Source of the DNA: Lachnospiraceae bacterium AM93-12TA | GTDB lineage: Bacteria > Bacillota > Clostridia > Lachnospirales > Lachnospiraceae | Length of the DNA stretch: 39,586 nt | Direction: 5' to 3' | Assembly: GCA_027698105.1 (NCBI GenBank) | Contig: JAQERH010000028.1 | Location: 1-39,586, forward strand | In this document: one piece after another, positions 1 through 39,586 of the stretch | Position numbering within the stretch: the stretch's first letter is position 1 | How the letters are laid out: each line of letters begins with the position of its first letter | Program-made: the position numbers and the translations under genes | The notes under the pieces: generated by a model | The model's database searches: none | What the model was told of the DNA's origin: nothing | What the model saw: the letters and a program-made list of their open reading frames with translations, nothing else

Positions 1-6
1 AATCAC

Positions 7-177
7 AACCACCCGTCCAACGGGTGGTTTGCTCTAGGGCTATAAGCCCTTGTTACTAGGCCAGCGTCTCAAGGCGCTGGCTTTCTCTTTTAGCTGTGGG
101 AATTCTGTTTACACAGCCTTCCCACAGCCCCGTTCAAGCCATATTGCTCTTGACTCATCGCTACCCCTTAAGGGGTA
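7..177 (-). ncRNA. Multi-hairpin right end, omega-RNA-like
   Basis: The 190 bases between the tnpA stop and the right end read, on the minus strand, as five consecutive hairpins. Arms are 162-169/170-177 (TACCCCTT palindrome), 93-102/119-128 (10 bp with an inner CTGT/ACAG pair), 61-66/75-80, 36-41/45-50 and 7-16/20-29. Dense hairpins ending at the right end are what the guide (omega) RNA of TnpB-encoding IS605 elements looks like, but there is no tnpB here. It could be a leftover or a trans-acting omega RNA, or simply structured DNA used in transposition. I see no promoter that settles whether it is transcribed separately. Confidence 0.4.
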
Positions 178-193
178 TTGTTACTACTTGGCA

Positions 194-649
194 TTAACCC
201 TTAAAAGGGTCCTCATATTCTTTTACACTTAACTTATCCATTGCAATATCATGCTTTTCCTGGTCCTGGATATATTTTTTTATTGTAGCCTCATTTAATC
301 CGACCGTGCTAACATAATATCCTTCTGCCCAGAAATGGCGATTTCCAAATTTATACTTTAAGTTTGCGTGTCGGTCGAATATCATAAGCGCACTTTTTCC
401 TTTTAAATATCCCATAAATGACGATACACTTATCTTTGGTGGAATACTTACTAACATATGGACATGATCCGGCATCAGATGCCCTTCAATAATTTCTACA
501 CCTTTGTAACTGCACAGCTGCTTTATTATCTCTCTGATATCCTCTTTATATTGATTATAAATTACTTTTCGTCTATACTTTGGAGTGAAGACGATATGAT
601 ATTTGCACATCCATTTTGTATGTGCGAGTGCATGTTCTTTCTTCGCCAT
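194..649 (-). CDS. tnpA: IS200/IS605 family transposase TnpA
   Basis: A 151-aa HUH-superfamily single-strand transposase that excises and inserts the element as ssDNA. The metal-binding HUH motif is visible as PDHVHML (about residues 60-66). The catalytic tyrosine lies in the helix around YIQDQEKHD (about residue 126), after the conserved YYVSTVGLNEATIKK stretch. Length is normal for Y1 transposases. The start ATG at 647-649 follows an AGAAAGGAAAGG ribosome binding site, but that site is buried in a 13-bp hairpin (see 650-711), a known way of keeping IS200 transposase expression low. The frame is intact, so the element is probably active or recently active. Confidence 0.95.
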   Translation of the reverse strand: MAKKEHALAHTKWMCKYHIVFTPKYRRKVIYNQYKEDIREIIKQLCSYKGVEIIEGHLMPDHVHMLVSIPPKISVSSFMGYLKGKSALMIFDRHANLKYKFGNRHFWAEGYYVSTVGLNEATIKKYIQDQEKHDIAMDKLSVKEYEDPFKG

Positions 650-711
650 AAATTACCTTTCCTTTCTGCAATATAGCCTGAACAACTTTATTGTAAACGG
701 AAAGGTAATTT
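650..711 (-). promoter_or_regulatory. Hairpin sequestering the tnpA ribosome binding site
   Basis: A perfect 13-bp inverted repeat: 650-662 pairs with 699-711 around a 36-nt loop. In the tnpA transcript the 3' arm (GGAAAGGTAATTT) contains the Shine-Dalgarno sequence and abuts the start codon, so folding would block translation. Salmonella IS200 is known to be repressed by such a 5' leader stem-loop. Confidence 0.75.
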
Positions 712-719
712 TTTTGTAT

Positions 720-759
720 AACAATCGACGCGCACCCGCATAGCGGGTGGTTGATTGTT
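720..759 (-). repeat. IS left-end subterminal hairpin
   Basis: Imperfect 40-nt palindrome with outer arms 720-726/753-759 and a 7-bp CACCCGC/GCGGGTG core separated by TAT. It shares the ACCACCCG stem sequence with the right-end hairpin at 7-29, as expected for the two TnpA recognition structures. Confidence 0.7.
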
Positions 760-828
760 TCGCCCATCTCCATTTTTCGGATCAGCGAAAAACTCCAATG
801 GGCTCAACAGACTAAAGTCCATAAAAGA

Positions 829-876
829 AAGAGGAAACATGTTCTGCAGCTTAAAAGCCGGAACATGTTTCCTCTT
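829..876. terminator. Bidirectional terminator between IS and spoIID-like gene
   Basis: Perfect 16-bp inverted repeat (829-844/861-876) with a 16-nt loop, just past the stop of the minus-strand spoIID-like gene at 899. In that direction it is followed by a T-rich run (CTTTCTTTTA), consistent with intrinsic termination. Confidence 0.8.
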
Positions 877-898
877 CTTAAATTATCCTGAAATAATA

Positions 899-3172
899 CT
901 ACTCCTCTTCCCGAATCTCGGCTCCCTCATAGAAGAAAGTCAGAATATCCTTGTAATCATTTCCCTCTCTGGCCATCTGCTGAGCGCCGTTCTGGCTCAT
1001 ACCCACGCCGTGGCCATAGCCGCCGCCCCAGACCGTAAAGGTTCTGAGACCGCTCTCCTCATCCCTGGCTGTCTCGTCTATGGCAATATAAGCGCTGGGC
1101 ATACTGCTCCATCCTGTCTGGGTTTTTCCATCATTTTTCCGGTAAACCAGAGACTCGTTTCCCAAAATACTTCGAATCTGGCTTTCTCCGCTGATGATTT
1201 TCTCCCCTTCACTTCCATAGATTTTAAGCTTTTTGGCAATTCCTCCTGTTCCCCGTTCCGTCACGAAAACTGCCTGGATATCCCCGATACCGCTTACTTT
1301 TTTCTCCAAGTCGCGGTTTGTAAATTTTGTTTCCCAACGGTACATGGGGAAAGAGGAATCGTAGGTCTTCACCGTTTTATCCTTAATAAACTTCTCAAAG
1401 GCATCGTTATCCTTTAATTCCTTCATCACGGTTCTCTGATCGGTCAAAGCCGTCCCTTTCAGGTATGGAACAGCACTCTGATCGGCTCCCCAGATTGTTC
1501 CGTCTGTGGTATGGCCGCAGGAGGTAGAGAAATAATAGGTTTCAGCTGCCTTATCCTTGTAGAATACCATCTGGCCGCAGGTTTCCTTGACCGCTGCATC
1601 TGTCCTCTCGCTGGAAGCTGTATTGTTATAGACCTGGTAGCTGGTGCTGTCGTCTACATGGGCGCCGTACTGGCTGTAGGCATTAGCCTTAATCTGGCGG
1701 TACGCATAGGTTCTGGCGCAGACTGCCTGGGCCTTCAGCGCCTCCATCTCATAGGAGGAGGGCATCTCGCTGGGAACTACCTTTGTCAGATAATCCTCCA
1801 CATCCAGATCATTGAGAAGCAGAAGCCCCTCCTTCTCCTGATGGATCTCCAGGCTTCCCAGGTAGGACGGCGTACCCTGCCCTCTCTCCAGAGTAGTCAC
1901 AGATATGGACTGGGTCGGATCCTCCGGCTCAATAATAAATCTTCTGTCAGCCCTTCTCAGTCTTTCATCTCCGTCAAAAACTGTAAACTTCTCCCCGGCT
2001 TCCACGGTAAATTCGTAGCTGTCCAGTGTCACTTTCATAGGAACCTGACATTTCAGCGTCACCGTATCATGAAAAATGGATTGGAAACCAGTATTCATGA
2101 GAAGCACTCTGATGTTTCTGGCGTCAAAGCTCTTTACTAGAAGCGCAGCACAGATTCGCTTATCCTCCACTACGAAATGCTGTATATCATAGCCCACTAA
2201 AATATCCTTTTTTCTGGCCTCTCCCACCGTTCCGTAGGTTTTGTATACCTTAAAATCATCTGTGACAGCCACATTTCCGTAGCCCTCGATCTCAATGGCA
2301 TTGTCTCTGACTGCCAGCACCTTTCCCTTTATCACATCCTTCTTCAGGGAAAGCTTTTTAATCCTTCCTCCAGTAAGAGATACGTCAGCCAGAACACCGC
2401 CTGTTTCCTCCTGCACTGCCGATTCCAGCGGGAAGGTTCTCATAATGTCTCCAATGTAAACCTCCATTTTCCCATCTGCCGGAACCAGCCATGCATTTCT
2501 GTAAACTATCTTATCAGAAATCTCTTTTTCCATGCGGATGATATCCGTTCCTCTGACGCGCACCTGGATTTCCTTATCGATATAAGCATCAAGAGACAGG
2601 CCCTCGAACTCCAGCTCCCCCTCACTTGTGTAGGCCGTCCAGGTTCCAGCTCCCTCCACATTAGCCGGCGTGCCATAGAGCACAAGATTCTGCTTCTGAA
2701 CCTTCCCCTCCGGATCCGCCTTTTTTAAGAAGGTATCGTAAAACAGCCACCATTCTTCCTTGGGCATAGGCTCCCCATATTTTTTTCTGGAAATGTTTAA
2801 TGCCTTGGAAAGCCCTTTTTCAACCTTCTCTGCTGCAAAAGCCACCTCTCCATAGGTCAGCGCTCCAGCGGCAAAATCCTCCATGTCGCTTTCGCCCAGC
2901 TCCTTTGGCAGTTCTATGTATCCATTTCCAATCAGATAGTCCAGATACGTTACATACCACTGTCCTTTCGCTGAATCGGGAAAGAAGGATTCATTCTCAT
3001 CTCCCCACTCCCTGCAGACCTCCCTGTCTTCCATTCCCAGGGCCATCGCTTTTCCTGCCAGCGCCCTGGAAACATAGTTTCCATTTTTGTCGAACATTAC
3101 AATCAGTATGATCAGCAGGACTACGGCGGCGGCGATGGCGCCGGTCCAGTAAAGCATTTTCTTTGACTTCAT
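899..3172 (-). CDS. SpoIID/LytB domain protein, membrane-anchored
   Basis: A 757-aa protein whose C-terminal half is a SpoIID/LytB domain. SpoIID of sporulating Firmicutes is a lytic transglycosylase that cleaves denuded glycan strands during engulfment. One transmembrane helix is at about residues 7-28. The SpoIID core includes VVPSEMP with the presumed catalytic Glu (about residue 469), LKAQAVCARTYA and the C-terminal WGGGYGHGVGMSQNGA. It is about twice the size of Bacillus SpoIID; the ~400-residue N-terminal region is not one I recognise. I chose ATG 3172 over an upstream alternative at 3268 because it follows AGGAGAATCC and does not overlap the upstream gene. It lies 46 bases after the AI-2E-type gene, so the two are probably co-transcribed. 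Whether it is the canonical sporulation SpoIID or a paralogue is open. Confidence 0.88.
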   Translation of the reverse strand: MKSKKMLYWTGAIAAAVVLLIILIVMFDKNGNYVSRALAGKAMALGMEDREVCREWGDENESFFPDSAKGQWYVTYLDYLIGNGYIELPKELGESDMEDFAAGALTYGEVAFAAEKVEKGLSKALNISRKKYGEPMPKEEWWLFYDTFLKKADPEGKVQKQNLVLYGTPANVEGAGTWTAYTSEGELEFEGLSLDAYIDKEIQVRVRGTDIIRMEKEISDKIVYRNAWLVPADGKMEVYIGDIMRTFPLESAVQEETGGVLADVSLTGGRIKKLSLKKDVIKGKVLAVRDNAIEIEGYGNVAVTDDFKVYKTYGTVGEARKKDILVGYDIQHFVVEDKRICAALLVKSFDARNIRVLLMNTGFQSIFHDTVTLKCQVPMKVTLDSYEFTVEAGEKFTVFDGDERLRRADRRFIIEPEDPTQSISVTTLERGQGTPSYLGSLEIHQEKEGLLLLNDLDVEDYLTKVVPSEMPSSYEMEALKAQAVCARTYAYRQIKANAYSQYGAHVDDSTSYQVYNNTASSERTDAAVKETCGQMVFYKDKAAETYYFSTSCGHTTDGTIWGADQSAVPYLKGTALTDQRTVMKELKDNDAFEKFIKDKTVKTYDSSFPMYRWETKFTNRDLEKKVSGIGDIQAVFVTERGTGGIAKKLKIYGSEGEKIISGESQIRSILGNESLVYRKNDGKTQTGWSSMPSAYIAIDETARDEESGLRTFTVWGGGYGHGVGMSQNGAQQMAREGNDYKDILTFFYEGAEIREEE

Positions 3173-3218
3173 GGATTCTCCTATTCTCTGCTGCGGCATG
3201 TTCTTCTGCACAGCCGTA

Positions 3219-4472
3219 CTACTCCTTCGACTTAATATAGGTCTTTTTCTCCTCGTCAATATAATCAAGCCCTTCGTAATCCTCTGTCTTAAGAGACAGT
3301 CTCTTCACCCGGAGAGAGTGGTTAACTGCCTTATTGACCAGATCATAGATAACAGCAAATCCAGGCACTGCAATAATCATTCCCACAAATCCAAACAGAC
3401 CTCCGAAAATCAAAATGGAAAACAGTACCCAGAAACTTGCAAGGCCAGTAGAATTTCCAAGAATTTTCGGTCCCAGAATATTTCCGTCAAACTGCTGCAG
3501 AATCAGGATCCAGAGCAAAAGTACAAGGCATTGAATCGGACTTACTAAAAGCACTAAAATTCCGCTTGGGATTGCGCCGATAAACGGGCCGAAAAATGGA
3601 ATCACGTTCGTCACTCCCACAATCACACTGATCAGGAGCGCGTAAGGAATGTTTAACAGGCTTGTTCCTATGAAGCAGATTACACCAATGATCAGAGAGT
3701 CCAGAATTTTTCCGATGATAAAACCGCCAAACATCTTATGGACAAACCGCATTTCCTCGATCACATGGTTGGCCCAGCGGACGCTCAGACATCCATAAAC
3801 GATTTTTTTCGCCTGGGTAATCAGGTGATCCTTAATATTCAGCAGATAGACCATGACGATCAATCCAATCAGCCAGTTCTTTACGAAGTTAAACAGTACA
3901 AACAGGCTGCTTGACACACCCGTCAGAAAATCCAGAAGGCGCTTCATATCAAACCTTGTAAAAGCGTTCTGCAGCCATCCGGACATCATCTCCACCGCTG
4001 TCTGAATATTCTGTATAACAATCGTCTCTATCTCACGGTTATCAGCCAGAAGCTTCTGAATCCAGGCGTACAGATTCTGAAGATACGCAGGAAATGATTC
4101 CTGAATCCCTCTCAGGCTGTCGAGAACCTGGGGGATAATCAGCTGAATCAGTCCTGATACAACTGCCAGAATCACAAACAGGCTGGCAATCGTTCCCATG
4201 GACTTGGCAATCGTCTGTCTGTGCTTTTCGCTTTTCATCCTGCCGGACAGCATCTTAAGCCCAGCCTCTGACACCCTGTTATAGACCGGGCTGATCAGAT
4301 AGGCCAGAATTCCTCCATAAATAATCGGCGCTGCTATCGAACGGAGCTTTCCTAAAAATCCGCTCACCTGTTTCCACTCTCTGATGCAGTACCAGAATAC
4401 AATACATACAGCAATGACGCAGACAGCCGTAAGCCCCCAGTAAATATACCGTTTTGCGTTATTGTCCTTCAT
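3219..4472 (-). CDS. AI-2E family transporter (YtvI/PerM type)
   Basis: A 417-aa polytopic membrane protein of the AI-2E transporter superfamily. Long hydrophobic segments occur at the N-terminus (WGLTAVCVIAVCIVFWYCI), at about residues 95-115, 185-205 and 245-340. The family-typical glycine/proline-rich stretch NVIPFFGPFIGAIPSG lies at about residues 285-300, and IPGF-like AVPGFAVIYD is near the end. The substrate of Firmicute members is not established; B. subtilis YtvI is a sporulation-linked member. The ribosome binding site GGAGGA lies a long 11 bases before the ATG. It sits 3' of the probable 6S RNA and upstream of the SpoIID-like gene, so any read-through of the RNA terminator would enter this gene. 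Confidence 0.85.
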   Translation of the reverse strand: MKDNNAKRYIYWGLTAVCVIAVCIVFWYCIREWKQVSGFLGKLRSIAAPIIYGGILAYLISPVYNRVSEAGLKMLSGRMKSEKHRQTIAKSMGTIASLFVILAVVSGLIQLIIPQVLDSLRGIQESFPAYLQNLYAWIQKLLADNREIETIVIQNIQTAVEMMSGWLQNAFTRFDMKRLLDFLTGVSSSLFVLFNFVKNWLIGLIVMVYLLNIKDHLITQAKKIVYGCLSVRWANHVIEEMRFVHKMFGGFIIGKILDSLIIGVICFIGTSLLNIPYALLISVIVGVTNVIPFFGPFIGAIPSGILVLLVSPIQCLVLLLWILILQQFDGNILGPKILGNSTGLASFWVLFSILIFGGLFGFVGMIIAVPGFAVIYDLVNKAVNHSLRVKRLSLKTEDYEGLDYIDEEKKTYIKSKE

Positions 4473-4604
4473 AATCTAGTCATTCCTCCAAAAGTTACGA
4501 AATTTTCTGGTTTCTCTCCTGTACAGTATAGCGGACTTGACTTTCTTTTGCAAGAAACGTCCGCCAAATTTACTGCCCGTAAAGCATTTCGTTTTCCCGA
4601 TAAT

Positions 4605-4633
4605 GCAAAGAAAGCAGCGATTTCTCGCTGCTT
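4605..4633 (-). terminator. Terminator of the 6S-like RNA
   Basis: Stem AAAGCAGCGA/TCGCTGCTTT (4611-4620/4624-4633) with a TTTC tetraloop, followed on the minus strand by CTTTCTTTGC. A T-run on the opposite side (4631-4637) means it could work in both directions. Confidence 0.75.
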
Positions 4634-4834
4634 TTTTCATTAGTAACCCCAAAATGCCGGCTCTTACCAAATTGACTCCTAGCCGCGCCAGGTGGGCAAC
4701 CTCACTTAAACATCTGCCTTCCACTCAAGGAGGCCTGACATCCGTTTAAAAATATTGGAATCCCGTTATGTCAAATGTAGGTTCAAAAAAAGTAAGAGTT
4801 ATCGAACATCCCAGGAATTACTTTCTTTTGTTGT
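4605..4834 (-). ncRNA. ssrS: Probable 6S RNA (ssrS)
   Basis: A 433-base gap without a credible gene contains a complete small-RNA unit: a consensus promoter, about 230 nt, and an intrinsic terminator. The transcript has the 6S hallmark GATGUUCG (4803-4810) next to a closing stem AUUCCUGG (4811-4818) pairing with CUAGGAGU (4675-4682). A large central bubble follows, then an upper stem in which AACCU/AGGUU and ACAUUU/AGAUGU pair (4773-4784 with 4698-4715), plus an apical hairpin near 4717-4735. This open-complex mimic layout is what 6S uses to bind sigma-A RNA polymerase. E. coli 6S has GAGAUGUUCG at the equivalent place. An 82-codon ORF across it has no ribosome binding site or recognisable product. 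Identified from motif and hand folding only. Confidence 0.72.
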
Positions 4835-4840
4835 AAGGCC

Positions 4841-4868
4841 ATTATACAACACTTGAGACAGTTTTTCA
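4841..4868 (-). promoter_or_regulatory. Sigma-A promoter of the 6S-like RNA
   Basis: On the minus strand TTGAAA, about 17 bases, then TATAAT (4841-4846). The predicted start is near 4834, immediately ahead of the 6S-like structure. Confidence 0.7.
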
Positions 4869-4904
4869 AGTTCCATTTTTTCCTAACCTTTTGCCTGCGC
4901 TCTG

Positions 4905-5363
4905 TTAAGCCTTTCCCAGATTTTCCGGTCCGAAGCTTTCCGGCAGCAGCTGGCTCAGGGTATACTCCCGGTATTCGGAAGGCGACTTGGCTAACAGAAT
5001 GATGAACTGATCCGGATGGACAAATTCCCGCATAAACTGGCGGCAGATTCCACAGGGTGCGCAGTAATCCTGCGGTTTTCCATCCATTCCCCCGGCAATG
5101 GCAATTGCGTCAAACTGTCGCTTTCCTCCACTGACTGCCGCTGAAAACGCACTGCGCTCTGCGCAGATGCCTGCAGGATAGGAGGCATTCTCCACATTGC
5201 AGCCTGTATAAATTTCTCCATCCCGGCACAGAAGAGCCGCCGCTACATGAAAATGGGAATACGGCGCATAGGCGTCAGGAAGCTTTGCCAGAGCCCGGCT
5301 TATCAGCTCCTCTTTCTGTTCTTTAGAAATCTCTGAGACAGCTGTCTTATTACTGTGATCCAT
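4905..5363 (-). CDS. cdd: Cytidine deaminase
   Basis: A 152-aa homotetrameric-type cytidine deaminase that converts cytidine and deoxycytidine to uridine and deoxyuridine in pyrimidine salvage. The zinc site is intact: CAE at 67-69 (Cys ligand and proton-shuttling Glu) and APCGIC at 102-107 (two Cys ligands). The substrate-binding YAPYSHF and GCNVENASY motifs are present. Length matches the small bacterial form. The start ATG follows GGAGGAAAGACG. It is divergent from the ECF sigma operon and may be transcribed alone; adenosine deaminase (7775-8839), another nucleoside deaminase, is nearby but in a separate unit. Confidence 0.96.
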   Translation of the reverse strand: MDHSNKTAVSEISKEQKEELISRALAKLPDAYAPYSHFHVAAALLCRDGEIYTGCNVENASYPAGICAERSAFSAAVSGGKRQFDAIAIAGGMDGKPQDYCAPCGICRQFMREFVHPDQFIILLAKSPSEYREYTLSQLLPESFGPENLGKA

Positions 5364-5577
5364 CGTCTTTCCTCCTTCTCTGTTCCGCTTTTTGTTTCAT
5401 TATACCTCCTGCCCCGGCAGAGCGGCAAGAGAAATCTTGTCTTTTCCTCTGTTCTGTGTTACAGTCCTTGTTAGATTCATCCGGTTATTTCTGAAGTAAT
5501 CCTCCCCACTGGTTCGTTCTAATCTGTGAGAGACATAAACGCCAGCGCACCATTGGCCAAAGAAAGGAGGCGGTTTT

Positions 5578-6093
5578 ATCAATGCGGAAAAACAACTGGA
5601 AGAATACATTGACCAGTATCAGAATTTAATTTTCTCCATCTGCTATAAATACACAGAAAATTATTTTGACGCAGAGGATCTGACTCAGGATACCTTTCTC
5701 TCCGCCTACAAAAGCATGGCCTCGTTTGACGGCGCTCACGCTAAAGCGTGGCTCTGCAAAATCGCTGCAAACAAATGTCTGGACTGGCTGAAGCGGGCAG
5801 GAAACAGAACCGTTCCCACGGAGGATGAATACTTTTCTTTACTTCCCTCCCCTGATTCTCCAGAACATGACTATCTGGAGCAGGAGGTAAAGGAGCGGCT
5901 TTACCGCTGCTGCTGTTCCTTAAAGGAACCTTACCGCCAGGCAGCTTTAGACTATTATTATTATGAAATGGAAATAGGAGAAATTGTTAAAAAAACCGGA
6001 AAACCTGTAAAAACTCTTCAGACGCAGATCTACCGCGCCAAGGGAATGCTTCGAAAACTCTACGAAAAGGAGGGACTGCCCCATGACAAATAA
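5578..6093 (+). CDS. ECF-type RNA polymerase sigma factor, apparent ATC start
   Basis: A 171-aa extracytoplasmic-function sigma factor when read from 5578. Region 2 contains DAEDLTQDTFLSAYKSM and the AWLCKIAANKCLDWLKR helix; region 4 is the C-terminal LKEPYRQAALDYYYYEMEI...GKPVKTLQTQIYRAKGMLRK helix-turn-helix. The first in-frame ATG is at 5716, which would delete half of region 2. The frame is open back to a stop at 5536 without any ATG, GTG or TTG. AAAGGAGG (5563-5570) lies 7 bases before an in-frame ATC (5578), so initiation at ATC is the best fit; a sequencing or assembly slip near 5581, where an out-of-frame ATG sits, is the alternative. The gene overlaps its anti-sigma partner by 11 bases. 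Confidence 0.85.
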   Translation: MNAEKQLEEYIDQYQNLIFSICYKYTENYFDAEDLTQDTFLSAYKSMASFDGAHAKAWLCKIAANKCLDWLKRAGNRTVPTEDEYFSLLPSPDSPEHDYLEQEVKERLYRCCCSLKEPYRQAALDYYYYEMEIGEIVKKTGKPVKTLQTQIYRAKGMLRKLYEKEGLPHDK

Positions 6094-6589
6094 ACAGGAA
6101 CAGGAATACGGTCATATCGACCCAAAACGCCCTGTCTCTTCCCTGAGCAGGAAAGAGCTTGAACATCTGTCCTCCTGCCGGTTCTGCAGGCAGCAGATCG
6201 CTCTGCATACGGAGGAACAGGAGCTTCTTACAGCACCGGCCAGAATGAAGTCTGAGATCCTGTCCCAGATCAGCCGGCCGGATGTTCAAATTATTGCAAA
6301 AAGCAACCGGCTTTCTAAAAAACTGGAGCTTTTTTACTTCAGTCTCCGAGTGGGAACTGCTGTCCTGTGTTCCTTAGCAATTCTGTCTGCCGCCCCTGTT
6401 CTGCAAAGTCCCGTCCAGCGTCCTGCTGAAGCCAGACAGGAGACAGTAGACAGCGAAAGGCAAACCGGTAGAGCGGCTCAGAAAGGTGCAAAGGGCAGCA
6501 CCGTCTGGGAAGCATCCAGTCATTTTACAGAACAGCTTAACCGATTATTAAACCTGGAGGTGTTTAAATATGACAAGAAAGAAAGGTAA
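6083..6589 (+). CDS. Putative anti-sigma factor with zinc-finger motif
   Basis: A 168-aa protein that overlaps the sigma gene by 11 bases and is preceded by AAGGAGGGACTGCCCC, implying translational coupling. Residues about 27-34 carry a HxxxCxxC motif (HLSSCRFC), the core of ZAS-type anti-sigma domains that hold ECF sigma factors inactive. A single transmembrane helix (about residues 85-110, RVGTAVLCSLAILSAAPVLQ) would place the C-terminal half outside the cell as a sensor. The extracytoplasmic part is short and charged, with no domain I recognise. The sigma/anti-sigma pairing is inferred from position and motif. Confidence 0.78.
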   Translation: MTNKQEQEYGHIDPKRPVSSLSRKELEHLSSCRFCRQQIALHTEEQELLTAPARMKSEILSQISRPDVQIIAKSNRLSKKLELFYFSLRVGTAVLCSLAILSAAPVLQSPVQRPAEARQETVDSERQTGRAAQKGAKGSTVWEASSHFTEQLNRLLNLEVFKYDKKER

Positions 6590-7121
6590 ACTTATGACAT
6601 TTCTCTGGTCTCTGATACCAGGAGCTGGAGAAATGTATCTGGGATTTTTCAAAACAGGCTCCAGCCTGATGGCTATTTTTGTGATTCTTTTATCCCTGTC
6701 CGGTTTTCTTCAGCTGAACGTGCTGAGTCTGCTGGCTCCCGTAGTATGGTTCTACAGTTTTTTCCATGCCAATAACATTAACGGCCTGCCGGATGACGAA
6801 TTCTATGCGCTGGAGGATGATTATCTGATTCACATGGAAGACATCCGGAAGAACAGCCTCTTTTTTAAGACTCACCGCAAATTTACAGCCGCCTGTCTGA
6901 TCTGCTTTGGCATCTCTGTTTTATGGAGCAATCTGTACCGGCTGTTATTCTCCCACCTGCTTCCGGCCATGGAGCTGACCGAACAGGCAGAGGAGATTCT
7001 CTACTCTCTGGCCAGCGCCATTCCTCAGAGCGTTGTAGCTGTGGCAGTAATTGCAGCCGGGATCCTGCTCATCCGAAGCAAATCAAAGGAGCTTAACGGC
7101 GGGGCAGACGAAACGTCTTAG
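6570..7121 (+). CDS. Small membrane protein with TM2-like N-terminus
   Basis: A 183-aa membrane protein, third gene of the ECF operon, overlapping the anti-sigma gene by 20 bases with GGAG 10-13 bases before its ATG. The N-terminus (LIPGAGEMYLGFFKTG) resembles the glycine-rich turn of TM2-type two-helix proteins. Hydrophobic segments are at about residues 8-28, 30-62, 105-125 and 150-170, with a charged loop (about 70-95) between. Function is unknown; its place in the operon suggests it takes part in, or is protected by, the envelope response controlled by the sigma factor. Its last 29 bases overlap the convergent acetyltransferase gene. Confidence 0.75.
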   Translation: MTRKKGKLMTFLWSLIPGAGEMYLGFFKTGSSLMAIFVILLSLSGFLQLNVLSLLAPVVWFYSFFHANNINGLPDDEFYALEDDYLIHMEDIRKNSLFFKTHRKFTAACLICFGISVLWSNLYRLLFSHLLPAMELTEQAEEILYSLASAIPQSVVAVAVIAAGILLIRSKSKELNGGADETS

Positions 7122-7746
7122 CCAGCTCCTGGATCTCATTGAGAAAATGACAGGAATGGTATCCGTCGGCAGCAGCGTGATGAAACGCAGCTCCCAGAGG
7201 CAGAAATACTCTGCCATCCTTCTCATAATACCGTCCAAAGAGCACTACCGGATACAGCATCGGAGAATCGGAGTACGTATCACTGGCATATCCGGTAAAG
7301 CTCAGCCATGGTACACAGGAAACCGGACAGAAATTGTCCGGTTTCCCCAGTTTTGGCTTAATTCCTTTCTGATCCCTGTAAGTTTCCATATCCTTTATCA
7401 CTGCATCGTAAAAGGTCAGAAAATCCTCACTGTATTCGGTCCAGATGTCGGAAAAAGTCTTATCATCCTCATGAAAAATAGTGTAGGAGGGATGGCATTC
7501 ATCCCAATAGCCCAGACGGCCCTGGGCGTCTGTCTGCATTCTCATCTCCCGGTTCTGATTGACTGCCCTCATAATAATATAGATAAAAACCGGGTAAAAT
7601 TTTAGCTTCTGCTCCTTCACCTGGGCCAGCAGTTCTGTAATGTCCACCTGGATATTCAGATTATAGCGAACCTTCAGCAGATCCCTGTAATAATAATAGT
7701 GTTCCCGCCGCTCCCAGGTATCCATATCGATTAAATGAAACGCCAT
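7093..7746 (-). CDS. Chloramphenicol acetyltransferase-like (CatA-type) protein
   Basis: A 217-aa member of the CatA acetyltransferase family, trimeric enzymes that transfer acetyl from acetyl-CoA to chloramphenicol. The catalytic His motif is HHAAADGYH (about residues 187-195), and the active-site serine region PWLSFTGYA is present. Family landmarks KFYPVFIY, LGYWDECHPSYTIF and KTFSDIWTEY are all visible and the length is normal. It lies 28 bases after adenosine deaminase and probably shares its transcript. Chromosomal homologues of this type are common in Clostridia and many are not proven to confer resistance, so drug inactivation should not be assumed. The 3' end overlaps the convergent membrane-protein gene by 29 bases. 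Confidence 0.88.
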   Translation of the reverse strand: MAFHLIDMDTWERREHYYYYRDLLKVRYNLNIQVDITELLAQVKEQKLKFYPVFIYIIMRAVNQNREMRMQTDAQGRLGYWDECHPSYTIFHEDDKTFSDIWTEYSEDFLTFYDAVIKDMETYRDQKGIKPKLGKPDNFCPVSCVPWLSFTGYASDTYSDSPMLYPVVLFGRYYEKDGRVFLPLGAAFHHAAADGYHSCHFLNEIQELAKTFRLPRR

Positions 7747-7774
7747 CTCTGTTCTCCCTTCTGTCTTTTATCTA

Positions 7775-8839
7775 TTATCTTCCAGATACCGGTTCCGTTC
7801 TTCTCCAGAACTCTTCCAGCTTCCCAAGAAGCGTCTTTTTTACCTCTTCCCCGGCAAATGCTGCTCTGACTGCATTCTCTGTCATCTGAACTGCTTCCTC
7901 CTTTGTCACGCCAAACTGGCTGTGAAGCAGGAACAGCTCCTCTGTCATGCTGGTTCCCGATACGGTCCTGTTGTCCGTATTAACTGTAACGGCAAGTCCC
8001 TGATCCAGAAAGCGCCTGATAGGATAATCGCTTCTATTTTCCACTGCCTTTGTCTGAAAATTGCTGGTGGGGCACATTTCCACAGCAATTTTTCTTTCCC
8101 TGCACAATTTCTCTATCTCCTCTGCCCCGGCCATGGCAATGCCGTGTCCGATGCGGCGGGCTCCCATCAGCACACAGGTGCGTACATTTTCTGCACTGTG
8201 GCATTCTCCCGCGTGGATGGTAAAGGGAATTTCCATCTCAGCAGCCAGAGAAAACATCTTATTATGCAGCTCCGGCGGATAGGCCTTTTCATCACCTGCC
8301 ATATCAATTCCGCAGACGCCGTCTCCCAGAAATTTCTCTGCCAGAGCCGGAATCTCCAGGTTCTTCTCCGGCTCAAAATGACGCATTCCGCACAGCAGGA
8401 TTCCTGTATGCATTCCCAGATCCGCTTCTGCCTGTTTCAGTCCGTCCCTGACAGCCCGCACTACATCCTCCTGGGTAAAGCCTTCATGAGCAGAAAAAGC
8501 CGGAGCAAAGCGAAGCTCCTGGTAAATCGTTCCCTCCTCAAAGGCGGCTTTTGCTGTGTCATAGGCAGCTGTGTAGAGGGCGTCATAGGTCTGCAGGCAG
8601 GAAATCGGCAGCGAAAAGCAGTCCAGATATTCTTTTAAAGTTCTGCAGTCTGCCGGAACGGTCAGAGAAGCGGCTAACTCCTCCTCTGTTTCAGGAAGCG
8701 AAAGACCTGCCTGCTTTCCCAGCCTTCTCACTGTATGTCTGGGCAGAGAACCGTCCAGGTGGCAGTGAAGCTCTGCCTTGGGCAGGGCCTGAAACCAATC
8801 CCTCTCCTTTTTTTCTGCTTCTGTATATTCATGATTCAT
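7775..8839 (-). CDS. add: Adenosine deaminase
   Basis: A 354-aa metal-dependent hydrolase of the ADA family that deaminates adenosine and deoxyadenosine to inosine and deoxyinosine in purine salvage. Visible motifs are HCHLDGS (zinc-binding HxH, residues 25-27), HAGE with the catalytic Glu, the GHG triad, CPTSN and VNTDNR with the metal-binding Asp. I start at ATG 8839, which follows AGGAGG with 8 bases of spacing; an upstream ATG at 8878 is in frame but lacks a site. A consensus promoter lies at 8896-8924. The CAT-like gene follows 28 bases downstream. Confidence 0.95.
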   Translation of the reverse strand: MNHEYTEAEKKERDWFQALPKAELHCHLDGSLPRHTVRRLGKQAGLSLPETEEELAASLTVPADCRTLKEYLDCFSLPISCLQTYDALYTAAYDTAKAAFEEGTIYQELRFAPAFSAHEGFTQEDVVRAVRDGLKQAEADLGMHTGILLCGMRHFEPEKNLEIPALAEKFLGDGVCGIDMAGDEKAYPPELHNKMFSLAAEMEIPFTIHAGECHSAENVRTCVLMGARRIGHGIAMAGAEEIEKLCRERKIAVEMCPTSNFQTKAVENRSDYPIRRFLDQGLAVTVNTDNRTVSGTSMTEELFLLHSQFGVTKEEAVQMTENAVRAAFAGEEVKKTLLGKLEEFWRRTEPVSGR

Positions 8840-8895
8840 CGCAGTATCCTCCTGTCTCTTGTACATGATTCCCATCATTCTTGTTTTTTCTGCTT

Positions 8896-8924
8896 ATCAT
8901 ACCATTTATTGTCTGACTGTACAA
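8896..8924 (-). promoter_or_regulatory. Sigma-A promoter of add
   Basis: Minus strand TTGTAC (8919-8924), 17-base spacer, TATGAT (8896-8901), about 50 bases upstream of the chosen add start. Confidence 0.65.
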
Positions 8925-9058
8925 GCAGTTAAAACTGACCTTTTTTCAATTTGCTGATGCATTCTTCTTTAAAATATCTTATACTAGGAAACAGTATTGC
9001 ACCGATTCAGGAAAACTTCTGGCCAAATCGGCGCCAAAATCAGGAGGACAGCTCATAT

Positions 9059-12001
9059 ATGGGAAAATTGCCGGAACCGGGAACGGTTCTTCACGGATTT
9101 ACAGTTCTTTCAAACAATACAATTGAATGCTTTTCTGCTTCTGCAGCGGAGCTTTTTCACACAGCCAGCAGAGCCACTGTTCTCTGTATTGAAAACGACG
9201 ATCCAGAGCTTGGATTTTCGATTATCTACAGGACGCCCCAGCTGGATGAAACAGACGCCTGCCATATGGCAGAGCATCTGGTTCTCTCATCCTGCCGTAA
9301 ATACAGAAGCCGCGACATCTTTTTTGATATGGACAGCAAAAGTTATTCCACCTTTATGAATGGAATGACTGACACTTCCTGCACCTGCTACCCCTTCTGC
9401 TCTGTCAGCCAGAAGCAGCTGATAAAACTGATGGATGTAGCCCTGTGCTGCATGGAGGAACCAGAAGCCCTGACAGAGCCTTTCTTTTTTGAGCGGGAGG
9501 CTCTGCGCTTCGAGTTAAAGGAACCGGACAGTCCTCTGACTATGTCCGGCACAGTTCTGGGGGAGGACTGGGCCCATTTAACAGATTTAGAGGAAAATGC
9601 CGACAGCCATACGGCCAGAACTCTCTATCCGGACAGCCTTGCTTCCCGCCTTCCAGGCCGGGCGCATTTTCACTATTCAGAAATTTCCAGGGAGAAAACC
9701 CTGCATATTTTAAAGGAATATTATCAGTATTCCAACTGCCTGATCCTCTTATACGGAAACATGGACTTTGAGGCGGTTCTGGCCTTTCTCAATGAGGAAC
9801 ACCTGTCCCGGTATCCGGCCCGGAAGGATTCTGTTTCCCCTTCTGTTTTCCAGGAACCGGTTCTTTCTGGTTTCCGCAGTTCAGAAGAAAACAGTCCTGC
9901 TTATCTGGAAAGCCGGGACAGCGAAGCCTCTGTCATTGATTTCGCAGTAGATCTGTCCTTCGCTTCCAGCCTGGAGGTGTTCTTCTGGGAGCAGTTTGCC
10001 CAACTCCTGGACAACAGTGCTTCTCCTCTCCACCAGGAGGCCAGAAAGCAGGGACTGAATCATATCATTGAAGTTTATGTGGATACGCTCCTCATTCATC
10101 CTGTTTTAAAATTCCGGCTCTTAAATGGAGAGGCCTCGCTCAAAGAAACGTTTCTTTCTGTCATTCAAAGCTCTCTCCACGAAATTTCTCTTCACGGACT
10201 TCCTTCAGAGCTGTGTCTGGCCTCTGTGAGAGAAAACCGCATGACCGACAGTTTGACCAGGGAGGGCATACATCTTAGCTGCCATGCTGCTGAAGAAATC
10301 GGACGTTACTGGAGCCTGACTGGAAAAACAGATTATTTTTCTCTCTATGAGCAGGCTTTCAAAGAATTTTCCTCTGACTCCATGGAGGAGCAGTCCTTAA
10401 TCCGCTCTATGGCCTGCAAAGCCCTCTCTCCTGACACCAGCGCTCTGACTGTCACCATTCCCCTGCCAGGTCTTGCGGAAAGGCTGGAAAAGCAGAAGGA
10501 GGAATATTTAAAGAAAAAAAGGGCTTCCTTGAGCCGTCAGGAAGCTGATGCCCTTCTCCTGCGCTCCAGGGCATTTTCTGCATGGAATGAGCGGGAGCTT
10601 ACTAATCAGGATTTCCTGATTCATCCCAGGGAACTTCCGGTCCCTACTGAATCTCCAGCCTTTTTTCAAAAGGACTTCCGGGGAATCGAAGGGTATTTTT
10701 CCCTTGTGCCGGGAGCGCTCTGTGCAGGCTTTCAGATTTATTTTGATCTGGGCTTTCTGAAAAAAGAGGATCTTCCGTTTCTGGCTCTGTATCAGCTTCT
10801 TTTGACAGAACTGGATACTCCCTCCCATTCCTCCGCCGAACAGAAGCTTCTGGAACAGGAACTGCTCCACGACTGCACCTTTGATGAAGTATTTCCAGAG
10901 GAGGAAGCTGGCAGACACAGCCATCCTGCCCTCTCCGTTTTCTGGTACGGCTTTCCGGAGGATTTTGAGAGAAGTCTCTCTTTCCTTCTGGAAATCATGG
11001 GGACAGCTGACTATTCTGACACGCCATCCATCGTGCGGGCGCTGGAAAAGTACACCCCTGACTACGATCTGTCCCAGGGAGAAAATGCTGCCTCCCTCTC
11101 CTATTCGCTTGCCGAGAGCGCACTGCGAAAAGACGCCCGGTTCCGGGCAGCAGCAAACAGTCAGGAAATCTACCTCTTCTTTAAAGATGCGCTTTGCCGC
11201 CTGAAGGAAGACCCGTCCTACGGAACTGAAATTGCCTGCCATCTGAAGGAAACTGCAGAGCGGATTCTCACCAGACACAGAATGGTTTTTCTGGCAGCTG
11301 CCTGTGAAGAAGCGCTTCCTTCCATTCAGACTGCCGCCTCACAGCTTCTGGGCGATCTCCCTCTGCCATCTGACAGTATCTGTGACAGTTCCAGCCCGGA
11401 GAAAGCAGGGCTTCTGCCCTCCCCGGTTATGCAGGCTGCTGTGTCGTTAGACGCCTCCTCCCAGGAAATCCGGCTCATCGGCGATTTTTCAAAGAGGGCA
11501 GAGTTTAAAGGGCGGTATCTCCCCTTTTTAACCGCTTTGAGCGACAAATACCTGAAACCGGCTCTCCGCTACAAAGGAGGGGTCTATGACTGCGGCATTG
11601 ATGTTTCTCTGGCTAACGGATACTTCTCCCTCTGGTGTACAGCGGATCCCGGCCTTGAAGAGACGATCCGCCTGTTTCGGTCAGCCGGAACTGCCCTAAA
11701 AGGGCTCAGCCTGACTCAGGAAGAACTAAATGGCTATATTTTAAGCGCTTTCTCCCAGGCTCAGCCTCTCTCAGGCCCTTTAAACGCCGGAATGCGCGCC
11801 ATGCGCCGGGAAATCGCCGGAATCAGCTCTGAAGCTCTCAGAAACATCCTCAGCGATATCTCCCTGGCTTCTCTGGATGATCAGGAAAAAGCGGCTGATA
11901 TCATTCAGGATATCATTGACAGCGGATCGGTCGGGGCAGCAGGCTGTCGGAGCGTCATAGATCGGGCTGCCGGACTTTTTGAATCTGTGACACATTTGTA
12001 A
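9059..12001 (+). CDS. M16C-type zinc metalloprotease (insulinase/presequence-protease family)
   Basis: A 980-aa M16 peptidase with the two-halved architecture of the presequence-protease group, clam-shell enzymes that degrade peptides. The inverted zinc motif HxxEH is intact as HMAEH (residues 69-73 from the chosen start), followed by LVLSSCRKY and the family-typical FMNGMTDTSCTCYPF. The third ligand Glu probably lies in the FFFEREALRFELK segment. No signal peptide is seen, so it is probably cytoplasmic. I start at ATG 9059 because AGGAGG (9042-9047) precedes it; a TTG at 8951 is open in the same frame. The gene stands alone and two hairpins follow it. Confidence 0.88.
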   Translation: MGKLPEPGTVLHGFTVLSNNTIECFSASAAELFHTASRATVLCIENDDPELGFSIIYRTPQLDETDACHMAEHLVLSSCRKYRSRDIFFDMDSKSYSTFMNGMTDTSCTCYPFCSVSQKQLIKLMDVALCCMEEPEALTEPFFFEREALRFELKEPDSPLTMSGTVLGEDWAHLTDLEENADSHTARTLYPDSLASRLPGRAHFHYSEISREKTLHILKEYYQYSNCLILLYGNMDFEAVLAFLNEEHLSRYPARKDSVSPSVFQEPVLSGFRSSEENSPAYLESRDSEASVIDFAVDLSFASSLEVFFWEQFAQLLDNSASPLHQEARKQGLNHIIEVYVDTLLIHPVLKFRLLNGEASLKETFLSVIQSSLHEISLHGLPSELCLASVRENRMTDSLTREGIHLSCHAAEEIGRYWSLTGKTDYFSLYEQAFKEFSSDSMEEQSLIRSMACKALSPDTSALTVTIPLPGLAERLEKQKEEYLKKKRASLSRQEADALLLRSRAFSAWNERELTNQDFLIHPRELPVPTESPAFFQKDFRGIEGYFSLVPGALCAGFQIYFDLGFLKKEDLPFLALYQLLLTELDTPSHSSAEQKLLEQELLHDCTFDEVFPEEEAGRHSHPALSVFWYGFPEDFERSLSFLLEIMGTADYSDTPSIVRALEKYTPDYDLSQGENAASLSYSLAESALRKDARFRAAANSQEIYLFFKDALCRLKEDPSYGTEIACHLKETAERILTRHRMVFLAAACEEALPSIQTAASQLLGDLPLPSDSICDSSSPEKAGLLPSPVMQAAVSLDASSQEIRLIGDFSKRAEFKGRYLPFLTALSDKYLKPALRYKGGVYDCGIDVSLANGYFSLWCTADPGLEETIRLFRSAGTALKGLSLTQEELNGYILSAFSQAQPLSGPLNAGMRAMRREIAGISSEALRNILSDISLASLDDQEKAADIIQDIIDSGSVGAAGCRSVIDRAAGLFESVTHL

Positions 12002-12041
12002 GTTTCTTCTTCGCACGAGTGTGTATCCTGAGCGAAACGTT

Positions 12042-12078
12042 TTTTATGACATAGGACACAATTTCCTATGTCATAAAA
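12042..12078. terminator. Perfect 15-bp hairpin between convergent genes
   Basis: TTTTATGACATAGGA (12042-12056) pairs perfectly with 12064-12078 around a 7-nt loop. It lies between the convergent protease and SleB genes, next to a second hairpin. It may act as a back-up terminator or as a mobile or regulatory palindrome. Confidence 0.6.
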
Positions 12079-12135
12079 AGAGCCCCTGGCAGAAAAGAAG
12101 CAATTCAAAGCTCTTCTTTCCCGTCAGGGGCTCTT
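12078..12135. terminator. Bidirectional terminator, protease / SleB
   Basis: AAGAGCCCCTG/CAGGGGCTCTT stem (12078-12088/12125-12135) with an inner GAAAAGAAG/CTTCTTTC pairing. Plus-strand transcripts run into CTTTCTTATG and minus-strand transcripts into CTCTTTTTATG. Confidence 0.8.
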
Positions 12136-12153
12136 TCTTATGTTCTTATAATT

Positions 12154-12996
12154 TTATCTGTAAAACTCGTGGCCTCCGTGCTGTGTAATATAAGTCAGAT
12201 GGCCGTCAAACCAGCTTACGTTCGACGATGCGGAACGGCTTCTGTTCATGAAAAACAGCGCTCCATCTGAGTAATCCTCTCCCGCCAGAGCCCGATCCAC
12301 GCAGTCTCTCGTCTGCCGCGTCACCCTGCACGTATTAATCGTACCGTTCGACACCGGTGAGAACTGGGATCTCTGATATACCACGTCCCTGACATTTCCT
12401 GGGAACCGGCTGCTCCTTACCCGGTTAATAATTACATTGGCTACAAGAATCTTTCCCTTGTCATCGCAGATTCCTGCCTCTGCCTGCACAATACGAAGGA
12501 GTACCTCGTAATCCTCGTCTGTATAAGAGATCACTGCGTTTTCACGCTTCTTCTCCCTTTCTCTCTCTTCTGCTTCCTTTTTTGCCTGCTGCGCCTGCAT
12601 CAGAACCTCTTTTTCAATCGCTTCTACTTCCAGGGCATTCTGGGCAATCTCATCCTGTATATTCTTTTCCAGCAGACTTCCTAAAAGATGCTGACCCTGT
12701 TCGTTTGAAGCGGCAAGCTGGAATTCCATGCGGACTCCTGTTGCATTTCCTGTTTCCTCCGACGGCAGCTCATCTGTCAAATCCTCTGATTCCTCACTGT
12801 CTCCATACAAGGATACGGCGGCATTCTTGCCTGCCCCTGAAAAATCTCCGGAATTAAACATCACCACTGTCACTACTGCGGCTCCTGTGGTAAACACAGC
12901 GGCAGTCCGGTACATTTTCTTAGTCATATTGACAGCCAGTGATTTTACAAACTGATACACCGTCTGAAGAAATGAGTAAATGTCTGGCATACACAC
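12154..12996 (-). CDS. Cell wall hydrolase, SleB/Hydrolase_2 domain
   Basis: A 280-aa protein with a C-terminal Hydrolase_2 (SleB-like) domain from about residue 155. It includes YTDEDYEVLLRIVQAEAG with the presumed catalytic Glu, the GKILVANVIINRVRS helix, FPGNVRDVVYQ, QFSPVSNG and ALFFMNRS. SleB-type enzymes are lytic transglycosylases of spore cortex or vegetative wall. A hydrophobic segment (about residues 28-46) anchors or exports it; a charged coiled-coil-like linker with many Glu/Lys (about 110-150) separates it from the enzyme domain. A strong promoter lies at 13067-13096 with a ~65-nt leader. Whether it acts in spore germination or growth is not visible. Confidence 0.88.
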   Translation of the reverse strand: MCMPDIYSFLQTVYQFVKSLAVNMTKKMYRTAAVFTTGAAVVTVVMFNSGDFSGAGKNAAVSLYGDSEESEDLTDELPSEETGNATGVRMEFQLAASNEQGQHLLGSLLEKNIQDEIAQNALEVEAIEKEVLMQAQQAKKEAEEREREKKRENAVISYTDEDYEVLLRIVQAEAGICDDKGKILVANVIINRVRSSRFPGNVRDVVYQRSQFSPVSNGTINTCRVTRQTRDCVDRALAGEDYSDGALFFMNRSRSASSNVSWFDGHLTYITQHGGHEFYR

Positions 12997-13066
12997 TCCT
13001 CTTTCCTCTTCTCTGCCGGCAAACTGCCCAATGGCGTTTTCCGGCCCGTTTCCAGTGACGGGGCTA

Positions 13067-13096
13067 ATTATATGGGAGCGGTACAGTAAATGTCAA
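13067..13096 (-). promoter_or_regulatory. Sigma-A promoter of the SleB-type gene
   Basis: Minus strand TTGACA (13091-13096), 18-base spacer, TATAAT (13067-13072). Both hexamers are perfect matches to consensus. Confidence 0.8.
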
Positions 13097-13121
13097 TAAG
13101 TGTTTTACATTTTTGTGACAT

Positions 13122-13165
13122 CTGACATCCGTATTTAATTTTTTCTTAACACATTTGTAGGTTCA
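13122..13165 (-). repeat. Two-part motif shared with the 6S-like RNA
   Basis: The 347-base gap 12997-13343 holds, besides the SleB promoter and the ybaK terminator, two short words found in the same order and strand in the 6S-like RNA. CTGACATCCGT is at 13122-13132 and 4735-4745; TGTAGGTTCA is at 13156-13165 and 4776-4785 (plus-strand spelling). Spacers are 23 and 30 bases. The other 6S elements are not evident here, so this may be a remnant or a common regulatory site. The rest of the gap is AT-rich with no gene seen. Confidence 0.45.
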
Positions 13166-13260
13166 TCACAAAATTTTTTCTGTTTTTTGTTGAATTTTTA
13201 TAGGGTTTCCCGCCAGGTCTGAATTCCAATTATTACAATTTTATTAATTTCTACGATAAG

Positions 13261-13326
13261 AAAAAATCGGGTTCCAGCCGGCCCTTGATTTTATGTCAAC
13301 TCTTTTGCCTGATCTGAACCCGATTT
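13261..13326 (-). terminator. Terminator of leuCD-ybaK operon
   Basis: Arms AAATCGGGTTC (13264-13274) and GAACCCGATTT (13316-13326) enclose a 41-nt loop, followed on the minus strand by TTTTTTCTT. It lies about 18 bases past the ybaK stop. Confidence 0.75.
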
Positions 13327-13343
13327 TCTCTCTTTTCCTGCTT

Positions 13344-13817
13344 CTAATCCTTTACCAGAGAAGCGAAAGAAGCCCCAATATAGGAGGCCAGTTCCTCTGG
13401 ATTTACCATAATCTGAACGCCTCTCATCCCTGCGCTGACTGCAATTTTGTCAAATAAAACGGCTGTTTCTTCTATATAAGTGGGGAATTTTTTCTTCATT
13501 CCCACAGGCGAACAGCCGCCCCGGATATATCCGGTCAGCGGCAGCAGCTCCTTCATATGAATCATTTCTACTTTCTTATCCCCGGCAGCTTTGGCCGTTT
13601 TCTTTAAATCCAGCTCCTCGTCCACGGGAATGCAGCAGACCAGATATCCCTTCTTTTCTCCTCTGAGTACCAGAGTTTTGAACATGGAATCATGGTCAGC
13701 GCCCATCATATCCGCAGCATGGCTTCCTGACAGATCTGCCTCGTCCACCTCATACTCTCCGGCTTCATATTCAATTCCTGCGGCATCTAAGAGCCGCATT
13801 ACATTTGTTTTTGTCAC
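13344..13817 (-). CDS. ybaK: YbaK/EbsC family aminoacyl-tRNA deacylase
   Basis: A 157-aa YbaK-type editing protein that hydrolyses mischarged Cys-tRNA(Pro). The conserved lysine segment MFKTLVLRG (about residues 45-53), [13 protein letters not shown] and the signature [14 protein letters not shown] (about residues 97-110) are all present and the length is typical. It starts with GTG at 13817, whose last bases overlap the leuD stop as GTGA, with AGGGGA seven bases upstream. Translation is therefore coupled to leuD, although the enzyme has no obvious role in leucine synthesis. A rho-independent terminator follows. Confidence 0.9.
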
Positions 13818-14308
13818 GGCTGATTCCCCTGATTAATATAATTTACCAGACCTCCGGCCTCGATAATCTTCTGCATAAAAGGAGGAAATGCCTGTCCCTC
13901 AAAGCTTTCTCCTGTGGTCCTGTCTGTGATCACTCCGCTGTCGAAGTCAATTTCCACCTCATGGCCGGCCTCAATGGACGCGGCGGCTTCCGGGCATTCA
14001 ATAATAGGAAGCCCGATGTTAATGGCATTGCGGTAAAAAATGCGGGCGAACGTCTCTGCTATCACACAGCTTATACCTGCACACTTAATGGCTAACGGCG
14101 CGTGCTCCCTGGAAGAACCGCAGCCAAAGTTTTTATTGGCTACGATAATATCGCCTGGCTGTACCTGATTGACAAATTCCTTATCAATATCCTCCATGCA
14201 GTGCCTAGCCAGCTCTGCTCCCTCTGTGGCGTTCAGGTATCTGGCCGGAATAATTACGTCTGTATCTACATTATCTCCATATTTGAATACATGTCCCCGT
14301 GCCTTCAT
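13814..14308 (-). CDS. leuD: 3-isopropylmalate dehydratase small subunit
   Basis: A 164-aa LeuD swivel-domain subunit, which with LeuC isomerises 2-isopropylmalate to 3-isopropylmalate in leucine biosynthesis. Characteristic motifs are [15 protein letters not shown] near the N-terminus and [12 protein letters not shown] (about residues 60-71), the substrate-binding loop, then [18 protein letters not shown]. Length fits the short form common in Clostridia and archaea. It begins one base after the leuC stop, with AGGAGG inside the end of leuC, and ends in a 4-base overlap with ybaK. Confidence 0.96.
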
Positions 14309-14309
14309 G

Positions 14310-15596
14310 TTAATTTCCTCCTGTCATTTCCTGGCTGCTGATTTCCTCCGGTCCGCAAAGCTTTCCTGCCACAGCGCTGGCAGCGGCTACAGCCGGGCTG
14401 GCCAAATATACCTCTGAATCTACATGACCCATGCGGCCTACAAAGTTCCGGTTAGTGGTAGAAACACATTTTTCTCCTGCTGCCAGAATACCCATGTATC
14501 CTCCCAGGCAGGGACCGCAGGTAGGCGTGCTGACTACCGCTCCCGCTTCAATGAATGTCTCCATCCAGCCTTCCCTGATGCACTGGAGATAAATCGCCTG
14601 CGTCGCCGGAATCACGATACAGCGGACGCCTTTTTTCACTTTTCTGCCTTTTAAAATGCCCGCAGCTGTCTTCATATCCTCGGTTCTTCCATTGGTACAG
14701 GAACCGATGACAACCTGGTCAATTTCAATTTCTCCCGCCTCATCGATGGTTCTGGTATTTTCCGGCAGATGTGGAAATGCCACTGTCGGTTTCAGCCCTG
14801 ACAGATCAATGCGATATACAGCTTCGTACTCTGCATCTTCATCCGCCTCATATACCTTAAAGTCACGTTTTGAGTGCTCTCTCATGTATTCCTTCGCAGC
14901 CTCGTCTACAGGGAAAATGCCGTTTTTGCCGCCTGCCTCAATGGCCATATTGCAGATAGTAAATCTATCGTCCATGGACAGATATCTGATGCCGTCTCCT
15001 GTAAATTCCATAGATTTGTACAGAGCGCCGTCCACACCGATCATGCCGATAATGTGAAGAATAATATCCTTTCCGCAGACCCACTTAGCTGGCTTTCCTG
15101 TCAGTTCAAACCGGATAGCAGAGGGAACCTTGAACCAGGCCTTTCCCGTCACCATGCCGGCAGCCATATCTGTACTGCCCACTCCTGTGGAGAAAGCTCC
15201 CAAAGCACCGTAGGTGCAGGTGTGTGAGTCTGCTCCAATCACCGCATCCCCGGCTACTACCAGGCCTTTTTCAGGAAGCAGGGCATGTTCAATCCCCATC
15301 TCTCCCACATCAAAGTAATTGGAAATTTCATGGCGGCAGGCAAAATCTCTGCAGCACTTACAGTTCTCCGCTGACTTAATATCCTTATTCGGAATAAAAT
15401 GATCCATCACAAGAGCAATTTTATCTTTATCAAACACAGTCTGTGTGTTCATCTTTTTCATCTCTCCAATTGCCACTGGAGAAGTAATATCGTTTCCCAG
15501 AACCAGATCCAGTTCTGCTTCTATCAGCTGTCCGGCTTTTACCGACTCAAGGCCGGCATGAGCGGCCAGAATTTTCTGCGTCATTGTCATACCCAT
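14310..15596 (-). CDS. leuC: 3-isopropylmalate dehydratase large subunit
   Basis: A 428-aa aconitase-fold subunit carrying the [4Fe-4S] cluster of isopropylmalate isomerase. Cluster cysteines are in [14 protein letters not shown] (about residue 300) and [10 protein letters not shown] (about residues 360-370). [20 protein letters not shown] is the substrate-site region. Length and sequence match the short type (homoaconitase-like) that pairs with a ~165-aa LeuD. The start [11 protein letters not shown] follows AAGGAGGAAGACAACC. leuC heads the leuC-leuD-ybaK operon and diverges from a LysR regulator, with a promoter at 15658-15687. leuA and leuB are not in the window. Confidence 0.96.
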
Positions 15597-15657
15597 GGTT
15601 GTCTTCCTCCTTGGAGCTGTGTTGTCTTTCCTGCTGTCAGGAAAATTTAGTATTTAC

Positions 15658-15687
15658 ATCATACCACAGGGGCTGTTATAATACCAA
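15658..15687 (-). promoter_or_regulatory. Probable leuC promoter
   Basis: Minus strand TTGGTA (15682-15687), 18-base spacer, TATGAT (15658-15663). The weak -35 is what a LysR-activated promoter often shows, and a palindrome lies just upstream at 15705-15725. Confidence 0.5.
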
Positions 15688-15704
15688 TATATATTGCGAA
15701 TATG

Positions 15705-15725
15705 AACTATAAGGTTTAGTTATAG
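15705..15725. promoter_or_regulatory. Candidate LysR operator in leuC/lysR intergenic region
   Basis: Two overlapping inverted repeats: AACTA/TAGTT (15705-15709/15717-15721) and CTATAA/TTATAG (15707-15712/15720-15725). They sit about 18 bases upstream of the putative leuC -35, where LysR proteins usually bind, and 30 bases before the regulator's own start. Confidence 0.5.
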
Positions 15726-15754
15726 AAAAAAGACAACAGATAAGAGGTAAGAGT

Positions 15755-16648
15755 ATGGAACAGCATTTATCGCAGTACAGAATTTTTTATGCCGTTGCCA
15801 AGACGGGTAATATTTCAAAGGCCGCAAAGGAACTTTTTATCAGCCAGCCTGCTATCAGCAAAGCTGTCAGTAAGCTGGAGGAAAGTCTGGGACTTCCTCT
15901 GTTCACCAGAAACTCCAGAGGTGTGCAGCTTACAGTAGAAGGCCAGGTGCTTTTCAGCCATGTGAGCAATGCCTTTGACACATTAAACAGAGGAGAAAAT
16001 GAACTGCGCCGAATCAAGGATTTCAATATCGGCCAGCTGAAAATCGGAGTCAGCAACACACTCTGCAAGTACGTTCTCCTTCCTTATTTAAAGGGATTTG
16101 TGGAGCAGAATCCTCACGTTAAAATTACAATCGAAAGCCAGTCCACTGCAAAAACCGTCTCCATGCTGGAACAGCAGCAGCTGGATATCGGACTGGTAGC
16201 AGAGCCTAAGAGCAAGCGGAATTTAAAATTTCTGCCTGTGATGCAGATTAACGATGGCTTCGTATGTACAAAAAACTATCTGGAAAATCTGTTTCTGCGG
16301 GAAGGCCGGGATACGGACATTTTTTCTGAAGGAACCGTCATGCTTCTGGATCGGAATAACATGTCAAGAGGTCATGTAGATGCCTGGTTTGCAGAAAATA
16401 ATATTGAGCCCCGCCACATCCTGGAAGCCACTACCATGGATTTAATCATCGAATTTGCTAAAATCGGCCTTGGAATCGGCTGTGTCATCAAGGATTTTGT
16501 GCGGAAAGAGCTGGAGGAGGGAAGCCTCATTGAAATTCCCCTGGCTTCGCCTATCAGAAGAAGAACCATTGGATTTTCCTACAATCCTTCCTATCTGACT
16601 AAAACTACCAGCCAGTTTGTCAAGTTCTGTACGCCGGAGCAGAATTAA
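15755..16648 (+). CDS. LysR family regulator, divergent from leuCD
   Basis: A 297-aa LysR-type transcription factor. The winged helix-turn-helix is N-terminal (YAVAKTGNISKAAKELFISQPAISKAVSKLE, residues about 11-41), followed by LGLPLFTRNSRGVQLT. The effector-binding domain starts near residue 92 (QLKIGVSNTLCKYVLLPYL). It diverges from leuC, so control of the leucine operon, perhaps in response to a pathway intermediate, is the natural inference. The co-effector cannot be read from the sequence. A terminator shared with ilvC follows. Confidence 0.88.
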   Translation: MEQHLSQYRIFYAVAKTGNISKAAKELFISQPAISKAVSKLEESLGLPLFTRNSRGVQLTVEGQVLFSHVSNAFDTLNRGENELRRIKDFNIGQLKIGVSNTLCKYVLLPYLKGFVEQNPHVKITIESQSTAKTVSMLEQQQLDIGLVAEPKSKRNLKFLPVMQINDGFVCTKNYLENLFLREGRDTDIFSEGTVMLLDRNNMSRGHVDAWFAENNIEPRHILEATTMDLIIEFAKIGLGIGCVIKDFVRKELEEGSLIEIPLASPIRRRTIGFSYNPSYLTKTTSQFVKFCTPEQN

Positions 16649-16673
16649 AGGAAACGCAGGAACTGCGTATATG

Positions 16674-16719
16674 AAAGCGGAGACCGCCCTTCCATTTCTG
16701 GAAGAGAAGCCTCCGCTTT
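16674..16719. terminator. Bidirectional terminator, lysR / ilvC
   Basis: AAAGCGGAG (16674-16682) pairs with CTCCGCTTT (16711-16719), with an inner CTTCCA/TGGAAG stem. It lies between the convergent regulator and ilvC genes; T-runs are modest on both sides. Confidence 0.7.
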
Positions 16720-16768
16720 ATACATTCACACACACATTCGTTTTTATTTGATTCTGTTTGTTCTGATC

Positions 16769-17827
<1,059 letters not shown>

Positions 17828-17839
17828 TCAGCTTCAAAA

Positions 17840-18340
17840 CTACGGAAGGTATCTCACGTCCTCCGCACCTCTTGAAAGTCCCGTTACTCCTGTTCTGGCC
17901 AGCTCTAAAATCTCATAATCCTCCAGCAGATTGATCATCGCATCCAGCTTGGACTGATCTCCTGTCAGCATCACTGTCACGGATTCCTTTCCCACATCCA
18001 CAACAGAGGCACGGAAAATCTCGGCAATAGCGTTAATCGCCATACGCTCATTCGCGTTAGCCCTCACCTTTACCAGAATCAGTTCCCGGTAAACAGAATG
18101 GCCTGACCGGAGTTCCTTAATATCATGGACGTCCTCCAGCTTTCTAAGCTGCTTCTCAATCTGTTCCAGAATCTCCTGGTCACCCAGGGAAACAACTGTC
18201 ATCCTGGAATACTTGGGATCTGCCGTCTCACCAACAGTGAGACTCTCAATGTTATAGCCGCGGCGGCTGAACAGCCCGGCCACACGGCTCAGTACACCTG
18301 CTGTATTGTCTACCAGCAGAGATAATACTATTCTGCTCAT
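17840..18340 (-). CDS. ilvH: Acetolactate synthase small (regulatory) subunit
   Basis: A 166-aa ACT-domain regulatory subunit of acetohydroxyacid synthase, which confers valine feedback and raises activity of the large subunit. The N-terminal ACT domain reads LLVDNTAGVLSRVAGLFSRRGYNIESL (residues about 7-33); the C-terminal domain covers residues 80-160. It is the first gene behind a near-consensus promoter, and ilvC follows. The catalytic large subunit (ilvB) is not adjacent and must be elsewhere. Confidence 0.95.
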   Translation of the reverse strand: MSRIVLSLLVDNTAGVLSRVAGLFSRRGYNIESLTVGETADPKYSRMTVVSLGDQEILEQIEKQLRKLEDVHDIKELRSGHSVYRELILVKVRANANERMAINAIAEIFRASVVDVGKESVTVMLTGDQSKLDAMINLLEDYEILELARTGVTGLSRGAEDVRYLP

Positions 18341-18424
18341 GCCCTTACCTGCCTTTTCTTTTCAAACGGCTCCAGCCTGCCTGCTGTCGCAAACTACAGG
18401 CAAACCTCACCGGGTTTATCAACA

Positions 18425-18453
18425 ATAATAGCAATCAAATGGTCTTTTGTCAA
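18425..18453 (-). promoter_or_regulatory. Sigma-A promoter of ilvH-ilvC
   Basis: Minus strand TTGACA (18448-18453), exactly 17 bases, TATTAT (18425-18430). The leader of about 78 nt contains a small hairpin but no T-box or attenuator-like signature. Confidence 0.8.
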
Positions 18454-18498
18454 TTAATTAAAAGGAATAGGACCTATTACCTGAAGATATAGGTGGAA

Positions 18499-19449
18499 TT
18501 AAATCCTGCTGTGTTTAAAGGCCATCTTCATTTCACTTCCCACACTGATGGAGGAGCTGTCCTCTGGAATCTCATCTTTGTGATACCATCCAGCCTCAGA
18601 AAGCTCGTCTTCCTCCAGGCGGATAGTATCGTCTCCGTCCAGCTCTGCGAAAAAGCCGATCATCTCTGTATCTGTAAAGGCCCAGGGCTGACTCTTATAA
18701 TAGCGGATATTCTTTACCTTTAGCCCTACCTCCTCCATGACTTCCCGGCGCACCGTCTCCTCAAAGGTTTCTCCAATTTCCACGAAGCCTGCGATCAGGG
18801 CATAGCCCCTGTAGGCCCTCCCCTTGTACCGGGACATTAAAAGCCTGTCTCCATCTGTTACCGCCACAATCACAGCCGGGCAGATTTTAGGATATTCAAT
18901 ATGGCCGCATCTGGAGCATACCAGCGCCCGCTCTGTCCTGCTGTCTTCTGTTCTGCTTCCGCAGCAGCCGCAAAATTTCCGGCTTTCCTTCCACCGGAAC
19001 AGCTGAACTGCTGTGACCGCCGCAAAGGCCTGGTATTCCGGCTGCATAATCCTGAAGTAGGCTGTGCCCTGAAAAGAAAGCTTCTGTTCCCCTTCTAGCT
19101 TTAGCGCCGGGTCTCCTTCTGCGCTTCTCACCATAAAATAAGGGATTTCATCAATAGAAAATAAGTATTCTGCCCGTTTGGAAAGCTCCGGAATCAGGCC
19201 TGTCTCTTCCGCCTGCGCCGCTGTCATCAGTTCCAGGGCATCCGGCGCCGGAAGGGTCTGGGCAGAGGCGAAAATCTTCTCCCTGTAATCTTTTTCTTCT
19301 CTTTCTTCCTGCTGTTCTCCGCTTTTCTCTGCCTCTCTGCTTTTCAGCAGAATGGTTCCCTGATGAATATACAGCAGAAAGCTGTTCTTTGTAAGTTCTG
19401 GCTGTTTAAAAGAATTGTCATATTGATGTGGTAAAATATCCTGTATCAT
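18499..19449 (-). CDS. nudC: NAD(+) diphosphatase / NADH pyrophosphatase
   Basis: A 316-aa NudC-type Nudix hydrolase that cleaves NAD(H) to NMN(H) and AMP; the family also removes NAD caps from RNA. A four-cysteine zinc ribbon (CGCC...CSRC, about residues 160-183) precedes the Nudix box, seen as GFVEIGETFEETVRREVMEE (about residues 220-239). The downstream NudC signature SQPW is present as SQPWAF. A charged low-complexity insert lies at about residues 38-55. The start follows AGGAGAAACATCT. It sits between ilvH and a HisK-type gene, both minus strand, with no sign of functional linkage. Confidence 0.93.
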   Translation of the reverse strand: MIQDILPHQYDNSFKQPELTKNSFLLYIHQGTILLKSREAEKSGEQQEEREEKDYREKIFASAQTLPAPDALELMTAAQAEETGLIPELSKRAEYLFSIDEIPYFMVRSAEGDPALKLEGEQKLSFQGTAYFRIMQPEYQAFAAVTAVQLFRWKESRKFCGCCGSRTEDSRTERALVCSRCGHIEYPKICPAVIVAVTDGDRLLMSRYKGRAYRGYALIAGFVEIGETFEETVRREVMEEVGLKVKNIRYYKSQPWAFTDTEMIGFFAELDGDDTIRLEEDELSEAGWYHKDEIPEDSSSISVGSEMKMAFKHSRI

Positions 19450-19527
19450 AGATGTTTCTCCTGTTTTTTCATTCTGTTTTCTGCCCGTGCACTGCCTTTC
19501 CTCTTGTTTTCATGCCAGGCTCAAAAG

Positions 19528-20316
19528 CTAAATCGGGTAAAATTCCGGCTCCATCCGGCAAAAACTACACAGGCTGTCAAAGCCCAGTTCCTTGAGTCTT
19601 TTCTTCACCTGTAGGAAATGATCTCCCAGCTGCTCCGGTCTGTGGGCATCGGAACCCAACGTAAGAATCCTTCCGCCCATACGGCGGTACAGCTTCAAAA
19701 TATCCTCTGACGGCGTCAAATCTCCTATCTGATAGCGAAAGCACGAGGTATTGACCTCAATCCCTTTTCCCTGACGGATTACCTGGTCTAAAATCTCTTC
19801 CACAAGGGGACGGGATTTCTGAAACGGCCAGTGCCCCTGTCTGTCATAGCGCAGTATCATGTCCAGATGCCCCAGAACGCTGTAGTTGTCAAACTGCCTG
19901 ATTACGTTAAGGATTTCCCGGTAATAGCCTTCATTGTACTCTCTCTGGCTTTTTCCTTTCTGATATGCCTGATTATCAAATTCCAGATTATCTACCTGAT
20001 GGCAGGATAAAATGATAAAATCAAAGGGTTCTCTCCCGACGTCCTTCTGATAATCTGAAATTGTGTGAGTCTGAATGCCAAACTCAGCGCCATATCTCAG
20101 GCGAATCTGCCCTCCATAAAGTTCCTGAAGGCGCTCCATCTCCGCCTTAATATCCCTATATGGAAATCTTCCCGCCTCGTTTCTCACTCCGTAGTCTGCG
20201 TGATCTGTAAAGCACAGCTCCTCAATTCCAGCTTCTATGGCCGCCTTTACCTGGGTCTCCATAGAAGTCTGACAATCCCAGCTGAAATCAGAATGGACAT
20301 GGTAATCTGCAAACAT
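19528..20316 (-). CDS. Histidinol-phosphatase, PHP type (HisK-like)
   Basis: A 262-aa PHP-domain phosphatase of the HisJ/HisK family, which in Firmicutes dephosphorylates histidinol phosphate in histidine synthesis. The metal motifs are intact: DYHVHSDFSWDC (HxH), CFTDHADYG (TDH), GAEFG, ILSCHQVDN, GHLDM and the terminal GSDAH. Length is normal. It starts after GCAGGAGGAAAGAAC. No other his genes are nearby, so the substrate is inferred from family only. It contrasts with the second PHP protein in this window (27323-28006), where several of the same positions are lost. Confidence 0.87.
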   Translation of the reverse strand: MFADYHVHSDFSWDCQTSMETQVKAAIEAGIEELCFTDHADYGVRNEAGRFPYRDIKAEMERLQELYGGQIRLRYGAEFGIQTHTISDYQKDVGREPFDFIILSCHQVDNLEFDNQAYQKGKSQREYNEGYYREILNVIRQFDNYSVLGHLDMILRYDRQGHWPFQKSRPLVEEILDQVIRQGKGIEVNTSCFRYQIGDLTPSEDILKLYRRMGGRILTLGSDAHRPEQLGDHFLQVKKRLKELGFDSLCSFCRMEPEFYPI

Positions 20317-20476
20317 GTTCTTTCCTCCTGCGGCTTCTTCCGCACATCATCCTTCTTAAGCTTTTCTTCTCGTATCCTACCACGAATCACATCTTTCCTC
20401 AATCCTGTTTTGCAGAATTTTCTGCAGGTTTTCCCAGCGTTCTCCTCTGAATTCTGGAAATTTTTTATTCATCATA

Positions 20477-20522
20477 GACAAAAACAATGCGGGGGCTATT
20501 AAACCTCCGCATTGTTTTTGTC
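20477..20522 (-). terminator. Strong hairpin after pgsA-like gene
   Basis: GACAAAAACAATGCGG pairs with its complement across an 8-nt loop (20477-20495/20504-20522, one mismatch). It lies downstream of the pgsA-degV unit and also in the upstream region of the HisK-type gene. Confidence 0.65.
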
Positions 20523-20540
20523 CAACAGGCATCTTTTACC

Positions 20541-20609
20541 TTACTTTGTGGCAAAACGATTCATAAAGAAGTCGGTAAATGCAGCCAGCTCCTCATCCTG
20601 TGAAAGCAG
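20541..20609 (-). pseudogene. Open 22-codon tail directly after the pgsA stop
   Basis: Immediately after the pgsA stop, the same minus-strand frame continues open for 22 codons, ending FTDFFMNRFATK and a TAA. It has no start codon or ribosome binding site of its own, but its composition looks protein-like (QDEELAAFTDFF). It could be the 3' remnant of a deleted gene or a read-through extension. I do not recognise the parent protein. Confidence 0.3.
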
Positions 20610-21179
20610 TTATTCTCCACTCTGCCTGTCTGCTTCCTGTTTCATCTGCCTGAATACAGGAATATAGTTTAAAAGAGCGAAGATCATCACTGCCATCATA
20701 ACGAGAATCAGACTGTTTACCCAGAAAAGAGGCAGATGGGGGAATAAAAACAGCATCAGCAGTCCTGCAAAAAGGACGGCTGTACACACCTTTCCAAACC
20801 ACATGGCTCCGTTCAGCTTTTTCCCCTTTTTCAGGAGCACAGCTCCCATGACCGCCATATACCCTTCCTTTACAATCAGAAGAAGGATCAGCGCCCACAT
20901 AAGCGGATAACGGACCGCCAGGCACAGAGCCAGCGCACCGTGAGTCATCTTGTCCGCCACTGGATCCAGAAGTTTTCCAAGCTCTGTAACCATATTGAAT
21001 TTTCTGGCTATCTTTCCATCAAACAGATCGGTAAGACTGGACAGCAGCACCACTGCCGAGGCCTCCAGATACATCTTCTTTCCTATGTATAAATAACAGA
21101 ACACAGGAATCATTAAAATACGAAAGTATCCCATCAGATTGGGAATGGAAAAAATCTCCTTTTTGCTGAATCGTTTCAT
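20610..21179 (-). CDS. CDP-alcohol phosphatidyltransferase (PgsA-like)
   Basis: A 189-aa integral membrane enzyme of the CDP-alcohol phosphatidyltransferase family. The defining active-site motif is complete: DLFDGKIARK, then GKLLDPVADK (about residues 51-80), giving the DxxDGxxAR...GxxxDxxxD pattern that binds CDP-diacylglycerol and metal. Several hydrophobic helices follow. The closest common role is phosphatidylglycerophosphate synthase, but the family also includes cardiolipin-type and other head-group transferases, so the acceptor is uncertain. It begins 33 bases after degV and probably shares its transcript, a plausible lipid-metabolism pair. Confidence 0.85.
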   Translation of the reverse strand: MKRFSKKEIFSIPNLMGYFRILMIPVFCYLYIGKKMYLEASAVVLLSSLTDLFDGKIARKFNMVTELGKLLDPVADKMTHGALALCLAVRYPLMWALILLLIVKEGYMAVMGAVLLKKGKKLNGAMWFGKVCTAVLFAGLLMLFLFPHLPLFWVNSLILVMMAVMIFALLNYIPVFRQMKQEADRQSGE

Positions 21180-21212
21180 GGAACACCTCTTTTCTGCTCT
21201 GCTTCTCTGTTT

Positions 21213-22046
21213 CTACCGCTCAATATACTGGATGGCAATGCAGCCTGGCCCTCCCTGGGCCACAAATACAGGACTCAGATCCATGATATGGATTTCCAGC
21301 CCGGCAAAAGCCTGGCTAAGCATCTCCCGAACCTTTTCTGCCTCCTGAAGGGCGGCAGCATGAACCACATAGGCAATATGCCGTTCACAGACTCCTGCCT
21401 TTTTCATGTGATCAATAATCCCGTTTACCGCTGCGGACATGGTTCGCTTTACAAAACACTTGTCAATCCGCTTTCCATCCTCTGTCAGCTTCATCACTGG
21501 CTTGAGCCGCAGCACAGAGCCCAGAGCCGCAGCCACTGGCGTCAGACGGCCTCCCCGTCTCAGGAAAGAAAAATCCTGGGGAATCAGGAACGATTCTGTG
21601 CGGGCAGCCGCCTGCTCCAGCCACTGAATCATCTGTGCAAGGCTTTTTCTCTCTTCTTTCATTCTCTGAACCGTCTCCACCATATACCGGTGTGGGCCGC
21701 ACAGGGTTCTGCTGTTAAAGACTGTGATTCTGTCTCCATTCTCAACCATTCCCTTAGCGCTGCAGGCTCCCTGATAAGTGCCTGAAAGACCGTCTGCAAT
21801 GGCAATATTTAAAATATCTGCTTCCGGATAGCGCTCATATGCCTCCACCACGTCTCCAATCGGCGGCTGGGAGGAACGGGGAACCTGTCCCTCTCCAATC
21901 CGCCGATAAAATTCTTCCATATCGATCTGTAAATCTCTGCCTTCCATATCCCCGATGTTTACACACAGGGGAATCGCCTCAAATCCTGCCGCCCTTGCCT
22001 CTTCCTCTGTATACAATACAGAAGAATCTGTTATTATCTCCACCAC
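21213..22046 (-). CDS. DegV family fatty-acid-binding protein
   Basis: A 277-aa DegV/FakB-type protein that binds a fatty acid and presents it to a FakA-type kinase in exogenous fatty-acid incorporation. Family motifs are ITDSSV at the N-terminus, SSQPPIGD (about residues 58-65), IADGLSGTYQ (about residues 82-91), FLRRGGRL and the C-terminal GGPGCIAI. It starts with GTG after GGAGGAATTTGGC. FakA itself is not in the window. Co-location with a phospholipid synthase supports a lipid role. Confidence 0.92.
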   Translation of the reverse strand: MVEIITDSSVLYTEEEARAAGFEAIPLCVNIGDMEGRDLQIDMEEFYRRIGEGQVPRSSQPPIGDVVEAYERYPEADILNIAIADGLSGTYQGACSAKGMVENGDRITVFNSRTLCGPHRYMVETVQRMKEERKSLAQMIQWLEQAAARTESFLIPQDFSFLRRGGRLTPVAAALGSVLRLKPVMKLTEDGKRIDKCFVKRTMSAAVNGIIDHMKKAGVCERHIAYVVHAAALQEAEKVREMLSQAFAGLEIHIMDLSPVFVAQGGPGCIAIQYIER

Positions 22047-22159
22047 GCCAAATTCCTCCGATTTACTATCTAGTTTTTAAAACCACTTATTATAGTTTGC
22101 AATATTTGTCGGAATTTGTCAATAGTGTCTCCAGGGAATCCATGCCAATTCCCAGGATC

Positions 22160-22741
22160 CTAATCTTCAAACAGAATAAATGCTCTGGAAGCGGGATTGA
22201 CCTTTACAGTAATATCTCTTACTGCTTCCAGCCGGTAGCTGGCAAAGCTCTTGTTTTTCAAATCCTCAATGATCTGAGCCTTGGCCTCCATCCAGATGGG
22301 AAAGTCTGTATAGCTTCTCCAGTTCAGAACCAGACTTCCCTGAACAGCCTGTTTCTGTTCTGTCTCCTGAGTATCTTTTACAGAGCCTTCCTCTTCAAAG
22401 GTGTCCTCCTCAAGCTCTGTAAAGTGAAGAAATGGCTCTGCCAAATCTGGATTACAGGTAATTTCAAACCGCACTGTTCCCTCCGGAACCGATGGATCCT
22501 CCAAAAGCTCCAGTACATCCTGCACATAGTAGCTGTACTGGCTGGGAAAAATCTGTACTGCCCCCTTTTCTGGTGAAAACTCATAATCAAGATTTGTCTT
22601 TGTCATATTCTCCTGCCCCAGAACGCGCTCCCCCAGATAGGTGAAGGAAGAATATTCTCCAATCGCAGTACCTGCTCCGATACCGCTTACCAGCACTCCG
22701 GCCAGAAATGTTCCCAGCAAAATTTTCTGTACTCTACGCAT
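22160..22741 (-). CDS. Membrane-anchored protein of PadR-HAAS operon, function unknown
   Basis: A 193-aa protein with an N-terminal hydrophobic segment (residues about 6-28, KILLGTFLAGVLVSGIGAGTA) and an extracytoplasmic, acidic, beta-rich remainder without a motif I recognise. It overlaps the HAAS-domain gene by 8 bases, so the two are translationally coupled. In similar operons the third gene is often an adhesin-like beta-helix protein; this one is short and I cannot confirm that relationship. No clear terminator follows before degV, whose coding starts 113 bases downstream. Confidence 0.7.
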   Translation of the reverse strand: MRRVQKILLGTFLAGVLVSGIGAGTAIGEYSSFTYLGERVLGQENMTKTNLDYEFSPEKGAVQIFPSQYSYYVQDVLELLEDPSVPEGTVRFEITCNPDLAEPFLHFTELEEDTFEEEGSVKDTQETEQKQAVQGSLVLNWRSYTDFPIWMEAKAQIIEDLKNKSFASYRLEAVRDITVKVNPASRAFILFED

Positions 22742-23564
22742 AGTATCTGTCCTCCTCTTCCTGCCTGTCGGGAATTTCCTCCTTGTTTCGATTCCGTCTC
22801 CATAGAAATGTCAGACCCAGACCAGCCGCTGAAAACAGGCTTAGATTCACTCCCACAGCTCCAATGGCTGCTCCGGCCAGAGGATACCCTTGAAACAGCA
22901 GGACTGCCAGCACTCCCAGGCCGAACAGGCTAAAGAGGCCAAAGCTTCCGCAAATCAGAGCAAAGAAAATCCAGAATACGTTCCACCCTGCCTTAGTGCA
23001 CCACAGCGCCACAGTCCAGATGTTTCGGCAACACCAATGCGCCATCCTCACACTCTGTATAAACAGCCGCCGGAAAAAATATCCCATCCTTCTCCACAGA
23101 CGGTTCGCCTTTAAGCCCATGGAATATAAAAATCCATTGCTGCTTCCTGCATTTTCTCTTTCTTTTTTCCTGGGCGCCTCTTCCTGGGAAACAAATGTCT
23201 TTTTCCTGCCTAAAAGCTTAAAAAACCAGGCCCTGAACCGCATGATCTGTCTTCGCGCAGCCTGTCGGCCAGAATCCCACAGCCGGGCCAGACGATGCCA
23301 GAGGCTGCTTTTTTCTTTTGCTTCTCCTTTTTTCTCTTCACTGTTCCCGGCTTCATAATCTGCTCTCACATGATAGGCTTCCAAAATCTCTGCTGTCAGT
23401 TCTTTCCGATTGCCAAACTCGGCAATCGCCTCCTCTTCTGTCAGGCCGCTCTTCACCTTCATATCAATATGCTGCTCATACTCATCCATAATGTCATTCA
23501 GCTCTGTCTCCTGAAGCACGGAAAGCGATGATCTGAGTTCTTCTAAAAATGTCTTTTTATCCAT
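22734..23564 (-). CDS. HAAS (DUF1700) domain membrane protein
   Basis: A 276-aa protein with the N-terminal HAAS signalling domain (DKKTFLEELRSSLSVLQETE...DEYEQHIDMKVKSGLTEEEAIAEFG, residues about 2-50). A basic linker follows (about 65-160), then two or three transmembrane helices (about 178-255). HAAS proteins are typically encoded with a PadR regulator, as here, and are thought to relay an envelope signal. The gene overlaps padR by 8 bases and the downstream gene by 8 bases, giving a compact three-gene operon. Confidence 0.85.
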   Translation of the reverse strand: MDKKTFLEELRSSLSVLQETELNDIMDEYEQHIDMKVKSGLTEEEAIAEFGNRKELTAEILEAYHVRADYEAGNSEEKKGEAKEKSSLWHRLARLWDSGRQAARRQIMRFRAWFFKLLGRKKTFVSQEEAPRKKERENAGSSNGFLYSMGLKANRLWRRMGYFFRRLFIQSVRMAHWCCRNIWTVALWCTKAGWNVFWIFFALICGSFGLFSLFGLGVLAVLLFQGYPLAGAAIGAVGVNLSLFSAAGLGLTFLWRRNRNKEEIPDRQEEEDRYYA

Positions 23565-23877
23565 GTCTGCACTCCTCCAAAAACTGTCCTACTCTTTCTG
23601 TCAGCTGATTCCACTCCGCCTCCAGGCTGTCACGGTACAAGATGCCTGCTGCTGTCAGGTGGTAATATTTACGCGGAGGACCTTCTGTGGACTCCCTCAG
23701 ATACGTTTCAAAATAATGCTCATTAGTCAGACGCTTTAAAAGCGGATAAATCGTACCCTCATTCACATCCACTACTTTCGATACCTCCTCCACCAGCTCG
23801 TAGCCGTACCGATCCCTGACGCGGACGGATTCCAGTACAATCAGCTCCAGAACACCCTTTTTAAACTGTGCGTTCAT
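23557..23877 (-). CDS. PadR family transcriptional regulator
   Basis: A 106-aa PadR-type winged-helix repressor. The signature runs from KKGVLELIVLESV through YGYELVEEVSKV and NEGTIYPLLKRL (residues about 35-52) to PPRKYYHLTAAG. It is the first gene of the PadR-HAAS operon, behind a promoter whose -10 lies in an AT-rich palindrome (23914-23928). Autorepression through that site is the likely control mode. Confidence 0.92.
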   Translation of the reverse strand: MNAQFKKGVLELIVLESVRVRDRYGYELVEEVSKVVDVNEGTIYPLLKRLTNEHYFETYLRESTEGPPRKYYHLTAAGILYRDSLEAEWNQLTERVGQFLEECRHG

Positions 23878-23913
23878 ATGCGTACTCTGCCTTTCTCCGG
23901 TATCTGTAGTTCT

Positions 23914-23950
23914 ATAATACTATATTATACCTACTACTATGTAATGTCAA
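23914..23950 (-). promoter_or_regulatory. padR promoter with palindromic operator
   Basis: Minus strand TTGACA (23945-23950) and TATAAT (23924-23929), spacer only 15 bases. The palindrome ATAATA-CTA-TATTAT (23914-23928) overlaps the -10 and is a candidate PadR binding site. The short spacer suggests a weak or regulated promoter. Confidence 0.55.
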
Positions 23951-24005
23951 GTAGCAGAGCGCGTCTCCTTTAAAAATATTTCATAAGAAAGGACGCTCCC
24001 GGCTG

Positions 24006-25277
24006 TCATCTGATAGAAACTGTTTTACTGATATTGATATAGATTTCATATTCTTCGCTGCCAGGTACACTGTAACGTGGAATATGAACCGGCCTGCGCC
24101 CTGACTGCATGATAAATACCTGATTCAGCGGAGCATAAAACATCTCTTCACAGGAACGCCCCATACACCTGGAGATGCTTTCGCAGGACTTATAGTCAAA
24201 GCCGCCTGGAAAATAGCAGTACACCGCACAGTTCTGCCGAATCCGGGAAGCCTCTTCCTTATAAACGGCCTCCAGCTGCTGATCCGACTGGAGCAGCATG
24301 ACTGCTGAAATTCCTGCAGAGTGGAAAAGGCCCATATCCTCTGCCCATCCCTGAATAGGAGCATTGCAGACAAAGGGATCAAAAATAAACCGGACTTCTC
24401 TGGGCAGTTCTCCGTCTGGACATTCTGCGGCATACTGAAGCAGCTGGCGTACCGTATCACGGTAAAATAAATTGGCATAATGCTGCCTGGAACGGTCGGA
24501 AGGGCTGGCAATGATAATCAGCGCTTCTTTGCTGTCTGCAAAATTTTTAACATGAAAGCGGGGCTTTGCTGCCATCATCTTCCGGATGGATTCAGGAAAT
24601 ACTGTGCTTAAAGCAGATGCCAGAATATCTCTGATGCGGGACGCCGCCTCATAAGGCAGACTCCGCCAGGCTCTGTATTCCCTGGCCGCGCTGCATCCCC
24701 TGACGGCCTCTTCCAGCTGCTCAAACAAGCTGTCTAACGGCGTTTTTACAGAATGCCCATTCTCCCTCTCCACAGGGATGAGCTGATCGAAAAAGCCCAG
24801 TACGGCAGGCATATTGACTCGTACCGCAGTCCCCAGAATACCTTCCGCAGCCATAAGGACTGCGGCAATCAGACTGTTCAGCAGCTGTCCTGCCTTCGCC
24901 TTCTCATAATTATCCTCTTTCCCAAACGCCTCATCCATCACATCTGCTGCCAGCGCTTCGATATCTTCATAGCCCTGCACAGACTGTATCGGATCAAAGC
25001 TTATGGTACTTTTGTCTGGGTGGTTCAGATTCATCATGCGAACCATATAGCCTTTCGTCTCCAGATACCTGGCTATGGTATACCCCTCTCGTTCTCTGGC
25101 GCAGCTTATAATCGGATTGCTGTGCTCTGACAGCATAAGTGTCGGAAAGACAACGCTGGTGCTTTTTCCGCAGCCGCCTGTACCGACAATCAGCGCATTT
25201 CCATTGGGCCTTGTTTTTCCAATCTCATCTCCAGACAGAATACAGCCTTCTCCTAAAACAAGCGGATCTCGTTTCAT
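24006..25277 (-). CDS. VirD4/TraG-like ATPase with degenerate Walker B
   Basis: A 423-aa protein matching the cytosolic ATPase domain of type IV coupling proteins, which pump DNA or protein into a secretion channel. Walker A is GTGGCGKST (residues 32-40). The family MLLQSDQQLE sensor segment (about 327-336) and a C-terminal YCYFPGG region are present. The Walker B region reads FIFDPF at about 298-302: the Asp remains but the usual following Glu is Pro, so ATP hydrolysis may be impaired. There are no N-terminal transmembrane helices. No relaxase, VirB4/VirB6 or integrase is nearby. It is the last gene of a unit with a HicA-like protein and a STAND-derived module protein, so it may serve a non-conjugative role. 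Confidence 0.82.
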   Translation of the reverse strand: MKRDPLVLGEGCILSGDEIGKTRPNGNALIVGTGGCGKSTSVVFPTLMLSEHSNPIISCAREREGYTIARYLETKGYMVRMMNLNHPDKSTISFDPIQSVQGYEDIEALAADVMDEAFGKEDNYEKAKAGQLLNSLIAAVLMAAEGILGTAVRVNMPAVLGFFDQLIPVERENGHSVKTPLDSLFEQLEEAVRGCSAAREYRAWRSLPYEAASRIRDILASALSTVFPESIRKMMAAKPRFHVKNFADSKEALIIIASPSDRSRQHYANLFYRDTVRQLLQYAAECPDGELPREVRFIFDPFVCNAPIQGWAEDMGLFHSAGISAVMLLQSDQQLEAVYKEEASRIRQNCAVYCYFPGGFDYKSCESISRCMGRSCEEMFYAPLNQVFIMQSGRRPVHIPRYSVPGSEEYEIYINISKTVSIR

Positions 25278-25323
25278 CCTGACACCTCCCTTGACCCGTC
25301 TGCTTATCCCTGTCTTTTACTTT

Positions 25324-25566
25324 TTACAGCTCGATCAGCCTGATAATCTCAACACTGACATTTAATCCGGCCCTGGTATCAGAGGGTGTTTTTGCAAAGG
25401 TTACGAATCCTCCCAGCTGATCCTCTCTCTTTATTTTATAGTGCTTTCCGCAGCCGGAAACGATGAGGCCATATGATTCAATCATTTTAAGCATCGATTT
25501 GGTAATTCTCTTATAGCCTCTGAGCATATTTTTGATCTGTTCCTTTTCGCTTCTGCTCATTGTCAT
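25324..25566 (-). CDS. Small protein, possibly HicA-like
   Basis: An 80-aa basic protein lying 30 bases after the 536-aa module gene and 46 bases before the VirD4-like gene, with TAGGAGGAGAT directly before its ATG. The C-terminal half (LKMIESYGLIVSGCGKHYKI...FAKTPSDTRAGLN) resembles the small double-stranded-RNA-binding fold of HicA mRNA interferases, where a Gly-x-His motif is catalytic; here the corresponding residues would be GKHY. No HicB antitoxin follows. The similarity is weak and could be misleading; an unknown accessory protein is equally possible. Confidence 0.55.
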   Translation of the reverse strand: MTMSRSEKEQIKNMLRGYKRITKSMLKMIESYGLIVSGCGKHYKIKREDQLGGFVTFAKTPSDTRAGLNVSVEIIRLIEL

Positions 25567-25595
25567 ATCTCCTCCTACTCTGCTGTTTTACTGCA

Positions 25596-27206
25596 TCACA
25601 GGTACTCCTGTTCTGAGACCAGTCTTTCATCCACACCTGGGCATCCAATCCAGAAGCCTCCCGGCGTCGGCTCTCCCCGGTAAAATCCAATCACGCCGTT
25701 TTCGTGAAATACATAGCGGTGTACCGCCCCCTCTTCCAGTTCCAGCGCCCCGTCGTAAAAGCCGATCCAGCTCCGTTTGGCATAATCAGAAGTCTGGGGG
25801 CCCTGGCAGCAGCTGCTTCTGAGACGGCGCACTGCCTTTTTCTTTCCTGGAATCTCCCAGAAAAACGTCCGGATCTGGTCGCCGCGCATCTCGTCTCCCT
25901 CGCTCTCCACGTCTGCAAACTCAATCAGTGCAGCCCAGCATTTTGCCAGCGGATTTGTTTTTTCAGAAATCCTGACTGCCCGATCCTCTCTGACCCAGAC
26001 AATCTCCTCCTCCCGAAAGGAGCAGGGCGTCATGTCATCCTTCCCCTTCCTCTCTGTGAACCGCTGCCCGTCCGGATGACAAATCCTGGTTTCCGTTATC
26101 AGATATCGTTTTTTGCTGTCTGCTGCTTTTTCATAATCCTCCTGAAGACATTCTGTGCCTAGAATATCGCCTGTCTGTTCACCGGCCTCATAAAAGTGCA
26201 GTTCATCCGTCCCCTGTTCTCTGAAAAACAGATTCCAGGAAACACAGAAGCTCCCATTTACAGGCTCTGTGAGAGTCAGTTCAAGCGATGAGCCTCCGGG
26301 AGCAAACCGGGCTGCTTTGATCCTGATTCCTTCTGGAACCGGGATACAAAACTTTCCGTTTCTGTGGGTCCTGGCTCCTGAATGGGTGTGAAAAAATAAA
26401 ACTTCCTCTTCTGTACACATCATAAGAATCTCAGGGATATGGAGCGCACACACCGCCAGAACCGTTTTCTCCTTTGGAATGTCAGGAAAACTGCAGCCGC
26501 AGACAGTGAAATGCTTCCCATCTTTCATGCAGTAGTAATAAACAGCCCGGCTGATATTATCAAACATCGTAACCGGAACAGGCTCTGCCTTCGAGGCAAT
26601 CCACCAGACCCGGCCGTCTTCCAGTCCTTCATAGTGTTCCTGGAGCTTTTCGCGGACATCCATCCTTCTTTTCCACTCCTCTTCTGATACACCATAAAGA
26701 TTTTCCGGTCTCAGAAAGGCTCCCTTAAGGTTTGCGTAAAGCCCCACCGGACGTTCTGATACAAACGGCTCTCTCCACAGAGGCGGAAAATGCCGCTCAA
26801 GGCTGGGATGAGACAGGATCACTCCTGCCAGTGCTGTCCTTCTAAGATCCAGTCCTGAAAGGTCGAAACCGGAAAGATCCGGTCTCCCTGCTTCCCTTGA
26901 TATGCAGCAAAGTTTCGCCATTTCTACCAGATTCCTTTCTGCCCATCCATAATCCTGTTTCTCCTCAAGCCGCTTTTTTTCCCGCTCCACCGCCCAGGGG
27001 GAGGTAACCCGCAGCATGGACAAAAGCGTTTCAAACACAGGATTTTCGTTTGGCTGTTTATTCCAGCCTGATTCTGTATAAAAGGGCGTTGTCCCAGGCA
27101 GGCCAAGCTCTTCTCCTGCCGCCCGCAGCTCCTCGTCTGTCCACTGTCTCTCATCCAGCTGTCTCATCTTCTCTTTTAGTCCTTCCTCATCTAAATGCTT
27201 CCACAT
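25596..27206 (-). CDS. Stand-alone paralogue of the post-NACHT module
   Basis: A 536-aa protein with no enzyme motif I recognise. Its first ~175 residues are paralogous to the segment after the NACHT domain in the kinase-NACHT protein. Shared landmarks, in order, are LGLPG-TP, NENP, a CC pair, GRPDLSGxDLS-DL and GLYANL. The DLSGFDLSGLDL stretch is a minimal pentapeptide-like repeat. The rest (about 190-536) is beta-rich, with strands such as VWWIASKAEPVPV, TVLAVCALHIPEILMMC and GVIGFYRGEPTPGGFWIG, suggesting a degenerate propeller or jelly-roll. It begins after AAGGAGAATAGATT and lies downstream of a terminator, so it heads its own unit. It may be a decoy, regulator or second sensor for the STAND protein. 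Confidence 0.75.
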   Translation of the reverse strand: MWKHLDEEGLKEKMRQLDERQWTDEELRAAGEELGLPGTTPFYTESGWNKQPNENPVFETLLSMLRVTSPWAVEREKKRLEEKQDYGWAERNLVEMAKLCCISREAGRPDLSGFDLSGLDLRRTALAGVILSHPSLERHFPPLWREPFVSERPVGLYANLKGAFLRPENLYGVSEEEWKRRMDVREKLQEHYEGLEDGRVWWIASKAEPVPVTMFDNISRAVYYYCMKDGKHFTVCGCSFPDIPKEKTVLAVCALHIPEILMMCTEEEVLFFHTHSGARTHRNGKFCIPVPEGIRIKAARFAPGGSSLELTLTEPVNGSFCVSWNLFFREQGTDELHFYEAGEQTGDILGTECLQEDYEKAADSKKRYLITETRICHPDGQRFTERKGKDDMTPCSFREEEIVWVREDRAVRISEKTNPLAKCWAALIEFADVESEGDEMRGDQIRTFFWEIPGKKKAVRRLRSSCCQGPQTSDYAKRSWIGFYDGALELEEGAVHRYVFHENGVIGFYRGEPTPGGFWIGCPGVDERLVSEQEYL

Positions 27207-27282
27207 AATCTATTCTCCTTTGCATTTTCTTCCTGTTTGTTATGGATATCTTTACTTTAACCCTTCCCTTCCTCAAAACATT

Positions 27283-27309
27283 AAAAAAGACGGCAGTTAG
27301 CCGTCTTTT
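27283..27309 (-). terminator. Terminator after the kinase-NACHT operon
   Basis: AAAAGACGGC (27285-27294) pairs with GCCGTCTTTT (27300-27309) around AGTTA, with a TTTTTT run on the minus strand. It begins 14 bases past the PHP-like stop and separates the two accessory transcription units. Confidence 0.88.
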
Positions 27310-27322
27310 CAAAAATTTTTTA

Positions 27323-28006
27323 TCACAATTTTATCTGGTTCCTGTTTTCCAGCCATTTCGCTTCCAAGCCTTCACAGATTGTCATGGGAAACCTGTTATT
27401 CAGGCATATTCCTTCTCCCTCCCTGCAAAAGCCGCTGCCGGCTGAGGGAACTAAATGATAATACCTGGCTGTCTCTGCCAGCTTCTGGCGCTGCTGCTCA
27501 TCATATCCAGCGCACAGTACCTCCATTCCGCCCCTTCCCCTGGTACACTGGGCGAAATCTTTTACCAGCAAATCTCTGTCCCAGTCGTCAAGGCCCTGAT
27601 AATGGTACAGGTGGGCAAGTACCGGAACTCCGCCGGAAGCCAGGATTGCCTGACAGGCTCTGTAAAAGCTTAAAGGCCAGCGGGTTTCCTTTAATACTTC
27701 CTGCAGATTTGGATGTTCCGGATCCACATGGTACCCGACAATGGAAATCTCCTTCTGCTTTCCCATTGCCAGCGTATAGACGCAGGGAAGCTCCACACCG
27801 GGAATCATTTTCACCTGATAAGTTTCGCTCAGGGAAATCAGCTGGCTTTTAGAGCAGACTGCCTTGCGATCTGTAATGGAAATTGCTCTGATATTCCCCT
27901 CCTTTACACAGGCTTTTACCAGTTCTTCGGCTGTATATGAGCCGCCTGAGCGCGTTGTATACAAATGAAAATCACAGTAGGCTCCTCTCCCGCTTTTGCT
28001 ATTCAT
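27323..28006 (-). CDS. PHP-fold protein with lost metal ligands
   Basis: A 227-aa protein of the PHP (polymerase and histidinol phosphatase) fold from ATG 28006, which follows GGAGGATGGGATT and overlaps the kinase-NACHT stop by 8 bases. The fold is clear: DFHLYTTRSGGSYTAEELV, ISITDR, IPGVELPC, VPVLAHLYH and a terminal SAGSGF. Compared with active members, HxH is HLY (Tyr16), TDH is TDR (Arg47) and the final GSDxH is GSGFC, while His14, Glu72 and the AHLYH histidines remain. It is probably not a canonical trinuclear-metal phosphatase; a binding or regulatory role, or altered chemistry, is inferred. Its translational coupling to the STAND gene indicates a shared function. Confidence 0.8.
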   Translation of the reverse strand: MNSKSGRGAYCDFHLYTTRSGGSYTAEELVKACVKEGNIRAISITDRKAVCSKSQLISLSETYQVKMIPGVELPCVYTLAMGKQKEISIVGYHVDPEHPNLQEVLKETRWPLSFYRACQAILASGGVPVLAHLYHYQGLDDWDRDLLVKDFAQCTRGRGGMEVLCAGYDEQQRQKLAETARYYHLVPSAGSGFCREGEGICLNNRFPMTICEGLEAKWLENRNQIKL

Positions 28007-31000
28007 AATCCCATCCTCCGCTTCCAGGGCAGCCTGCCGTAAAGCCCAGCCAGCCCAGGGACTGATACACCATATCTGCTGCAAAATATGCGCCGGGCAC
28101 ATCCCACAGCTCCATTTTTATCTCTTCTTCCTGTGTCTTCCTCAGGCTGCCTCTTTCCAGCTCCCACTCCCAGATTTCCTCTGTCTGGCTGTCGTCTCCG
28201 CTTCGTCCCGGGTAGAAAATCTTCATCACGATTCTTTCTCCATCCTCCGTAAAAGCCGCCTTTAAAATCTCTGTCTGATGCCTGAATAAAGCTGCCATCC
28301 TCTTTTCATACAGAGAGTGTTTCTGGCTCCTGGCATCTGCAAAAAGCTGTCTCTTTTCGGCGTCCTCTTCCCCGGTGTCTGCTGAAAAAGCCTGAATGCA
28401 GGTTCCGTCAAAGGTGTAGACCAGCCTGGTTTCCCAGTCTGTGTACACAGCCAGCACAGGATCCGGACAGGGTTCCGGAAAGCAGAAGCCTCCCATGCGA
28501 AAACTCCTGCTTCCCGTCTGTTCCATGAAAACTGCCATGTGCAGCACAGGATCCATCACGGTCAGCCACTTCTGCCCGCCGGCTCTGGAAAGCCCTGCCC
28601 CGCAAAACGATATTCTTGCGCTTTTTCCCATAAAACGGTCGCTTTTCCTGTTCCTCCCCCATTCTGCGTATACCTCGCCGTCAATGGTCGAAAGCACCTG
28701 CAGAGAATATTCGCCCCCCAAAGGCCCGTCGTCGTAGTTCTGTCTATAAACTGCCGTCATGGTTTCTCCAAGAGAAATCCTTCTTATTTTCCCCTCTGCC
28801 TCGTCCATCCATTGATAGGACTGGCATTCAGCTCCTGGGGTGAAGGTCCACAGAGCCAGCTTTCCTTTTTCTTCTCCTGTCCCCTTCCATCCACCTTCGT
28901 TTGTAAAACCAGATTCGTAGGCAATCATCACCTGACGTCCAGCTGCCTCCATAAAACCATTCCAGCTGGTTTCTTTATCCGGCAGAAAGTTCTCTTCTGC
29001 CCGCCCGCAGGCCCATTCCGGAACATAGAAAAGCCCGCTTCCGTCACAGTCTGAAAGAAATCTCTCCCCTGTCGTTTCTCCTGTCACCGGATCCAGACAG
29101 ATACATCTTCCTGTTCCTTTCTCACCTTTTAAAAATATGTAGACTGCCTTTCCGTTGCGGTCTGAAGCAAAGAGAAATTTTCCCTGTTTTCCTTCCTCCT
29201 CATCCAGCGAAAAGAGCCGCCTGCATCCGTCAGAGGTCAGACGCCAGATCTCCCGCCCAGTTCCGGCCAGCACGCTTCTTTCGTCCGCCATATCAAACTG
29301 CAGACTGGAACCATCTGTTTCCGGCATCCATCCCTGTGCCACAGAGATTCGTTCAGCCTGAAAAATCCCATATACAGCCTCTTTCAGAGGCAGAGAGACT
29401 GCTGACAGCCTGTTTTTATCATCCAAAAGCACCAGGCCCAGCCGTTCTCCGGAAAGCGGCCCTGCAAACAGAACCTGCTCTTCCTTCCAGACTGTACTGC
29501 CAAAGTGTCCCGTCTCCCGTTCTGTAACCCGCAGTTCTCCTGATTCTTCTAAATCCTCCTGCCAGATATAAGTTCCGCTGATGCTGTAGCCAAAGCTGGC
29601 AAAGGGACTGCACGTACCATAGAGTTTTTTTGTATCATCTGCCTGATTCCACTCTTCCAGATACCAGACTCCTCCCAGGGTCTCCCGGCTAACCAGCAGC
29701 ACAGGCTCTGACGGGTGGCAGACCGCGCGTCCTATCATGGGATCTTCCGGAAGCAGCAGCCGCTCTCCAAATCCCAGATCCGTATCTGTCAGATTGGCAT
29801 AGAGACCTCTTCTCCTGCTCTCTATTTCAGAAAATCCTGGGACCTGCCTCGAAAAAACTGCTCTCTCAATCCCTGAACTGCTTAAATCCATATCCGACAG
29901 ATCAAGTCCCGACAGATCCGGCCTTCCCCCTGTGCCTGTCCCCTGGCAGCAGGCCTGGTACATGCCAAACAAATTTGCCTCCCCGGCATTCCAGGGCTTA
30001 AATTCCTCCCCGCAGCTTCTGCGGAGTATCTGCAGCTGTGCGTAAAACCGGCTGGATCGCTTTAAAAGCCGCAGCATCCGTTCCATTGCCGGATTTTCAT
30101 TGAATCCCCGCTCCCACCTGGTTCCGTCAAATACAGGTGTTTCTCCGGGCAGCCCCAGTATCTCCCCTGCAAACCGGAGCACACTGCTGTCCCAGACCTG
30201 TCTGTCAAAGGACTGATGGAACAAATCTGCGGCAGTTTCCGGTGAAAGGAGCGTAATGGCTTTCAAACGGTTCACCACCGCCGATGCCGCGAAATAATCT
30301 CTGTAATGCTGATGGAGAAATGAGACGGTATCTGCTCCGCTTTTCACAAGAATTCCCAGCTGCTCTGTAAGAATTTCCAGACATTTCTCCATTCCCTCCT
30401 TCCGAATACGCTCTGCAAGCACAGAAAAATCGCTTCCTGAACCCAGAACACGGCACAGTCTGGAACCTGCTCTGTCTGCCAGAGCTGCATTCTGTACCGA
30501 CTTCTCTAATACAGAAAGAGCCTCCTCCTCTCTCAGAAAAAACCGCCCCTGCTCTGCCATAAAAAAGCCCAACTCCGGCAGCATTGTCTGAAGTACAAAC
30601 CGGCGGACTGCCTGCACAGTCACTCCCTTTGCATAATACTTATCGCCATACTTTTCTTCAGAAAGATTCCGTTCTCCATAATCTCCGGCACCGCTTACAG
30701 ATTCTGCCCGCTCAAAAAAATACCGTTCCAGAAGTTCCCCTGCATTTTTTATCTCTCCTCTGTTTGAAAGAGACTGATAAACAGAAAGAAAAAATGGTAT
30801 GTGAAGCACCTTCCACAAGGCCTGGCAGTTTCTGCTGAAGTCTGTCTGTTCTTTCGGCTGCCCCAAGGGCTGAACAAGGGCTTTTTTCACCGTCTCGTCA
30901 GACAGATCTTCTACATAAAAGCGCTTCAGCTTTTCTGCCCTGATCCGTTTTTCATCCTGTCTTCCAGTAAGAATCAGCCTGAGATTCTGCGCCCTGGAAA

Positions 31001-32645
31001 GGTAATCATTCACCGTTTCCAGAAATTCTCCCTTTGCCTGGCTGTCTGAAAACACCATTTCATTCAGGCCGTCCAGCACTGCCAGATACCTTGGAATGCC
31101 GTCAGCCGGTTTCATGAAAAAACGTCTGGAAAAAGCTGCTGCCGCAGGATCCTCCGGTTCAGAAAGCCCGCCCGGAATTCCCTTAAAAAGCCCCGCCAGA
31201 TACCGTTCCAAAAACTGACCGCCGCCGTCAGCTGGAAGGCGGTTCAGCTCCAGATAGACTGGAATGACTGGTACATGGTATGTCTCCAGCATATCGAGCG
31301 CTGCCAACACAGAGGTGGTTTTTCCCCCTCCTCCCTCGCCAATTACGAAAAAAGAACCAGCGCTCTGTGACAATGCCTGCACCAGAGGCAGGGAAGGGGT
31401 CTTCCCTTTGCCTTCCTGCAGCTTTTCTCTCCCACTGGGCAAAAGTCCAGAATCAATGGCATATCCCAGCCGTCCTTCTGTCCGCACCCGACGGTACTGT
31501 TCCCAGGCCGTTTCCTGCAGCTCCTCTTCTGACACTGCCTCTCCCTCAATGAGGGCCAGCACCTCCGACAGCTTGCGCTCCAGCAGTTCTATGCTGCCGT
31601 ATCGGCGTTCCTTTTCTTCCAGCCCCCGCTCCATCACCTGGGCCAGGCGCAGAAAAACAGATTCTGAAATCTTCCCCGGAGTCTTTTCACTGGCCAGCCC
31701 AAACTCGCCTCCCAGCCGGACAGGCCTGTGGCGTTTCAGACACTGGAAGAGAACTTCTCTGTTTACTCCGTCAAAGGGCGCTTCTCCTGTAATAAAATAC
31801 CAGAGACAGGCCGTCACGGAGTACACGTCAGCTGCCGCCTCACATGGTCCGCTGTCAAATCGTTCCGGCGCTCCGAATCCGTCCGTCACCCAGAGAGCCA
31901 TGTCTTCCATACCGTCCTCATCAGCCTGGCTGCCAATTTTTCCGGCGCAGGCAAAATCAATCAGCCCCACCTGCGGATTCCGTTCACAAAGCTCTGCTGC
32001 CCCTGGAAACCGGACGCGGCCCACTGTTTCCGCCTCACCGGTAAACGCCCCCAGAAGCAATACATTGCCCGGACTGATATCCCTGTGGCAGAAGCCTCCT
32101 TTTTTATGCAGGCCTTTCACCACACGGCAAAGCTCCAGAACAGTCCGTATTTTTCCTGCCAGACTCAGCTGACAGCCCTCTTCTGTAAAGGCACGCAGAG
32201 ACATGGAAGGGGGACAGGAGTAAAATACTCCGTAGAGATTGCCTGTCATCCTGTCCCTCACAATTTTCGTCACAGGATAAACCCCTGAAACCCCTTCCTT
32301 CAGAATCTGGTTCCCAACCCTCTGTTCCCGCAGAAATTCCCGTTCCAGAACAAGAAGTTCAGCCTGTCCGTCAAAGGATTCTGTCCCTTTAACTGCCCCA
32401 TTTTCCTGCCGGAAATAACCTTCCTCTTTCGGATACAGCTCTTTCAGATAGACAGGAACTGGCTCCTGTTCCCAATCCTGTCTGCCGTCCGGCCCGCCAT
32501 GAAGATCTGCCCTTCCTGGCAAAAGTTCCTCCCCATAATAGGTAAGCGCTGTTCCACCGCCGCTGGCCGGACGAAGAATCCGGAAGGTCTGCCCATCCTC
32601 TGCCTGAATCACCGTCCCTTTCTGCAAATACCTTCTATCTTCCAC
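27999..32645 (-). CDS. Ser/Thr kinase-NACHT STAND protein with long C-terminal sensor
   Basis: A 1548-aa multidomain protein. Residues ~15-370 form a protein kinase: a glycine-rich loop, VYLKELYP with Lys68, HRDISPGNVL with Asp189 and Asn194, IDFACAG with Asp230 (DFA instead of DFG), and GAPE at ~258-261. A NACHT NTPase follows: Walker A GEGGGGKTT (436-444, Lys442), Walker B LAVLDGLNEM (Asp525), sensor LILTGRQD and the end motif FLHQHYRDYFAA (~776-787). Next comes the module shared with the 536-aa protein (~810-955), then ~590 beta-rich residues resembling a degenerate propeller. Such STAND proteins are switches that oligomerise on ligand binding, and bacterial NACHT proteins include antiphage sensors. 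I start at GTG 32645, preceded by AGGGAAGGGATTTA and overlapping the upstream stop; an ATG at 32807 would overlap that gene by over 170 bases. Confidence 0.88.
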   Translation of the reverse strand: MEDRRYLQKGTVIQAEDGQTFRILRPASGGGTALTYYGEELLPGRADLHGGPDGRQDWEQEPVPVYLKELYPKEEGYFRQENGAVKGTESFDGQAELLVLEREFLREQRVGNQILKEGVSGVYPVTKIVRDRMTGNLYGVFYSCPPSMSLRAFTEEGCQLSLAGKIRTVLELCRVVKGLHKKGGFCHRDISPGNVLLLGAFTGEAETVGRVRFPGAAELCERNPQVGLIDFACAGKIGSQADEDGMEDMALWVTDGFGAPERFDSGPCEAAADVYSVTACLWYFITGEAPFDGVNREVLFQCLKRHRPVRLGGEFGLASEKTPGKISESVFLRLAQVMERGLEEKERRYGSIELLERKLSEVLALIEGEAVSEEELQETAWEQYRRVRTEGRLGYAIDSGLLPSGREKLQEGKGKTPSLPLVQALSQSAGSFFVIGEGGGGKTTSVLAALDMLETYHVPVIPVYLELNRLPADGGGQFLERYLAGLFKGIPGGLSEPEDPAAAAFSRRFFMKPADGIPRYLAVLDGLNEMVFSDSQAKGEFLETVNDYLSRAQNLRLILTGRQDEKRIRAEKLKRFYVEDLSDETVKKALVQPLGQPKEQTDFSRNCQALWKVLHIPFFLSVYQSLSNRGEIKNAGELLERYFFERAESVSGAGDYGERNLSEEKYGDKYYAKGVTVQAVRRFVLQTMLPELGFFMAEQGRFFLREEEALSVLEKSVQNAALADRAGSRLCRVLGSGSDFSVLAERIRKEGMEKCLEILTEQLGILVKSGADTVSFLHQHYRDYFAASAVVNRLKAITLLSPETAADLFHQSFDRQVWDSSVLRFAGEILGLPGETPVFDGTRWERGFNENPAMERMLRLLKRSSRFYAQLQILRRSCGEEFKPWNAGEANLFGMYQACCQGTGTGGRPDLSGLDLSDMDLSSSGIERAVFSRQVPGFSEIESRRRGLYANLTDTDLGFGERLLLPEDPMIGRAVCHPSEPVLLVSRETLGGVWYLEEWNQADDTKKLYGTCSPFASFGYSISGTYIWQEDLEESGELRVTERETGHFGSTVWKEEQVLFAGPLSGERLGLVLLDDKNRLSAVSLPLKEAVYGIFQAERISVAQGWMPETDGSSLQFDMADERSVLAGTGREIWRLTSDGCRRLFSLDEEEGKQGKFLFASDRNGKAVYIFLKGEKGTGRCICLDPVTGETTGERFLSDCDGSGLFYVPEWACGRAEENFLPDKETSWNGFMEAAGRQVMIAYESGFTNEGGWKGTGEEKGKLALWTFTPGAECQSYQWMDEAEGKIRRISLGETMTAVYRQNYDDGPLGGEYSLQVLSTIDGEVYAEWGRNRKSDRFMGKSARISFCGAGLSRAGGQKWLTVMDPVLHMAVFMEQTGSRSFRMGGFCFPEPCPDPVLAVYTDWETRLVYTFDGTCIQAFSADTGEEDAEKRQLFADARSQKHSLYEKRMAALFRHQTEILKAAFTEDGERIVMKIFYPGRSGDDSQTEEIWEWELERGSLRKTQEEEIKMELWDVPGAYFAADMVYQSLGWLGFTAGCPGSGGWDYE

Positions 32646-35475
32646 TAAATCCCTTCCCTCTCTGCAAAAATTTTTCTTCTTCTCCTTTAAATTCCTGACT
32701 GTATATTCTGTCCAGGCGTTCCTGCAGTGCTCTGCCCATATGGCTGGATAATTCACCGTTTTTTTCAAGCCACCACAAAGCCTCCTCCAAAAGCCTTCTG
32801 TCTGCATGAATCCGTTCCCACATCAGCTTCTGATTCTGCCGTCCAAAATCCTTCTCTGAAAGTCCCCAGCTGTAATCTGCATCCTCCCAGTCTCTGACTG
32901 TCCCAGGAATCTCTCCTGTCTCTTCCATCTCCTGTCTATGAACCTCTCTGGCAGAGGGCCTGTACTGTTCGCAGCCAAAGACTTTCCGGTATGCCCGAAG
33001 ATTCATATTGCGGATGCCAGAAGCAAGAATCCAGCTCTGCACACACCTGGAAACCTGGTATTTCGCTTCCTCATATTCCCTGCCAAAAGCACCTGCTTCT
33101 TGGCAAGCCGCCAGCACGCAGAGAAGAAATTCCAGCGCCGCCTCTGCCTCCAGAGCTGCCGGACTCTGTGAAAGAAACTTCGCTTTTTTTAATATTTCTG
33201 ATAAATTTTGAAAAATCTGAAGCATTTCAACTTTCTGTTCTTCTCTGTTTTCCATGTTTCTTTCTGCTAAATTCCTGCTCAGATGTTTTAAATGAAGCTC
33301 TGCCACCTCTCCTTTTTGTCTATCTTCCGGAAACTCCACAGAAAAAGTCTCCCCCAGTTCCATGGTTTCCTGCCATAGCCGGAAAACTTCTTTTGTTCTT
33401 CCAATGGCAGAAGATGCAGAAAATCCAGCTTTCCACACACAGCCCCATATCTCCCGCCGCTCTGTCATCGTTCCGTCTTCAAAATCTCCTGTATAGGGAC
33501 CGTAAAACAGCTCCCTGCCCAGATCTGAAGCTTTTCTGCCCTCAGACTCAAAAGAAAGGCACAGCAGATCAAACCGTTTTAAATCATAAGCTGCCGGAAA
33601 ATACAGAAATTTTTCCACCGAGTCTAAAATTTCAGCACATAATAAAGACGGATCAGAGGAGAGCCGGACACCGGCTGTCTGGATCCCTGCTTCATCCAAA
33701 GCAAGATCCTCAAAACCAGGCCGAAGCTCCGGCGGCAGCTCCAGCAAAAGCTCCCCACACTCTTCCCAGTACTCCTCCCCGCTGAAACCTTCCTCCCAGG
33801 AACACTCCAAATCCCATAAATCCAGATAAATCCGCTTTATTTTCTGTCTGTAGGATATTATCAGATAAGCCATAGCCTCCTGCCGGTTAAACAGATCAAG
33901 CCCCGGACTTCCTGAAAGCTCCATTCCCTCTGAAAGCTTTTCTGCTGTATCAATTCCTGCAGCCAGAAGCACCTTCAGAATGGTCTCCCTTTTATAAGCC
34001 TGGTAAGGCCCTTTCTTTCCCAAAATCCAATGCTGGTAATTATTTTTCAGCAGATGAAACAAAACAGAGCTGTCCTGCCTTTTCCCTCCGAATACGGACG
34101 CTCCGTTTTTCAGAACCGGGAGCATCAGATCCGTCATCAGGCGGCTGTTGGAGGTTTCCGCCTCAATCAGCCGGTTCACTGCCTCTCCGCCGTATGAAAA
34201 CGACAGCCTTCCATCTGTCTTTCCCGGATCCCTGTCCCCATTTGTAAGGCAGAGGCTTCTGTATCTTCTCGGATTCACGGTCCGTTCAGACGGCCTCCTT
34301 CTCTCTGTTAAGAATCCCTGATTCTGCCCTCCTTTTCCCGCCTGGGCATACAGCCGCATAATAGCCGAATACCTGCGCCAGTGAGCCTCACTGCAAAAGT
34401 CTGGAATTTCTCTGCAAAAGGAGTCAAACGCGGTATCCAGATCTGCTGCAGAAGCCAGCGTCAGCCGGTTTATCTGGTCTGCTGCTGCCCGCGTTCCCCG
34501 GTTCGCTCTTGTCAGTTCATTGCGCCTGCGAAGTTCCTGAATCCCCTGCTCTCTTTTCTCTTTGCTCCTGTATCCCATATGGCGGCCAGCGCTTGACAGC
34601 ACTGCCAGAAGCCGCTTCATATCCTCCAGAGTTTCCCCATTAAATACATCGATCTTCTCCAGGCATTCCACGGAAACGGGAGAAAGAAAGGTACATTTTC
34701 CGCCATCTGAAAAAATCCTTTCCCAGAGCCTTTTATAGTGGCTCTGAAACTCTTCCAGAGGCTCGCTGTTTTCCCAGTCAGGTTCTTTAGCCTCCAGTTC
34801 TACCTGCCTCACCTCTAAATCCAGCCATCTGAGAAGCTTTCTTCCATACTGCTCAAAGCGGCTGCAGACTTCTGCATAAGATATCTGTCCCTCCGGATGG
34901 GTCTCGTTCCACTCCATAAAAAATAAAAATACAGCTTCTTTTAAATCCAGCTGGTAGAGGCGCCTGTATTCATCCCTGTCTTTTCTCCGGCTGAACTCTT
35001 CCAGCATCTCTGTACTCTCCTCCACTGTAAACCCCAGAACCATCATCACATAGAGCACCACATCCCGGCGTTCTGCCGAATACGCTTTTTCAGGAAGATA
35101 TGGGAAAGAATCTTCTGAGCACCAGAGCGAAAGCGTCTGTTCCCACATCTCTCTGGTGAGAAATGTCTCCTCTGACTTATTCCGCTCCTCACTCAGTCCC
35201 CAGCGCATCAGCGCCTTCTGACTTTGCTGGTCTGAAAGCCTTCCGGCAGCCCAGAAAACGGCGTCCTCCGCCGTTTCCCCTCTCCCTTCCTCTGCTTCCT
35301 GACGCCTGTAAACCTTCAAAAGTGTTTCCCGAAACACCTTTTCCCGGCGTTTCTGTCTTCCCAGTTCTCTATAACAATCCATAGAAAAATCATAAAAATC
35401 TTTCATGGGTGTCAGCATTGCATCGTATATTTCTCTCTGCCGGGCATTCCGGCTCTTACTTTTTCTTTCTGCCAT
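32635..35475 (-). CDS. Large protein of unknown function, first gene of STAND operon
   Basis: A 946-aa soluble protein with no domain I recognise, no transmembrane helix and no signal peptide. It is highly charged and predominantly helical by composition, with repeated Trp-rich helices (for example YRQKIKRIYLDLWDLECSWEE and LLEEALWWLEKNGELSSHMG). Its end overlaps the kinase-NACHT start by 11 bases, so the pair is translationally coupled and presumably works together, for example as a kinase substrate, adaptor or effector. The ATG lies 12 bases after AAGGAG, a long spacing that suggests modest expression. Upstream there is a TATAAT at 35521-35526 without a convincing -35. Confidence 0.8.
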   Translation of the reverse strand: MAERKSKSRNARQREIYDAMLTPMKDFYDFSMDCYRELGRQKRREKVFRETLLKVYRRQEAEEGRGETAEDAVFWAAGRLSDQQSQKALMRWGLSEERNKSEETFLTREMWEQTLSLWCSEDSFPYLPEKAYSAERRDVVLYVMMVLGFTVEESTEMLEEFSRRKDRDEYRRLYQLDLKEAVFLFFMEWNETHPEGQISYAEVCSRFEQYGRKLLRWLDLEVRQVELEAKEPDWENSEPLEEFQSHYKRLWERIFSDGGKCTFLSPVSVECLEKIDVFNGETLEDMKRLLAVLSSAGRHMGYRSKEKREQGIQELRRRNELTRANRGTRAAADQINRLTLASAADLDTAFDSFCREIPDFCSEAHWRRYSAIMRLYAQAGKGGQNQGFLTERRRPSERTVNPRRYRSLCLTNGDRDPGKTDGRLSFSYGGEAVNRLIEAETSNSRLMTDLMLPVLKNGASVFGGKRQDSSVLFHLLKNNYQHWILGKKGPYQAYKRETILKVLLAAGIDTAEKLSEGMELSGSPGLDLFNRQEAMAYLIISYRQKIKRIYLDLWDLECSWEEGFSGEEYWEECGELLLELPPELRPGFEDLALDEAGIQTAGVRLSSDPSLLCAEILDSVEKFLYFPAAYDLKRFDLLCLSFESEGRKASDLGRELFYGPYTGDFEDGTMTERREIWGCVWKAGFSASSAIGRTKEVFRLWQETMELGETFSVEFPEDRQKGEVAELHLKHLSRNLAERNMENREEQKVEMLQIFQNLSEILKKAKFLSQSPAALEAEAALEFLLCVLAACQEAGAFGREYEEAKYQVSRCVQSWILASGIRNMNLRAYRKVFGCEQYRPSAREVHRQEMEETGEIPGTVRDWEDADYSWGLSEKDFGRQNQKLMWERIHADRRLLEEALWWLEKNGELSSHMGRALQERLDRIYSQEFKGEEEKFLQRGKGFSGR

Positions 35476-35577
35476 TTTACGTCACGGCTCCTTTTCACGC
35501 TGCTTATAATATCATGAACTATTATACAGACTATCCAACGCAAAATATTAAAAAAGAGGGGGGATAGGCTGCAGCTA

Positions 35578-35606
35578 TTTTCAAAAAGAATATTCTGTGC
35601 TACACT
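35578..35606 (+). promoter_or_regulatory. Possible promoter of the CDF transporter
   Basis: TTTTCA (35578-35583), 17-base spacer, TACACT (35601-35606). Both hexamers match consensus at four of six positions, just ahead of the gene's leader. Confidence 0.4.
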
Positions 35607-35643
35607 GGTACACATGACTTTATTATTAGGAAGGTGACTTATC

Positions 35644-36555
35644 ATGTATTCCCATTCACAGGAATGCGCTGAAGAATTATTGGAAAAACGAATCTTACTA
35701 ATTTCCCTGATTTCCGGCATTGGTTTTGTTATTGTCGAATTAATTTATGCCATATACAGCCATTCCCAGTCCACTCTGATGGACGCGCTGTATGACGCTT
35801 CTGAGCTGGTGTTTATTATCCTGCTATTATTTTTGACGCCTTTGTTCCACCGCCCTATTTCTGAGAAGCATCCTTATGGATTTTTTCAGCTGGAATCCTT
35901 TTTTATTTTAATCAAAAATATTATGCTGATTTCAGTAACTGCCAGCGTTCTGACAAGCGTCGTTGAAAAGCTGTTTTCAGGCGGCAGCGCCGTCAATAAA
36001 GGGCAGGTCTCCCTGTTTCAGCTGGCCCTCGGACTGGTCAGTTTTCTGATTTTGCTCCTTATGAAATGGATGAGCCAGAATATCTCCTCTCCTACTGTAA
36101 AAGCAGAGATACTTGGATGGAAAATGGATGTAGCATACAGCCTTGGAATGTCTTTTGCATTTTTTATTGCAGTGCAGCTGCAGCATACTCCTCTGGCCTT
36201 TCTTTCCCCGTATTTTGACCAGATTACTGCCATCCTGATTATGCTTTTTATGATCCCGGAAACCATTAAAATGTTAATTGAAACCTTCAGGGAACTGTTT
36301 CTGTTTTCTCCTGATCAGCAGACAGTCACAAGGATCAAGGATATCTCCAGAAAAGTTCTGGAGAGCTATTCCTTTACTCCTGTGTTCTATGACATTGCCC
36401 GAACCGGGCGGAAAATGTGGATCGCTGTCTATTTTTACGTTTCCACAGAAACCGTATCTGTACAAAGCATCCGGGAAGCAGGCAGCTGCTTAAATGAACA
36501 GATTGCCCAGGAATTCCCCAATACCTCCTGCGAAATCATCCTGGACAATCACTAG
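35644..36555 (+). CDS. Cation diffusion facilitator family transporter
   Basis: A 303-aa membrane protein of the CDF (cation efflux) family, proton-coupled exporters of divalent metals. About six transmembrane helices are visible (residues ~16-38, 46-66, 85-108, 120-140, 155-180, 185-205), followed by a cytoplasmic domain of ~95 residues. The helix 2 metal site is DALYD and the HPYGFFQLE motif follows it. In helix 5 the usual H/DxxxD site reads GWKMD, so one ligand seems lost, which raises doubt about the transported ion. The start follows AGGAAGGTGACTTATC. It diverges from the STAND operon without evident functional connection. Confidence 0.85.
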   Translation: MYSHSQECAEELLEKRILLISLISGIGFVIVELIYAIYSHSQSTLMDALYDASELVFIILLLFLTPLFHRPISEKHPYGFFQLESFFILIKNIMLISVTASVLTSVVEKLFSGGSAVNKGQVSLFQLALGLVSFLILLLMKWMSQNISSPTVKAEILGWKMDVAYSLGMSFAFFIAVQLQHTPLAFLSPYFDQITAILIMLFMIPETIKMLIETFRELFLFSPDQQTVTRIKDISRKVLESYSFTPVFYDIARTGRKMWIAVYFYVSTETVSVQSIREAGSCLNEQIAQEFPNTSCEIILDNH

Positions 36556-36575
36556 CGCCAGGATACACTGGCGCT
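36554..36575. terminator. Hairpin between CDF and HD-domain genes
   Basis: AGCGCCAG (36554-36561) pairs with CTGGCGCT (36568-36575) around GATACA, overlapping the CDF stop codon. The T-run after it is weak (GTATTTCC), but its position between convergent genes fits a terminator. Confidence 0.6.
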
Positions 36576-36599
36576 GTATTTCCTGCAAACGGAAACTTA

Positions 36600-37310
36600 T
36601 CAGAAAACATGGTTCATGATTCTGTTTTTCAGATGCATATTAAAAGAATCGTACTCTGCCTGTGTAATAGGCCCCGGACTGTCTGTTTCTTCCTCTATGA
36701 TACTTTGATACAGTTCTCTTCCGTATTCCCCTGCCAGAGCTTCGCAGATCCGCACCCTCTCCTCGATCACCGGAACCTGAATGTGGGCCTTGGCGTCTGC
36801 CGTCTGGAGAAGCATCAGCTTTTGAAATTCCCCGAAGGGCGCCATTTTCAAATGACGTCTTAGATGCTTTTTCCGCAGACTCACATGATCATCATGAAAG
36901 GCAGTGTAGTAAAACAGCCTCTTCTTTTCTGCTTCTGACAGAAACTCTCCCTTCTGCTCCAAGTTCGGTACAATCTTTTCTTTTACAAGCTGCAGGCTTT
37001 TTTCCGGATGCCCATAGTAGTGCATATTGATCTTCCCGTCCCGTTCCCCTTTCGTCTGACACTCCGGTTTTCCAATGTCGTGAAGTAAAGCGGCCAGATA
37101 CAGCATGTCGTCTTCCATTCCCCGCGGCAGGCCAAGAACCGTGTGCAGGCTGTGCTGCCAGAGGTCATACTGATGGGTCCAGTTCTGCTGATCATAATCT
37201 GTCATGATTTCTGCTTCTGGAAGCAGATCCAGGATGTCTGCCCGTCTTCTGTCAATCTCTTCTGGATCTTTCGCATATTTTAATAAATAACACAGTTCTC
37301 TGATATTCAT
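36600..37310 (-). CDS. HD-domain metal-dependent phosphohydrolase
   Basis: A 236-aa HD-superfamily protein. The defining HD pair is LAALLHDIGKPE; upstream His in HQYDLWQHSLH and downstream His in HPEKS and FHDDH complete a likely metal site. Members hydrolyse phosphomonoesters, nucleotides or tRNA ends; the compact size and the preceding NWTHQYDLWQHSLHTV helix resemble the HD half of CCA-adding-type or YqeK-like enzymes, without a specific match. I start at ATG 37310 (after a GGGGGG run), since the upstream ATG at 37349 runs into the gap before the LysR gene. It lies 50 bases after that LysR gene on the same strand. Confidence 0.82.
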   Translation of the reverse strand: MNIRELCYLLKYAKDPEEIDRRRADILDLLPEAEIMTDYDQQNWTHQYDLWQHSLHTVLGLPRGMEDDMLYLAALLHDIGKPECQTKGERDGKINMHYYGHPEKSLQLVKEKIVPNLEQKGEFLSEAEKKRLFYYTAFHDDHVSLRKKHLRRHLKMAPFGEFQKLMLLQTADAKAHIQVPVIEERVRICEALAGEYGRELYQSIIEEETDSPGPITQAEYDSFNMHLKNRIMNHVF

Positions 37311-37360
37311 CTGACGTCCCCCCTGTTCCATGCGTCCTGATAACCGCATTTCTGCTGCAT

Positions 37361-38254
37361 CTACTCTGTCAGTGCTATTTCTTTTTTCAGAGCCGCCAAA
37401 AACTTTTTCGCAGCTTTTGAAAATGACTGATGTTTTTTCCAGACAATGTCTAAATGCGCTTCTAACGGCGGTGTAAGTGGTTTAAAACACAGATTACTGC
37501 TTTCAGATGTATTTACCAGCTTATCTAAGCAGAGGGCATAACCAAATCCCTCATCCACCATAAGAGACGCATTATAAATCAGATTATAGGTGGCCACAAT
37601 ATTTAATTTTTCATAGTCCTGTCCGCTCCACCCGGATAATTCATTGCCAACCAGTGCCTGCCGTGATGTGATAAGCGGAATTGCAGTTAAATCTTCAGGT
37701 GTAATTTTTTCTTTTTGTGCTAAAGGACTGTCTTTTCGCATCAGAAGGCCCCACCTATCTGCTGCAGGTAATTTTATATAATTATACTTTTCTATGTTGG
37801 CAGGTTCAATCAAAACTCCGAAATCAAGCAATCCCTTATCCAGTTTTTCCGTCACATCTTCCGCATTGCCGCTGAACAAGTGATAGCGGATATGAGGATA
37901 ACCTTTTTGAAGATTTTGAGCAATTTGGATAATCAGGCGCATAGCGTCTGTTTCTCCGCTTCCGATATAAATATCGCCACTGATGATTTCATTCGACATA
38001 ATAAATTCAGCTTCTGTTTTATCTACCAGCTGAATGATTTCTTCTGCCCGTTTGCGAAGCAGCATTCCCTCATCCGTTAAAGTAATCTTATGATTCCGTT
38101 TTCCACGGTTAATAAGCCTGGTTTCCAGTTGTTCTTCCAATTCCATCATCTGCCTTGAAAGCGTAGGCTGTGTAATATGCAAATATTCTGCTGCTTTAGA
38201 AATGCTTTCCTCTCTTGCTACAGCAAGAAAATAGCGCAAGACACGAATTTCCAT
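37361..38254 (-). CDS. LysR family regulator, divergent from acetyltransferase
   Basis: A 297-aa LysR-type regulator. Helix-turn-helix YFLAVAREESISKAAEYLHITQPTLSRQMMELE occupies residues about 8-41; the effector domain begins near residue 93 (GDIYIGSGETDAMR). It is divergent from a hexapeptide acetyltransferase and a flavodoxin-like reductase, an arrangement often seen in Clostridia, so it probably controls those genes. Base composition is more AT-rich than in the accessory locus and the block may have been acquired separately. Confidence 0.9.
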   Translation of the reverse strand: MEIRVLRYFLAVAREESISKAAEYLHITQPTLSRQMMELEEQLETRLINRGKRNHKITLTDEGMLLRKRAEEIIQLVDKTEAEFIMSNEIISGDIYIGSGETDAMRLIIQIAQNLQKGYPHIRYHLFSGNAEDVTEKLDKGLLDFGVLIEPANIEKYNYIKLPAADRWGLLMRKDSPLAQKEKITPEDLTAIPLITSRQALVGNELSGWSGQDYEKLNIVATYNLIYNASLMVDEGFGYALCLDKLVNTSESSNLCFKPLTPPLEAHLDIVWKKHQSFSKAAKKFLAALKKEIALTE

Positions 38255-38343
38255 AAGCCAATATCACCTTTTCATTTATTAATAATAATTATAGCTCTGC
38301 TATATATGCCTGTAAAGCATACATTTATATTCTATATAGGTAT

Positions 38344-38373
38344 TTGATGTTTTATATCCGTGCGATATATACT
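38344..38373 (+). promoter_or_regulatory. Promoter of acetyltransferase-reductase operon
   Basis: TTGATG (38344-38349), 18-base spacer, TATACT (38368-38373), about 27 bases ahead of the acetyltransferase ATG. The surrounding 145-base gap is AT-rich with short palindromic steps that could bind the divergent LysR protein. Confidence 0.6.
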
Positions 38374-38399
38374 ATGAATAAAAAAGAGGAGGGACGTCT

Positions 38400-38978
38400 A
38401 TGGAGTTAATTGATTTTTTGAAACATCTGAATGCTGGAAAAACAGTGATCGGAAATTCAGAGATACACCAGTTCATGCACAAAGTCAGTCATGAAGCAAT
38501 GAAAATAACTGCCGAATTAAACGGAAGCTATCATGAACCGGAAGAAATCAGAGAATTATTTTCTGAGTTGATTGGAAAGCCGGTTGACCCGTCATTTGGA
38601 TTATTCCCGCCATTTTATACGGATTGCGGAAAAAATATTACGATTGGAAAAAATGTTTTTATCAATTCAGGATGCCGTTTTCAGGATCAGGGCGGTATTA
38701 CGATTGGCGATGGTGCTTTGATCGGACATAATGTAGTGCTTGCCACATTAAACCACGATTTTTCTCCGAAAAAACGAAGCACCTTACATCCAGCTCCGAT
38801 TATGATTGGAAAAAATGTCTGGATAGGGGCAAATGCTACCGTTGTTCCCGGTGTGACCATTGGAAATGGCGCTATCATTGCCGCAGGCGCAGTTGTCACA
38901 AAAAATGTTCCGGAAAATGTTGTTGCAGGCGGTGTGCCTGCTAAAATAATCAAACGATTAGATACGGAGGAAATGTAA
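38400..38978 (+). CDS. Hexapeptide-repeat sugar O-acetyltransferase
   Basis: A 192-aa left-handed beta-helix acetyltransferase of the maltose/galactoside O-acetyltransferase type. Hexapeptide repeats run from about residue 75 (ITIGKNVFINSGC) to 180 (VVAGGVPAKIIKR), with the protruding NHDFSPKKRSTLHPAPI loop (about residues 117-133) that carries the catalytic His. Maa/LacA family members transfer acetyl from acetyl-CoA to sugars, often for detoxification. The start follows GAGGAGGGACGTCT. Its TAA shares one base with the ATG of the reductase, so the two are coupled. Confidence 0.92.
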   Translation: MELIDFLKHLNAGKTVIGNSEIHQFMHKVSHEAMKITAELNGSYHEPEEIRELFSELIGKPVDPSFGLFPPFYTDCGKNITIGKNVFINSGCRFQDQGGITIGDGALIGHNVVLATLNHDFSPKKRSTLHPAPIMIGKNVWIGANATVVPGVTIGNGAIIAAGAVVTKNVPENVVAGGVPAKIIKRLDTEEM

Positions 38979-39517
38979 TGAGCAAAAAAGTATTGATTAT
39001 TTCTGCCAGTCCGCGAAAAGGCGGAAACTCGGACACTTTAGCAGATGAATTTGCCCGTGGTGCAAAGGAAGCAGGAAATATCGTAGAAAAAGTTTCTCTC
39101 TGCGATAAAACAATTAATTTCTGCAAAGGCTGCCTTGCCTGCCTGAAATGTGGCCGCTGTGTCATTCAGGATGACGCAGTAGAAATTGCCAGTAAAATGC
39201 ATGAGGCAGATGTGTTGGTTTTCGCTACACCGGTTTACTATTATAGTGTCAGCGGCCAGCTAAAAACTATGTTAGACCGGGCGAACCCCTTATATGATAC
39301 AGATTATGCCTTTACTAAAGTGTATTTACTGGCAGCGGCAGCCGAAGCAGAAGTATCGGCTGTGGAAGGAAGCATAACAGCCATACAGGGCTGGGTAGAC
39401 TGCTTCAGCCGCTGTAAATTAGTTGACACGATTTTTGCCGGCGGTGTGAACAGTGTCGGAGAAATCGCCGGACACCCTGCACTTGAAAAAGCTTATCAGA
39501 CAGGAAAAAGCGTCTAG
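38978..39517 (+). CDS. NADPH-dependent FMN reductase / flavodoxin-fold protein
   Basis: A 179-aa flavodoxin-fold oxidoreductase. The FMN phosphate loop is SASPRKGGNSDTL (residues about 9-21). A cysteine-rich segment CKGCLACLKCGRC (about residues 49-61) is typical of the iron-sulfur flavoprotein-like branch. The FATPVYYYSVSGQLKTMLDR segment contacts the flavin. The electron partner and substrate are unknown. It is the second gene of a two-gene operon under the divergent LysR regulator. The frame ends with TAG at 39515-39517 and appears complete. Confidence 0.88.
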   Translation: MSKKVLIISASPRKGGNSDTLADEFARGAKEAGNIVEKVSLCDKTINFCKGCLACLKCGRCVIQDDAVEIASKMHEADVLVFATPVYYYSVSGQLKTMLDRANPLYDTDYAFTKVYLLAAAAEAEVSAVEGSITAIQGWVDCFSRCKLVDTIFAGGVNSVGEIAGHPALEKAYQTGKSV

Positions 39518-39533
39518 CCTGAAGAATGAAAAA

Positions 39534-39586
39534 AGAGACCGTTTCAAGTTTTGTGTAAACTCAAAAAACTGATATAAGATATGTCA
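39534..39586. mobile_element. Possible terminal repeat of another IS (IS256-like)
   Basis: The last bases contain GAGACC...TTTTGTGTAAACTC, whose complement (GAGTTTACACAAAA) resembles terminal inverted repeats I associate with IS256-family elements in Firmicutes. No transposase is inside the window, so the element, if real, lies beyond its edge. Confidence 0.3.

Follow-up and report, generated by a model that had tools for sequence, protein, structure and literature searches.

Is the six-gene locus at positions 24006..35475 on the minus strand of a Lachnospiraceae bacterium AM93-12TA contig (JAQERH010000028.1) a signalling system of the immune type, and do its genes belong together? An ORF check of the window (the whole stretch of 39,586 nucleotides that was analysed) finds all six open reading frames to be real and arranged in two units, as the first-pass annotation had it, with starts corrected relative to the first gene calls. 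Unit 1 encodes a 946-aa protein without an assigned family (32635..35475), a 1548-aa kinase-NACHT protein (27999..32645) and a 227-aa PHP-fold protein (27323..28006). Unit 2 encodes a 536-aa protein (25596..27206), an 80-aa HicA-like protein (25324..25566) and a 423-aa VirD4/TraG-like ATPase (24006..25277). The kinase-NACHT gene starts at GTG 32645, matching its homologues P0004 and P0005 (an ATG at 32807 was set aside), and the PHP gene at ATG 28006, as 28012 is no start codon. With these starts the genes of unit 1 overlap by 11 nt (not 173) and 8 nt, which suggests coupled translation; the overlaps once described for the locus are confined to this unit, and in unit 2 there are none, only gaps of 29 and 46 nt. 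The terminator proposed between the units has a counterpart in a minus-strand hairpin resembling an intrinsic terminator (27284..27310), with an 11-pair stem and a T tail. The number of terminator-like sites is no proof by itself (17 found, 15.9 expected in shuffles); despite this uninformative count, the hairpin does fall in the intergenic gap.

The central protein of the locus reads, in order, as an N-terminal Ser/Thr kinase, a NACHT-type STAND NTPase, a post-NACHT module that includes a DLSG (pentapeptide-like) element, and a long C-terminal region. The kinase half of the proposed fusion is firm: Pfam Pkinase matches over its cut-off (E 2.7e-10), and the LKELYP lysine, HRD with its Asp189, IDF and APE are retained in columns invariant among the window protein, P0004 and P0005. 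The NACHT half is weaker, scoring 13.8 bits against a cut-off of 26.7 for the Pfam model (PF05729), and its assignment rests on alignment to three relatives. A P-loop of the form GxxGxGKT is present (GEGGGGKTT at residue 436, its lysine being Lys442), and downstream of it lie LDGLNE at 524 and LTGR at 559, which fit hhhDGhNE and TxR and which we take to serve as Walker B and sensor-1. The motifs GEGGxGKT, LDGxNE, TxR and RD(Y/F)FxA are common to the kinase-NACHT protein and two other proteins in the alignment. The last 693 residues match nothing in Pfam, TPR, WD40 and LRR repeats included. The long C-terminal region, about residues 800-1548, is presumed to be the sensor; the sensor is 76.7% identical between the window protein and P0005, against 73.8% for the NACHT core, and thus gives no hint of rapid evolution. 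Only three homologue clusters were found for the kinase-NACHT protein (28 member sequences in the closest), and one of them is spurious: P0006 was dropped as a relative, since it matches at 25% over 13% of the query and its Pfam list holds kinase domains only.

The same order of N-terminal effector, central NACHT-type NTPase and long C-terminal region characterizes the bacterial NACHT/STAND conflict systems (bNACHT, Avs), as set out in PMC10907252. PMC8195603 names S/T/Y kinases, caspases and trypsins among the effectors in predicted counter-invader systems; the STAND NTPase at the centre of such a system may belong to the NACHT clade. The locus differs from bNACHT and Avs in its surroundings: six genes stand together, among them those for a 946-aa partner, a pseudo-PHP protein and a paralogue of the sensor half. 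PADLOC 2.0.0 includes models for Avs. The NACHT segment of the window matches none of the Avs or bNACHT models, and a PADLOC search with this segment alone returns 0 families at E <= 0.1. With the whole protein as query, the PADLOC matches listed (25 of 28) all lie within the kinase region. From MADS, a set of a methyltransferase and MAD genes, PADLOC gives a match to mad6 (the MAD6 kinase, E 6.4e-15), confined to the kinase region, and one to mad8 (E 8.4e-4), which covers 96 residues around the P-loop. Membership in MADS is rejected, no methyltransferase being found among the six locus proteins with Pfam, PADLOC or NCBIfam; the window kinase differs further in being fused to NACHT. Most kinase domains in the systems surveyed in PMC7159879 have disrupted catalytic residues, so that a kinase beside an NTPase need not be an enzyme.

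The NACHT chassis of this protein occurs elsewhere with other N-termini. BLAST relates the kinase-NACHT protein to a protein annotated "caspase family" in the plasmid record L003 (E 1e-22), to a trypsin-like-NACHT protein of the IMG/VR contig 3300010261_000140 (L005; E 4e-21) and to a NACHT protein of MT836118.1 (L004; E 6e-19). The L004 protein, whose N-terminus has no assigned family, passes the Pfam NACHT cut-off (27.1 against 26.7 bits) and aligns over residues 420-926; the L005 protein matches Trypsin_2 (E 3.4e-12), with NACHT below cut-off. Both share NACHT, the post-NACHT region and the DLSG-type element with the kinase-NACHT protein but differ from it in the N-terminal domain. Unlike BLAST, hhalign of the kinase-NACHT profile against the single L004, L005 and L003 sequences gave nothing (Prob 0.1 or less). 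L003 is the sole plasmid-collection record for the kinase-NACHT protein; the L004 protein leads there to L003 again, a record in which a second NACHT-annotated protein lies. In the phage collection the kinase-NACHT and L005 proteins each find one record, L004, and among viral contigs the NACHT-segment alignment found L005, which a rescan with the L005 protein returned as the only contig. A constant chassis with a varied N-terminal domain is the logic of STAND immune proteins, and these alignments point to one NACHT chassis fitted with different effectors. The L004 and L005 contigs bear a tyrosine integrase and serine recombinases, as mobile cargo would. At E <= 0.01 none of L003, L004 and L005 holds a relative of the 946-aa, 536-aa, HicA-like or VirD4-like proteins, so the three lend support to the chassis only and not to the gene set. 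A PHP match in L005 (E 0.007 over 50 residues) was taken as chance.

The two partners in unit 1 are less familiar. The 946-aa protein is predicted, at low confidence, to be nearly all helix, and only three homologue clusters were found for it, the closest with 23 member sequences. Its relative P0002 and the kinase-NACHT relative P0005 both have a longest contig of 11,156 nt from the source lgn; this suggests that the two proteins stay together in one relative, and it would appear that their relatives do lie on one contig. The description of the third protein as a PHP fold lacking key ligands holds up in alignment to solved chains of RNase AM / RNM (7ug9, E 5e-12; 9etk, 9e-12). The NCBIfam matches RNaseRnm (E 5e-21) and nside_bi_sphtase (E 1.6e-19) are both below cut-off. 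Compared with these enzymes, the window protein has replaced the second His of HxH, the Asp of SDG, the His and Asp of TDHD, the His of HIVG, and the Asp and His of GSDFH. These seven aligned positions are presumably metal ligands, and the full ligand set is absent. An active PHP nuclease is rejected, most metal-ligand positions being replaced; the protein is likely a pseudo-enzyme.

Taken from its sequence, the 1548-aa protein is well supported as a STAND-type signalling protein, by its kinase effector, its NACHT-type switch, its long C-terminal region and its same-chassis relatives with other N-termini. The signalling part of the earlier reading as a STAND signalling or defence locus is thus sustained by chassis and kinase; the defence part is an inference, as the NACHT segment matches nothing in PADLOC at E <= 0.1 and the flanks are mostly ordinary. 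No defence island is visible around the locus within the window. The flanking genes are mostly ordinary chromosomal ones (metabolic, sporulation-type, household), no tRNA was found in the window, and no repeats frame the locus, only short imperfect ones being present. When the codon usage of each of the six genes is correlated with that of the flanking genes, the values run from 0.50 to 0.87 (lowest for the 80-codon gene; the PHP entry was computed with two codons too many), compared with 0.49-0.89 for the 16 flanking genes by leave-one-out, and GC is 0.42-0.52 against 0.40-0.51; these observations lend no support to a recent insertion of foreign DNA. This chromosomal site, the resemblance in codon usage, the size of the closest clusters of the 946-aa, kinase-NACHT and 536-aa proteins (23, 28 and 19 member sequences), and the even conservation of sensor and core would all suit a lineage-specific house-keeping or developmental switch, that is, a STAND kinase that passes on a signal from the cell envelope, sporulation or stress rather than serving defence. 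We consider such a switch somewhat unlikely, as the chassis also occurs with other N-termini, in two cases on contigs with integrase or recombinases, and very few relatives were found overall. Among genome contigs, 65 pattern matches to the 946-aa alignment and 64 to a flanking HAAS protein yielded 0 confirmed relatives. Apart from L005, found with the NACHT segment, no relative was confirmed among viral contigs with the locus proteins or alignments, the HicA-like protein included; the plasmid collection has no match for the 946-aa, 536-aa, PHP or HicA-like proteins, and the phage collection none for the DNA from 24000 to 36000. Among the best matches listed from open-licence PMC papers, no title or abstract opening describes the gene set. 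The small number of relatives may explain the absence of the locus from defence-gene libraries.

Unit 2 presents the question of unity. Of the earlier argument for one system, from gene overlaps and a shared module, the module stands: the 536-aa protein, which has no NTPase match, repeats in its residues 15-160 a stretch of about 145 residues that lies just downstream of NACHT in the kinase-NACHT protein (36% over 150 columns, E 2e-20). The claim that this protein is a stand-alone copy of the post-NACHT module is true of those residues, but the remainder, which has no assigned family, shows only a faint apparent similarity to the sensor: residues 201-301 of its relative P0009 match the window kinase-NACHT protein at E 8.9e-4 (0.001-0.003 in a repeat search) and P0005 at E 2.3e-4. 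A structure model of the 536-aa protein is too poor for use (pLDDT 39.2). Only three homologue clusters were found (19 member sequences in the closest), and the homologues include stand-alone proteins about as long as this one, at 86% and 33% identity, which indicates a maintained protein rather than a chance fragment.

The VirD4/TraG-like identity of the third gene is borne out by Pfam (T4SS-DNA_transf, E 4.3e-14). Its protein has the ATPase core of the CD1115 family of VirD4-like coupling proteins (27% identity to one plasmid member) and an intact Walker A; relative to that family, about 110 residues of N-terminal membrane region are absent and the Walker B DE is changed to DP. It scores 147.7 bits against a cut-off of 250 for NF045973 and finds 555 plasmid records, none of which reaches 60% identity; 442 of these plasmids are predicted to be conjugative. 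As the protein has neither a membrane region nor the Walker B glutamate, an active coupling protein is rejected. Pfam names no relaxase among the 35 window ORFs scanned, so the locus is not an intact transfer element. These losses, together with the hairpin between the units, are what one would expect if unit 1 were a STAND system and unit 2 an unrelated neighbour, a decayed or domesticated mobile-element remnant with a STAND-derived piece. We regard this as unlikely, given that the 536-aa protein is maintained and shares its module with the adjoining kinase-NACHT protein; the putative link between the two units would lie in their adjacency and in that module.

The HicA-like label of the 80-aa protein has one PADLOC match behind it (E 6.7e-4, 17.5 bits) but none in Pfam or NCBIfam. 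A toxin-antitoxin-like arrangement, with this protein as killer, the 536-aa or VirD4-like protein as restrainer and the kinase-NACHT protein as trigger, is highly improbable in spite of that match and the tight spacing of unit 2, because the match is weak and no HicB match appears among the six proteins in Pfam, PADLOC or NCBIfam.

The reading we prefer, and hold with about even confidence, is that the locus is a STAND (NLR-like) signalling system with protein phosphorylation as its output, its purpose probably being conflict or defence. At rest, the NACHT NTPase and the C-terminal region would keep the 1548-aa protein in a closed state. Recognition of a trigger would fall to the C-terminal region, perhaps with help from the 946-aa protein, whose gene lies just upstream; the likeliest trigger is a product of an invader or a host process that has been disturbed. 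NTP exchange would then lead to oligomerisation and bring the kinase domains together, and these would phosphorylate partner or host proteins, leading to growth stop or cell death. The pseudo-PHP protein may be a structural or nucleic-acid-binding partner, and the 536-aa protein, as part of the sensor half without the switch, may compete for or present the trigger and so tune the threshold. A more elaborate, two-tier version, quite unlikely in our judgement, would combine the phosphorylating switch with the 946-aa protein as scaffold, the separately transcribed, switchless sensor half as decoy or threshold-setter, and two catalytically disabled partners, the pseudo-PHP protein and the soluble VirD4-like ATPase, which would recognise nucleic acid rather than cut or move it; if true, a bacterial immune module would here be under the control of "dead" versions of its sensor and of enzymes of the invader type.

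The locus has the look of an uncommon variant of a bacterial alarm system whose type is already known. If the preferred STAND reading is confirmed, the locus would be a case in which phosphorylation can be tested as what a bacterial NLR-like protein puts out, its stand-alone paralogue of the sensor half would be a possible built-in regulator, and its family would be one in which a NACHT chassis with a post-NACHT DLSG-type element exchanges kinase, trypsin-like and other N-termini.

The best-supported reading is that the locus encodes a switch of the STAND (NLR-like signalling NTPase) class with a kinase output, an architecture about which there is little doubt; the full mechanism of such a switch, a conflict role included, has an even chance of being right. 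The Ser/Thr kinase domain proposed in the first-pass annotation for the kinase-NACHT protein (1548 aa, 27999-32645, minus strand) is confirmed by a Pfam Pkinase match (E 2.7e-10), and the best 25 of its 28 PADLOC rows (e.g. PD-T4-6, mad6) all lie within the kinase region. The kinase is probably active, judging from its motifs, since the ATP lysine (LKELYP, 67), HRD (187), IDF (229) and APE (in GAPERF, 258) are all present and invariant across three aligned sequences.

The NACHT assignment stands in part. Searched alone, the NTPase region scores below the Pfam cut-off (AAA_22, E 4.6e-4; NACHT, E 0.052). It aligns with three relatives. These are a Haliscomenobacter WD40 protein annotated as caspase family, from a plasmid record (L003; 30% over 403 columns), a NACHT protein with a different N-terminus that does pass Pfam NACHT, from a human faecal contig (L004, MT836118.1; 23% over 573 columns), and a trypsin-like-NACHT protein from IMG/VR contig 3300010261_000140 (L005; 22% over 636 columns). 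The motifs GEGGxGKT, LDGxNE, TxR and H..(Y/F)RD(Y/F)FxA are common to kinase-NACHT, L003 and L004. The BLAST alignment with L004 extends past NACHT through the post-NACHT segment into a pentapeptide-like, DLSG-type element, which the L005 alignment also reaches (residues 245-833 against 380-933). One chassis bearing kinase, trypsin-like, annotated caspase or unassigned N-termini is here read as effector exchange, the signature of STAND signalling. Against this count the failure of hhalign with single-sequence profiles to detect any of the three relations, and the lack of a 946-aa, 536-aa, HicA-like or VirD4-like relative at E <= 0.01 in the three loci. The contig of the L004 protein (1579 aa, 469-5208, with the DLSG-type element) bears the deposit name "UNVERIFIED: Bacteriophage sp."; it also encodes a tyrosine integrase and is a candidate phage or other mobile element. 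The L005 contig carries an amidase/glucosaminidase gene (2867-4159) and serine recombinase genes (4299-4940, 4931-6211); after its trypsin-like-NACHT gene (7137-11021) comes one for a 492-aa protein, whose SpoVG-like match falls short of the cut-off.

All six predicted minus-strand ORFs are present, two with revised starts. Kinase-NACHT starts at GTG 32645, inside the 3' end of the 946-aa gene (32635-35475), because its homologues P0004 (MEYRRYL) and P0005 (MEDRSYL) start at the same place; the PHP-fold gene (227 aa, 27323-28006) starts at ATG 28006, eight bases within the 3' end of kinase-NACHT. The expected overlaps are thus 11 and 8 nt, from which we infer that the three genes are very probably translationally coupled. 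A terminator-like hairpin follows the PHP gene at 27310-27284, as anticipated, and beyond it come the 536-aa (25596-27206), HicA-like (80 aa, 25324-25566) and VirD4-like (423 aa, 24006-25277) genes, separated by 29 and 46 nt, each with a purine-rich stretch ahead of its start.

The 536-aa protein had been called a stand-alone copy of the post-NACHT module. This holds for residues 15-160 against kinase-NACHT 811-952 (36%, E 9e-20; coordinates differ by one between two alignment runs); the rest is weak, and a profile comparison (Prob 99.2, E 6e-19) is likewise good only in the N-terminal part. Residues 201-301 of P0009, a 544-aa, 33% relative, weakly match about 1352-1444 of kinase-NACHT (E 2e-4 to 3e-3, varying with query, target and settings), which hints that more of the protein may resemble the sensor. 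Pfam finds no P-loop in the 536-aa protein. Since P0009 is also stand-alone, the protein is maintained, not debris.

For the PHP protein, expected to lack key ligands, alignment to solved chains gave E 5e-12 with 7ug9, a 5'-3' exoribonuclease, and E 9e-12 with 9etk. The first His, the Glu of GVE and the His of AHP are retained, and HSH is replaced by HLY, SDG by SGG, TDHD by TDRK, HIVG by SIVG and GSDFH by GSGFC; we take these residues to be metal ligands, and their replacement makes a pseudo-enzyme probable. The VirD4/TraG-like ATPase is recognizable, with Walker A (GTGGCGKST) kept but FDP instead of DE at Walker B, and about 110 N-terminal residues missing. The HicA-like call rests on a weak match. 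The 946-aa protein is predicted, at low confidence, to be nearly all-helical, and in fold searches its resemblance to helical-repeat proteins does not rise above background.

Homologues of three queries were sought among 5.8 billion proteins clustered at 90% identity, yielding three for the 946-aa protein (96, 72 and 35%), two of three matches for kinase-NACHT (97 and 76%; P0006 was dropped) and three for the 536-aa protein (99, 86 and 33%). Distant relatives are undercounted, because scoring was limited in each search to the 7,993-7,995 candidates with the most shared words. The 946-aa homologue P0002 and the kinase-NACHT homologue P0005 are listed with longest contigs of equal length (11,156 nt) and the same source (lgn); this match in length suggests that the two genes adjoin in a relative too.

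Codon usage and GC of the locus resemble the flanks, which encode PadR, HAAS, branched-chain amino-acid proteins (KARI, acetolactate synthase small subunit) and aconitase-family, NUDIX, DegV, SpoIID-type, cation-efflux, HD and LysR proteins. No tRNA or framing repeats were found, nor did Pfam name a relaxase among the 35 window ORFs scanned. The host is probably one of the Clostridia. The PadR and HAAS genes, then an overlapping 193-aa ORF lacking a Pfam match, adjoin the locus (22160-23877, minus strand). Also on the minus strand are a 6S RNA (RF00013, 73.2 bits; 4642-4820), a chloramphenicol acetyltransferase family gene (Pfam CAT, E 3.5e-67; 7093-7746) at the window's far end and, far from the locus, an IS200-like transposase (194-649). 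Separately, NZ_OY725736.1, a 518-kb record named Monoglobus plasmid, has conjugative-transfer genes beside a predicted tet(O/32/O) gene.

PMC8195603 lists kinases among the effectors of predicted STAND/NACHT conflict systems and, as a comparison for the VirD4-like protein, names active and inactive FtsK ATPases among components of predicted conflict systems; PMC10907252 describes the effector-NTPase-sensor layout. In the systems surveyed in PMC7159879 most kinases are catalytically disrupted, unlike the one here. Since published surveys list such kinases, the kinase-output STAND kind is already known; the combination of a 946-aa partner and a pseudo-PHP with a sensor-half paralogue, a HicA-like protein and a soluble VirD4-like protein is described in no title or opening of an abstract among the open-licence papers that the literature searches listed.
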